NCBI GenBank assembly: GCA_021234155.1
Contig: JAJEKV010000290.1
Coordinates: forward strand, 62,001-126,000
DNA from: Isoetes taiwanensis
Lineage: Eukaryota; Streptophyta; Lycopodiopsida; Isoetales; Isoetaceae
DNA: 64,000 nucleotides
Reading direction: 5' to 3'
A program made the position numbers and the translations under genes. Of the stretch, positions 1 to 64,000 are shown in pieces. Under the pieces are notes generated by a model. The model was not told where the DNA came from, ran no database searches, and saw only the letters and a list, made by a program, of their open reading frames with translations. Every line of letters starts with the position of its first letter. The stretch's first letter is position 1.

Positions 1-1951
1 ATAAAGTTATTAGCCCTTTTCAAAAAAAAGCAAACACTTTATCAATAAATGAGCACGTCACATATCCACACTTAACTTCAAAATAAGACACATATATATT
101 TCTTTTATTAAAAGATAATCAAAGTAATTTTACTATAGGAAGTCATGTTTTTTCCAAAAGGTCACACCAAGCTTTAATTTTGTATAAGCTAAAAGGTTGG
201 AATATACTAAATTCGCATGGTGTGATCCACTTTCTTGTTTGTTGTCAATAGATAATAACACCAAGTCCCTCATCAATAGTCTCCCATTTGCATATAAAAT
301 ATGTATCATTCCAAGTTATATTATGTTTTATGAACTAAACTTTTTCAAAGAGGGTCCCAAAGCAAAATACAAACACATGATCAATAAGCCAACACTTTAC
401 CAACAACCAAAGCTTTATTAAATAAGATTTTTATGTTATTTTATCAAACCCTAACAATGTTTCCATATGTGACACTTTGAGTTAACTCCGATCAAAAGGC
501 TCATAAGCGACATTTTATACAATATGTCTTTGGAGCTTTTGTGTCGATGGCATTAGTAAACACCTCTAATGGAGCAAATATTTTGTAACTCATTTTTCAA
601 CAACCACGGATGCACGCCTTATCAAACATTTCTTCATTGCAAGGACACCATTCTCATAAGGCTTGCACAATTGGCTTTAAACGAGGTCATGGGGACGACT
701 TTCAAGCTTTCGGCTCCCACAATTTTAGCGTAAAACTAGATGCCCATTGCCCTCAATGTATATCTTGGAAAAGCATGTCTCTTATGTCCATATGTTAGAC
801 AACAACGATGCCGGTAATGCTTTTCCCTAGTCCCAAATCCCAGACATCGATAAATATAGCCCAAAGAAAAATATTTGATTCAGGGAGTGAATATAAATCA
901 AGAAGAGGGAAGAAAAAGAAGCAAGGATCACATGACTTGAAATCTCACTACACATTTACAAAGTGCATATGCATTTTCGCATGGTGTGATCCATGTATTA
1001 TTGAGGGTGCAAATTTGCAAATATCCTCCTCTTCAAACCCCTTCCCCCCTCCCTTCCCTTTTTTTTGCAATATACTATCCATAGCATTTATTTTGAACCC
1101 TATAGTTCTACCTATTCATTGCGTATGAATGTCGCTCTGGCGATGTAACTCCATAGTCATCCTTAGATTAAGGATAGCATTCTCACCCACAAGCCTATGG
1201 ATAGATATCCTTCCAATCACACGCCTTTATTATTTTGTAAGTGATGAACTGCGAGAAGCAATATAGGAGTACTAGGAGCAATGATGGATGCAATTAGAGA
1301 TATCTGGTCGGCCGTTGAATTGTAAGAATGAATGGCGGGAGCAATAACGATGAATGGGAAGAGTGAAAAGTAGGAAAACTTGAGAATGAAAAATTGGGTA
1401 GTAAAACATGGCATGTAACGTGACGTTTGCTTGTAAAGCACATCGTCTACCGTTGTTGCTTAACTCTATGCTTTCGCCCATAAAAAACACGAGACACTAT
1501 TGGAGACTTGGATTCCAAATGAAGAAGGCGAGAAGGATGCACGAGTGGCGCTAATGTGAACAATGGAAATCTTGGTGCCAAAATTTGAAAAGGTGGTTGG
1601 TGCATGTGGGCATGTGCACAGTAGGCGGGAAAAGTAGCCATTATTTTGGTCCGCGATACGATTTTCGAAAAATGCGGGCCATTAATGTGGTTGCAATGAA
1701 TGCACAAACATGTCCTATGAAATTTCGCCATGTGGATGCCAAGTAAGCCTGCTCCTCTTTCTACTTGCCAACTAATACTGACTTTGGAAAAAAATGCGCA
1801 AACATCATTGGTCGCGAGAAACATGACGCGGAATTCTGGCATCCAAGATAAGGGCCATTTTGAGACCCCAAATCCGCCCTAATGCGTAAGTTTATGACCT
1901 ACATTTGAGGTTGAATATGGTTTAGCATACCAACATGCAACTTGATGAGAA
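1..1951. other. No recognisable gene
   Basis: AT-rich sequence with many stops in all frames. The short open frames (up to 131 codons) have no protein-like pattern. A short phrase, CGCATGGTGTGATCCA, occurs near 212 and again near 977, so the stretch may hold an old duplication. I see no RNA gene, promoter or known repeat. Confidence 0.5.
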
Positions 1952-2492
1952 TGTTAGAATTTGATTCAACTTCAATTCAATCAATACTTTAGCTTAAATT
2001 TATCCCTTGACAATAAAGCAAACCAAATGAAATTTCAAAGGTTCCTTCAACCTTAACTTCCAATAGTTCTAATGTATTCAAATCATAATGCAGTGAAATA
2101 CAACTGGTTTCTCGCGAACAACTTCTTTGGGTCTGCTCATCAACTATTCCGATCTCCTCCCACTGTATATGATTCATAAGATCCTTTCTTTATTTAAACA
2201 ACCCAGGTCCAGACGGTTAGCAGTCGGTTTCGGGCTTCGGTGCCGGATTGGCCGGAGTTTTGCCTTCAGAAAACTTTGTTCTGTATATATCCCACATTCA
2301 TATCTGTATAAATTGGCTTTTCGACCATTGAGATATCAATTTCACATAATCTTAATTGAGTAATGTAACATTAGACCATAAGATTTCTTGCTCATGCAAC
2401 CAAGTAACCTTTGACCTAATTTTTCTTCATAGACCTGTATATGAGACTAACTGTTAATCTCACATATATGATATTCACTCTTAACATTAACA
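1952..2492 (-). repeat. 3' LTR of the copia element (full length, 541 bp)
   Basis: Begins TGTTAGAATT and ends TTAACATTAACA on the + strand, giving TG..CA ends in both readings with a TGTTA/TAACA inverted repeat. The first 182 bp match 6761-6942. A TATATA-like stretch lies near 2284-2291 and could be the LTR promoter in minus orientation. Confidence 0.9.
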
Positions 2493-2503
2493 TTCCTCCT
2501 TTA
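2493..2503 (-). other. Polypurine tract of the copia element
   Basis: TTCCTCCTTTA on the + strand is a purine run on the minus strand. It directly abuts the 3' LTR, where plus-strand DNA synthesis is primed in LTR elements. It fixes the inner LTR edge. Confidence 0.8.
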
Positions 2504-2552
2504 TCATATATGTTGATGATCAGAGAAGAACTTCAACCTACTGTCCAAATGT

Positions 2553-3020
2553 TTAAACCATTTCTGAACATGCTGTCCAAATGTTTAAACCATTTCTGAA
2601 CTTTGTAAATTTGCTTTCAGTTAGTGCTTTTGTGAACACATCAGCTAACTGATCTGAGGTGCTAATGTATTCCATCTGAATATATTTTATGCTAGCTAGT
2701 TCCCTAATAAAATGCTTATTCAGTTCTATGTGTTTTGTCCTTTCATGGTCAACTGGGTTTTTCACTTTGACTGTCAGTTAAAATCTTTGTTGGCTCTGTT
2801 TGAACACATCCAAGCTCTTCTAGCAATCTCCTGAGCCATACCACTTATTTAGATGCAAGAGATGCAGCTGAATATTCTGCCTCAGCAGAAGACATTGCTA
2901 CTGCACTTTGTTTTTTTGTTCTCCAAGATATAGGTCCACCTGCTAACATAATGACATATCCAGAAGTTGACTTCCTCATGCTTAAGTCCCCTCCCCAGTC
3001 AGCATCACTGTTCCAATTTT
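2553..3020 (-). pseudogene. Copia RNase H remnant
   Basis: Downstream of the RT frame the minus strand still reads as a copia RNase H domain in shifted frames. NSDADWGGD lies near 3010-2985, and SSAEAEYSA-like sequence encoding the active-site region lies near 2900-2870. The last piece (70 codons, 2765-2553) contains KHIELNKHFIRE and DQLADVFTKAL, typical of the C-terminal end of copia polyproteins. At least two frame breaks separate it from the RT frame, so it is not expressed as a fusion as read. Confidence 0.85.
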
Positions 3021-4195
3021 AAGTTTGAATTATTAAATTTGATTCCAAGATCTCTGGTCCCCTTCAAATATCTCAGAACTCTTTTTCCTGCTATCCAATG
3101 AGCTTTGCTGGGATTATGACACCTTCTGCTAAGAATGTTTACTGCATATGCTATATCTGGGCGAGTATTGTTTGACAAATATAAAAGGCAACCTATGAGA
3201 GCCCTGTATGGTATATCCTGCATTTCTTTTATTTCTGACTCATTCATCTCAATGTCAGCAGTTAAATTATGTCCTGGTACCATAGGGATTTTTACAGTAT
3301 TGGCATCAACTAAATTGAATCTAGTCAGCATATTTTCTATATGCTTGCTCTGCTTTAGACATAGCTCCTGCTTGTTTCTATTTCTTACCACTTCAATGCC
3401 TAGAAACTTCTGCAATTCTCCAAGGTCTGTCATGTGAAAACGCTTCTTCAAAATGTCTTTGCAATAATCTAGAATATCAAGACAATTTGCACCCATAATG
3501 CAATCATCTACATAAAGGGCCATAGTGCAGAATTTTGAGTCAGCCCTAAAAATGTACATGTTCCCATCATTTCTGAGTTTCTGAAAATTTTGTTCCCTGA
3601 GGAAATTATCTATGCAAAGGTACCATTCTCTAGGTGCTTGTTTGAGGCCATAAACAGCACATTTCAACTTCCATATTTTGTTGTTTTCAATTTCAATGCC
3701 AGCTGGTGGTTTCATGTAAATGTCTTCCTCTAATTTGGCATTCAAAAAAGCAGTTTTGACATCCATGTGATGCAATTCTAGATTCCAAGCTGTACCCAAA
3801 GCCAATAATAGTCTTACACTTGTAAGTTTAACTATTGGAGAGTAGGTTTCATCATAATCTCTCCCTTTCTTTTGAATGAAGCCTTTTGCTACTAGTCTTG
3901 CTTTATATTTCTGACTTCCATCAGCACATGTTTTAATTTTAAATATCCATTTGCTTCCAATGTCTGTTTTTCCATTTGGCAATTCTCCTACCTCATAGGT
4001 TTCAGTGGTTTTGAATGAGTTTAATTCCTCCTCAATTGCAACCAGCCATTTATCCTTTTCTTCAGATTTTAATACATCCTCATATGTTTGAGGGGTCATT
4101 GTATCTTCAAGTATTGCCATAACTTGCTCGATTTCCTCCTCAATTTCCTCTTCTTCAATTCTGTCTAGTCTTTTGCTTCTTCCAGTATTATCCAT
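3005..4195 (-). pseudogene. Copia reverse transcriptase
   Basis: A 396-codon open frame with the copia RT domain (RVT_2 type). Visible landmarks are the conserved entry segment KWLVAIEEELNSF, KWIFKIKT, KARLVAKGF, the motif KTAFLNAKLEEDIYMKPPAG, YGLKQAPREW, and the catalytic YVDD box in LYVDDCIMGAN. The C-terminal YLSNNTRPDIAYAVNILSR and RVLRYLKGTRDLGI are also standard. The catalytic aspartates are present, so this domain is the best-preserved part. The frame stops just before RNase H and is cut off from integrase at about 4350-4449, so it is a fragment of a once continuous polyprotein. Role in an intact element: copying the RNA into DNA in virus-like particles. Confidence 0.95.
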
Positions 4196-4448
4196 GCCAT
4201 ATGCACTTGTGTCAATTCCAGCTTCTTCCAGAAGTTTCTCTGCTTGAGTCTTTCTATTACCTTCAGTGTTTCCTTTCTCAGTGTTGATATTATTAGGCCC
4301 CTCAATCTGAGCTTATTTTTTGCTGTCATTTTGTTCCTCATCAGTATCATAGTCTGTTGTCTGTGTTCTTTGTTTAGAACTATTGTCTTTCCTCTCCTTT
4401 GGTAAATCTATTTTGTAAATATTCCTGTCTTTGTATAGCACTTCTTCC

Positions 4449-5408
4449 TTAAAAAACATCTCTGCTAATTACTATAGACCTGTTTTCTAGAATAAAAATC
4501 CTGTACCCTTTAGATTCACTGTCATATCCTACCAAGTAGCCAATTTGAGCTTTGTCATCCAATTTTTTCCTTAGTTCAGCAGGAACATGTACAAAAACTA
4601 AGCATCCATATGCTTTAAACATACTGAAGTCTAGTTTGCCTCCATTGTTTGACCATAGAAGTTCAGGAACATTACCTTTAAGGCTTGCTGTAGGAAGCTT
4701 GTTTTGAATCAGTATAGCAGCTTTGAGAGCTTCTTCCCAAAGATAATTTGGTAAGCCAGTATGTTTAATCATGGATCTCACAGCATCCATTATTGTTCTA
4801 TTTTTTCGTTCAGCAACTCCATTTTGCTGTGGGCTATACCTACATGTCATTTGCCTTTTAATGGCATTAGCAACACAATATAATTTGAATTTGGCTAAGA
4901 GATATCCCCCCGGTCGGACGACACATTTCACCTTTTTGCCAGTTTCCCTTTCAATTTCATTAACATATTGTTTGAAGGCAGTCAGAGCTTGAGATTTCCT
5001 TTCTAGACAATAAACTTTGCAGAACCTACTGAAGTCATCTATAAAAGATATAAAGTATCTTTTATTAGTTCTTCCCCTGATATTCATTGGTCCACAAAGA
5101 TCTGTGTGTATTAGCTCTAATGGTCCATTTGCCCTTTTTTTGCTTTTTGGAAATGAGAATCTATTCAATTTCCCAAGTAGGCATCCTTCACAAGTGAATT
5201 TTTCTAGATTGATCTCTTTACACTCCAGCCATCCTTTCTTAACCATAAAGTTGATATTGCTGCAATGAGTATGTGCCAATCTGTTATGCCAAATTTCTAT
5301 TTCTGGGATGTGCAGATCATTAATGCTATGGCATTTCTCATTGTCCATTTGGAATAAATTCCCAACACGTTTAGCATAAAACTTCAATTCATTTCCAAAA
5401 TGGTACAT
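4449..5408 (-). pseudogene. Copia integrase (GAG-pre-integrase plus core)
   Basis: A 319-codon open frame. The N-terminal zinc-binding HHCC region is visible as HNRLAHTH followed by CEGCLLGK. The core begins GPLELIHTDLCGPM (first catalytic Asp region), then FISFIDDFSRF, and reaches GVAERKNRTIMD, which carries the catalytic Glu. The middle catalytic block, normally an Asp followed by Gly-Gly-Glu-Tyr, reads VVRPGGYLLAK near 4925-4890, so the second catalytic Asp is missing. The C-terminal KAYGCLVFVHVP and GYLVGYDSESKGYRIF are typical of the copia integrase tail. Insertion activity is unlikely as read. The local C and G runs also make a base-call error possible. Confidence 0.92.
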
Positions 5409-5445
5409 GCTTTTGAATCAAAAGTGATTCTGTAGCCTAGATCTA

Positions 5446-5940
5446 CTAGCGGCTAACTGATATGAGATTTTTGATAATAGTTGGAACACACAATACATTT
5501 TCAATGTCTACAATTTGTCCTTGCAGATCAATTAATTGCAGCAGTCCTTTGCCTTCAATTTTCTGGAGTTCTCCATTGCCGACTTGAATATTTTTGGAAT
5601 GTGTGCCTCCAAAGTTCTTGAGCAGATCAGTAGCTTGAACTACTGATCTTTCAGCTCCACTATCAACTACAAGTGCATTAGACTTGTAATTAGATTCATT
5701 TTTATCAAGTACTGCAAATGCAAAGTTTACCTCATCTTCATCCTCTGATTCTTCCTTTTCTGATTCTTTTGTCACATATGTGTCTGCAAGTTTCTTTCCT
5801 CCTCGGCCCCTATTGTAGTTTGATTTTCCTCCTTTGTTAGAACCTCCAGCCCCTCTTGTTTTGTTATAATCCTTTGGAGTTGGAAATTTTGCAGCTATGT
5901 GCCCCTTTCCCAATTGAATTCTTTGTTTAATTTTGGGCAA
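5446..5940 (-). pseudogene. Copia protease region
   Basis: A 164-codon frame overlapping the end of gag in another frame. It starts with a basic Gly/Asn-rich stretch (RGAGGSNKGGKSNYNRGRGG) that follows the gag zinc knuckle. An acidic stretch comes next, then ALVVDSGAERSVV, the aspartic protease motif (D-S-G). The downstream NVLCVPTIIKNLISVSR matches the usual end of the copia protease. One frameshift at about 5895-5940 separates it from gag and a stop near 5446 separates it from integrase. Role: cleaving the polyprotein inside the particle. Confidence 0.9.
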
Positions 5941-6617
5941 TTGCTTTTATAATGGCCTGATTCTTGACAGTGAAAGCATGCCCCTTTTTCATTTCTTCTT
6001 TTTCCAGCAAACAATATTTCTGATGCTTCAGCATCTTCTCCTTTTGTCATTTTCCTTTGCTCAGCCTCTGTTCTTAAAATATTCTCTGCTTCTTCTCTAG
6101 TTTTGGCCATGTTTCTAATGAACATGGCCAGTTGTTCATTTTCCCCTATAGATCTAGCAATTGCAAGCACTTGATACCTTTCAGTCAGATTAACACCAGC
6201 TCCACTAAGGTCAGCTACTATATTGTCAAAGGTATTGAAAAATTTAGAAACATCTTTGTCTTCTGTCAGCTTAAGATTTCTCAGTTCATTTTCTAGAAGA
6301 TCTATTTGAGATGAACTCTTCTCTTCATAATGTTTGAGCAAAAAATTCCATATCTCTCTAGGACTCATGTTTCTCAATTTTAATCTAATAGTAGGACTAA
6401 CCTTGCATGTGATAATCCCTTGAGCCTCCTTTGTCCTGGCATAAATTGATCTTCCACTGCTCACAGCAAGGGAAGTCCCCCCAGAGGTTGTGCTGCCTGA
6501 GCTTCCAGAGCCTGCAGCCACAGCATAAGATTGGGTAGCACCACCGCCTGTAGCAGACCTTGCAGGTGTGCTACTTTCTGCACCAGTTTGAGCATAAGCT
6601 CCTTCATTTGGATCCAC
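5895..6617 (-). pseudogene. Copia gag (UBN2-type) with zinc knuckle
   Basis: A 240-codon frame. The middle holds the gag fold seen in copia elements, with IWNFLLKHYEEKSSSQIDLL and LRNLKLTEDKDVSKFFNTFD. It ends with a CCHC zinc knuckle, CFHCQESGHYKSNCP. A Ser/Gly/Ala/Thr-rich linker near residues 10-50 is unusual but low in information. Protein-like sequence (LEIEELWDLVDPNE) continues upstream of the first Met, and the frame is lost by about 6650, so the true N-terminus was longer and is damaged. Role: particle shell and RNA binding. Confidence 0.9.
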
Positions 6618-6746
6618 CAGATCCCATAATTCTTCTATCTCTAGAATGTGTTTAACAGCATCCTTTCAAACTTGAAATCCAGGTCCCCTTTGTAGACCTC
6701 TACTGTGCTGAGCAGATTTGCTCCAAATCTACTAGCTATTATTCCT

Positions 6747-6758
6747 GCTCTGATACCA
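6747..6758 (-). other. Primer binding site (initiator Met tRNA type)
   Basis: TGGTATCAGAGC on the minus strand, two bases inside the 5' LTR end, matches the usual copia primer site complementary to the 3' end of tRNA-iMet. It confirms orientation and LTR edge. Confidence 0.9.
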
Positions 6759-6760
6759 AA

Positions 6761-6942
6761 TGTTAGAATTTGATTCAACTTCAATTCAATCAATACTTTA
6801 TCTTCAATTTATCCCTTGACAATAAAACAAACCAAATGAAATTTCAAAGGTTCCTTCAACCTTAACTTCCAATAGTTCTAATGTATTCAAATCATAATGC
6901 AATGAAATACAACTGGTTTCTCGCGAACAACTTCTTTGGGTC
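6761..6942 (-). repeat. 5' LTR of the copia element, truncated
   Basis: Matches the first 182 bp of the LTR at 1952 with few differences. The match stops after CTTCTTTGGGTC. The expected remaining ~360 bp, including the promoter, are absent, so this copy has lost its 5' control region. Confidence 0.9.
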
Positions 6943-7032
6943 ATCAATGCCCTTCCAGAATTTGAATTTTGTCAATCATCTCTGCAGATCAAAGTAGAAG
7001 CGCAGTCATGGATTTAATTGCACTAATCTAGC

Positions 7033-7355
7033 GGGTAAAAGCATGTTAGGGTGTACCACTTTTGGAACCTGCAAAAGTACATACACTAGGTACTTCAGAA
7101 CTGGGTACTTTCTCATTTTTCTTTTCATTAAAACTAATACAAAAATCCAAAATAAAAGTCAAGGACATGGTAATATTCAAAGTTAAGATAAAGATAATGC
7201 TATCGGAGACCAATATATATATATAAAAAGTGCTAAACATACCTTATATTGAGATATTATACAGGTACCCAGTACCCAGTCCTGGCTACCTTTTTAGGTA
7301 CCTTTTTGGTCACTAAATAATACTTTTTAAGGGACACCCTAACATGCTTTTACCC
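7033..7355. mobile_element. MITE with GGGTAAAAGCATG termini
   Basis: A 323-bp segment bounded by a perfect 22-bp inverted repeat starting GGGTAAAAGCATGTTAGGGT and flanked by the 4-bp direct repeat TAGC (7029-7032 and 7356-7359). There is no coding capacity. The interior is AT-rich with several GGTACC/GGGTACTT motifs. The termini match those of the 13.4-kb element at 27845-41218 and the MITE at 35969-36233, so it is probably mobilised in trans by that family. Confidence 0.85.
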
Positions 7356-7359
7356 TAGC

Positions 7360-8247
7360 ATCCTAATCTGCACATAAAAAACATAAAATGAAATAAAATA
7401 GAGACGAACAACAACAAGAGTTCTTTTTTCTTAGGGCGAAGGTTTTATACCGGTGGGATAAATATGAAGATAGAAGAAAGGGGAAATAATGGCCCTAAAT
7501 GAAAAGTAAAGAACAGACAAAGATAAACAAATACCTAATGATCTGGGCGGGGTCTGTCAGGATCGATAGCCGAGGTTCAGAGAATGAGGCTTGAAGCTGG
7601 TTTGTAACTGTGCCAGAAATATGACGACCAGCAATGGCTTATGCACCTGTGTACTGGCAGAGGCAAGAGAAAAACGCTGACCCTATCTGTGGAACTGGGC
7701 TTTTTGAAGCAGAAAATACAAGCCACACAAGTAAAATAGGGCGACAGCCGGGAAAGATGGACATGAATTCGTAATTTTTTGGTGGAAGAATTGCAGTGGA
7801 TGTGGCCGGAAGAGAACAGGTTCGTTTGTTTCGGCCATTTCGAGAAGAGCAGTTACCTTATTTGCAGGACCACGTCACAATAAAGCGTCCCTCGGCCTGC
7901 CTTTGAAAAAAAAAAAAAAAAAAAAGGAGGGGAGTTAACTAATTTTACATCTAACAGCACGCAACAAAAGTTGTGAAACACAAGAAATCAACGGTCGAGA
8001 TGCTCTACACAAACTATCATTTTTTGCTTTTATTACTATATATAGATAATTGCTATAAATAAAACTTATATTAGTCCCTTCTTTAAAAAGGGAATATTCA
8101 GGGAATATTCTTGGAAACCATTCCTCAAGAATCAGTTTTCAGATGTAAACCTTCTCCAGTAATTTGATTCTCAGATGCAAACCAATAACTAAATGTTGGT
8201 AGTCTCTGCAATCCAATCAACCCAATGGGTTGCAATTTTGCTCCCTG
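7360..8247. other. Gene-free stretch
   Basis: No convincing open frame. It contains a run of about 20 A at ~7905-7925 followed by GGAGGGG, and HSE-like GAATATTC motifs near 8092-8110. Nothing else is recognised. Confidence 0.5.
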
Positions 8248-8550
8248 GCGAGCCCCATTCTAGAATTCATTCTCAATGTTTCCAAAAAGTAGAGGGATGG
8301 TAATCTTTTTTTGTCGTCCAACCATTTATAGTATTTGACACAAGCAATATGTTACAACTTCATCTTCATCTCATTCCCTTCTTGATTTGGCACAATGAAT
8401 GCGTTGTGATGTAGATATTGAATCTAGCCATGGATCTGGTTGCTCTTTCTTATAATTGAGGGCAGTGGTAGAAGAAAAGAATAAGCTAATCAATCAAATA
8501 ATCAAATGCAAAATGCAGTTTATGCATTAAATGATAAGTAATATATGTGG
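8248..8550 (+). repeat. Segmental duplication B, left block (copy 1)
   Basis: Nearly identical to 15640-15936, from GCGAGCCCCATTC to ATATATGTGG. No protein pattern. In the other copy this block is joined directly to sequence matching 10412-10708, so about 1.86 kb is extra here or was lost there. Confidence 0.85.
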
Positions 8551-10411
8551 ATATAGGATTTCCTTGTTGTTGGATCATGTGGAGCATCCTATATATATTA
8601 TAATGTTTTGTTGTGTGTCTGTCGTGCATCGAGCCCTAGATCGGGTGGCCCACGTTGATTGCCTTTTGAACGAACGGCCAAGATCAGTCCAAAAGAAGAA
8701 AGGAAAAGAGGGCTTAAGGGTTTTACTCCGAATCGAATTCCGGGCTTATAGCAGCAGGTTTTGGCATCGGCTATGGTGATCAGAGCTTGTGTTTGGGATC
8801 CTTGTGATCTCTATGGGTCTTAGCATGCCAATAGCTTATGGCTCGGCATGTACGGAAGAAGCTAAAATGGCCAGAGATGTTAGCAACGATCGTCATCTCG
8901 CTTTCTCATTTTCATTTGTCTCTGAAAACACATAGATGCAGGGTTAGAAGAATTGTTCTTTTGCAATATAAGGCAAGTCAAGAAGGAAAGGAGTTTTTCC
9001 ACATATTTGTTCTCTAAAGATGTTTTTGCCTTCTTGAATCTTTCAATCTAGATTCGAATCTTCCTTCCATTCTGAACCATGTTATTGGTGTTTGCAGCTT
9101 CTAACGTGGATGCCTGGTGGTTGGAGCTTCTTAGTCTGGATCTTAAGGCAGATCTCTGATAAGATATTTGCAGATAGTGCTTTATACTCCAGAAGGTTAT
9201 TATATTAACGATTTCTCTTTTTCCAGCCTTAAATAGGAGTAGAAGGGTAAGAGATGTGATTGCATTAGGCAGGATTGATTCAGGTAATTCTGGACGATTG
9301 CTACAGAGCGAGAACTCTTCTGTAGAGGTTAATCCATGGATGCCCATGCTCTTGAGTATGGATGCAGTGCTCAGAATAGGGAGCACTAAACTGGTGAGTA
9401 TCCTTGCTCAAATCTCCATAACCAATGTCTTTCTTTGAGAAGAACTAAAGGTTAATAGGGTTGTTTGTTTGTAGGAAAATTCCTTGACAGAAGTACAGAA
9501 AATGCAAGCGCATTGTTTTGAAGCAAATGCAAGTAAGACCGAAAAAATATAGAATCTGCACCATTTTTCTTTTCTTCTGCTCATTTCCATCATAAACGAC
9601 ATCATGAAGGCAGGTTTGTCTGCTCTCAAAGTGTTCATGTTTCTTTTACACTATAGTACGGATCAATTTGAAGCATCTAAACAAATATTTATCTGCTTGA
9701 ATCCTTAAGCTATTAAAGAAAGTGCCTACTTTTTCCTGCATTGCAGAAATCAAATTGAAAGCATTTAGAATATGTACCTTTCCATGTGCCTAAGATTGAC
9801 AGAAATTTGGTTTATTTGTATGTTGTCAGGGCAATGCCTTAAAATAAAGGACTGGCGATGGAGGCATTCACAGCGTCCATCTGTTCGACCAGCAAATTCG
9901 CGTTCAAAATAACAAGCTCGTGAGTAAAGCCAACGACAATTGCGTTTTAAATTTGAAATTGAATATCAAATACATGGGTAATTTGCCCACTCAATAACAA
10001 TATATATTATTTTTTTTGTTTGCAATAATAACGAATGTGGATCAAGAAGTTTGCACCTCAAGGGTTGATTGAATGCTTCTTTTTTTGCCTTTGCATATTC
10101 CAAATAGCTGTGATTATATGTGATTATGGGCAGTCCATGCTTGAAGCTGAAAGGACTGTTATGGATCTCTTATTGAATAAAGACAGATGGTCTATGGTAC
10201 ATTTAGCGCAAGAGCTCTACATGTATAGCAGTTTGAGTATACATAGATAAATAAAGACATGTCTTTAACTCAAACTGCTAAAGTTTGAGTTATAGATAGA
10301 TAAATAATAAAGACAAAATGAGAGAGCTAATTGTGCAGAAAGTCGATTGTGCTGGCTTTCATTAATAGCTTCCCAGCCTATGCCCAGCAAAGCTGGGCAC
10401 CGTAACTAGTG
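8551..10411 (+). other. Unassigned 1.86-kb segment with exon-like pieces
   Basis: This segment is absent from the related copy at 15.9 kb. Some short + strand frames look coding and end at splice-like sites. One at ~9230-9391 (VRDVIALGRIDSGNSGRLL..) is followed by GTGAGT. One at ~9475-9533 (ENSLTEVQKMQAHC) is preceded by TTTGTAG and followed by GTAAG. One at ~10105-10225 (GQSMLEAERTVMDLLLNKDR) follows CAAATAG. I do not recognise the protein, and no continuous gene can be assembled. A 12-bp inverted repeat (AGCAGTTTGAGT) forms a possible hairpin near 10228-10280. Confidence 0.35.
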
Positions 10412-10708
10412 CATTTATATTTTTAACATGGAAGTTGGGTCACCATTTTGAGTTGAGGGTGAATCTCGTGATACCATGTGGTATCCTTTATATTCCAGTG
10501 GAAGTTGGGTTCAACATTTTGGCGTAACAATTTTTGTCAGTTTAGAGCGCATTCCCTTGGCGTAACAATTTTTGTCAGTTTAGAGCGCACCTTGTTTACG
10601 TTGCACTTTCCATTGCTTTTGCCCTATTTTTCCCTTTTTATTCTGCTTCAGTTACGGGGCATATAATTTATCAACCAAAATAATTCCTCCTCTTACAAAG
10701 ATCATCTA
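10412..10708 (+). repeat. Segmental duplication B, right block (copy 1)
   Basis: Matches 15940-16208, from GCATTTRTATTTTTAACATGG to GATCATCTA. This copy contains an extra internal tandem duplication of a ~43-bp phrase (TTGGCGTAACAATTTTTGTC appears twice, near 10519 and 10558). There is no coding potential. Confidence 0.85.
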
Positions 10709-10752
10709 GATCTTTCTCCTCTCTCTTAGAGAAATTTGTAATCAGGAACAAT

Positions 10753-11062
10753 ATGGTCTGGCCTTGGACCATGGTTATAGGGCATCTGAAAGCAAAGGAA
10801 CCAAAGGAGAAGCAAACATATGAAAGGTTTACTGCCACCATTGCTGCTGAGATTCCAAGTCTATCAAACCGCAAAAGGTCATTATTTATCCCTCTCCAAC
10901 CCCTGTTTTTTCAAGATTTCGCATGCCACTTCAAATGTTTGTAGATAAGAGTGAAGAACTCTTTGGGCCAAAAATTGAGGCTATTGTTTTTCTAGGCAAT
11001 GGGGATCTGCCTTATGCAGTTGGAATGCACAGAATTTTACCCTATCACAGGTTTTTTTAAAG
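10753..11062 (+). pseudogene. Coding-like fragment, unrecognised protein
   Basis: The + strand reads KAKEPKEKQTYERFTATIAA and, after a frame break near 10878, FVDKSEELFGPKIEAI and GNGDLPYAVGMHRILPYH. In the duplicate at 25592-25939 the first two parts are in one frame (115 codons). The composition looks protein-like and the two copies agree at residue level, but I cannot name the family. It lies convergent to the P450 remnant and was duplicated together with it. Confidence 0.4.
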
Positions 11063-11322
11063 CAAAAAATTCTACATTTGTCCGCCTATTTTTGCTAGTT
11101 CAAACATTTTTTAATCACTGTAAGTTCAGGAAGGAATTTTTAGGAGGTCTCATTTAGCAGCATTTCTTTAGAACAAGTTCCTTCTACTTATTCCATCTTT
11201 AAGATAAGGATGCTGTGTATCTACTATTTACATACTGATATCAATGGTACAGGTACAGAGATAACTTTACGTACAGTTGTAGTAGAAAAACAGAGCTAAA
11301 AAAGAGATATTGCGCAAGATAA

Positions 11323-12041
11323 TCTAATGAAGAGGGCAAACTCTTACTTGCGAGGGCAGAACCCTTGGCATAGTCGCACCAAATGATTCGCTCATGTACA
11401 GACTGACCTGCAGGAATGGCTCCAATTGAAACTATGAAACATATTAGCCAGAGTTAGCTGGACCATGCAAAGACCCAAATTCCAACAAGGGCACATTCTT
11501 TTGCCGGATCCAAATGGCAACTCCTCATAATCCTGGCCCCTTATATCCTTATTGCTTCATATAAACCTTTCTGGACTGAATATTTCAGGCTCATCCCATG
11601 TGTTAGGATCTCTCCCTATTGCCCATACATTTACTAGCAGTCCGGTCTTCTTTTGAATTGTAAAACTCTCTACTTTGCATTCCTCTATGGATTCATGTGG
11701 GATGAGAAAAGGAGCTACAGGATGCAATCTGAAGGTTTTTTTCACAATTGATTCCAGATAGTGTAAATTAGTAAGATCTAATTCTTCCACCATTCTGTGA
11801 GTCCCCACAATAGAACATATCTCATCTTGAGCCTTGTCTAAAACGCGGAGGGCACGAATAAGCTTTGCTAGAGCCCATTCTATAGTGACTGAACTGGTAT
11901 CAGTCCCTCAAGCAATATATCCTGTATGCATAGCAAATATTTTAGCAGCAACATATGGCATCAGAGAAGGAGATATATCGTCATTTACCATAACACAGGC
12001 TTTGATCTTGTCATGGCTCAGTCCACCAACTCGTAGAAGCA
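11323..12041 (-). pseudogene. Cytochrome P450 (CYP71-clan, A-type) pseudogene, copy 1
   Basis: The minus strand encodes the C-terminal part of a plant P450. Exon 1 ends ..LSHDKIKACVM at 11989. A canonical 67-bp intron (GTAAAT..CATACAG, 11988-11922) follows at the phase-0 site usual for A-type P450s. Exon 2 starts with the I-helix, where the oxygen-binding motif reads A-stop-GTDTSS: a TGA at 11908-11910 plus an apparent one-base loss. The K-helix ExxR reads KTFR, so its Glu is replaced. NVWAIGRDPNTW and the PERF motif FSPERF are clear. The haem loop FGSGKRMCP lies near 11500 in a shifted frame, and the C-terminus ends at a TAG at 11323. Several independent lesions make it non-functional. Intact homologues are ER-bound monooxygenases of specialised metabolism. 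Confidence 0.9.
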
Positions 12042-12485
12042 CCAACTCGCTGACCTTCCTCTCTTGTTCAGATTTTTAGATTGTTCTGGTGCTTTTGAAT
12101 CTGGACATATAATATTTGGTGCCAGATTTAGAGCCCACGAGGCGCTTGAAATTGAGAAGAATTGGGTAGAAAAACACAGGCTTAGAAAGGCACCGTACTA
12201 GAATCCCTTGGATGGATTCTCCTTGACCGAATTTTAATCACATACACTGTAAATAATTTAGCACGGGGCCGTTGAATTTGTATCCAATCCAAATGCCAAT
12301 TTTCTTTGAAGCTCATAAGCAGGCTTCCTGGAAACGGAAGTCCTGGTCAAAAGTTGCACTCAGTTTTACTAAGTCTAGGGGGACCCATCTGCCGAAACCA
12401 AAAGATGATTGGAAGTCAACAAAATCTAGCTAGAACAGAGCTGAAAAATTCAACATCAGGATAAAATCTGCAGAGTGGCTGAGAC
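12042..12485. other. Upstream region of the SAUR gene
   Basis: No gene. This is the expected promoter space for the SAUR. I see no certain auxin response element (TGTCTC or its complement) at a conserved position. Confidence 0.4.
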
Positions 12486-12494
12486 TATATATAA
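12486..12494 (+). promoter_or_regulatory. TATA box of the SAUR gene
   Basis: TATATATAA lies 97 bp upstream of the SAUR start codon and implies a transcription start near 12520 and a short 5' leader. This is the usual layout for these intronless genes. Confidence 0.65.
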
Positions 12495-12590
12495 GGTCTT
12501 CATTTTCTTAATTCCGACATCCGCCTCGCTTCTGAAATAAAATTAAATCTCTCCATCTAGTATCTTGTGTAGCAGATTAAAAACAAGAAG

Positions 12591-12890
12591 ATGAGGCTCC
12601 TCGGTCTGAAACGCCTTTTGAACTCAAACAAGTCTGATAAAAAATACATCCAGGTAGAGCAGCAAACGGAGGAGGATTTTGTGAGTAAAGGGTTTGTAGG
12701 TGTGTACGTGGGAGAAGAACGTTTGAGATTCTTAATCCCTGTTGCATATTTTCGACACCCCTTATTCTTGGCACTCTTGAAACTATCTGAGCACGAATTT
12801 GAATTTTGCCATGAGGGTGGATTAGTCATTCCTTGTGATGTTACATTGTTTGAGACTGTCTTGTCATCTATCCGGTTCAAGGCATTGTAG
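12591..12890 (+). CDS. SAUR family auxin-responsive protein
   Basis: A 99-codon intronless open frame, which is the normal size for Small Auxin Up RNA proteins. The SAUR core is complete. KGFVGVYVGEERLRFLIPV (about residues 42-60) is followed by AYFRHPLFLALLKLSEHEF (about 61-79) and GGLVIPCDVTLFETVLSSI (about 83-96). The family acts in auxin-induced cell expansion, chiefly by inhibiting PP2C-D phosphatases and so activating plasma-membrane H+-ATPase. The short N-terminus is basic, without a signal peptide. A TATA box lies upstream. The downstream context is gene-free, so it is not part of a visible SAUR cluster. It is the only host gene here that looks intact, and its exact subgroup cannot be told. 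Confidence 0.93.
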   Translation: MRLLGLKRLLNSNKSDKKYIQVEQQTEEDFVSKGFVGVYVGEERLRFLIPVAYFRHPLFLALLKLSEHEFEFCHEGGLVIPCDVTLFETVLSSIRFKAL

Positions 12891-15117
12891 CTTCATGCAT
12901 TGAGACGAACAATTTTGATATGCAACCAGAGGCCTCAGAGTGGCATTTGATGGGAATTGTAAATGAACCTTGTAACTCCTGCTATGCTATGGCTCCTGCT
13001 ATGCTATGGTATATAAGAGAGGATTTTGCTCTGCTTCAAGTATATCTATATTGCAGAGCCCCATTTCGGAAAGTAACCAATTGTTGTGGTGGAATCTGCA
13101 AAAGTTACCAGAAAAAAAGAATGCCATGGAATAGATAAAGCAACACTATCGCATATTTGCATGAAGACCAGTGTATAAGATTCACATAACAGTAATGAAC
13201 AGGTCCAGTCAATGTGCTGCAGACCGAAATGTCAAACAAAGTATATGCACTTCCTTAAATTACTAATAGAAAATAGAAACCCATATCTACAATAGAAGTT
13301 TCCAGTAGGTATCCAATTTGTTTCTACATAGCAATCAATGTTGCTTCAATAGAACGATAAAGATTGTCTGATCATCAGAAGTGAACAATTCAGGTACTTT
13401 AAAGAAGTCAGAAAGAACGCATCGGGATCACTGAAAAACTCATTCCAAGTGTTAAAATCAAGCTCTTTCATCATCATTCAAGAAAACAACTTAACATAGC
13501 TCATAGTCATCAGAGACTTAAGTTGGTAATCAAAGGAATAGATCATTCCTGCATAGTTCTCATCATTTCACACAGAGAATCCAACTTATAAAGACATCAG
13601 AATCCGTAACCTGAGAATGATATACATTCACATTGTTGCAGTAATTGATCATCATATGGCAGAAACAAGGAAACAGGAAAAAAAAACTTAAACCTGATGC
13701 AAATAATAGCCTCAGACAAAGGTTTAAGCGTCATTGTAATGCAAGACTGAAAGTGTTCCCTTGAGCAGAAAGTGGATAGCCTTGCACCATCTCCAGATAT
13801 CGAAAGGCCAGAAAACAGTTAAAATCTAGAACACCGTACCTGGACGGAGTAGCTGATAATCGCGAAGTCTTTTAAGAGATGCAATATGTTAGGATTTCCC
13901 TTATGTTATTAGGGTTTCCTTTAGACCGTTGGATTGAGAAGCTCATAATCGCGTTGTCTTTTAAGACCGACAATATGTTACGGTTTCTATTTCCTATTGT
14001 ATTGTGCACTGAAATTTTTGTAAATTTAAAAAATTCAGAATCGTCTTAAAGGTGATTTAGCCATTTCTTTGTGATATTACATTCTTAAGTCTCTCTTGTC
14101 ATCATATTTAGTCATTGACACCAACAATTTTAAAGGCCTCAACTCCCTAAGAATATTTAGTTCCCAGACACACTGTTTCATGGACATAATTATGGTAGCA
14201 CAACAAATTCTTCAATCCTCTATGGAGGTGAATGCTTCTCCTTAAACCACAGGTCTTGCAATTTATCATGATCGGACCGTTCCCAGCCATTAGATCAAAC
14301 ATATGTTATATTATGGAACTTGGGGTAGCTGAAGATTATCACGATAATCTCTAGAGGTTATCACAATAATCTTCCAAATATTCTAGTATTCTAATCTAAT
14401 GGTTGTTTGCTTGCCACGTGGTGCTTCCAAGTTACCTCCTCCATCATTTTCCCCCCTTTTTGCTCTGTTCTGGCGTCGTTGCTCTGTTCCTCTGCTCGGC
14501 TTGCAAAATGCATGGATCCTCTGCTTAGCTTGCTCTGCAATGCTCGGGTTGCTCTGCTCGGCTTGCAAAATACGTGGATTAACTGCAGGAGTGGAGATGA
14601 AGTTCCGGCAATAGCTGAGCTATAGTTTTTCTGTTCATAAAGGTATCTATGCATCAACTCGCACAGTGGTAAAATGTATATCTTTTCTTGTGATGCTCAT
14701 AATTTTGGGCTCTATTTTCATTTTTAGGCAAAAGCAACTGCCTTTTACCTTCGTCTCCTCCAAGGTCGGCCATGCTTAAGGCCTAACAGACTATTTGTTG
14801 GGCCATGCTCTGATTCTTTTCCCTCTTATGGCAGCCTAAACTTCTACCCAGGCCGTTATTTTTAGATTGACAGTACAGTTTAGCTTTCTAAACAGGGCTC
14901 AATCCAAATGGTCATTTGAATGTGTAGGCTGTGGAATTTGAAAGTACTTGGAAAATTCTATTCAGTGTGCTGGAATGGAGTCTCCAGAGCAAGAAGCAAA
15001 TTTTTATCGGAGTTAGAAACTAGTGATGGCCTCAAGAATACAGGTCCTTTGCCAGAGTAGATCTGTTGCATCAATGCACAGCAGATAAATTGCTCAATCT
15101 GTGGTTTAAGGGAGATC
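12891..15117. other. Gene-free stretch with minor tandem duplications
   Basis: No reliable gene. Small repeats are visible. A 17-bp phrase, GGCTCCTGCTATGCTAT, occurs twice at ~12980-13013, just before a TATATAAGAG. A degenerate ~85-bp duplication lies at ~13850-13990 (AATCGCG..TCTTTTAAGA..CAATATGTTA twice). A degenerate duplication lies at ~14480-14580 (GCTCTGCTCGGCTTGCAAAA twice). The open frames over 14383-14657 are short and overlap on both strands, so I do not call them. Confidence 0.5.
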
Positions 15118-15206
15118 AACCCTCCCCTCTTGCAGATCATGGGAAACAACCCTCTCGGCCTGCGGCCTCGAGGGTTATTTCCCATAATCTGCTCGAGAGG
15201 AGGGTT
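15118..15206. repeat. Palindromic foldback element, family member 1
   Basis: Two 43-bp arms (15118-15160 and 15164-15206) around TGC, about 87% complementary. The arms start AACCCTCC and meet at GGCC-TGC-GGCC. GAGGGTT phrases repeat within each arm, so nested hairpins are possible. The same design occurs at 44197-44282 and, with GAGGGTGTTAT instead, at 46571-46673. Confidence 0.8.
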
Positions 15207-15583
15207 AACACTAGAGTTCTACCACTAGAGTTCGCAAGGTGTTTGATTAATAATTAAATTTAGTAAACAATAATTTGAAATGACATTTTGCGCAAACCAA
15301 TATATCATTATCGTTATATGCATATAAACACACTTACCATGCAAGAGCCTGCATGTAGGGATTGATCCCAACTGTTGATTCGAGAAAATAGAGGGGCAGG
15401 ATGCATACACCTCATGGGGATTGCATGGGTGCATGCATCACATCTCAATACCATCAAATCAAGGAGGGAGATGAAATCTTGGCCGTCGAATGTGCCCAGG
15501 ACGTTTGGGGCTTTCCATCTCAACCATTCGTAGACTAGGGCCTTCGTGTTGGTTGTTTATTTAAAAAGGAGCAATTATTAATG

Positions 15584-15621
15584 TCAGTTCATGAGGTGGC
15601 ATTTGCCACCTCATGAACTGA
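15584..15621. repeat. Perfect 38-bp hairpin
   Basis: Two perfect 18-bp arms (TCAGTTCATGAGGTGGCA and its complement) separated by TT. It lies 18 bp before the left edge of segmental duplication B copy 2. It may mark a breakpoint or a very small foldback insertion. Confidence 0.85.
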
Positions 15622-15639
15622 GGTTTTTGTCATTTTCAT

Positions 15640-16208
15640 GCGAGCCCCATTCTAGAATTCATTCTCAATGTTTCCAAAAAGTAGAGGGATGGTAATCTTT
15701 TTTTGTCGTCCAACCATTTATAGTATTTGACACAAGCAATATGCTACAACCTCATCTTCATCTCATTCCCTTCTTGATTTGGCACAATGAATGCGTTGTG
15801 ATGTAGATATTCAATCTAGCCATGGATCTGGTTGCTCTTTCTTATAATTGAGGGCAGTGATAGAACAAAAGAATAAGCTAATCAATCAAATTCAAAATGC
15901 AATTTATGCATTAAATGATAAGCAATATATGTGGAGCATGCATTTGTATTTTTAACATGGAAGTTGGGGCACCATTTTGAGTTGAGGGTGAATCTCGTCG
16001 TGATATCATGTGGTATCCTTTATATTCGAGTGGAAGTTGGGTTCAACATTTTGGCGTAACAATTTTTGTCAGTTTATAGCGCATTCCCCTGTTTACGTTG
16101 CACTTTCCATTGCTTTTGCCCTATTTTTCCTTTTTTATTCTGCTTGAGTTACGCGGCATATAATTTCTCAACCAAAATAATTCTTCCTCTTACAAAGAAA
16201 GATCATCT
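15640..16208 (+). repeat. Segmental duplication B, copy 2 (compact form)
   Basis: Contains the blocks matching 8248-8550 and 10412-10708 joined directly. It ends at GATCATCTA, exactly where duplication A begins in the other locus. No coding content is seen. The abrupt, shared edges suggest a non-coding mobile element, but no terminal repeats are obvious. Confidence 0.85.
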
Positions 16209-16509
16209 AAGTGTGTTGGGGGGGGATGGCCATTGGTTGCGCACTTAAGCGCGTAATTGAGAATGCAGCCACCATGTAAGTATCCTAAAGGCTATACATG
16301 CTATATGACATGATGCCCAACGAGTTTGCCTCCATGGCAAGCCTAGTCGTTTGCCAAGTTAGCAAATTCACCTCAAGTTATGAGGTATAAAATGGGGGAG
16401 GGAGGGGGGGTATTGGTACCATCAGGGCTGCGATGGTAGCCCCATAGGATACCATAATGCCCATTGAAGGCTGCGAACGCTGAAATTCCACTGGCACAGT
16501 TATGGGCGT

Positions 16510-16846
16510 TGTTAATTTTGGATTCTTGGCATACACCCTGTAGCAGCAGTCCATGACTGCCGGATGCTACAAAGCTGCCATGCTCATGATCACAAAACAA
16601 GAACAAGACAAACAAATATGTACAAAGAATGAAGGGAATGTGGCCAAATGAGGCTCTCCAAATTTGAGATAAACCTTGAGTACATCTGAAGAGGCTCCGG
16701 TCTAATATAGTGTAGACCGCAAATCTGAGCCGTACATCTAACTAATCTAAGCCATACACTTAAGTTAACCTAAGCATGCCAAGTGTCAGTCTGCCACCAC
16801 TGACACCTAACATGTATGCACAATGTTAACCACTAGGTGGTTAACA
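16510..16846 (-). repeat. 3' LTR of the 16.5-19.5 kb element
   Basis: 337 bp, TGTTAA..TTAACA, matching 19148-19486. On its right CTGCCTCCCCCT (16847-16858) is a polypurine tract on the minus strand, as expected next to a 3' LTR. Confidence 0.92.
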
Positions 16847-17149
16847 CTGCCTCCCCCTAAAAGTTTTTTAGCACAAAAATATGTACAGACTTTTATAAGA
16901 CAAGTCCGACAATTACAACAGGGTGCCAAAAATTTAGGGGCGAAAATGATGGTAATGGTGATGGTTGGTTTTGTCGCCGAAAGATCTTCATGAAGGCATT
17001 CATGACGAAGAGGATCCGAAGGAATGTCGATGCAGAACATGGATCATAGGAACTTGGGGCCAAAAAAAACATGAAGACCATCCCCTTATATCATGGGGAA
17101 GCCCATTTTAACAAAGATTGCCCAATAAGTCACTTAAAAACAATTATGA

Positions 17150-17530
17150 TAAGGGGCTTTAAAACGTAAGCACCAGAAAAGCGGGGGTCATTAGAACAAA
17201 GCGTGGCCCGTAGGTCAACAGCGTGAGAATGGGAAATAAAAAAAGGCATGAAGAGCGTGGGTTTTGGAAGCGTGGCATTGGCAGTGAGGCGTATCCGTGG
17301 CCGTGGCCGTGGGTGGTGATCAGCCAGCAAAAAGTAGCGTGCCCGTGACGTGGAAATGGGCCGTGAGGCCTGGCCGTGGGCGTGGACTGAATAGCGTGGG
17401 CTGCGTGGGCCGTGAGCCGTGGCCCGTGGGCGTGGACTTAAAAGAGCGTGGGCGGTAGCGTGAGCATGGACCAAAAAATGTAGCGTGGCCCGTTATCAAC
17501 CAGTAAGAATTAGGGAAACAGAGCGTGAGG
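17150..17530. repeat. GCGTG/CCGTGG-rich interspersed motif region
   Basis: Inside the LTR element interior the pentamer GCGTG or CCGTG recurs more than 20 times at irregular spacing (for example GCGTGGGCTGCGTGGGCC). The strand is G-rich and C-poor in places. It is not a clean tandem repeat. It could be a real degenerate minisatellite or sequence error in a repetitive context. Confidence 0.55.
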
Positions 17531-19130
17531 CCAAAATAAAGCTGAACAGAGCCGGCTATGGCGGTGCTGCATCTTTCTATTTACAGAAGATATGGTGGTG
17601 AATGAAGCCAAAGACCGCTTTTCAATGTGGCATGCTAAAATTAGAAGCTCCAGAAAAAGGAATCCGGGGATGGTGCCGCTGCAATAGATCGGTGGATGTG
17701 ATTGGGGTTTTGAAAACAGAAGATGGGCATAGGGGGACAGAAACAGAGCGGATAAGGCAAGGGCCGAAATAGGAATCTCCAAAGTCGGTGGCAAGGCAAG
17801 GGCTGATGGGAACTCCGCTGGGCTGGACTCTGCTTCAAACTGGATTGACTGCTTCTTGTTGTGATACTTGGGCTGGAAAAACTTCGATAGATATATATAT
17901 CTGCGCTGTTGGGTTTGTTCAGAGACTTGCAGAAGACCGAATCTGTGCTTAACTCTGCTCCCACTGCGTCTAAATTGTTCATCAAAATTGCTGACTGCTC
18001 TTCTATTTGCAGATGCCTCATATGAGTGAGGAAGAAGCCAAGGGATCAACAGGTAAAGTTTCTTCTGAAAATATGTTTGTGCTCCACTCACAGATGGAAG
18101 ATTGATGTGCTAATGGTGCTTGTGTGCAGAGGATGGAGACTGGAGAGCTTTAATAAATCCGCCCGAATGCTTTGTGTACAGATGTGCTTGCTGGAATACT
18201 GCTTGCAGCCTGTATATCTAATGAATGGGGGCTAGCCACAGTGCTGGCCCTCTTGAAAAAGGCTAATAAGCATCAGAATAGGCTGTCAGGAACAAAAAGC
18301 TTGCTTCCAAGAAAGTGTAAATGGTCTGCTATCGATTTTGCTTTGTGCAGGTAATAAACCTTTGCTTGCAGGACATCGAACCAGATGGCGAAATCTACCC
18401 CAACTCCAGGGGATCAGAGAAGCTTGAATACCAAAGAGGCTCTGAAAATAATCTTTGTGCTCCAAATAAACTGAGAAATTCGAACTTTGATGCAGATAGG
18501 ATGTGAGCTTGATAAAACATGCTGCTACTTGGGCTTGGACAGTGACGATTATATGGTGGCTAGCTCAAGAGCTGGCCCTCTGTAAAGAATCAGAACATGA
18601 AAGCTTTGTAGAGAAAGCTTCTGCTGCAAATAATGGCATACATACAAAAAGCACAAAAGTTCTGAGAAGCCAAGAGAAAGCAGAAGCAACGTGATATTTT
18701 TGGGTGTGCAGAAAGGCACAAAATGTGGGATAAGCAGAAATGACAGAAAACCAACATAATTTTTTTATAATCTTTTGCAGCATATAGAAGACAGAAAAAA
18801 GAGGATCAAATACTTGATTTGAATTGTCTGATGTGTGCAGAGAGGGGTGCTGTCACCACTCCAGAAATCAGAAATCCTTGACTGTAAAACTGCACCTGCT
18901 GCACCATGAAAAACAGAGGTTTGAAAACTCTTTTCGTAACTAGAACAATTGTAAACAAAAGGATTTGACAAAGGGGCCTCTAGCCGGACCATTTCAACAA
19001 CTGGTTGGGCCAAATAAGGGAGTTGGAAGGGTTGAGAGTAATATACAAGGAGTATTCAAGAAGTGATGAATAAGGACAGCAAGGACAACAGCAAAACAGC
19101 AAGGCTGAAGAAAGGGATCATGAGCGAACC

Positions 19131-19146
19131 CGGCATAACGGCGCCA
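19131..19146 (-). other. Primer binding site of the 16.5-19.5 kb element
   Basis: The minus strand reads TGGCGCCGTTATGCC one base inside the 5' LTR. TGGCGCCGTTG-type sites are complementary to the 3' end of a plant tRNA and are known from Ty3/gypsy Tat-like elements. Which tRNA it is cannot be settled by eye. Confidence 0.75.
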
Positions 19147-19147
19147 G

Positions 19148-19486
19148 TGTTAATTTTGGATTCTTGGCATACACCATGCAGCAGCAGTCCATGACTGCCG
19201 GATGCTACAAAGCTGCCATGCTCATGATCACAAAACAAGAACAAGACAAACAAATATGTACAAAGAATGAAGGGAACGTGGCCAAATGATGCTCTCCAAA
19301 TTTGAGATAAACCTTGAGTACATCTGAAGAGGCTCCGGTCTAATATAGTGTAGACCGCAAATCTGAGCCGTACATCTAACTAATCTAAGCCATATACTTA
19401 AGTTAACCTAAGCATGCCAAGTGTCAGTCTGCCACCACTGACACCTAACACGTGCATGCACAATGTTAACCACTAGGTGGTTAACA
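19148..19486 (-). repeat. 5' LTR of the 16.5-19.5 kb element
   Basis: 339 bp, matching 16510-16846. It is followed by the GGCGT target duplication. Few differences separate it from its partner, so the insertion is fairly young compared with most repeats here. Confidence 0.92.
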
Positions 19487-19491
19487 GGCGT

Positions 19492-20740
19492 GTCAATGAA
19501 CTGAACACCAATCCTTTGATGGCATCTCAAATTTGAAGCTTCGGCGATGATTCCACTATTGCAGTTAGAAGTTAGCAAAACGCTGCCCTCAAAACTGAAA
19601 ACTCTCACATCTAATTGCAAAACACTCGGTTAACTATCAGGGGAGCACTGCCGTAAGTTTTAGATTATGATAATTGCCGTGGGCTGGATTTTTGCCAAGT
19701 AGAGAGCAGATGCCATAGATTTTTGCCAAGTTTGATTTTTTTAAATTCTTGAATTAATTGCCGCTGCCGTGAGTGGAATCATCGCCTATCTTAGGTCACA
19801 GAAGGAAGCCGCAGTTGAGATTTTGCTCCCAAGTGCCGTTGCCGATGGTGGAATGTGGCCCTAAGATGGTATGCATAACATTGACCTACTAATTTTTTTA
19901 AAAATAGTTTTGATCAATTCAAACAGCAGTATTTGAAAGCATTAATTTGCCGTCCACTTTGTTTCTCTTGCCTAACCCTGTAAAACACAACATTCCAATA
20001 TTAGTTAACTCTTAATGCCTCCCTTTCCCAATAGGGGAAGTGTGGTTTTTGCTATCAATATAATAAAAAAAAAGTTTAATGTAGACTTGCATGATACTAT
20101 TTGCGTAATTAAAAAATGTAGCATTAAACAGTCCAAGCGTATGACATGCTTTCCAAAAGAGCTAAAGGAGGTCTTTAACAATAAAGGCAAAAATAAATTG
20201 ATTCACATGGTTTTTCAGTTCTTGGTCTCCCCATTGTTTTCAAGAGCATGCTGGGAAAATGAGGACTAGCTAGAAGGACAAGATGGAATAAGCAATTTGT
20301 TCTATGCTCTTTCTGGAGAAGCATGGAGATGGTCAAACAAAAGAGGGTGAATCAGCTATTCAGAATTAAAGCAAGCAGTCTTTGTTCTTTTTTTTGTTAC
20401 ACGATTTATAAATAATAGAAAAAGTAAACTAGAAGTGTTTGGAGTCAATCTGAAAAGGAAAAGAAGAACATGAAATCTTTGAAAAGGCCACTAACACGTA
20501 CAAGGCATCATAGCATTTTTTTAATCAATTAAAGGGATTAAAAAGAGAATCAATCATGATGTAGGTTCTGTAATAAGGTTTACTTCTAGGTCTTTTTAAT
20601 CACTTGCTCGATTTATCTATCACCTCCAATGTAGGGGATGCTCCTAGATGATGAAGTTTTGATGTCTATTTGGTCTCCACACCCTAAGGGTCTCCTGTAG
20701 ACGTTAATAATGTAATAAATTGGAGCAAACTTACATGATA
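19492..20740. other. Gene-free stretch
   Basis: AT-rich, no convincing frame. It is probably partly the 3' flank of the transposase gene that follows on the minus strand. I could not find a terminal inverted repeat for that transposon here. Confidence 0.45.
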
Positions 20741-23358
20741 CTATTTTGACGCTTCTTCGGCCATAGGCACATTGAACAAGGCTTCGTTAGATTCATGCAA
20801 ATTAGAATGCCTCTTCATCTTCAAATGCATAAACCTCCTCATCCTCATCTGATATGCAGACATATTGAAGACTCTTGGTTGCGTCAAAAGCATGCGAGGT
20901 CGATTTGCTCCATATAATAAGCTTCTCAACTTCCTAGTTCTAGCCTCCCATTCTGCATCTGCATTCTTTTGTGCCTCCCTCTCATCCTTTTTTTTCTTCC
21001 TAGATGCCGCAATTAGTTCCCCGTCCTTTCTTTTTCTTTCTTGTTCCACCTTTTTCTGTTCTGCTTTTTGATTCTTAATCTTTTCGGCTTCCTCCTTCCT
21101 AGCTTTATCTTCTTGTACAACCCTAATCCAACCATCGCTCGTGAGATAATGCTTATTCCCTAACTCAGGAAACATCCTGGTCGTTTTCCCTACAAAAATA
21201 CCAAATGAGACAAAGCATGCACAAATATATCTGAGTGTACATGGCCTGAAAATTATTGAATCGAAAGTTGATAAAGAGAGAAAATATACCTCTTGGAGGC
21301 TCATGCACATGGCTTGGACCAGCATCATCAGTTACACTTGCAGCAACATTTAGAATCTCTAACCCTTGAATTCTACAAATAATAAATAATCAACCCCATA
21401 ACAATTTAATAAAACAGCAAAACAATGTAACAAATTGATAGTGATGTACAAAATACAAGCAAAATGCCCCAATCTTCAGCTCAGTTCTTAAAATGGAGTT
21501 GGTACCTATATATACAAAATCCTGTACATCATCGAAGTTAAAGGAATAAGGCATTTGATAAAACCAAATAAAATAAAGAGTTTGATACCCCTAAGAACAT
21601 AAAGAAAGACTATAAAAAACAAGTAAGAAAAGACCACCATTTGTGGTTTTAAGCACTATCCCTTGAGCGCTAAGTTTGCAGGTTTAGCAGATAGCTTTTG
21701 GAAGAAAATATTGTCACTTCAACATATTCCATCTGTAGAATAGAGTTGCTATACCAAAAATACTATTGCACACAGCTAGCTAGTTAACTATCAGAATAAA
21801 AAAACTGAGAAATATAAAAAACTGACCTCGGCACGTGTGCATCATCCAAGTGATCCTCGTGGTCATGTAGTCCCAAAGAACTCTCACCATTTTGATAATC
21901 TTCAAATTCAGAATTCTGAATTGAGGATTAACTGGCCAAAGTAGACTCACCATCTTGTTGAGCTTCAACTGGGGCATCTACGGTAGTTGTCGTTGAATAT
22001 GTAGGAGTAATAAGGCCATCTATGACAGCAGGATTAACTGGCCAGATTCCAGTGGCTTTAAAGCCAGCTTTAATATTCTCAGGCGTTAGACCCGTGGCCA
22101 ATGCATTAGAAATCAGACCTGCAAATAAGAAAGAAGTTAGTGTCATAACCAGACTGGGGCATAAAATCAGCATACACGTACCTGCTAATTGTGCCTTGTT
22201 CGGCTCAAAACCTTCCCTCTTATCGTCCTTGTCATTTATATATGCAGCTCTTTGTCTTCGAAAATACTGTTTAAATGTTCCAAAGACTGCCACATCAAGT
22301 GGCTGCATTTTATGAGAGGTATGGGGAGGCAAAATAACTAGGTGAATCCCCAACGATCTGGCTAAAAGCACCACCTCATCATTTACATGGCTTCCATGGC
22401 CATCTAAAATGATAAGATGATGGTTGCTTTCATTAACCCCTCCAGGCACATTAGCTTTAAAATGTTCCCTCAGCCAAATCATAAACAACTCTGTAGTCAT
22501 CCATGCCTCAGGCTGAACTGACATTCCAGCCCCAATCTCACAATTGACTACATGGTTAGCTCGAAGTCTAATGCCTTTGAAGATATAGTAGCTAGGAATA
22601 GCGGTACCTGAGGCATTGCAGCATGCTAAAACAGTCACCCATTCTCGATTCAGCATCACTATCTCATGGACTGCTCTACTTCCCTTTTTCGCTATCACTC
22701 TCAAACCACTAATCTTCCCCGCTTGAATGCCAGTTTCATCTGCATTCCAAATGTGGCTAGGCTCAAAATTAAAATGGCTATAAACTTCTTCCAATGTTGT
22801 GTAAAAGGACCGAAGTTTTAGAGGATGTATGGCTCGTGCTCTTGCAACATCCAAAGTTTCTGTTGACCTCAATGAAATATCAGGATGTCTTTTTTTGAAC
22901 ATCCACCATTTATCTCCTGGTTTTCCATTCAACCACAAAGTGTTTTTGCCTTCACACATGCTTGCTGCTTTCAATTTGAATTGCTCCAAAGTCACTCCCA
23001 TGCCTGCGGTTACTCTATCTAATGCCCATTTTTTCAGTTCTAATTCCTGTTCCTTAAACATCTAGGATCTTGGCCAGCTTTCTTACTGTAAATGCCCCTC
23101 ATCCAATTACGTAAGCTTGACTCAGATATGTTAAACTGCCTTGCTGCTTCTCGAGTTGTTAAAATTTCCTTGCCATCTAGCATTCAAAGTGCCTCGTGCA
23201 TGCTTTCCATCGACCAGCCTCCCCTCACCCTCTTTCTTGGAGCCAGTTGTTGGGGCACGAGAATTGGATTGTCATTGTGCAAACTCTTCTTCCGTGATTG
23301 GGAAACACTGCCTCTCTTTAACATCATTAGTGTTACGCCTAGATCTTGTGACAGGCAT
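20741..23358 (-). pseudogene. pogo/Tigger-like (Tc1/mariner superfamily) transposase gene
   Basis: Minus strand. The N-terminal part (about 23358-23062) keeps a helix-turn-helix, LTTREAARQFNISESSLRNW, but is broken by a stop and by a frameshift at ~23061. The 377-codon frame (23061-21928) holds the DDE_1 catalytic core: WNADETGI, LIILDGHGSHV and LPPHTSHKMQPLDVAVFGTF supply three Asp residues. A 63-nt intron (22181-22119, GTACGT..TTGCAG) is in frame and explains an odd hydrophobic insert after NKAQLA. A last exon begins at ~21188 after TTTTTGTAG and ends at 20741; it holds a long Lys/Glu/Arg-rich coiled-coil tail (RKEEAEKIKNQKAEQKK) usual for this family. The enzyme would cut and paste its element in the nucleus. 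No terminal repeats were found, so this may be an isolated remnant. Confidence 0.9.
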
Positions 23359-25526
23359 GATCTAGGACTGGTCTGCCAAGAATAAGAACATTAATTGTTA
23401 GCCATTCAATATGTATTGCAGGAATATTTAGCATAAAACCAAGTAGAAACCAAAAAACATGAAGTGTGAGTGCAGATGAGAAATGGAAAAATGTAGCGAG
23501 TTCCCAGACATGTCCAAACCATGCTTAATTTTGACCCGTCCTTCTAACCATGCTTTGACACATGTCTGTGGGAATAAGTTTTGATATTCCTATGCAGTTA
23601 TCTCGAGACATCTCTGTCCTAGTTGTGGTGGCCATCCACTCTCCATATGCAATTTTCTAGCATAGATGATCCTTACTAGGACTCTGAAATGGAAGATTAA
23701 AATTTGGATTCTACCTCTCTTGCTTCAGTCAAAATCTGTCAAATGTGCCCCCAATCTGGCATCCTAATCTACTCTTTGCCAATCCAATATGATCTAATAC
23801 TTTGTTGAATTTAACTTGGCAAAACTGCGAAACAGTGGTGTAATTTTGTCGATGTTGGGCCCTCATACAGTTCTTTTGGGCAGTTTGTTTGCTATTTCTT
23901 TCAGGTTGTTTGAATACAGGAGATTCCTTTGGCTTCCAAGCATAAACAAACGATTTTACTACTTTGAAACAAAGAAGTCCTTCATATCCAATCCTAGTGC
24001 AACAGCACTGACTGTAGGCCTGGTGAGAAATTGGTACCTTCCATATTATCCAAAACGCCCAAACTACTGTTTTCAAATCAATCCTGACAAGAGCTACATG
24101 CTATATATATAAGTGTTTTAACACTCCAAAGTGCTGAAATCAAGAAAAACCCTCCCAAAACGTTATTCTTAAACTTCTGTCCATCTTGTACAGTCATAAG
24201 ATGGCATTATCTTCTATATCATCATCACTCAGGGCCATTGATTTTGCTCTTCTTGATTGCTCCTTACACGAGTTCATCTTATTTCCATACATAGCAACAT
24301 AGCAGTAAGCACCTTTGGGATAGGCCTAGATCTTTTAATAGGGCTCGGTTCCACAAGTGTAAGAATGCTTGTTTCACCATTATAGGTCTAAATATTGAAT
24401 ACAAAGAACATTAAGAAATGGTATGATAAGGACTTGGTCAACCTAAAAAGTGACAAACAGTAATTCTTTCATCTAAATCTCCTTGGTTAAATCATGATAG
24501 ACCCTCCACAAGGCCAAATTTTCGGTTCAGGTTCTTAGGATCCAAATGAAATACTCATCACTAAGCGAACCATAATCCCGCTTTGCTAACATCCAAAGAT
24601 GTCACAGAGACCATGCATGGTCTTCCATAGTATCTTTAAGAATCTAGCCACCATTACTGGACTCTATAAATTCAGAAAGGTCATATAGTGCAGCTAAGAA
24701 CCTTTGAGGTAAAATTCTGAACTGAACAATGGCAACAAGGATTCCTGCAGATACATGCTCAATCAGCCAAACTATTAATGGCTAGTAGCAAAATCTGCCA
24801 TGAGGATTATTAATTTATTGCCGAAAAGAAACTGCACTTCCAAAGCTAGGAGGATGCTACTAGATTATAAATTATATATAATCTGATCTCTTAATCTTCA
24901 GCAAGAGTTCATAAAAGTTTTCTCTAAAGCTAGATAACATGAAGAATAAAAGGCTTCCATGGCTCGCTGAACCTAAGTTTTTAAACCTACTTGCTACTAT
25001 TGAATCAATCCTATCTGTTGTCCAGGTCACAAAAGATCTACTACAGAAGTATGGACTTGAGAGAGTCGTAGCTGTTAGTAATTATTGAGGCTCCAGTGGA
25101 AATTATGGGAACCTAATGAACAAAATCTGTCCAAAGAAATCATTTATTAACAATAACAGAGATAGTGGCGAGTAAACGTGAGATTACCTTCTGAGCTTGA
25201 ATCTTGACAAGAATTGGTTCATGTAAACGAATACAAAGAGATGGATATATTACATTACCATTTTTTTCAACAAAACAAACGATTTGTCAAAGAATGCAGG
25301 CCTCCATCATCCGGCAAGACTCCAGATCATCCAAGTAGCAAATCGAAATGCGCCTATGTGGTGCGAGCCGGCGCCTTATGTGGTCAGTGTCATTTGGAGC
25401 CTTCAACCTCAATCTCATGAAATTTTCAGCGGCATTTTCCACATCCGCGTTTGGGCTTTTTCCACGTCTGCCAATGGTATTTTCCACGGCGTACGTGGGA
25501 CGTGTGGAGCCAATGGCCGCCCTCCT
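23359..25526. other. Gene-free stretch
   Basis: No open frame with a recognisable protein and no clear repeat. The segment at ~25280-25520 is richer in GC, with overlapping short frames on both strands, and looks non-coding. Confidence 0.5.
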
Positions 25527-27000
25527 CTAGATCTTTCTCCTCTCTCTTAGAAAAAATTGTAATCAGGAACTATATGGTCTGGTCTTAGACCGTGGTTATA
25601 GGGCATCTGAAAGCAAAGGAACCAAAGGAAAAGCAAAGATATGAAAGGTTTACTGCCACCATCGCTGCTGAGATTCCAAGTCTATCAAACCGCAAGAAGG
25701 TCATTATTTATGCCTCTGAAACCACTGTTTTTTCAAGATTTTGCATGCCACTTCAAATGTTTGTAGATAAGAGTGAAGAACTCTTTGGGCCAAAAATTGA
25801 GGCTATTGCTTTTCACATAATGGGGATGCGCCTTATCAGGTTGGGATGCATAGAATTTTACCACATCGGTGTTTTAAGCAAAAAATTCTACATTTGTCCG
25901 CCTATTTTTGCTAGTTCATACATTTTTCAATCACTGTAAGTTCAGAAAGGAATTTTTAGGAGGTCTCATTTAGGAGCATTTCTTTAATACAAGTTCCTTC
26001 TACTTATTCCATCTTTAAGATAAGGATGCTATGTATCTACTATTTACATATTGATATCAATGGTATGCGGTGTATAGAGATAACTTTATGCTGGTTGTAG
26101 TAGAAAACAGATTAAAAAAAAAGGAGATATTAGCAAGATAATCTAATGACGAGGGCAAGCTCTTACTTGCAAGGGCAGAACCCTTGGCATAGTCACACCA
26201 AATGATTCGCTCATGTACAGACTGACCTGCAGGAAGGCTCCAATTGAAACTATGAAACATATTAGCCAGAGTTAGTTAGACCATGCAAAGACCCAAATTC
26301 CAACAAGGGCACATTCTTTTGCTGGATCCAAATGGCAACTCCTCGTAATCCTAGCCCCTTATATCCTTATTGCTTCATATAAACCTTTCTGGACTGAATA
26401 TTTCAGGCTCATCCCATGTGTTAGGATCTCTCCCTATTGCCCATATACATTTACTAGTAGTCTGGTCTTCTTTTGGCAACTCCTCATAATCCTCGCCCCT
26501 TATATACTTATTGCTTCATATAAACCTTTCTGGACTGAATATTTCAGGCTCATCTTATGTGTTAGAATCTTTCTCTATTGCCTATACATTTACTAGCAGT
26601 CTGGTCTTCTTTTGAATTGTAAAACACTCTACTTTGCATTCCTCTATAAATTCATGTGGGATGAGCAAAGGAGCTCTGATGGATCTGTCGAAGGTTTTTT
26701 TCACAATTGATTCCAGATAGTGTAAATTAGGAAGATCTAATTCTTCCACCATTCTGTGAGTCCCCACAATAGAACATATCTCATCTTGAGCCTTGTCTAA
26801 AACGCGAAGGGCACGAATAAGCTTTGCTAGAGCCCATTCTATAGTGACTTAACTGGTATCAGTCCCTCAAGCAATATATCCTGTATGCATCGCAAATATT
26901 TTAGCAGCAACATATGGCATCAAAGAAGGAGATATATTGTCATTTACCATAACACAGGGTTTGATCTTGTCATGGCTCAGTCCACCAACTCGTAGAAGCA
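25527..27000. repeat. Segmental duplication A, copy 2
   Basis: Matches 10706-12041 with scattered differences plus a 139-bp tandem duplication at 26336-26612. It begins at the same CTAGATC phrase. The unrecognised + strand frame (25592-25939, 115 codons, with VIIYASETTVFSRFCMPLQM) is better preserved here than in copy 1. Confidence 0.9.
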
Positions 27001-27310
27001 CATCTACCAGATCATGGTTTTGATCAGAGTAAATTTTCTGTAAATGCTTTCAATAACACATTGAAGAAGTGCATCCATTTGCTTATGAGTTCTCCTCATC
27101 CGACACTGGTAGCCTTGAAGATCAAGCCAACTCGAAAGGCAAATAATCTCCAAAGTTGAAAGCACCATCTAGGAATGTAATCTCCCGAGTTAATTCCTTG
27201 AAATAGTATGCTGCAGCTTGGGATTCAAAAACCTTGCCTCCCAATGCTATTTGTGTAATTACCCTTGCAGTCATGGCCTCAGCGGTGGGTTGGGCTGCGA
27301 AGTAGTTTGG
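26143..27310 (-). pseudogene. Cytochrome P450 pseudogene, copy 2 (longer)
   Basis: Same gene as the copy at 11323-12041 but with more of exon 1. The minus strand from ~27310 reads AEAMTARVITQIALGGKVFE, REITFLDGAFNFGDYLPFEL and LLRVGGLSHDKIK, with frame breaks. It carries the same TGA in the I-helix (26867-26869) and the same KKTF change in the ExxR region as copy 1, plus a private TAA directly after it. The 139-bp tandem duplication repeats the PERF region. The C-terminal end reads MSESFGVTMPRVLPLQV before TAG at 26143. Shared lesions show the gene was already dead before the segment duplicated. It is not functional. Confidence 0.9.
26336..26612. repeat. 139-bp tandem duplication inside P450 copy 2
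   Basis: CAACTCCTCRTAATCC through GTCTTCTTTTGG occurs twice in succession (about 26336-26474 and 26475-26612) but once at the matching place in copy 1. It therefore arose after the segmental duplication. Confidence 0.9.
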
Positions 27311-27840
27311 AAGTGATTTTTGGGAAGGATCTTATCTGAAAGCCTTGATATTCATGTACTTACCATGACTATAAGTGTGTTCTGTCCTGTTTCAGCATCT
27401 GAGAAACATGCTCTAAATTCAATTTTTCATCAAAATTTTTTTTATCGTAGGCGACCAAATCTCTTTATTGATTTAAATGGGTATTTTCTGTTCTATTTTA
27501 AGTAAGCAGCAACATATTTTATCATTCGAAATTGGTAATTTTGCCAGCTTCCAAAGTGTGTTTTGTCGACATATTGCTTTATCCTCCTCAGAATAAAGAC
27601 CGGGTTTTGATCTTTACATTAACATGCTTTATAATATTCACTTAGAGTCCCGATCCAGCATTTGCAACATAGGCCTTGCCTGTCTCAGCATTCATTTTCA
27701 TGTTTGCCCAATTGATTCTCTTCGTAGAGCTGTAGATCTTGTTGCTTGGTAGTCTCCCATGCTCTTACAACTTTCACTTCCTTTTAATTATGATTCACTA
27801 TCATTTGTACAGGTAGAAGCATGTGAAAGCATCTTTGAGT
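27311..27840. other. Gene-free stretch before the large TIR element
   Basis: No gene. At 27812-27833 a partial copy of the element terminus (GGTAGAAGCATGTGAAAGCA) lies just outside the true left end, which could be part of the target or a remnant of an earlier insertion. Confidence 0.5.
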
Positions 27841-27844
27841 CCTT

Positions 27845-27865
27845 GGGTAGAAGCATGAAAGGGTG
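27845..27865 (+). repeat. Left terminal inverted repeat
   Basis: GGGTAGAAGCATGAAAGGGT plus one more base (G), the exact complement of 41198-41218. It is preceded by CCTT. Confidence 0.88.
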
Positions 27866-28297
27866 ATTGAATTTTTTTGTATATTGATGTAAAAATTTGA
27901 ACTGGGTTAAAGTGTTTGTAATGTACATTTTGAATTTTACATGGAGTTGCCTATCATTAATAAAGGCGGTTGACGTACAATATTCTCCATAATTATACCA
28001 AATCCTCCCGAAATCTTGTACTAGCTTCTCTATCAATAAAATCTAAATATCTTGCCTGCTTGAAAAAAAAAAAAAACTTTGGCACATTTTGAACTTTCCT
28101 CAATCGATCAAACATGGCTCAGTTCTACCTCAACGAAAACTTGGCCCGAATCGATTATAGTTGCTCCTAAATCGAATGCATTTCAAGAAATAAATGTATC
28201 TTGAAGAAATTGAAATCCCTTTCCTTCAAGCAAGAATACAAATCCCTTCAAGCGATAATACAAATCTGGTTAATAATCTGATTTTTGTGCGGGCACG

Positions 28298-31200
28298 TTG
28301 TATCCCCTTTCTGCAGAATGGATCGATGTCTTAAAGCACCCGTTGAAGAAGAAACTATGGAAGAAGGATTGGACTCTCATGCAAGCACGAGGTCAAGATC
28401 GGGTTGATTTCAATCCTCACGTTGATGAAGTTTTAGGAAAGCAATTTTACAAGTGGCAAAGAAAATCAAAGCGAGAGGGTTTGTAGGGGTGGATACATTG
28501 ACAAAGCCAATTAGAAGAAAGGTGAATATACGTAAATCTCATAATGAATGAGGTATCTAATTTGACTCCAAAGCAGAAAAGTATATTTGCAAGAAGATTA
28601 TTGCGGGACAAAAGATTGCAATTCCTATTTGATCCAGTCATTGGAAGGCCTCAAGAGGCTATCATGAAAAGCAGTCTGGTAAAGAATTTAAAGGATGGCC
28701 TCCAAGGCGTCAAAAATGCAAATAGCAATGACGGACTTTGCTTGCAAAGCATTACGTACACTATCTATGGTGGTTGGAGAGGAAGGAGAATTACGTAAGA
28801 CTTCATCCTAGAAATATGAAACTAGCAAATGGGAGAGAAGGAAAAGAATGTCACTAGGTGGAACAAATCGTGGGCATTAGCGGTCGAAATTCAAGAACAA
28901 ATCTGATAGATCGGGCTATGAAGGATATGGTTGCTTTCGATTTTGGTTAGATAACTCAAAGGTTTCATCAAAAATTAGAGATGTCATGAAGAAGAGGACA
29001 CAACCAATTCAATATATTGATATTACACAATGCATTTGTAATTTAGTTTGTAATTGTATCTTGTTTTTGAATAAAGATGTTTTTTTATTTTGTAACAATG
29101 ATGTAAAGTTTGTAGATTTCTTTACTTTTGGCCAGAATAAAGATGTCTTTTATTTTGTAATGCTTGATGTAAAGTTTGTAAATGATTTCTTTACTTTTTG
29201 AATGTAATGTAGATGCGATCTGCCCTAGTTGTTCTACATGGAAATGTCAAATTATTTCATGGCAACACGTACATGTATATTTGTTTACATGTATATTCGG
29301 ATGTATATTTGTTTTACATGTATATTACGGATGTATTGTAGATGTAGGCAAGAACTAAGAAGAAATTAGTGTGGAGATGTATTAATTGTCAAAAATTATG
29401 TGACTTCATAGTAAATGAAATAAAATTCATGTCGGAGAATGTACATGTATGTGTGTGGGAGTTTAGGGTCTTGAATATGTAAAAGATTTGTATGTAATGT
29501 AATGTAATGAGGTGACTAATTTTATTTCAATTTGTAATTTTACAGTGAATTATTCAATTTTGTGGATCAGTATCGAGAGGAGGATTGGGCTTAGGCAATT
29601 TGAATACTTAAAACCTTCTTGCATTAGAAAGCTAAAGGAAAGAAACACATGTTGCGTGAAACATGAGCAATCGATCCGTCTGTACCTGGCATTTAATTTG
29701 ATGAGGTCAAGACTCCATGAAAATTGTTAAATTGCAATTGTGGTGTGTAAAGATCCGAAGCTCATCTTTGGAATATGTCAAGCCAAGGACAAGACATTTG
29801 ATAATGCTAGCACATTTTGGAGGGCTATGGTATGTGAAAGCAAAGAAAGAAAACGAGTGGCATAAGCTATAATGTATCAAATCGATTGTGGAAATTGTGG
29901 GAAACAATTAATTGAGTTGTGTCCAAGAGAATACAAGGAGCAGATTGATCAAGCGCTTGATTGGCAAGTCTATGGTTACGTTAATGGGCCCTCGAAGAAA
30001 GGAACTTCCGCGAAGACTAAAGCTAATTGACAAGAAAAGCGACTCGATAATATGTTGAATAACATGTTTGATCATATGTCGAAGTTTGTATATCATAACT
30101 TTGTGGCACATTGGCGAGCAAACAATTCAAGGAATCCATGAAGAGTCTTATTGATGATGAGTATTATCGGTTGTTGATTTCTCGAAGAATTATACTTTGA
30201 AGCCATTCAACGAGATTCAAGCACAACATTGGTACAATGAACAAATCAGCATATTGGTCCACATCCACGATGTTCAAGGTAGTGGGTAAAATGAGGAAAT
30301 GTGTGCACTTCTTTATTTCAGATGACAAAACACATGATACTCACTTTGTACAAAAAGCATTCAAGATGCACCTCAATTGGCTGAAAGAAAATGGTCTTTG
30401 GTCATATGAAATACCACTTAGTTTGGTCTCGACGGGTGTGTACCCAATTCAAGTCGAGAAGAGCTTTCTATCATGTAACTAGGTATCATCAAGAGCATAA
30501 GATCGAGAATGCTTTGGAATTTCTTTGGCTCGGGACATGGGAAGGACACACATGGCGGAGAAGGAGCCATAGCCAAACTATGGCTCGAGGCGAAAAAAAG
30601 AAAAAAGGATGGGAAAGTGATAAAAAAATGCAGAAAAATTGGGGGTTTGGGGGTAATCAATATTTGAGAAAGGGGATCGCTCTAGCGCCAAGTACTTCCA
30701 TAAGGCTGCCTACAATAAGATTAAACACTCTCGCCGCCATCATAATGCGGAACTATCTTAAAAGTGCCTTTCCTATGGATGGAGGAAGCTTAACCTTATT
30801 ACGCCCCATGCTATCTATTTTCCCTTCTCCATTAAATTCTATTCCAGGGCTGATTAAGAAATGGATTAGAGCATGGAACTTGGTTAAAGGTATGTTCTCA
30901 TGGAAGGAGGGGCTTTCCATGGATCAATCGATCTTTTGGAACCCTGCCTTACTTACTAACGACTCATCCCTCTGTTTAGCTTGTCATTTTCCAGAACAGG
31001 CAAGACTTTGGAGCTGCAAAGGTCTAAACAATATTAGTGATTTGTATGATGATCAGGGAATCATCCCCTTCAGAAATTCAGTTCTAGCAGGAGAGGATGC
31101 TAATACTGAGATGCTCTATAATAATATTTGTATTGCTCTAAACAGGGGGAGATGGTCTCAAGGCAATCTTAACTGGACTCACAATGGTTCAGAGAGTTTC

Positions 31201-32870
31201 TGTGGTAATCTTTCGACCTATAAGTATTTGATGAGGGATCAAAAGATGACTATTCACATCAAATGGCAGTTAGAGGAAGAAAGGTGCAAAAGAAATCTGA
31301 AATTCTTGTGGTCCAGCCCTATTCCCCCTAAGATTAAATCTTTTATATAAACTTTGGCACAAAGCCTTAGCAACCAATGCTAAAAGACACATTGTTGCAC
31401 ATGGCCAGATGGATCCGGGCCCTAGATGTCCGGGACACAAAGAAGATGAGGAACATCTGTTTTAGATCTTGCATCCTAAAGGAATGGATACCGAGCTTGC
31501 CTCCACTATCTTCGGGTTATGACACCCGAACTCCATGGCTTAAGTAGACTTCTTCATTCCAAATTACCCTGTGGACTGGAGACTCTACATCCTTTTGTGG
31601 AGGATTTGGAAAGGCGTAAAACACTTTCATTTTTAAGCGTGACATTACTCACCCGAGGCGGTCATTCTTGCGATTGAATACGACATCAAGTGGATCAATT
31701 TGCTATTCAAAGTTCTTTTGAATTTCCCATGAATCTCACAATATCCTTGTGGTTATTACAGAATTATTTTTTCGTCTTTGGTCGCGCAAACTTAAAATGG
31801 AAGAAGATTGATCCCGGTTAATCAACAATGGCTTATGGTATTCGCCCACCGGATCTTTTCGCAACCGCGAGGAGCCTTGTCTATGTAATTGTTGTGCTTT
31901 CCGAGCTATGATGCAAGAAGAGGCCCTTTTATGTGAGGCAAAAGGACAACAAAGGCCGGTTCAATATGGCTATGGCGAATCTTGCCTTTAGCATTCTGCA
32001 CACTCGATCATGGTTAGGGAGAGGAAGAAAATCGATTAATCGAATCTCAAATCTCACTTTTTAGGTAAGGTGTGTTATATCTCATCGGCGGCTACATATA
32101 TCCACATCCGAGCCTTAAGTATTTTATTATCATACTCTATCTCCTTTTTAGGAGTTTTCTTGGAGTTATACTTCCCCAAAAAAGTACCTTTTGTAACACT
32201 ATAATCTATAATTAATATACATATCGCCTTCAATCAAAAAAAAAAGATAAAAAAAACCTGGATGTGAAGTTCTTGAAGAGAAAATTTCTCGATGTGGAAA
32301 GGGTATTTTGGAAGGTGTCCGACATTGACCGATTCCCAAAGATTTGATGTGCTCGGTGAAAGGGGTGCAATCTCTTCATTGCTTTTATCATCCATAGATC
32401 CAAATGATCCAACAAAGTTAATGTGTAGATCTCTTTCATGTTTTGTAAGGCATGCATCAATTTTGATTGACCCGCTTGTGAGAATGTCGATCATTGTGGG
32501 CAGGTGGGAGTTGAGAAAACTAGAGCCTACAAACAGGGACAATGTTGAAGAAGATGGGTAATGAGGCGAGAGAGGACTTGTGGGCAAATGGCGTGGACAA
32601 TGTGGATGAGACAAAGGGTTGGAGATTATTTTGCATCATTCACATCCCCGGACAATTATGAAAGGGTCCCTTATTATCTCATCCAAGGTACGAAGTGAAA
32701 CATGCCCTCGAAGAAGACACCAAGGATGACTATGGAAATGAATTTTATTGTGGTAATGAAGTTATAGCTGGTAACTACTTTGAATTGATTCACGGTTGCC
32801 ATCAAAAAGCATGAGGGCTTATTCAAGGAAAGAAAGTTCTTATCCATCCCGAGTCATGAATTGGGGTGAG
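28298..32870 (+). pseudogene. DDE-like transposase of an unnamed family, interrupted by a LINE
   Basis: Protein-like segments appear in order on the + strand in shifting frames: SNLTPKQKSIFARRLLRDKR (~28553), LRQFEYLKPSCIRKLKERNT (~29585), CGNCGKQLIELCP (~29890), FVYHNFVAHW (~30088), VVDFSKNYTLKPFNEIQAQH (~30171), FFISDDKTHDTHFVQKAF (~30310), TQFKSRRAFYHVTRYH (~30440) and GSGHGKDTHGGEGAIAK (~30533). After the LINE come RVFWKVSDIDRFP (~32301), VKGVQSLHCFYHP (~32358), RSLSCF (~32430) and DDYGNEFYCGNEVIAGNY (~32728). I recall this motif order from uncharacterised plant and animal proteins. The Asp-bearing blocks suggest an RNase H-fold DDE transposase; that is inference. At least five frame breaks and stops plus the LINE make it non-functional. 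Confidence 0.62.
30629..32245 (+). mobile_element. 5'-truncated LINE insertion
   Basis: The 3' part of a LINE ORF2. About 230 codons to 31350 contain TIRLNTLAAIIMRNYLKSAF and PIPPKIKSFI. In another frame KLWHKALATNAKRHIVAHGQ follows, then CPGHKEDEEHLF, the zinc-binding zf-RVT region after the reverse transcriptase. The insertion ends in an A-rich tail (~32235-32245). It is flanked by a target duplication GATAAAAAAA (30619-30628 and 32246-32255), typical of target-primed insertion at an A-rich site. It sits inside the transposase gene, between the GHGK block and the FW block, so it arrived later. Confidence 0.85.
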
Positions 32871-34004
32871 ATTTCCATTTTTGATCAAACATAAGATTAA
32901 AGGTACATCTTATGCATATGAACTGACTAACTATTGGCATGAAATGTTTTTGGGAAATTTGCGGAGATTGTAGAATCTCATGTCGATAACTTTGTTGTTG
33001 AAGTACTTTTCTATGCACTAAGGCATGGACTTGCAAACCTAGAATGTAATCGAATGTGAACCAGATTAAAACACAAACATTAATATATTGTTTATATAGT
33101 TCCAAGATCTGTTATACTTAGTGTAAGTTGTAAAAAACACTGTAAGCTGAAGGTCTCAAGATTCAAGATTCAAGACTCAAGATTCATCCAGAAGGTCCTG
33201 CAGTGTGAGATCAGCAATGGTCCTGTTCCCGAAAATTGTGAGAAGAGTGTCGGGGCCGGTTGTTTTGGAAGTTGGTGAAGTCTAACGAAGCAAGACATGT
33301 GCTTCTCATACATTTGCCATTTATGATAGATATTGGTAAAGTATGGTTTGAGGCTATTGAATCTCCAAACCTCAGCCCTTTTCAGCACTTTGTTGATTGC
33401 TTTTGCATGCACAACTTCTGTTTAAGTTGAATGAGAATACTCTCTAGTTCTGCTTTAGATAATTGGGATTCCTCATCCCCCTTGTCCGCTGCTACTCCCA
33501 TAGCTCGATCCATGCTTCCAACATTGTTAAGTCTCCTTTGTGCATCTGTGTAGAACATCATAAGCAATTGTTAGATTAGGAACAAAAGCATGTTTAAGAA
33601 TAGGAGTACCTCTGAACTCGTATTTGCCTCTCGTTTGATTTTGTTCAATTAGTTTCCCTGTAAGGCATTGATCTCCTCAAGAATCGGGTGCGCCGGGTGA
33701 GTTTGCATTTGAATTGGGGATATGGATTGTGATCTAGTCGTTCGATCTCCTCCCGCCGGAATCTACCGGTCACCACGGGTAAAAAGGAATTTTTATCCTG
33801 TCTATTCCCTTCTCCCCATTTTTTACGATATGGCTCGTACCATGCCAATGATTTGTTCCTTAACCAATGATTTGTGCCAATGATTTGTTCAACATCATTT
33901 TCTCAAAATCTATCCCTTTGTCCTCTTTTTTTGACCCAATTGGCCAATGGTTGATCTTTGGCATATATCCCACAAGCCTAGCTCAAATGAAAGGGCTATA
34001 CTCA
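32871..34004. other. Gene-free interior of the large element
   Basis: No recognisable protein. Two minus-strand frames near 33567-33170 (61 and 80 codons, with ESQLSKAELESILIQLKQKL) look weakly coding but match nothing I know. Confidence 0.4.
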
Positions 34005-34325
34005 ATGTGGAATATTCCTTTCAATGTAATAAGGAATATTCCTTGTAACTATGGGTGCACTTAAACAAACTAAAGAATATTCCTTTGAAGGTAATAAGGA
34101 ATATTCTTGATAACTAAACACTAAGGAATATTCCTTTCAATGCAAAAGGAATATTCATTTCAAGGTAATAGGAATATTCCTTGTAACTATGGGTGCACTT
34201 AAACAAACTAAAGAATATTCCTTTGAAGGTAATAAGGAATATTCGATAACTAGGCTAAGGAATATTCCTTTCAATGCAATAAGGAATATTCCTTTCAAAA
34301 TAATAAGGAATATTCCTTGTTATCT
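34005..34325. repeat. Minisatellite of palindromic GGAATATTCC units
   Basis: About twelve copies of AAGGAATATTCCTT-like palindromes spaced 18-50 bp apart, with a larger ~134-bp period (ACTATGGGTGCACTTAAACA occurs twice). Each GGAATATTCC fits the heat-shock-element core nGAAnnTTCn. No coding. Confidence 0.85.
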
Positions 34326-35854
34326 CTATATTATTGTTGACTCACGCTTTACCAAACACAATATGCATAGGTACACAATATGCCTTAACATAATCCATTC
34401 ATTTGGCATTTGTTGATTTGGCAATTGTTGATTTGGTAACATGTGGAACATTGAATGCATGTGGGATATTTGAGCCCATTACTAAAAAAAAAGGTGGACT
34501 AGGATTAAATCTTGGACAGTTATGACACGCTGGCCTGTAACTGAAGATTACAAGCCAGTGAGCCATAACAATGAAGCAGTAAAACCCTATTTATATATGC
34601 GCACGATTTTTGTGATATATGCATGTGGGATATTGCTAACTTTGTGTTCGGGTTGTGCTAACTGCATACCAAGCAATTGGTCTCATAATATGGTTCAACC
34701 TATACATTTTACATTTGCAAAAATATTGAGGTGGGTGGATCGGCTTCCGAGGTGTGAAATCGTATGCATGGATACATCCCTTTCCTCTTCTGCCTAATTC
34801 CCAAAACAAAATCGTATGCATGCAAACATCCCTTTTATTCCCAAAATTCGCCTGCTGACTTCATTCCGTCCCCATCGTCTATTCCGCCATCTCCTTCCTC
34901 CTTCCCCATTCCGTCCATCTCCTTCACTTCCGCCATGGCCAAGTTCAAGACCACACTCTGCGGGGAACACTATCCCGGCCATTGTGCCTGCTCCTCCCCC
35001 CTTGAAAGACGGTCCTCCTCTTCCTCCGGAGGATCCAGGTGTCTTCCTCAGGAGAATCCGTGTCTTCCTCCGGAGGCCACCCGATTCTGATCGGATGAAG
35101 TTCACTCCACGGAGGTGGAGAAGCTCATCATGGATCATCGGTGTCCTTCGTTGCGGTGTGATCGAGTGGGTGCATGAGGCTTACCTCGGCGAGGGCGACT
35201 CCTCGAAATGAAGATATATGCCATGGAGGGCGACCTTCATATAGAGTGAAGATGGCACGAAGATCAAGTCTTGTTTTTTGTAATCCACGGTTTCAATTTT
35301 TTGGTAATAGTCCTTGTGACTATTCTTTGTAAAAGCTTTTAATTAAATCTGAAGCAATAGTCCTTGTGACTCCATTTTTGTAAAGCTTTTTCATTAATGA
35401 TGAACTCCTCTTCTCTACAAATTGTTGTGACTATTTTTTTGCTTTAAGCTGTTCTCTGAGTTTTCCTTTGTTCTTTTAGTTAAGCGAACTATTTCTATCC
35501 TTTCTCGTATAGATATAAGAAACATGTTTGGTACTTAGTTTGCAACTCAAGTTTTTGGTGCAACTCAAGTTAATGGCCGGTTTTTGTCATTAATTATAAA
35601 ATGCAAAGTACAATTCTTGAAATAGTATACCAAAACAAACATTAAAGCCAACAAAGGAATTTCAAGGTGCGAGAATTTATGATCGCACACTAACAAAATA
35701 TGGTAACCGGTGACCAATAGGAAAATATGTTGAGTATTTTTCTTTAAATGCATCTTGAAGCATCTGAAGCATCGCCAAAAATTTTTCGGATGTTGGTCGA
35801 AACCTCTTGAACAATACCATACCATCGTATGGAAATGAACACTAAAGCTGTTAG
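34326..35854. other. Mostly non-coding; GC-rich island at 34850-35215
   Basis: A local GC- and CpG-rich block contains open frames on both strands (108, 114 and 131 codons), rich in Pro, Ser and Arg. One + frame begins at an ATG near 34935 (MAKFKTTLCGEHYPGHC). The overlap of frames on both strands and lack of any known domain argue against a confident gene call. It could be a captured host exon or CpG-rich promoter fragment. Confidence 0.35.
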
Positions 35855-36700
35855 GGTGTGTATACCACACCAAACCATGCACCATACCATGCCCCACACT
35901 ATCATATTCACGGAAGCGAGCACATCCCACCACACACCACACCATTCACCACACCCCCCACCACACTTGGGTAAAAGCATGAAAGGGTGTAATGCACGAC
36001 ATTATCTTGAATTGATGTACAAATATGGATACTTCTCATGTACATTTTGGTTATTTTTTATTTGTATAAACATACACTTTTCGATTTTATGTACTTTGCA
36101 TATACATTTAAGCTAAATTTCGGATATGTTTTGGCTATGCATGTACTTTTTGGGTACTTTGGGTGATTTGTGTAATATAGCCACATGTACCAAAAGGGAT
36201 ACATTTATAGACACCCTTTCATGCTTTTACCCCACTACACCATTCACCACACACCATACACCATAGACCATACACCAACTATCATATTCACCAGAACGAG
36301 CACATCCCACCACACACCACACCATTCACCACACACCCTACCACACACCACACCACACACCACACACCCCACCACACACCACACCATTCACCACACACCA
36401 TAGACCATACACCAACTATCATATTCACGGAGCAGGCACATCCCACCACACACCACACCATTCACCACACTCCCCACCACATACCACACCATTCACCACA
36501 CACCATACACCATACACCAAATGGTGGAGTGTGGAGCGGTGGTGGAGTGTGGTGGTGGGGGGTGGTGGTGTGGTGTGTGGTGGTGGGTGGTGGTGGTGGT
36601 GTGTGTAGTGGTGTGTGGTGGTATGATGTGGTGTGGTGGAGTGTGGTGGGGTGTGGTGGTGTGGATTGTGGTGTGGTGTTGTGGGGTGTGGTGTGGTACA
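35855..36700. repeat. Strand-switching CACCA / GGTGT satellite
   Basis: From ~35865 to 36520 the + strand is built of CACACCATTCACCACACACC-like units and nearly lacks G; an ~85-90-bp higher-order unit recurs containing ACTATCATATTCACSGA and GCACATCCCACCACAC. From ~36522 to 36698 the pattern flips to GGTGTGGTGGTGTG on the same strand. The two halves are inverse complements and could form a very large imperfect hairpin. A MITE (35969-36233) is inserted in the left half. The long frames across it (for example Thr/Pro/His-rich ones) are artefacts of the repeat. Confidence 0.9.
35969..36233. mobile_element. MITE nested in the satellite
   Basis: 265 bp with termini GGGTAAAAGCATGAAAGGGT and its complement. 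The flanks read CACTT on the left and CACTA on the right, an imperfect or one-base-offset 4-bp duplication (CACT). Non-coding, AT-rich. The termini differ from those of the 13.4-kb host element by one base (A for G at position 6), so it is a near relative that inserted into it. Confidence 0.85.
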
Positions 36701-36945
36701 AGGTCACAAAATATATCAGTCGAAACAATCAAGTAACTGTTTTGATTGACCAAAAAGGGTACAAGGCTTCTTTAAATCAGAAATCTTTTTTCTTCAAAAA
36801 AAAAAACTTACATAGTCATAAAGTATACTATCAGTAGTATACTATTCAGCATAGTGTCATTTACACATTCCTTATGATAGGAAATGTGAACACAAATGTG
36901 AACAAAAGATATATATAAGCCTGTTACATAGTTCATCTTGCAAAA

Positions 36946-37676
36946 TCAGATACTCAGACTCATGATCAGCTCAGAAATCAGAGGACTGCTGGCTGATACG
37001 TCCTTTCGGATTGGCATCACAATGCATGACCAAAGCATCTATTAGAAATTGTCGTCGTGTGTGGTAGTATTCATGAGAGAACCATTTAGATGTAATCTGT
37101 GACATCCATAAATAAGGTTAGAAATATTTAAAGGAACATGAGATGCAGTACATACAAGGGAAGGCATACAACTTACTTCCATATCTCTACCATACCAAGA
37201 GCTTCAACATATTTGTGCATAAATCCCATCACATACAACCCACATGATGTTAAATCGGGCTGATGTGGCACCTCTACTTGCTGAATCCGATTAACATTAT
37301 TTCTCTTCATGAAATCGACGCCTCTAGATACTTGACCGATCGATGTGGTTAACATTTGTGTGTGCAGCCTACATATCACGAAATTTAGCAGACCGAATTA
37401 GCGAAGAAAAGCAAAGCAACAACTTAAAGTTATAAAGTATTACATACCCTTTGATTGCTTTTCGTTAAATTAGCATAACTTTGTAAGAGGATTCAAGGCG
37501 TGAATTCTGGTGCGGGTAGGATCTTGGAATCGATGATGATGCGGCGTAAAACAGCCCGGCACAAAATGGTCATTCTCAAGGATAGGTGCAAGGATATGAT
37601 GGCATTTAGCTACCACAATCCCCTTCATCCCTGATTTCACTATTTCAATGACATTCGGTGATCCTTGGTGATTCAC
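36946..37676 (-). CDS. Ulp1-type (C48) cysteine protease domain, C-terminal exons
   Basis: Minus strand, at least three exons. One (about 37700-37470) contains VVAKCHHILAPILENDHFVP, where the His of NDHF fits the catalytic His. The next (about 37379-37177) contains RIQQVEVPHQPDLTSCGLYV, with the catalytic Cys in SCGLYV and a Gln six residues before it, as in Ulp1/SENP proteases. A GTAAGT donor follows, and the last exon (37096-36946, after an AG acceptor) can read SKWFSHEYYHTRRQFL to a stop, although the phase at this junction is off by one as read. These enzymes remove SUMO from proteins in the nucleus. Plant transposons (some Mutator-like and other elements) are known to carry captured Ulp1 genes. 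The catalytic Asp is not clear. Confidence 0.72.
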
Positions 37677-38026
37677 CCTTTCTTTTTGCTGCTGGTAGCT
37701 TCTCTAAACCTTATATAGTTGTAAGCGGGATAAAAAAGATTTTGCTCTTCCACTCGAAGGCAATGTCTCATACAAGCACTGGATTAGATTAAGATTAACA
37801 TTAGAGACAAGGAATAGCAACAAATATTTTCGGTTACAACCGGGGTTATTACCTACCATAAAGATCCACTAGCGGCTACTCATTTTAGAGTTAGTTGCAC
37901 ATAAAATTGCTATGTCGGATGCAACCACTTTCATTTTGCTTGTGAGGGACGGTTCTTGAATGGCATGAATGGCGTGAATTCCATAAGTTTATCCTTGTCA
38001 TCATTTCTGTTGTCAGATCCAAGATG

Positions 38027-38285
38027 TTAGTGTCATATTAACAATTGATCCATGACAATAAAGCATAAATTGATACCTTCAATCTCTGTTTCCGATGGTT
38101 TAGACACGCAAAACGAGTAGAATATAATAAACTCTTTGAAGTATAAGTAAGTCAATGTTAGTGTCATATTAACAATTGATCCATGACAATAAAGCATAAA
38201 TTGATACCTTCAATCTGTTTCCAGTGGTTTAGACCTGCAAAACGAGTAAAATATAATAAGCTACTGAAGTATAAGTAAGTCAATG
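38027..38285. repeat. ~131-bp tandem duplication in an intron-like region
   Basis: GTTAGTGTCATATTAACAAT through AGTAAGTCAAT occurs twice in succession (about 38027-38157 and 38158-38285) with a few differences. It lies between putative exons of the Ulp1 gene. Confidence 0.9.
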
Positions 38286-38289
38286 TAAG

Positions 38290-39115
38290 CTAGCAATTAC
38301 CGTTTTGCAGCGGATGTCCCTGCTCTGGTTTGCACTCTCTTTTTTCCAGCTGTTTTGGCATCAGCTTTGACCATAAATTTAGTCGTTGCCTTGGCTGCAA
38401 TCTCCAAGGCTTCTTCAACATCATCTAGCTCCTTTGAATCGTCGCAAGTCTCTGAAGACAAGAAAGTGCTTCATTCTAATGTTTTGAAAGCAAGACAAAA
38501 AAAGAAACACGTACCTGCCAAAGAACAAGCCTTTTCCTCAACTTGAAAAACAGCAGCTTCAGGACTGTTTTCAATGTCGTCACCAACATCTTCAGTAATT
38601 TTATCTGTAAACACGTCAACGTAAGTTTCAAAATACAAAAAAAATAGAAACCACGAAAAGGAGAGAGAATTACTTTACGGGCTTTCGCTAGTTGCTCAAT
38701 AATAGCGGCTTCGGCTTCAGCAGGTGGGATCTCTTTTTGGAAAACAACCTCTCTTTGCAAAATATTGAACATAAGTGGACTCTAACTACAACAGATGCAA
38801 TCTTAATGTAATCAGAATGTAATCACCCTACCTTCCACATACCCCTCTGTCTCCAAATCCTGCACTGATTGCTTATGAGTTGGTGCAATTCTCAAAGGTG
38901 ATGTAGATGTGGATGGACTTCCAACATCGATAGCAGCAGCATCTTTTGTGCCAGGTTCAGCAATTGGGATGTCTGAGAATGGTAAATGCAACCCCTTCTC
39001 AATAACATTCTTCTTTTCACCTACAACATGAAATTTTGCTATATTCAGAACTTAAGCATAGTGCACGAAACATGAATTGTTTAGTTTACCTGCACTACCC
39101 ATGTCTGCATTGACA
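38290..39115 (-). CDS. Middle exons of the Ulp1-domain gene
   Basis: Several short minus-strand frames join at canonical splice sites. A piece ending at ~38832 (..KQSVQDLETEGYVE) has a GTAGGG donor. KEIPPAEAEAAIIEQLAKAR ends near 38675 at GTAATT. A piece at ~38608-38518 (EDVGDDIENSPEAAVFQVEE) lies between TTTACAG and GTACGT. A piece at ~38460-38304 (ELDDVEEALEIAAKATTKFM, then a basic AGKKRVQTRAG) lies between CTTCAG and GTAATT. Acidic, low-complexity linker with a basic patch, as often seen between a transposon-borne N-terminal region and a Ulp1 domain. No domain recognised. That they belong to one gene is inferred from splice sites and direction. Confidence 0.5.
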
Positions 39116-39755
39116 CAATTGGGTGTCAATAAGATATGTAAACACTTGATTCAGAATCAAGGGGAGATGTAGAGTAGATAGAAGCAAAATCTGAAGAAAA
39201 AACAATCAGATGCAAATCAAAACAGAACAAATGTTAATTACATGCAAGTAGGTTTTTACTACAGGCAAACTTTCTGCTGATAATGTAACGACAAAATAGA
39301 AGTACATTAGTGTACATAGCTATCACAATGTAAAGGAAAACCAAATACTAAATTCAAATGTATTTCAGAACAAAATATTTTATCAATACACCCTATCAAA
39401 TACATCATTCAGCATTGAATGTAAAGGAAAGTCAAATACCAAATTCATATGCATTTCTGATCACATGTAAATGCAAAGTACAGTCAATGCAATACACCCT
39501 ATTAATACACCCTGTAAAGGAATTCCAGAAAAGCACTTCGTGGCACATGTAAATGTAAAAGTACAGAAGCAAATACATTTCCTCTTTACTGGTAAAAAAC
39601 AAAACCACGCCAAATCAAATGTTAATCTGAGTTATGTACATGATGGAAACTAACTACATCTAAGTACCTCAAACTAATTATGTAATCAAAATAGAAATAG
39701 ATGTACCTTGGAAGGGATTCCTAAGCAAAGGTCGCGGGTCCCGGACCATGAACAA
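39116..39755. other. Intron-like AT-rich region with degenerate repeats
   Basis: A phrase AATGTAAAGGAAARYCAAAT plus AAATTCAWATGYATTTC recurs around 39332 and 39418, and ATACACCCTATYAA occurs twice (39387, 39491). No coding potential. It separates the N-terminal frame from the middle exons of the minus-strand gene. Confidence 0.5.
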
Positions 39756-40857
39756 TCATGTACACATGTATTCGTCGTTGAAACCACGAATATAAGACAA
39801 AATAGACAATATGTATGACCAAAGTGGAGATATTACCATGGTCGAGTCAAGGCAATCATTGCAGCTGCTGCAAGTATTGCTTATATGTGAGAATGAAGCG
39901 CTCCGTCTTGCTGCGAGTATGGGAGCGGGCTGCAGGCCTATCGGGTCTGATCTTTCCAAATGCTTAGTCATCTCCTTTATTCTATTCTCACAGTTGGAAT
40001 TAACTTCCAAATCCTTGCTGATTTTTTCAATGGCAGCTTCTAATTCTTGCAAATCAGCCTTTAAACAATCAATGGGAATCATTAGAGCATCTAAGTCAGC
40101 AATATAACTTGATTTCTCCTCCTCTAAATGGGATGCCAAAGCCATTTGCACATCAGTTGGCTTCCCGCTTGCTTTTAAACCTGCCATAATGCTGAACTGC
40201 TCACATATTTTTGCATCTTTACTCTGCACAAGTCTTGTCAAAAAGCTCTTATCACTCTCATGCTTCAACAGTTCAATTTCCATTGTTTTCCTTTTCTCTT
40301 TTAAAGTCTGTATTTCATCAAGCATGGAGGCAGAATCTAATGCTCTTGTTTCCCTCCACCTTTTCATCATTTCCAACTGCTGCCCCAATTCTACCTGAGG
40401 CATACATTTAATAGCTTTAACATTGGAAGACTTTACTGTAGCTAATTCTGTCAGGTCAGATTCTTTTTGAGAGCCTTTTGAAAGAAGACTTGCACTTGCT
40501 TTCACCTCATCCCAATCAATGCTTATTCCTTTGTAATGAAGTGCATATGCTCGGGCAAAATACAATAGAATATGATGATTTGCAATGTCCCTCCTACAAA
40601 AAACGTGCTCATACACAGAAAAAAAATCTGCCATCCAACCAGGCTTAATCCTGCACTCTTGATAACCCCTAATAGCAGGGGCTTCAGAACCCCAAACATC
40701 TTGCACTATTTGCACTAGCCCTGGAAACATGCTATCAAAATTGTTGCTCCTAGCCGCTTTGATGCTTACCTTGTCAAACTTGGGTGGCAAGACCTCCGAT
40801 CTGAAGAAGACCCACTCTTGAGTTTTCGGGCGGGAGTTCTAGTGGGAGAACTTGGCA
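39756..40857 (-). CDS. N-terminal coiled-coil part of the transposon gene
   Basis: An open frame of about 344 codons (to 39756) beginning in-frame from about 40790, where the apparent first codon is TTG. ATGs upstream in other frames include one at ~40857 that reads a basic Ser/Pro-rich start (MPSSPTRTPARKLKSGSSSD) and would need a frame change. The first ~120 residues (GLVQIVQDVWGSEAPAIRGY, GWMADFFSVYEHVFCRRDIA, YFARAYALHYKGISIDWDEV) are well structured. Residues ~150-270 are heptad-rich coiled coil (LDEIQTLKEKRKTMEIELLK, LQELEAAIEKISKDLE). I do not recognise a family. It is the best-preserved frame in the large element and probably joins the Ulp1 exons downstream. The last ~40 codons may run into an intron. 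Confidence 0.6.
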
Positions 40858-40996
40858 TGGGCTTTACAGGTTTGTTGCGAGGAGATTTCCTTGGAGATGT
40901 CTTTGTTCCAAAGCTGTTTCGTCATGATCTCTTCCCCAGTGCTTCTCTCACGAAAAATGCAAGCTTTTGTCTATGGAGGTCCTGATCTTGGCTATG

Positions 40997-41070
40997 GAGG
41001 TTCGAATATGGATGTCAAGCTTTCGGCTATGGAGGTTCGAATATGGATGTCAAGCTTTCGGCTGAACAGA
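40997..41070. repeat. 35-38-bp tandem duplication
   Basis: CTATGGAGGTTCGAATATGG followed by ATGTCAAGCTTTCGG occurs twice, back to back, with a third partial copy just before. It lies in the 5' leader region of the minus-strand gene. Confidence 0.9.
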
Positions 41071-41197
41071 GCGCGGGAGGAGAGTTCAAAATTATTTGCC
41101 CTATTAATGATTCATTCCAAGAATAATAATTTCTGGGGGGGAGGGATTTCCTTACATTTTGAATTTGTAAATGTAAAATACGGGCACTTTTTTTGCC

Positions 41198-41218
41198 CAC
41201 CCTTTCATGCTTCTACCC
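41198..41218 (-). repeat. Right terminal inverted repeat
   Basis: Exact complement of 27845-27865, followed by CCTT. About 45 bp inside, sequence related to the left subterminal region (ACATTTTGAATTT) is present in inverted form. Confidence 0.88.
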
Positions 41219-41222
41219 CCTT

Positions 41223-44196
41223 GTAGAGCTTCATTTATTGGATATGCTCAAAGTTACAGGTTATAGGCTGACTAAGTGAACCAAATTGATGATTATGGCC
41301 ATGAGGCAGTGGAAAATGCAAAGATATTTACTTGCCATGATGAAAAAGAAGCGATCATTGCTTGATGAGCTAGGTGAGGTAAACTACAGTGCACCAATCG
41401 TCGAATCAAGTTGTTTCTTATTTGCGTTCTTGTGATACTGTAGAGTATTAGAAAGTTTAGAAAGTTCCTTATCATGCTTGTGCATATTTTACAGGATGCT
41501 TAGCCCAACCAAGGTTATAGAAAGTTTAGTTCAAGAATATTTTACAGAATACTCAGGCCAACCAAGATTATAGCAAGTTTAGTTCAAGAACGCAGGGATC
41601 ATTAAGTCTTTGGAATCCTGATAGTCTTGGATCTGATAGAGGCTACATTGCTTTATATATGCAAAAATGGGAAAGGAAGAGCCATATTAATTTTCATAAT
41701 TGGCTGGGAAGATGAGCCATTTTAGTTCACAACTGAAACGGCAACCATTATACAGAGATCCTCAAAAAGTTCAGTTGCCTGGATGCCATGGATCAATGAC
41801 TACTGCAGATCGGGTTCACTACACATGCCTTAAACTTGTCTTGCATGAAATTCCGAGAGATGATAAATACAAGATCATAAAGAAGAATGCTAAAGCCATG
41901 TAAATGAGGCTCTGTTAGCAGCTAAGACTAGAAGAATGCTGAAGCCATGTAAATGATACTCTGATAGTAGATCCATCACTTCGACAATAAACTTACACCA
42001 TCGTTCGGCAACAGAGTTTCAACTTTGTTAATAAACTATGGTGTGAGATTGCTACTTTGACCTTGTTGTCATTTGGACCTTTGGCATGAATGAAGTCAAA
42101 TATTTTCAAGGATTCTATGACTGATCTTGGGTTGATTATTTTGTTGCTCGTATAATTTTATTAAAGATTGATTTCGTGAAAGCAGAATAACAAAAAGTCA
42201 AAAGGCTCAAGAAAGGTCCAAAAGTGCATCTTTTCCACATGCATTTCTATTGGTGAACAAAACTTGTACGTCTACGTTTTTCGGACGCAACTATGATTTC
42301 ATAAGCAGCTAGGCTCATTTGTAAGGCTAGCAAAAGATATCGACAACATCTTTGATACTGCATATTTTACGGGATGCTGGGGCCAACCATGGCTATAGCA
42401 AATTTAATTCAAGAATGCAGGAATCGTTAAACTGTTGAAATCCTAATAGTCAAAACAGAGTTTGCCAGAACAGAGCCAAAACAGAGTTTGTCGGACAATA
42501 ATTCTTAGAATATTCTTAAAAAGGGAATATTCAGAAGATTATGACAATAATTCTTGGAATATTTTATGGAAACGAATATTCGGGACATTCTGTGATATAA
42601 CCACTATTAGATCCAACGGTGGAGGACATTCTGTGATATAACCACTATTAGATCCAACGGTGGAGGACGGTCGGATTCAAATAACTTGCAAAGGCATTTG
42701 GTTAAGGATAAAACTGTCTTTTCAGTTTACGTGACAAAGAAGCAAAAAGAAACTGTCTTTTCAGTTTTCTTGGGATGAAAGATACCAAAAAAAGAAGCAA
42801 CGGTTGGAACAGCCTGAAGCCTCTAATCTCATGGGAATTTGGGATGAAAATCTTGAAGATATGGGGACTGCACCGGATGGTTAGCATGGTAGAGATGAGC
42901 GTTTGAATCAGCAAATGCATGTGGTCTAGTAGGATTCAGATACCACTGATGGGTTTGCTTCTGAGCCTGTAGTCAAGAAGACCAAGAACCTTGAAGATTT
43001 GTACAGCCATGAGGTTGAGCAACACTTGATAAGCTTGGGAATATAAGGCAACTTCACTTGCATAGTTTAGCTTTCAGTTTACATGATCTCAACTTCAATT
43101 TTGTATAAGAGTTCACTTTTATTAATCAATGAATGTATAATGTTGCTCTTTTGTTAATTCATGCTAGCCCATAAGTAAAGATTGCAGATATTTTGAAGTC
43201 TTATCTAAATTTCTAGACATTTTGGTAATTAACTCTCTTGATTATGGCATGGTATTGTGTTTGTACCTTGAGGTGAATTTACGGCAATAGCTCTTGGATC
43301 TTTTTGTCATTAATCCAACTAAGGGCATGAGTTGCACTGAGTTGAATGCAGGCTGTACCATTTGAGAGCACAAGGTAAACTATCTGCAGTGCAAGCTGCA
43401 CCATTGGAGTTCTTGCATGTGCCATTTGTGGACTGTTGTGAACCATAGTTAGTAGTGCCATGTTGGGCATGGGTATACCAACAAGGGCCAAAAGGTACCT
43501 CTGGTCCATTGCATAATTCAGGTAGCTATTTATTTTGTTCTTTCTTTTTTCTCATTAATCGTATCAGGTTCTGGTGCATGAGTTGATCTGACAGGAATGT
43601 CTGGTAACAGACACTCCTGTAACCTGAAAAATAGTTAGTTGTTGTTCTGGGTTTGGAATGCAGGGTAAATGAGCAGAATGTGCTGTAATCTAGTAGAATG
43701 TAAGGTAAGTTCTTGAAGAGTCGAGTAGGAGATCTGTCGGCGAAGCTTGCTGCAATTCCGGCTTTGAAGATCTGCCACATGGCATGATCAGATATAACTA
43801 GTTTTTACATGAACAGAGGGTTTTTCCCTTTTAAGTGTTCCAAAATCGGGCACCTTCCTTTAGAACCAGTTCACATGGAGTGAAGGTGCTATCACCATCG
43901 TGTAAAATGGCTCACCCTTTTACAGAGACCATCACCAATAAGCACATGGCAAAACAGGGCCCCTCTCCCCTCTCCTCGATGGTTTCATGTGAACCGGCTC
44001 TTAGGTCATTATTATACAACTATTAGAAACGAAGGGTCAGTTTTGTCCATGGAGAGCTTTGGGCCAGTTTGACCAACATTATTGGTGTACGAATGAGATA
44101 TAGGAATTCGTGATTCCATTCCCGAATTGGTGAACTGAAAAGAGAATTTGAATGTTTGATCAATTTCTAGATCTCCTTGATTTTGATGAGGAGGAT
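41223..44196. other. Gene-free stretch with dispersed repeats
   Basis: A ~75-bp phrase (CAACCAAGRTTATAG, AGTTCAAGAA) recurs at ~41510, ~41565 and ~42385. A short coding-like tail reads DGFASEPVVKKTKNLEDLYS and HEVEQHLISLGI to a stop at ~43043 (+), unrecognised. Another + frame at 41700-41903 (67 codons) has no family I know. Nothing can be called a gene. Confidence 0.45.
42484..42716. repeat. Dispersed repeat with HSE-like motifs, copy 1
   Basis: Direct repeat of 47270-47481, from GAACAGAGCCAAAACAGAG to AGTTAAGGATAAAACTG. This copy has an extra 45-bp tandem duplication (GGACATTCTGTGATATAACC occurs twice). It contains four or five GAATATTC/GAACATTC-like sites. Confidence 0.88.
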
Positions 44197-44282
44197 AACC
44201 CTCCCCTCGAGGGGATGATGGCAAATAACTCTCGAGGCAGGCCGAGAGGGTTATTTGCCATGATCCCCGAGAGGAGAGGGTT
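44197..44282. repeat. Palindromic foldback element, family member 2
   Basis: Arms 44197-44238 and 44240-44282 around a single A. They begin AACCCTC and meet at GAGGC-A-GGCC. The same plan as 15118-15206, including inner GAGGGTTATTT phrases. Confidence 0.8.
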
Positions 44283-44640
44283 GGCCTTCCTTAACCACAT
44301 GCCCGAGCAAGTTTACCCCACCAAGTTGCTCTTCTGCATCTGTTCATCATCAAGCCAAGAAGACCCTCTGAAAAAAATTGGTAGCAGACCTTATGAAAGA
44401 ACTGGTTTCTTGGAATATAGCAGATATAATATCTGATTCTAGTTCTCCAAATATCTGAACCAACCCCGGTAGATCTAGAAGCGACAAATCAAATGCATCC
44501 AGAGTTCAAATCGAAATCTGAAACTTTACCTTAGCTCATAGATAAGATGTGCCCATTTCATCTACCTACAAAACATCAGATTCGATAAAACTTTCTGGTC
44601 CATATTTTGACAGTCGTTGCAAAAACTTGCCGGATTAGAA

Positions 44641-46577
44641 GAGAAATGAAATGAAATGAAATGTTGTATTTATTACGTCTGTAGACCACCAGGTCTATGA
44701 GACGATCAATGTACATATTCAACGTTATAAAAGATATCCTCTAATGCATCTTCTGACAAGAATGCATTAGACTCTTCCCATCTCTCATCATGTATAACAT
44801 TACAATCTTTAATACTCATTAACTGCTCTCTCTGTATCAATATTTCCTTCAAGTATTTCCCAATGTGATGTCCAGGCATATCAAAGAATTCCAGCAAAGA
44901 GTTTGAATGGATCTTGAGACTTATCTTGAATTCACGAGTATGCCGGGCACCTTTACGATGACATGTAATTCATCTTCTACTTCTCCCATATTGCATACTT
45001 TGCAAAATCTCAATTCATGGGGAATATTACTCCAACGCCCTACTTCAACCCCAAGCCTATGGGAGCTAAGCCGCATCCTGCTTATCATCCGTCATGCGCA
45101 AAAAGACACACCTTCCTTGAGGTATTTGGCCTCTTGGAGTGGGATTTATATCTTGTCTATAGAAATGTTTTTTTGTCTCAGGGACTCTCCGGCTTCTTCT
45201 AATGAGGTGCTCATGCACCCACTCTCTTAGATTGCCCTTATTCTCACGATACCATGAATGTCCATCCCCACTTCCTCATCCATTCCTAATATCCGAGTAC
45301 CATCCCTTGTCTCTTGTTTCTTCTAATGCTAGCCTTGGTAAGCTATCTTCCGGCATATCAAATAGCAACTTAGAGATATGTAAGCATTCCCGCATAGGGC
45401 TTGACCTCTAGTGGCATCATGCCACACTCTACAAGCAAACATATCATATGGAGTTTGAGCTTTAGTACCCAGTGCATTCTCAAGAACTTCTTACGCACTT
45501 TCTCAACCTTTTTCCGGGATTCTACAGATAATCCCGGCCCCATACTTCACACCAATAGAGCAAAACCTGTTTGGACCAAAGACTCGATATAATGTACGCT
45601 TCAGGCTAAAGTCCCATATTTACGCTTTTCCACTTTTACGTTGCATGCTATATATAGTGCTTTCAGGCCTCCATTTACTCTATGCTCCAGCAGAGTTCCA
45701 GCTATGCCCTTGTCACATGTATCCTAGATACTTATATGAGGTGACAATTTCCACGGGTTCTCCATGATAGAGGAATTTAAGATGATCTACTTTATTTGTC
45801 CCAAATACCATCATCTTAGTCTTTGACATATTTACCCTCATACTTTTACGTTCTCACGTAAATGTGCGGTCATCTAAATGCTTACGCATGCCTTCCATTG
45901 AGCGGAAAGAAGAACAACATCATCAAACATATATAAGAGCAACAGAACCATGCATCTAAACAATGGGGTCCCCTCCCGCCATATTCGGACATCCAAGCAC
46001 GCAGAATTGGTCTATGAATAGGCCAAATAGTGTGGGCGACAATGGGCACCCTTGCTTCACTCAATATTACTTTCTACCACATCTGCAAGCATTGCTCAAT
46101 GTAGGGGATGATAGCTGTACCAAAATTTTATCATAAAGTATCTTTCACTTTGCATGTCTAAGCTCAATTGGTACCCCTAGGGCCTCCATTCTCTCCCATA
46201 AATTACTACGAGATACCGTGTCAAATGCCTTAGCATAATCAACAAAAAGAGCATAAAGGGGTTTTTTCTTACCCTTAACCGAATCAACCATAGCTCGCTT
46301 AAAGTAACCAAATGATCAATCTGTAGATCTTTTTTGGTCTAAAGCCCTGCATCCGATTGGCTCTAACATTATGTTTTTCAGCCCAGGTGCTCAATTTACA
46401 ATTCAGCATAGCAGCAAATAATTTGGCATATAAACTACTAACCAGAATCATTCGGTAATTTCCAGGATCATTTTCATCTCCAGCTTTATGCAAGGGGATA
46501 ACTCTGTTCAGCTGCCAAGTGCGAGGAAACCCTTTGCGCAAAACAATGTTAAATAATGACAACAATAGGGATAACAC
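44641..46577 (-). pseudogene. Non-LTR retrotransposon (LINE) reverse transcriptase remnant
   Basis: Minus strand. The 5' part (46577-46299) reads FPRTWQLNRVIPLHKAGDEN and NDPGNYRMILVSSLYAKLFA, the start of the non-LTR RT domain. Further on, in shifting frames, come LYALFVDYAKAFDTV (catalytic Asp, ~46255), VKQGCPLSPTLFGLFIDQF (~46050), an FDD box near 45920 (MFDDVVLLSAQWK) and MMVFGTNKVDHLKFLYHGEP (~45810). The 3' end has a short ATTTC repeat tail (44641-44663), which some LINE clades such as RTE use instead of poly(A). There are many stops; no endonuclease domain is present. It is a 5'-truncated dead copy. Confidence 0.88.
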
Positions 46578-46673
46578 CCTGGAACGAGGGTGTTATCCCC
46601 TATTATAACAAACGAGGGCCGGAGGCCCGAGTTTGTTATAATAGGGCATAACACCCGAGTTCGAGGGTGTTAT
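46571..46673. repeat. Palindromic foldback element, family member 3
   Basis: Two 50-bp arms (46571-46620 and 46624-46673) around GGA with six mismatches. Each arm is itself a hairpin (ATAACACCCT..AGGGTGTTAT), so the whole could fold as a three-way cross. All mismatches are of the type GA against TC at CGAGGG phrases. It abuts the 5' edge of the LINE. Confidence 0.85.
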
Positions 46674-47676
46674 CCGCCTTAACAACCTGGGCCCGAGAGT
46701 TTTATAGTGGTTTTGTGGTGGTTTTATGGGGTTTTCATAACAAGCTAGGTGTTTATAGCCATTTAGCATAACAAACTAGGTGTTTATGCACTTTTTAATG
46801 TGTTACTGGTAGGTAATACTCTTGCAACCAACGGTTGAGATTTAATCTCAGCCTTTAAACTTGAGGACCAGGTTGTTAAGGAGCAAAGAATATAAAATAC
46901 ACAAACAGAGTCTATCCATGATTTCTGCTACGAACAGATGAAGAACCATTTAAAACAGAGTAAAAATCCATGATAGATTCAAATCCGGCAATAATATGAG
47001 AAAGTGAAAAAAAATGATGTCGCACTCGCTGTTGTGAGACGAGCTGCAGAAATGATGCAGGAGCTACCCTATTTGATGCATCAAGCAGTAGCGGAATGCT
47101 CCAGGTAGTGGCGGCCTCAGATAGAGACAAAATAGAGCCAGAACAGAGCCAAAACATGCCAAAACAGATAGTGGCGGCCAAAACAGAGCCAAAACAGATA
47201 GTGGCGGCCAGAACAGAGCCAAAAAGTAATTAGCAGTAGGACAAACTTGGGCCAAAACAGATAGTGGCGGCGAGAACAGAGCCAAAACAGAGTTTGTCGG
47301 ACAATAATTCTTAGAATATTCTTAAAAAGGGAATATTCAGAAGATTATGACAATAATTCTTGGAATATTCTATGGAAACGAATATTCGGAACATTCTGTG
47401 ATATAACCACTATTAGATCCAACGGTGGAGGACGGTCAGATTCAAATAACTTGCAAGGGCATCTAGTTAAGGATAAAACTGCTAATTACCATTTGCCTTG
47501 TCCTACTGCTAATTACTTTTTGTTTCTATGTAGGATAATCACATGTCCTTTTTGTAACCACATGCATTGTTGCTTGGATGCCATGGAACCATTACATTTT
47601 TAGTCTACATGTTGTGCTATATTACAAAATGATGAATTGGATTTAAGTTTGGTTTGGCCATTGCTCAAGTGGCAAT
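46674..47676. other. Gene-free stretch with short tandem repeats
   Basis: A ~29-bp unit (ACAGATAGTGGCGGCC plus AAAACAGAGCC) recurs about four times at 47160-47290. A phrase CATAACAARCTAGGTGTTTA occurs twice near 46735-46795. No gene. Confidence 0.6.
47270..47481. repeat. Dispersed repeat with HSE-like motifs, copy 2
   Basis: Matches 42484-42716 in the same direction, without the 45-bp internal duplication. It holds GAATATTC/GAACATTC sites. Not obviously an LTR pair, since the 4.8 kb between copies holds unrelated LINE and palindrome sequence. Confidence 0.88.
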
Positions 47677-49355
47677 TGTGACGTCCCCTACTCATATACG
47701 GTGCACTCACCGTATACAAACAGGAGTTCATCCCCCATACCAGCTCCAACCGATACAGGGCCCTCCACGTGTCACTGCAACCTTGAGTTCCAGTGGGAAG
47801 AATGAAGGGGTCATTTTACCCTGTCTCCCTTCAGGGCCTACCTAGCTGCGGAAGCGTAAACATACATGTCAGTAGTACATACATCAACATCACATGACCA
47901 TCACGAAGGATGGTTCACCACATATCTGCATAGACAAAGATCAGCACATCACATAGGGAATCCTACCCAAGGCTCAGACACAGGGATGGACTGACAAGCT
48001 TGGGTCTCCAGAGGTCATTGCGCACGCATTAATTCATGGCAATGGATTTGGCTGGCATAAGAACATGGCTTAGGGTTGTCCACTCCATCCGCCCCTCCTG
48101 TGCACACTTTGCAGAGTAGGCTGAAAAGTGTTGGGACCTGACTGTAGCCCGCCGGGTGCATAGCCAAAGGGGCTACGACTACTGGGTTACATCTCCCCAG
48201 CCCCGATGGGGCAGGTAGGGATCACTCCCTCCAGAGATCTACATGCTGACTCAAGGTGACTAGAGGGCCACTGCCCTTATTCGACTGAACCCACTGGAAG
48301 GTGAACCCCACCCCACGGGTGTCGAGCCCATGCCTTGCCCGCACTCAGTGGCAAGCCATTGGACCTAGTCACAATGATCCCCGGTAGACTTTACACACCA
48401 GAGGGATCGTTCAAGAGTCAGAACACGAACCTCCTTCTAAGCCAGTCTGGCCCCTTCACCCACAACCAGGTGTGGTTCTTGTGCACAGGCCGAATCTATA
48501 GTGTGCTAGAGAGGCTAATCTAGGAGCATCTACTACCAAGCTTTAGGTCTCTACCCCCCTTCCCAATACAAGGAGTTCATAGAGATACATCATCCACATA
48601 CATCATAAGAGAACTAAAGAACAAGATCTAATCTATATCATAGAGTTAGGTTCTTTAGTTAGAGTCTGGTATCTAGAGATCTAGAAGGCTGCTATGGGCA
48701 ATTAAATAGGCTAAACCTACTGATTCGATGGCTAAAAGAGGGTTTAGGCTATTGAATTGACCCAATACCTGATCCTTGAGTTGCTCCTCTTGACCTGAGT
48801 TCGACCATCCTGCTGAAATGCTCGAACCAAGGGAAACTAATGGTGCAATTCTCTCAGGCAGAGTCTGGGATGCGGTTTTGGCTCTTGAGGCAGCCAAAAC
48901 AGAGCTCTAAAACCCTAGAAACGAAAATGGGCAAGTTAGGGCTCTCCACCTTAAATAGACAAGGGGGTTGGGCTAGGGTTTCCAATTATCCCCTTTAGGC
49001 ATGTGGGATAATTGGGAATGGGCCCACTTGCCTTTAATGGCTAGGTGGCAAAATGTGCCCACATGGAAAGGTGTGCCCACATTAATGTGCATATTGGTAA
49101 ATGTGCACATTAATTGCACACTTGGGTATGGCCCACTTGGCATAAAGTGTCCACATGGAAAAATGTGCACCTAGATAAATGTGCACATGGTTAAATGTGC
49201 ACATTAATAAATGCACACTCCTTGCAAGTTGCCCCTAAGGGCTACCCACCGCTACACGCCTACCTGCAGACATCGCCACGGTGGCGTGTCTGGCGGATTT
49301 TAGGCAAAGATGCAAGATCGTCCCGGGACCGTGATCTTCGTGGCCGAACGCCACA
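47677..49355 (-). repeat. LTR of a large retrotransposon (1.68 kb)
   Basis: Ends TGTGACGTCC on the left and GCCACA on the right (TGTGACGT-type inverted ends; the second copy reads ACGTCACA). It is flanked on the right by a polypurine tract (minus strand) at 49356-49367. A TATTTAA box in minus orientation lies at 48951-48957. TG..CA ends, PPT and promoter agree that this is the 3' LTR of a minus-strand element. The left target candidate is GCAAT (47672-47676); its partner would be outside the window. Confidence 0.8.
48951..48957 (-). promoter_or_regulatory. TATA box in the LTR
   Basis: TATTTAA on the minus strand, with the same box in the second LTR at 57135-57141. It predicts transcription leftward from about 48925, so R and U5 lie at 48925-47677. 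Confidence 0.6.
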
Positions 49356-49367
49356 TTCTCCCACCTT
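49356..49367 (-). other. Polypurine tract of the large LTR element
   Basis: TTCTCCCACCTT on the + strand, a purine run on the minus strand directly inside the 3' LTR. The copy at 57540 reads TTCTCCCCACCTT. Confidence 0.75.
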
Positions 49368-52300
49368 GAAATGATGCCGTCAGCAGAAAGATTGGGTCTC
49401 CCCACCTTGGAATCTTCCTAGCCTGCAATCAACCTGATGCATACGATATACTACTATAATACTTACACATTTATTAAGATTACCTTAAGGTAATATTTTT
49501 AAATCATTATTACGCCATTACATTATCAACTAACTTGTCAATTCAGAACTTCTATTAAAACAAGGTACTTATTAGTTTCGTTATCACAACATTTAGTTAT
49601 CACAATTTAACATTTTCATATACAATTATTATTTAAGGTACTCTTCGTTCCTTGCAACACATTCCAACAAAATTTGTGTTGCAAGTCTTACTTTTAAAAT
49701 CCTGCATTAATTTTACAATATCTATAATTACATACTTACTATCTTAATTATTGGAATTACTCTAAGGTAATGTTTAAGACATTCTTGTACTATTTCATTA
49801 TCCAATTAACTTATCACTTCATAACTTAATCCAAGGTAATTATTAACCTTACTTAATACAACATTTAAGTTTATCAAAGTTTATCAATTTCATACAAAAT
49901 TTACACTTCTAATGTCCTCTTCATCCCTTGCAACACATTACAACAAAATTTGTGTTGCAAGCCTTTCAGAGTTCGACCTCCTTGCCCTCTCCTGAGCTCT
50001 ATTGGCCTGCAGGTCGACACTACCTATTATTAATTATTAATAAAATTTTGGTTATATGGTGACCACCCCACCTATCTACATGGATGCATGGCTAATCTCC
50101 CGGCGTAGGAAGAGGGTGAATCTTCCATTATGGCCGTGGAGACAGCGCCTATATGCCTATATGCCTATATGCCGCTCATGCCTACACCCTAGTTGCCCAG
50201 CGTGGAGGATAGGTCCTTCCCGTATGTGGGCGTGAAGGCCAGATTCCTCCTATCAAAGCATATATGGGGCTAGAGGTGCTTTTCCTATCAATGCATCTCT
50301 CAATGACCTCCTTTCTCTCGAGGTCGTCTACTTCCGTGGGACAGAAGTAGACTTTCTAATCTACCTTCCACTCGTCCAAGCGGAAACGCGGTCATGCCTA
50401 CATTGACATTACACCACGCCCTAGAGATCACTGTCGTGGTCTCATCATCGGTAACAACGCATGCACTCCATACCAAGCATAGGTTGCATGCGTAGATTAA
50501 TCTTAACTACACATGAAACTAATCTAAACACAAATTGACATGCCTGAGCCGATTTTTGCTCGCTCCTTTAATGCATGTGATTAACATAATTACCCTAAGG
50601 TAATATTTATGAATTGACATTATCATAGTATCGGATACATTATTTCCGATAGTACAATTATATTTACTCTAAGCTTTGCAATATTTAACGACTTTTAGAT
50701 CGCGATTATTTAAACAATAACCCTAATTTAGACCTATTGTATCATAGACAAGGTTTTAATTATAATGCACAAGAATTAGATGTGCTTTTTATTCTCTTCC
50801 TTGGTTCCTACATTACCCTTGGAAGTATATCCTTAAGATGCATTTAAGTATATCTGAATTCTATTTTCTATTTATATTTATAAGGACCCGAGGTCATGTA
50901 GCTATCCTTGGAAGGAATTGCATCCTTGCGAAGGATTAATTAACATGCTACCTCATATTATCGTTGTTATTTAACTTATTTCCCTATGATACATATACGT
51001 ACAACAAATTCTATCCAGTTATTAGGATCTATATTTAACTTATCAACAAGACACATTAAAGCTTATAATGCATGCGCACCCCTTACCTAAGGCTAGAACG
51101 CATCCACCCATTGAGCCGGCGTCGAGTAATTTTGGAGATGACTTGGTCGTTGCATTGCTCCCATGGTTTTGCTCCACTTCGTTGGTGTAGTTAGTTACTA
51201 CATCCGTCTCGCCGTTGAAGGCCTCCTGAGCACTAAGGTATCTATCTATCTTACGCTCTATTTGCTTCGGCTATTGCCGGAGTGACGTTCAGTCAATTCG
51301 ATGCAAGTACGTTCAATCATAAGATTGAGCTCTCCCACTTTCTTCGAAAAGAAAATGGTCTTGCACCCCTTCAATGACGTTGTATACAACGTCATATCTA
51401 TTCTCTCCCCTTAAGAGGTTATACGCTTCTTACTTAGCGCCTTAATTTACTAGCCTTAGCTAGCATATATAACCATCTAAGATGGATGCACATATTATGT
51501 TGTCATTTATTTCAATATAGTTATGGGTTACCTACTTAGTTAGAACGATTCTAAACCATAAGGTTTTGTCATCATGACAATTCCTTTTGTCTCAAAAGAC
51601 TATTTGATTACTATAATTCTTATTTTAGATGTACCTTACATGTATTATTCTTTTATGCTCTAGAGATTCCCCCTTTCTTAATTATTTAAACTCTTGGAAT
51701 ATTCCTACCAATCGAATTGATGTCATCGTAACAAGTTGGCCGGACTTGTTAGATTACTTCTTTTCTTTCGGTTGGATTATTCTTTGGAGGTACTAGATTT
51801 ATACATGGTCAACAATTATCCTAGCAATGAATCCTTCTTAGCGAGGAGATCAATCTCACCAAGATGGTTTCAATATGTTGGATGTCGGTAACAATCGTGG
51901 TATAATTTTAGTTACTCCTATGCATTTCCTTCCCAATCTTGACGCTTAGCTCAATATTGGGGCGATCCTTTCAGCGAGAATATCTGGAAATGCCTTCTAA
52001 TCCCACTATGGATGTTACCGTCCATACATTTAACCTACTAGGCCCCATGGCCTTAGATGCTTGAGCTTGCTAGAAGCTCATCCACTCGTTGCCTGCTTGA
52101 AGTAGCAAGGTAACGTTCTTTCGAGTCGCTCGATACTTCAGTCTCCTTGACGGTGGATCCCCTTTGATGTAGAGGTTGACTTTGTTCGTTAGAAGCCTCT
52201 CATTGCTGGTGGCTTGATGGTGTAGTTGATCACTTGAAATCTTCCATGCCGCTTTTCAAAAGCCTGAAGGTGGCGCCGTTGAAGAAGATCTTTCATCTTG

Positions 52301-55300
52301 AACTCTTTGTCTTGGCAGCTAAAGGACGACTCTGTTTCCGATATTGTTTCTTGACTCCATCGACGTCTCATACGTCGAGTCCTTTTGTCGTTATCGTGTT
52401 GCCCGAAGGGTGTTGAGGATGTTGATTGCTGCACCCCTGCAAATTGCCTGACATCTCTTCCTTTGATCTGTTACGCTATGGGAGGGAAGGAATAACAAGG
52501 GAACTATACATGCAAAACATATAGCTTACATAATTACAATTACTACTAGAGCTATTAGGTCCCCCTTGTGCCTCCCTTCGAGTTGCACACCTACTCCTTG
52601 GCAATGTCATCGGTGTTCCTCCCGGTGCAATGGTGTTGATGATATCTATCCTCCTATTTGTACGTCAGCTCATACTCCGGGGTAACTTGTTGATATACTT
52701 GGGCCCTCCGATGTTTGTCGGCTATGGCACAACACGCTTTGCATCACATTCTAACTAAAGGTGTGCTGGTCGTTGATGCTCGACGTTTCGGTCCGCCTTC
52801 CCCGATCCTTTTTCAGGCGGTAATTGTTCCCCCTTCATGATACTTGAAGCTATTCGAGGCGTCTCTTGAGGTCGTAGCGCTTCCTTTGGCTATACTCCTC
52901 TGGACTTGTTCTCTTCAGGTTGTTCTTTGAATCGTCCATCCTTGGGTTCACCAAGTTGCATGCAAGTCCACGTGCAAGTCATGTTTCGCCTCGCCTCACC
53001 TAGTTCTTTGCTCCATCGAGCTTCCAAACTTCCTTTGTTTGATCCCTCGATCACATGGCTTGGGCGTTGTCACGTTCCACGGTGCTATGCGCCGTCTTCT
53101 TGTCTTGAGGTACCTTCTGGTGGTTTTGATTGTGCTCGTCGGTTTTGATCCTCCTGTTTGCCTCTAGAGAGCTTCGTGGAAGAAGTCGGGTTGCTAGCAC
53201 TTCTCCAGCTTTCGAGTTCGACCTTTGTCCCTCTATGCACAATGGGTCTCTCGGCAAGTAAGGCATCATGGCTCTCCTCTCCTGGCGCTATGTTGTCGGG
53301 GTGATGGATCCTTATATGCCGCAGCTTGACCCTTGAGTTGAAGAAGTACCGCCTTAGATATACTCTTGTCGTTGAATAGCCCGGCTATTATCTTGAACTC
53401 TCTTTTTGCCGAAGGTGCTTCAGTTACTATCCTTGTCGTTAAGGTGTCAATGCTTCTACCGGGCGTTTGGCGTGCCACCGTGGAGATATGATCGGCTTCT
53501 TCTCTTCTAACTACTGGTAGGAGTACGTGAAGCCATCACTAGTTGTTGAAGGCATATCTCCCGTCGCCGATTGCCTTTCGTAAGTGCATCTCCATCTAAT
53601 ACACGTGTCATGGCGCATCACCCTATATTACCACAAGGTGGAATTATGGTAAATCGAGATGTTGCCTTCTTAGTTGGCTACCGTTGATGTCGGGTTCCTC
53701 CTTCTATTGTTGAGGCCACTTTCGTGTCATAAGTTAAGTCAACCGCTAAGCTTTGCTAGAAGAGGTAGTGTTAGCCCGGCGATGTCCCGTGCCGCGTTGA
53801 TGATCTTCACATGATCGGTGTTGTCTCTTATCCTGACATTGTGCTGGACGAGCGGTCTTCTACTTGAGGGCACTTCCCAAAGTGTTTGGAGTCGAAGGTT
53901 TGCTTGGCCTCTGGTCGTTCTCCCTCGTACTTGCTCTTCCCTTTTGATCTTGGGCTATAGTTGTGCTTCCTTGCTTCCTCCTTTGGTAGTCGAAGTGAAG
54001 GAGCTTCCTGATCTAAGCGCTAAATCCGTAAAACATGACTTTAAACTCATGTTTCTCCGCTATATCTGTGAGCACCCGAGATATACAATAGACATATACG
54101 CATTTACATTGGGATTTTAATTCATCCACTTTTCCAAAACAATTACCATGATCTACTTAAATGTTTATACTCCTTTAGGGTTTCCCCTCCTCCTAAAGTG
54201 TTTGATTCTTCGGTTTTGCTGCATCTTCTTCGTTCTGGTTGACTCCGGGATTCCTTGAGATGCTGCTATTATTGTTGAGCTTCATGTCTGATCCAAGCTC
54301 GTCACGCCAAGTTGCGAAGAGTGTTAAATCGATGTGATCCGTTGAAAAGATGCTCCTCCTTAATTTGTATGTCCGTTGTAAGGAATATGGTGACCGCTCA
54401 ACTCCCTACATGCGGTGTGTCGTTGCAAGGTTGCCGATGTGCGGTGCCGTTGATCGCTTGACTAGGATCACCTGGCTGTTGCAGTCGGGCATTCTTGAAT
54501 GTCTTTGAGCTCGAGATCGTGATTCGGTGGCGGTGCATTGTGATTCCTCCGCAGGTTGAATTTCTGCGAGTGCGACTCCTGTTGCTTGGGCTTTGCTTCA
54601 TTCTGAGGTGCCTCTCCTATGCCTGGAAGTGTGGTCATCTCCATTGCCCCCACCATAAGTCCTATCCATTCGAGTCTCGCACCCCCTGGCTGACGTAGTA
54701 AAGTCGTCCTTCCTTTGGTTTCTAGATGTTTCTGGGTCCGGAATCCTTGTTCGAGTGGGATATTCTCCTCCTTGATCTTGCCCCTAATGCTGATATAGGC
54801 CTTCAAGTTGGAGATGTTCCTTCCCTGATATGCGTCTCCTCCCCCTCATGGTCTCCTACTTTTTTGGAACCGATGAAAGTTCTCCTGCTGGTGCAAGGGA
54901 GCTGGAAGCTCGTCCGGGTCAGCCTTAGGTGCTTTGTGGTTGCCTCGCTTGGTTACTCCTTTTGTTGAAGTTGCATGACATTCGCTTGAGCTGCTGGGCT
55001 GCAAGGTCATGGTTGTCTTCCCTCCGGTTTCTATGCGCTCCTATGTCGCCATGACTTCTCTCCTCGATGAAAGATTATGCCCTCTGACCTTAGCTCGTGA
55101 TGCCAACGTGGCATTGCTGTCTAACGTCTTCCTGCACCTGTATTTTGCTGCCTTGCGTTCTTCCATTTGAACTCATGTGCATCGAGCTGGTGAAGGTGTC
55201 GAGATCCTCTTTCTGATGTGAGCTCGTGGACGTGGTAGCCGGAAGGTTGCCATCTAGAAGAATTCTTGATGCCGTTGGTTACCAATATTCTTCCCATTTG

Positions 55301-56182
55301 ATGAAGATTGATGATAGGCCAGTGGTGTCCTGTTCTACTCGTTTGTCGATTGAGGTGTTTGTCGTTGTGCTTCCCTCTCTTGGCTCTGCCTTTTCGGTCT
55401 CCTCTCCTTATCTGTCTGTACATCGGTTGGGACCTTGATGTCTTCAAGAAGTTGCGCCTTTAGCTCGTCTGTGGCTCTGGCCTTGTACTTCGAAAGCAAC
55501 GCTCGTATATCCTAGAGTCTAAGGGTCTACTTGAAGGGCTCTCCTACAACATTCTGGGCTAGCAATACTGGGGACATATCTATAATCTACAAGTCTAAGG
55601 GCTTAGGACGTGTGGTATGGCATGACATGAGGGTTGTTTTGCAAAACCTCCATGATGTTTGAGGCATACTCTAAGGTCCTAGCAGAGTTGGTTTGGGGGG
55701 GTCCAATCTCTACACATGGAGTGACTTGGGCAGCTCTAGGCTCTAGCTCCTTTCTAGGTATTTTGGCAATGGGGGGTGTCAATGTGGCGGCTATATAAGT
55801 CAAACTCTATTAGAAGGACACAGAATTAGGTCAAGGTTTATGCCTTTGGCATGAGCAGAGGTGATGTACCAACAGTTGGACTTGGGTTGCTATGCTGAGG
55901 TCTAGATGACTCTAACAAAGGGGTGTTCTTGGGCACTTCTATCTAGGAGTAAGGCATCAGCTTCGAGCCGAGAGCAATACTATGTAGGTACTAATGGGAT
56001 ATGCTTCTATTTACAAATAAACCACGGTTTGGGGAAGAAAATTCAAGGGTTTGAGCAATTTTTGGTTATTTTGAGCTGGGGTTTGATATTTCTAGCCTAA
56101 TTTGAGATCATAAATGGATTCTAGGCTGTCTAACGATCCTATTGCAACAATTTTCAGGCAATTTGGAGCTCCAGAGGTCATT
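49368..56182 (-). mobile_element. Internal region of the large LTR element, copy 1 (LARD-like)
   Basis: About 6.8 kb with no reverse transcriptase, integrase or protease motif in any frame. The left (3') part is AT-rich and repetitive (49.4-51.0 kb). The right (5') part is GC-richer and holds short minus-strand frames, for example PPIAKIPRKELEPRAAQVTP (~55770) and KEENIPLEQGFRTQKHLETK (~54760). They are kept in both copies but match no family I know; they may be remnants of a gag-like or unique protein. The last 341 bp (55842-56182) are the element's 5' leader. No clear PBS was found. Movement must have depended on enzymes from another element. Confidence 0.75.
49453..49961. repeat. Degenerate 272-bp tandem repeat with repeated stem-loop
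   Basis: Two diverged units start near 49453 and 49725. Each ends with CCTTGCAACACATT, then CAACAAAATTTGTGTTGCAA, where TTGCAACACA and TGTGTTGCAA form an 11-bp stem. Each also contains an AAGGTAAT phrase. The same pair is present in copy 2 at about 57630-58150. Confidence 0.85.
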
Positions 56183-57539
56183 GCTTGGGTCTCCAGAGGT
56201 CATTGCAGACAGAATTCAGGGCAATGGATTTGGCTGGCATAAGAACATGGCTTAGGGTTGTCCACTCCATCTGCCCCTCCCCGTGCACACTTTGCGAGTA
56301 GGCTGAAAAGTGTTGGGACTGATCAGCCCGCCGGGTGCATAGCCAAAGGGGCTACGACGACTCATTGGGTTACATCTCCCCCCGGCCCGATGGGGGTGTA
56401 GGGATCACTCCTCCAGAGATCTACATCTTGACTCAAGGTGACTAGAGGGCCACCGCCCTTATTCGACCGGAACCCTTTGGAAGGTGAACCCCACCCCACA
56501 GGGTGTCGAGCCCATGCCTTGCCCGCACTTTCGGTGGCAAGCCATTGGACCTAGTCACAATGATCCCGGTGAGACTTTACACACCCGGAGGGATCGCTCA
56601 AGAGTCGAACACGAACCTCCTTCTAAGCCGGTCACGGCCCCTTCACCCACAACCGGTGTGGTTCTTGTGCATGTGGCGAATCTATAGTGTGCTAGAGAGG
56701 CTAATCTAGGAGCATCTACTACCAAGCTTTTAGGTCTCTACCCCCTTCCCAATACAAGGAGTTCATAGAGATACATCATCCACATACATCATAAGAGAAC
56801 TAAAGAACAAGATCTAATCTATATCATAGAGTTAGGTTCTTTAGTTAGAGTCTGGTATCTAGAGATCTAGAAGCTGCTATGGGCAATTAAATAGGCTAAA
56901 CCCCTGATTCGATGGCTAAAAGAGGGTTTAGGCTATTGAATTGACCCAATACCTGATCCTTGAGTTGCTCCTCTTGACCTGAGTTCGACCATCCTGCTGA
57001 AATGCTCGAACCAAGGGAAACTAATGGTGCAATTCTCTCAGGCAGAGTCTGGGATGCGGTTTTGGCTCTTGAGGCAGCCAAAACAGAGCTCTAAAACCCT
57101 AGAAACGAAAATGGGCAAGTTAGGGCTCTCCACCTTAAATAGACAAGGGGTTGGGCTAGGGTTTCCAATTATCCCCTTTAGGCATGTGGGATAATTGGGA
57201 ATGGGCCCACTTGCCTTTAATGGCTAGGTGGCAAAATGTGCCCACATGGAAAGGTGTGCCCACATTAATGTGCATATTGGTAAATGTGCACATTAATTGC
57301 ACACTTGGGTATGGCCCACTTGGCATAAAGTGTCCACATGGAAAAATGTGCACCTAGATAAATGTGCACATGGTTAAATGTGCACATTAATAAATGCACA
57401 CTCCTTGCAAGTTGCCCCCTAGGGGCTACCCACTGCTACTACGCGTCGGCATTACCGCGTCGGTCGGTGGCGTGTACGCTGCGTGTGGCGATGACAAGAT
57501 ATCGCCCCGGGACCGTATAATCGTCTTTGGAACGTCACA
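56183..57539 (-). repeat. Middle LTR, lacking its last ~321 bp
   Basis: Matches 47998-49355 along its length. The stretch matching 47677-47997 (the U5 end) is missing and is replaced by leader sequence. The right end reads ACGTCACA before the polypurine tract, with a TATA box at 57135-57141. A 24-bp tandem duplication (CTCCAGAGGTCATTGC twice) sits at the junction. Confidence 0.85.
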
Positions 57540-60500
57540 TTCTCCCCACCTTGAAATGATCTTTGTCACAAGCATCGTGGGTCTCCCCACCTTGGAATCT
57601 TCCTAGCCTGCAATCAACCTGATGCATACGATATACTACTATAATACTTACACATTTATTAAGATTACCTTAAGGTAATATTTTTAAATCATTATTACGC
57701 CATTACATTATCAACTAACTTGTCAATTCGTAACTTCTATTAAAACAAGGTACTTATTAGTTTCCGTTATCACAACATTTAGTTATCACAATTTAACATT
57801 TTCATATACAATTATTATTTAAGGTACTCTTCGTTCCTTGCAACACATTCCAACAAAATTTGTGTTGCAAGTCTTCGCACCTTAAAATCCTGCATTAATT
57901 TTACAATATCTATAATTACATACTTACTATCTTAATTATTGGAATTACTCTAAGGTAATGTTTAAGACATTACTGTACTATTTCATTATCCAATTAACTT
58001 ATCACTTCATAACTTAATCCAAGGTAATTATTAACCTTACTTAATACAACATTTAAGTTTATCAAAGTTTATCAATTTCATACAAAATTTACACTTCTAA
58101 TGTACTCTTCATCCCTTGCAACACATTACAACAAAATTTGTGTTGCAAGCCTTCGTAGTTCGACCTCCTTGCCCTCCGGAGCGCTCTATTGGCCTGCAGG
58201 TCGACACTACCTATTATTAATTATTAATAAAATTTTGGTTATATGGTGACCACCCCACCTATCTACATGGATGCATGGCTAATCTCCCGGCGTAGGAAGA
58301 GGGTGAATCTTCCATTATGGCCGTGGAGACAGCGCCTATATGCCTATATGCCTATATGCCGCTCATGCCTACACCCTAGTTGCCCAGCGTGGAGGATAGG
58401 TCCTTCCCGTATGTGGGCGTGAAGGCCAGATTCCTCCTATCAAAGCATATATGGGGCTAGAGGTGCTTTTCCTATCAATGCATCTCTCAATGACCTCCTT
58501 TCTCTCGAGGTCGTCTACTTCCGTGGGACAGAAGTAGACTTTCTAATCTACCTTCCACTCGTCCAAACGAGCAGCGGTCATGCCTACATTGACATTACAC
58601 CACGCCCTAGAGATCACTGTCGTGGTCTCATCATCGGTAACAACGCATGCACTCCATACCAAGCATAGGTTGCATGCGTAGATTAATCTTAACTACACAT
58701 GAAACTAATCTAAACACAAATTGACATGCCTGAGCCGATTTTTGCTCGCTCCTTTAATGCATGTGATTAACATAATTACCCTAAGGTAATATTTATGAAT
58801 TGACATTATCATAGTATCGGATACATTATTTCGATAGTACAATTATATTTACTCTAAGCTTTGCAATATTTAACGACTTTTAGATCGCGATTATTTAAAC
58901 AATAACCCTAATTTAGACCTATTGTATCATAGACAAGGTTTTAATTATAATGCACAAGAATTAGATGTGCTTTTTATTCTCTTCCTTGGTTCCTACATTA
59001 CCCTTGGAAGTATATCCTTAAGATGCATTTAAGTATATCTGAATTCTATTTTCTATTTATATTTATAAGGACCCGAGGTCATGTAGCTATCCTTGGAAGG
59101 AATTGCATCCTTTGAAGGATTAATTAACATGCTACCTCATATTATCGTTGTTATTTAACTTATTTCCCTATGATACATATAACGCACAACAAATTCTATC
59201 CAGTTATTAGGATCTATATTTAACTTATCAACAAGACACATTAAAGCTTATAATGCATGCGCACCCCTTACCTAAGGCTAGAACGCATCCACCCATTGAG
59301 CCGGCGTCGAGTAATTTTGGAGATGACTTGGTCGTTGCATTGCTCCCATGGTTTTGCTCCACTTCGTTGGTGTAGTTAGTTACTACATCCGTCTCGCCGT
59401 TGAAGGCCTCCTGAGCACTAAGGTATCTATCTATCTTACGCTCTATTTGCCCATTTTACTTGGGAGTGGCGTTTGATCAATTCGATGCAAAAACGTTCAA
59501 TCATAAGATTGAGCTCTCCCACTTTCTTCTAAAAGAAAATGGTCCTGCACCCCTTCAATGACGTTGTATACAACGTCATATCTATTCTCTCCCCTTAAGA
59601 GGTTATACGCTTCTTACTTAGCGCCTTAATTTACTAGCCTTAGCTAGCATATATAACCATCTAAGATGGATGCACATATTATGTTGTCATTTATTTCAAT
59701 ATAGTTATGGGTTACCTACTTAGTTAGAACGATTCTAAACCATAAGGTTTTGTCATCATGACAATTCCTTTTGTCTCAAAAGACTATTTGATTACTATAA
59801 TTCTTATTTTAGATGTACCTTACATGTATTATTCTTTTATGCTCTAGAGATTCCCCCTTTCTTAATTATTTAAACTCTTGGAATATTCCTACCAATCGAA
59901 TTGATGTCATCGTAACAAGTTGGCCGGACTTGTTAGATTACTTCTTTTCTTTCGGTTGGATTATTCTTTGGAGGTACTAGATTTATACATGGTCAACAAT
60001 TATCCTAGCAATGAATCCTTCTTAGCGAGGAGATCAATCTCACCAAGTGGTTTCAATATGTTGGATGTCTGTTAACAATCGTGTATAATTTTAGTTACTC
60101 CTATGCATTTCCTTCCCAATCTTGGCTTTAGCTCAATATTGGGGCGATCCTTCCAAATGAGAATATGGAAATGCCTTCTAATCCCACTATGGATGTTACC
60201 GTCCATACATTTAACCTACTAGGCCCCATGGCCTTAGATGCTTGAGCTTGCTAGAAGCTCATCCACTCGTTGCCTGCTTGAAGTAGCAAGGTAACGTTCT
60301 TTCGAGTCGCTCGATACTTCAGTCTCCTTGACGGTGGATCCCCTTTGATGTAGAGGTTGACTTTGTTCGTTAGAAGCCTCTCATTGCTGGTGGCTTGATG
60401 GTGTAGTTGATCACTTGAAATCTTCCATGCCGCTTTTCAAAAGCCTGAAGGTGGGCGCCGTTGAAGAAGATCTTTCATCTTGAACTCTTTGTCTTGGCGG

Positions 60501-63500
60501 CTAAGGGCGACTACGTTCCGATATTGTTTCTTGACTCCATCGGCGTCTCATCGTCGAGTCCTTTTGTCGTTATCGTGTTGCCGAAGGGTGTTGAGGATGT
60601 TGATTGCTGCACCCCTACAAATTGCACGACATCTCTTCCTTTGATCATTACGCTATGGGAGGAAGGAATAACAAGGGAACTATACATGCAAAACATATAG
60701 CTTACATAATTACAATTACTACTAGAGCTATTAGGTCCCCTTGTGCCTCCCTTGAGTTGCACACCTACTCCTTGGCAATGTCGCCGGTGTTCCTCCGGTG
60801 CAATGGTGTTGATGATATCTATCCTCCTATTTGTACGTCAGCTCATACTCCGGGGTAACTTGTTGATATACTTGGGCCCTCCGATGTTTGTCGGCTATGG
60901 CACAACACGCTTTGCATCACATTCTAACTAAAGGTGTGCTGGTCGTTGATGCTTCGACGTTTCGATTACGCTTCGATCCACGTTCTCGGGTAATTGTTCC
61001 CCCCTTCATGATACTTGAAGCTATTCGGAGGCGTCTCTTGAGGCTGTGTGCGCTTCCTTTGGCTATACTCCTCTGGACTTGTTCTCTTCTGCAGTTGTTC
61101 TTTGAATCGTCCATCCTTGGGTTCACCAAGTTGCATGCAAGTCCACGTGCAAGTCATCGGCTCGCCTCGCCTCACCTAGTTGCTGCTCCATCGAGCTTCC
61201 AAACTTCCCTTGTTTGATCCCCTCGATCACATGGCTTGGACGTTGTCACGTTCCACAGTGCTATGTCGTCTTCTTGTCTTGAGGTACCTTCTGGTGGTTT
61301 TGATTGTGCTCGTCAGTTTTGATCCTCCTGTTGCCTCTAGAGAGCTCGTGGAAGAAGTCGGTTGCTAGCACTTCTCCAGCTTTCAGTTCCTGACCTTTGT
61401 CCCTCTATGCCTGTCGGTCTCTCTGGCAAGTAAGGCATCATGGCTCTCCTCCCCCTTTGGCTATGTTTGTCGAGGGGTGATGGATCCTTATATACGCCGC
61501 GGCTTGACCCTTGAGTTGAAGAAGTACCTGCCTTAGATATACTCTTGTCTTATCTTGAACTCTCTTTTTGCCGAAGGTGCTTCAGTTGCTATCCTTGTCG
61601 TTAAGGTGTCGAATGCTTCTACCTCGGGCGTTTGACGTGCCACCGCGTCGGAGATATGATCGGCTTCTTCTCTTCTAACTCTTGGTAGGAGTACGACGAA
61701 GCCATCACTAGTTGTTGAAGGCATATCTCCTCGTCGCAGATTGCCTTTCGTAAGTGCATCTCCATCTAATACCGCGTGTCATAGCGCATCACCCTATATT
61801 ACCACAAGGTGGAATTATGGTCGTCGAGATGTTGCCTTCTTAGTTGGCTTCGTTGATGTGGGGCGTTCCTCCTTCTATTGTTGAGGCCACTTTCGTGTCA
61901 TAAGTTCGTCAAGCTGTTGCCCTTTGCTAGAAGAGGTAGTGTTGCATACGGCGATGTCACGGTGCAGCGTTGATGATCTTCACATGATCGGTGTTGTCTC
62001 TTATCGACATTTGTCTGGATGGCGGTCTTCTACTTGAGGGCACTTCGAAGTGTTTGGAGTCGAAGGTTTGCTTGGCCTCGGTCGGTTCTCCCTCGTACTT
62101 GCTCTTCCCTTTTGATCTTGGGCTATAGTTGTGCTTCCTTGCTTCCTCCTTTGGTAGTGAAGTGAAGGAGCTTCCTGATCTAAAGCTAAATCCGTAAAAC
62201 ATGACTTTAAACTCATGTTTCTCAAGCTATATCTGTGAGCACCGAGATATACAATAGACATATCGCATTTACATTGGGATTTTAATTCATCCACTTTTCC
62301 AAAACAATTACCATGATCTACTTAAATGTTTATACTCCTTTAGGGTTTCCCTCCTCCTAAAGTGTTTGATTCTTGGTTTCTTTGCATCTTCTTCGTTACG
62401 GTTGACTCAGGGATTCCTTGAGATCTTTGCTATTATTGTTGAGCTTCATGTCTCCGATCCAAGCTCGTCACGCCAAGTTGCGAAGAGTGTTCGTCGATGT
62501 GATCCGTTGAAAAAGATGCTCCTCCTTAATTTGTATGTCCGTTATGCAGAATGTGGTGACAGCTCAACTCCCTACATGCGGTGTGTCGTTGCAAGGTTGC
62601 CCGATTAATGTGCGGTGCCGTTGATAAACTTGACTAGGATCACTGGCTGTTGCGATCGGGCATTCTTGAATGTCTTGAGACTCACGAGATCGCGGTCGGT
62701 GGGGAGGCATTGTGATTCCTCGCGGGTTGAATTTCGAGTCGACTCTGTTGCTTGGGCTTTGCTTCATTAGAGGTGCCTCTCCTATGCACGGAAGTGTGGT
62801 CATCTCCATTGCCCCACCATAAGTCCTATCCATTAGTCGCACCCGGGCTGGCGTAGTAAAAGTCGTCCTTCCTTTGGTTTCTAGATGTTTACGGGTCCGG
62901 AATCCTTGTTCGAGTGGGATATTCTCCTCCTTGATCTTGCCCTAATGCTGATATAGGCCTTCAAGTTGGAGATGTTCCTTCCACGATATCGTCTCCTCCC
63001 CTCATGGTCTCCTACTTTTTTGGAACCGGATGAAAGTTCTCCCCGCTGGTGCAAGCGAGCTGGAAGCTTCGTCCGGGTCAGCCTTAGGTGCTTTGTGGTT
63101 GCCTCGCTTGGTTTACTCCTTTTGTTGAAGTTGCATGACATTCGCTTGAGCTGCTGGGCTGCAAGGTCATGGTTGTCTTCCCTCCCGGTTTCTATGCGCG
63201 CCCTATGTCGCCATGACTTCTCTCCTCGATGAAAGATTATGCCCTCGACCTTAGCTCGTGATGCCAGCGTGGCATTCCGCGTCTAACGTCTTCACGCTTT
63301 TTATTTTTCTGCCCTTGCGTTCTTCCATTTGAACTCATGTGCATCGAGCTGGTGAAGGTGTGAGATCCTCTTTACGATGTGAGCTTCGTGGGCGTGGTAG
63401 CGGGAAGGTTGCCATCTAGAAGAATTCTTGATGCCGTTGGTTACCAATATTCTTCCCATTTGATGAAGATTGATGATAGGCGGTGGTGTCTGTTCTACTC

Positions 63501-64000
63501 GTTTGTCGATTGAGGTGTTTGTCGTTGTGCTTCCCTCTCTTGGCTGCGCCTTTTGGTCTCCTCTCCTTATCAATGCGTACATGGTTGGGACCTTGATGTC
63601 TTCAAGAAGTTGCGCCTTTAGCTCGATACGTGGCTCTCGGCCTTGTACTTGAAAGCAACGCTCGTATATCCTAGAGTCTAAGGGTCTACTTGAAGGGCTC
63701 TCCTACAACATACAGGCTAGCAATCACTGGGGACATATCTATAATCTACAAGTCTAAGGGCTTAGGGCGTGTGGTATGGCATGACATGAGGGTTGTTTTG
63801 CAAAACCTCCATGATGTTTGAGGCATACTCTAAGGTCCTAGCAGAGTTGGTTTGGGGGGGTCCAATCTCTACACATGGAGTGACTTGGGCAGCTCTAGGC
63901 TCTAGCTCCTTTCTAGGTATTTTGGCAATGGGGGGTGTCAATGTGGCTATATAAGTCAAACTCTATTAGAAGGACACAGAATTAGGTCAAGGTTTATGCC
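57540..64000 (-). mobile_element. Internal region of the large LTR element, copy 2 (incomplete at window end)
   Basis: Follows 49356-55842 in order at a constant offset of about 8.18 kb to the last base of the window, so the element continues outside. AT-rich parts are almost identical to copy 1; GC-rich parts carry many small clustered differences. The minus-strand frames are broken at different places in the two copies, showing that neither is under coding constraint as read or that the sequence contains errors. Confidence 0.85.

Follow-up and report, generated by a model that had tools for sequence, protein, structure and literature searches.

Sola DNA transposons, as outlined in the relevant passages of two papers, combine a DDD transposase with 4-bp target-site duplications and are known from moss (PMC10741241, PMC9033089). 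The plant review among these gives sizes of 2-9 kb, with some elements above 15 kb, and terminal inverted repeats (TIRs) of 11-1124 bp, and it calls the superfamily uncommon in flowering plants (PMC10741241). Amoebae, a choanoflagellate and a brown alga are recorded as further hosts. Sola1-1_Ec32 from the brown alga Ectocarpus is 21.5 kb long and carries, besides its transposase gene, a second gene on the other strand; the account of the giant transposons of this alga mentions nested insertions and broken transposases that are mobilised in trans (PMC12477816).

Here we analyze a transposon in the lycophyte Isoetes taiwanensis that resembles these elements. The window, i.e. the whole stretch of DNA under study, comprises 64,000 bp of contig JAJEKV010000290.1. 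The element occupies positions 27845-41218 of the window (13,374 bp) and is bounded by perfect 21-bp inverted repeats of sequence GGGTAGAAGCATGAAAGGGTG, one on the transposase side (27845-27865, plus strand) and the other on the Ulp1 side (41198-41218, minus strand). The ends read GGG...CCC, with GGGTA as the opening. The tetranucleotide CCTT immediately precedes the left TIR (27841-27844) and immediately follows the right TIR (41219-41222). A paralogue of the flanks elsewhere in the genome (L042, 93% identity) lacks the element and has CCTT only once. A first-pass annotation of this DNA had proposed a 13.4-kb TIR transposon with a 4-bp duplication, and the perfect ends, the CCTT on both sides and the empty paralogue bear this out. 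It had also named two outcomes that would speak against the proposal, namely that the pre-insertion site is never found, or that the ends at 27.8 and 41.2 kb each have a short partner of their own. Neither is the case: the site is present in the paralogue, and another copy of the element (C8) is colinear with this one from end to end.

The C8 copy is 11,105 bp long, has its own duplication (AGCA/AGCA) and matches positions 27845-41218 with 88-91% identity in the main colinear blocks. Genome-wide, the end motif occurs at 4,945 exact sites, versus 189 for the reversed control. Among 32 pairs of exact end motifs (unpaired ends not counted), the flanking 4-mers are identical in 28 and do not match in 4, and in none does the match extend to 5 bp. 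Two further loci fell outside this count, one because of a mismatch in one end, with flanks that also differ (L041), the other because of an end mismatch, though its flanks match (L043, GTAT/GTAT). The duplications are varied overall, with TTAA in just 1 of the 28 matching cases. Elements of 9.2, 11.1 and 13.4 kb all have TIRs of 21-22 bp, and one end pair with AACT/AACT flanks lies 29,906 bp apart (C17). Six long loci among those fetched for the end motif (L010, L028, L041, L042, L043 and L044) yielded no match to the transposase query; at L044, the transposase-side end is present, with nothing more within the 10 kb examined. L010 (8.9 kb, duplication ATGG) had been considered as an autonomous family and was rejected, as it is a miniature element (MITE) split by a pyrimidine-rich insert of about 8.6 kb.

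MITEs with the same ends measure roughly 250-340 bp in this family. The window contains 6 exact copies of GGGTARAAGCATG, and 10 when up to two mismatches are allowed, versus a mean of 3.1 and a maximum of 8 in shuffled sequence. Both MITEs that had been noted in the window exist. The one at 7033-7355 (323 bp) is separate from the large element and has, as claimed, a perfect 4-bp duplication (TAGC, 7029-7032 and 7356-7359). The other, at 35969-36232 (264 bp), is nested inside the large element and has ends of the type of element family A; C8 does not have it. No matching duplication is present in its flanks. A candidate CACT duplication was dropped after inspection of the C8 sequence, as the MITE sits in variable simple repeat. 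The suggestion that the family was active in the past of this genome was right.

The two convergent genes anticipated by the first-pass annotation, a broken transposase gene and a piece of a Ulp1 gene, are both present. The left one, encoding the transposase, is disrupted in this copy. Exon 1 remnants lie at 28655-29036 (plus strand; tblastn with the first open piece of L063), and exon 2 remnants with pieces of the catalytic domain, interrupted and frameshifted, at 29689-32961 (plus strand; tblastn with a 562-aa open exon of L059). A stretch of 1,645 bp within the gene (30627-32271) and one of 513 bp downstream of the remnants (33130-33642) are missing in the C8 copy. All 150 scored candidates match the transposase query, with E-values down to 8e-84 and some of them in open frames of 300-600 aa. 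At L059, which carries the 562-aa open exon, a TIR was predicted and then found 1.86 kb upstream. The relatives span plants and animals, and their alignment has three invariant aspartates (75/75, 78/78 and 63/63), i.e. a D-D-D triad, as well as a conserved HGK (65/65). The motif pattern suggests an RNase H fold. Among the matches with scores, no Pfam model for the transposase reaches its cut-off, although Sola may just be missing from Pfam. No MULE, CACTA or integrase match in Pfam came up for the transposase pieces or the L059 exon, and a PDB profile search returned no transposase, its best matches (E 0.029) falling on an N-terminal stretch. In one relative, DUF7869 overlaps the catalytic region with a weak score below the Pfam cut-off.

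The facing gene on the minus strand includes a C-terminal catalytic piece of a Ulp1 protease (Peptidase_C48) at 37173-37397, which scores 19.5 bits against PF02902 (cut-off 20.7); the homologous piece in L048 scores 27.8 bits. An upstream piece at 37470-37703 (minus strand) has no Pfam match of its own and is similar to pieces in element families A and B and at the locus L048; in family A it is this upstream piece alone that is matched, not the catalytic one. Near the right end, on the same strand, a 360-aa open piece (39756-40838, minus strand) forms a head region with a long stretch that by eye looks like a coiled coil, and probably belongs to the same gene as the Ulp1 piece. All 10 elements with a transposase that were read have a piece of the Ulp1 gene on the other strand. 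More broadly, at least 46 of 150 transposase hits have a Ulp1 hit within 25 kb, a lower bound because the lists held 150 of 5,565 transposase and 150 of 878 Ulp1 candidates; all 46 pairs are on opposite strands and 45 are convergent, the remaining one not, whereas the null gave a mean of 0.7 such neighbours and a maximum of 4. When element families are compared, both genes prove saturated at synonymous sites (pS 0.77-0.83), with pN at 0.29-0.43. A distant relative, the 1,019-aa protein P0025, has a related transposase core together with a Ulp1 domain (PF02902, E 2.9e-16). The element carries the Ulp1-type protease as a conserved gene of its own and not as a chance passenger.

Together, our data speak for a cut-and-paste DNA transposon with two genes, probably of the Sola superfamily, in a copy that is old and no longer active. 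In duplication length and ends, the element differs from the common plant superfamilies, as had been stated before. PIF/Harbinger and hAT elements have duplications of 3 and 8 bp, lengths not found here. Nor do we see the TA of Tc1/Mariner, the 7-12 bp duplications and usually long TIRs of Mutator/MULE, or the CACTA/CACTG ends and 3-bp duplication of CACTA elements, as these are characterized in the review sections concerned (PMC10741241). The TTAA duplication ascribed to Kolobok and piggyBac (PMC9587614) disagrees with the varied duplications observed, and the TG...CA ends and Gypsy-integrase-like transposase ascribed to Ginger (PMC10741241) disagree with the GGG...CCC ends and the missing integrase match. 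With its 4-bp duplications, empty site, three invariant aspartates, size and TIR length, the element agrees with Sola on these points. Membership is likely rather than proven, as the comparison is with published descriptions and not with a reference transposase sequence; Sola subgroups have characteristic ends and target preferences. The first-pass annotation went further and considered an undescribed superfamily. Its view of a TIR element outside the common plant superfamilies holds, but a new superfamily is not needed, since Sola as published already combines a DDD transposase with 4-bp duplications. A separate DDD superfamily with the same workings, convergent with Sola in these two features only, is rather unlikely in our view. 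In its favor are the Pfam results, with nothing better than E 2e-4 either for the transposase or for its scanned relatives (the Ulp1 tail of P0025 aside), the absence of the 13-base end motif from the literature matches listed (a 10-base end string gave no plant-transposon title among them either), and the absence of a Ulp1 partner from the Sola descriptions in the passages cited. Against it stand the shared DDD triad and 4-bp duplication (PMC10741241) and the recorded Sola hosts, from moss to choanoflagellate, amoebae and brown alga, to which the plant and animal range of the relatives found here is similar.

That two unrelated MITE ends bracket host genes by chance is extremely improbable, even though MITEs with such ends are abundant and two occur in the window: such a composite is ruled out by the paralogue without the element and by full-length copies that are colinear and flanked by duplications of their own, and different element families share the conserved internal genes in one arrangement. 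A different question is whether the Ulp1 gene is a captured host fragment that is carried along passively. There is precedent in plant MULE and CACTA elements, whose captured Ulp1 domains are reported, in the passages concerned, to be of unknown function (PMC13317346, PMC2528002). However, the constraint that the Ulp1 pieces show when families are compared, the nearly fixed convergent layout (45 of 46 pairs among the matches listed) and the fusion of Ulp1 to the transposase in P0025 make a passive passenger doubtful.

For the Sola-like element that we favor, these features suggest a model. The DDD transposase would bind the 21-bp ends, excise the element and insert it with little preference for particular targets; a cut staggered by 4 bp would give rise to the duplications. 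A transposase of this kind may also move the MITEs in trans. The Ulp1-type protease could strip SUMO or a similar tag, either from the transposase itself or from host proteins that act in silencing or repair. A bolder idea, to which we give little weight, is that transposition depends on a SUMO/ubiquitin-like protease in a distinct DDD superfamily, in which a de-conjugating enzyme would have been paired with the transposase repeatedly: convergent in Isoetes, fused to the transposase elsewhere, and as an OTU-like protease tail in molluscs.

Three features of this element are new: the abundance of the end motif, the Ulp1 partner in convergent position, and a transposase without a Pfam model above cut-off. 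The main text of the Isoetes taiwanensis genome paper contains no word beginning with Sola, and no paper in the literature searched names Sola, Ulp1 and a transposon superfamily together. By the descriptions in the passages cited, Physcomitrella Sola1 and the groups Sola1, Sola2 and Sola3 resemble the Isoetes element in having a DDD transposase and 4-bp duplications, in their variable ends and large size, and in hosts among plants and other eukaryotes (PMC10741241, PMC9033089); the lycophyte host, the convergent Ulp1 gene and the very large number of end sequences set the Isoetes element apart. Sola1-1_Ec32 is large as well, and its second gene likewise runs against the transposase gene, but it encodes a ParB/DNA-methyltransferase protein rather than Ulp1 (PMC12477816). 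P0025 has the related core and the Ulp1 domain in a single fused protein, on a deep separate branch of the tree. KIU (Kaonashi) Vandal MULEs and CACTA-ULP elements are DNA transposons of plants that contain a Ulp1 domain, and in KI-MULEs this domain is oriented against the transposase gene, as in Isoetes (PMC13317346, PMC2528002); they differ in duplication length, and CACTA also in end motif (PMC10741241). A Sola-like type of element, uncommon in flowering plants according to the review (PMC10741241), has left end sequences by the thousand in the genome of a lycophyte, and its pairing of transposase and Ulp1 offers a testable case for why plant transposons keep gaining Ulp1 proteases.

The 13,374-bp stretch at 27845-41218 is a single TIR transposon. 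Its 21-bp inverted termini (27845-27865 and 41198-41218) are exact, as the first-pass annotation had described them, and CCTT is present on both sides; that the two ends belong to one element is borne out by an empty paralogue and a colinear second copy. The paralogous locus L042 (contig C26) spans the insertion point with CCTT present once, in a flank alignment that runs uninterrupted across this point at 93% identity over 1,675 columns. The window flanks 27681-27844 and 41223-42722 are part of a duplication shared with L042 at that same identity, and the flank also contains AGGTAGAAGCATG, 34 bp from the insertion and with one mismatch to the element end.

The second copy, on contig C8, measures 11,105 bp, has AGCA duplications and is colinear with the window copy from end to end, at about 88-91% identity over the main blocks. 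Extra in the window copy are 30627-32271, 33130-33642 and a nested MITE at 35969-36232; smaller differences fall within a simple-repeat region. A CACCA/CATACA-rich simple-repeat array at 36233-36700 adjoins the nested MITE and differs between the two copies. Both copies belong to family B. A related family A is represented by three full-length copies, L009 (9,247 bp, TSD ATCA), L011 (9,244 bp, TCAT) and L012 (9,273 bp, TGCC). Identity among these three is about 90-91%; where they can be aligned with family B, it is 64-72%.

In the whole assembly (1,658,258,908 bp, 1,110 contigs), GGGTARAAGCATG has 4,945 exact sites (2,504 + 2,441), against 189 for the backwards-read pattern that served as control. 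MITEs and full-length elements have a 13-base motif in common at their ends; in one MITE type the bases after this motif agree with family A as well. The 4-bp duplication claimed originally holds when flanking 4-mers are tabulated: among 32 end pairs in the fetched loci, with the exact motif required at both ends, they were identical in 28, matched at three of four positions in none and at two or fewer in four, and in none of the 32 did the duplication reach 5 bp. The nested MITE of the window is one of the four non-matching pairs; its site lies in simple repeat, where comparison with the C8 copy showed no clear target duplication. The 28 duplications were varied, with a mild preference for C at position 3 (15/28).

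Two fetched loci showed unusual arrangements. L028 (contig C2) has same-orientation element ends at 204, 4795 and 9348, with identical 15-base flanks and a spacing of about 4.6 kb, which looks like tandem multiplication of a unit with one end. In L010 (contig C22, about 262-8874), a 320-bp-type MITE is interrupted by a pyrimidine-rich insert of ~8.6 kb with the ends ACTAGTAAT...ATTACTAGT, possibly another terminal-repeat element.

The transposase gene of the window copy is broken, as had been noted. Open transposase exons nevertheless exist in the genome, judging by locus L059, whose exon is open over 562 aa, and by other open-frame matches. With 126 aa encoded by the C8 copy as query, a genome-wide search gave 5,565 first-look candidates. 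Of these, 150 were scored and every one matched, with E from 8e-84 to 4e-46; many of the matches lie in frames open over 300-600 aa, and others contain stops. In L059 the TIR was found 1.86 kb upstream of the exon, its position predicted from the window's spacing, and the opposite strand carries an Ulp1 match about 5 kb downstream of the exon. Among thirty loci from this search, 300 pairs have a best alignment longer than 1.5 kb; their median identity is 93.8% and the highest 98.4%. Three comparisons of young copies over open frames put dN/dS at 0.07, 0.26 and 0.35. Around the first catalytic Asp, LLISENY replaces the VVDFSENY of most loci in four of the 30 (L049, which is the C8 copy, L052, the C17 copy, L054 and L057) and in L045; in these several family B copies it could be a lesion that they share through spread in trans, or the outcome of repeated hits.

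Three protein searches returned 2, 34 and 71 hits, with sources including the liverwort Riccia sorocarpa, Taxus chinensis, Helicoverpa and the molluscs Patella, Ostrea, Mya, Mytilus and Mercenaria; a record labelled as a Sedimenticola MAG may be contamination. When the L059 exon was aligned with the 70 hits that were new in the last of these searches (P0036-P0105) and 7 earlier ones, three Asp were invariant wherever a letter is present (D170 75/75, D254 78/78, D295 63/63), HGK stood just ahead of D295 (65/65) and several Cys were nearly invariant. Judged by this alignment, the triad of the family is of the DDD pattern, from which we infer an RNase H fold. In a tree of 57 rows, several of them long-branched and unsure in placement, the two transposases from this genome pair with support 100/99 inside a larger group of 41 rows, which has full support and takes in Taxus and Riccia. 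The catalytic region of one relative (P0026, residues 408-492) matches Pfam DUF7869 below the cut-off (20.6 bits against 26), so DUF7869 may be a domain of this group of transposases.

The convergent Ulp1-protease gene proposed for the window is a recurrent partner. The window piece scores 19.5 bits against PF02902 (cut-off 20.7) and its homologue in L048 27.8 bits; the latter also aligns weakly with Sentrin-specific protease 7 near the presumed catalytic Cys (E 0.26). An Ulp1-gene piece lies on the strand opposite the transposase in all ten transposase-bearing elements read (window, L009, L011, L012, L013, L039/40, L045, L046, L047, L048), although for family A (L009, L011, L012, L047) the match was to its upstream piece only. 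Genome-wide, at least 46 of the 150 scored transposase matches have one of 150 scored Ulp1 matches within 25 kb, at a median distance of 5.0 kb, on opposite strands in 46/46 and convergent in 45/46, whereas shifting the Ulp1 matches in 200 trials gave a mean of 0.7 pairs and a maximum of 4. Since synonymous differences between families are saturated in both genes (pS 0.77-0.83) while nonsynonymous ones stand at 0.29-0.43, these comparisons, over few codons (31-231), indicate selection on both the transposase and the Ulp1 protein.

One relative, P0025, joins the same transposase type and an Ulp1 domain in a single protein. Mollusc-type relatives (P0003, P0010, P0092 and P0015, the last annotated as VRTN-like) have, in place of Ulp1, a long tail with an OTU-protease-like motif, recognized in Mercenaria P0092 by a weak Pfam score (20.9 bits, cut-off 23.3) and by eye in the other three, for which a Pfam scan gave no match.

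The best reading is that the DDD enzyme would move the element by cut-and-paste with a 4-bp stagger at the target, and that MITEs would be mobilised in trans by the same kind of enzyme. The Ulp1 protein may counter silencing, similarly to MULE KIU genes, or may de-SUMOylate the transposase; both are possible. For MULEs, KIU genes with an Ulp1 domain are linked to methylation loss and escape from silencing, and the function of the domain itself is given as unknown (PMC13317346).

The element had been put forward as a possible undescribed superfamily. Its misfit to the common plant superfamilies in TSD and ends stands; a new superfamily is not needed, as the description of Sola fits. As described in the literature, Sola elements combine a DDD transposase with a 4-bp TSD, measure 2-9 kb with some >15 kb, and occur in Physcomitrella but are not common in flowering plants (PMC10741241; PMC9033089). 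Because the defining features that could be compared agree, among them the DDD transposase and the 4-bp TSD, we file the 27845-41218 element as Sola-like, a likeness drawn through these published descriptions rather than a reference Sola sequence.
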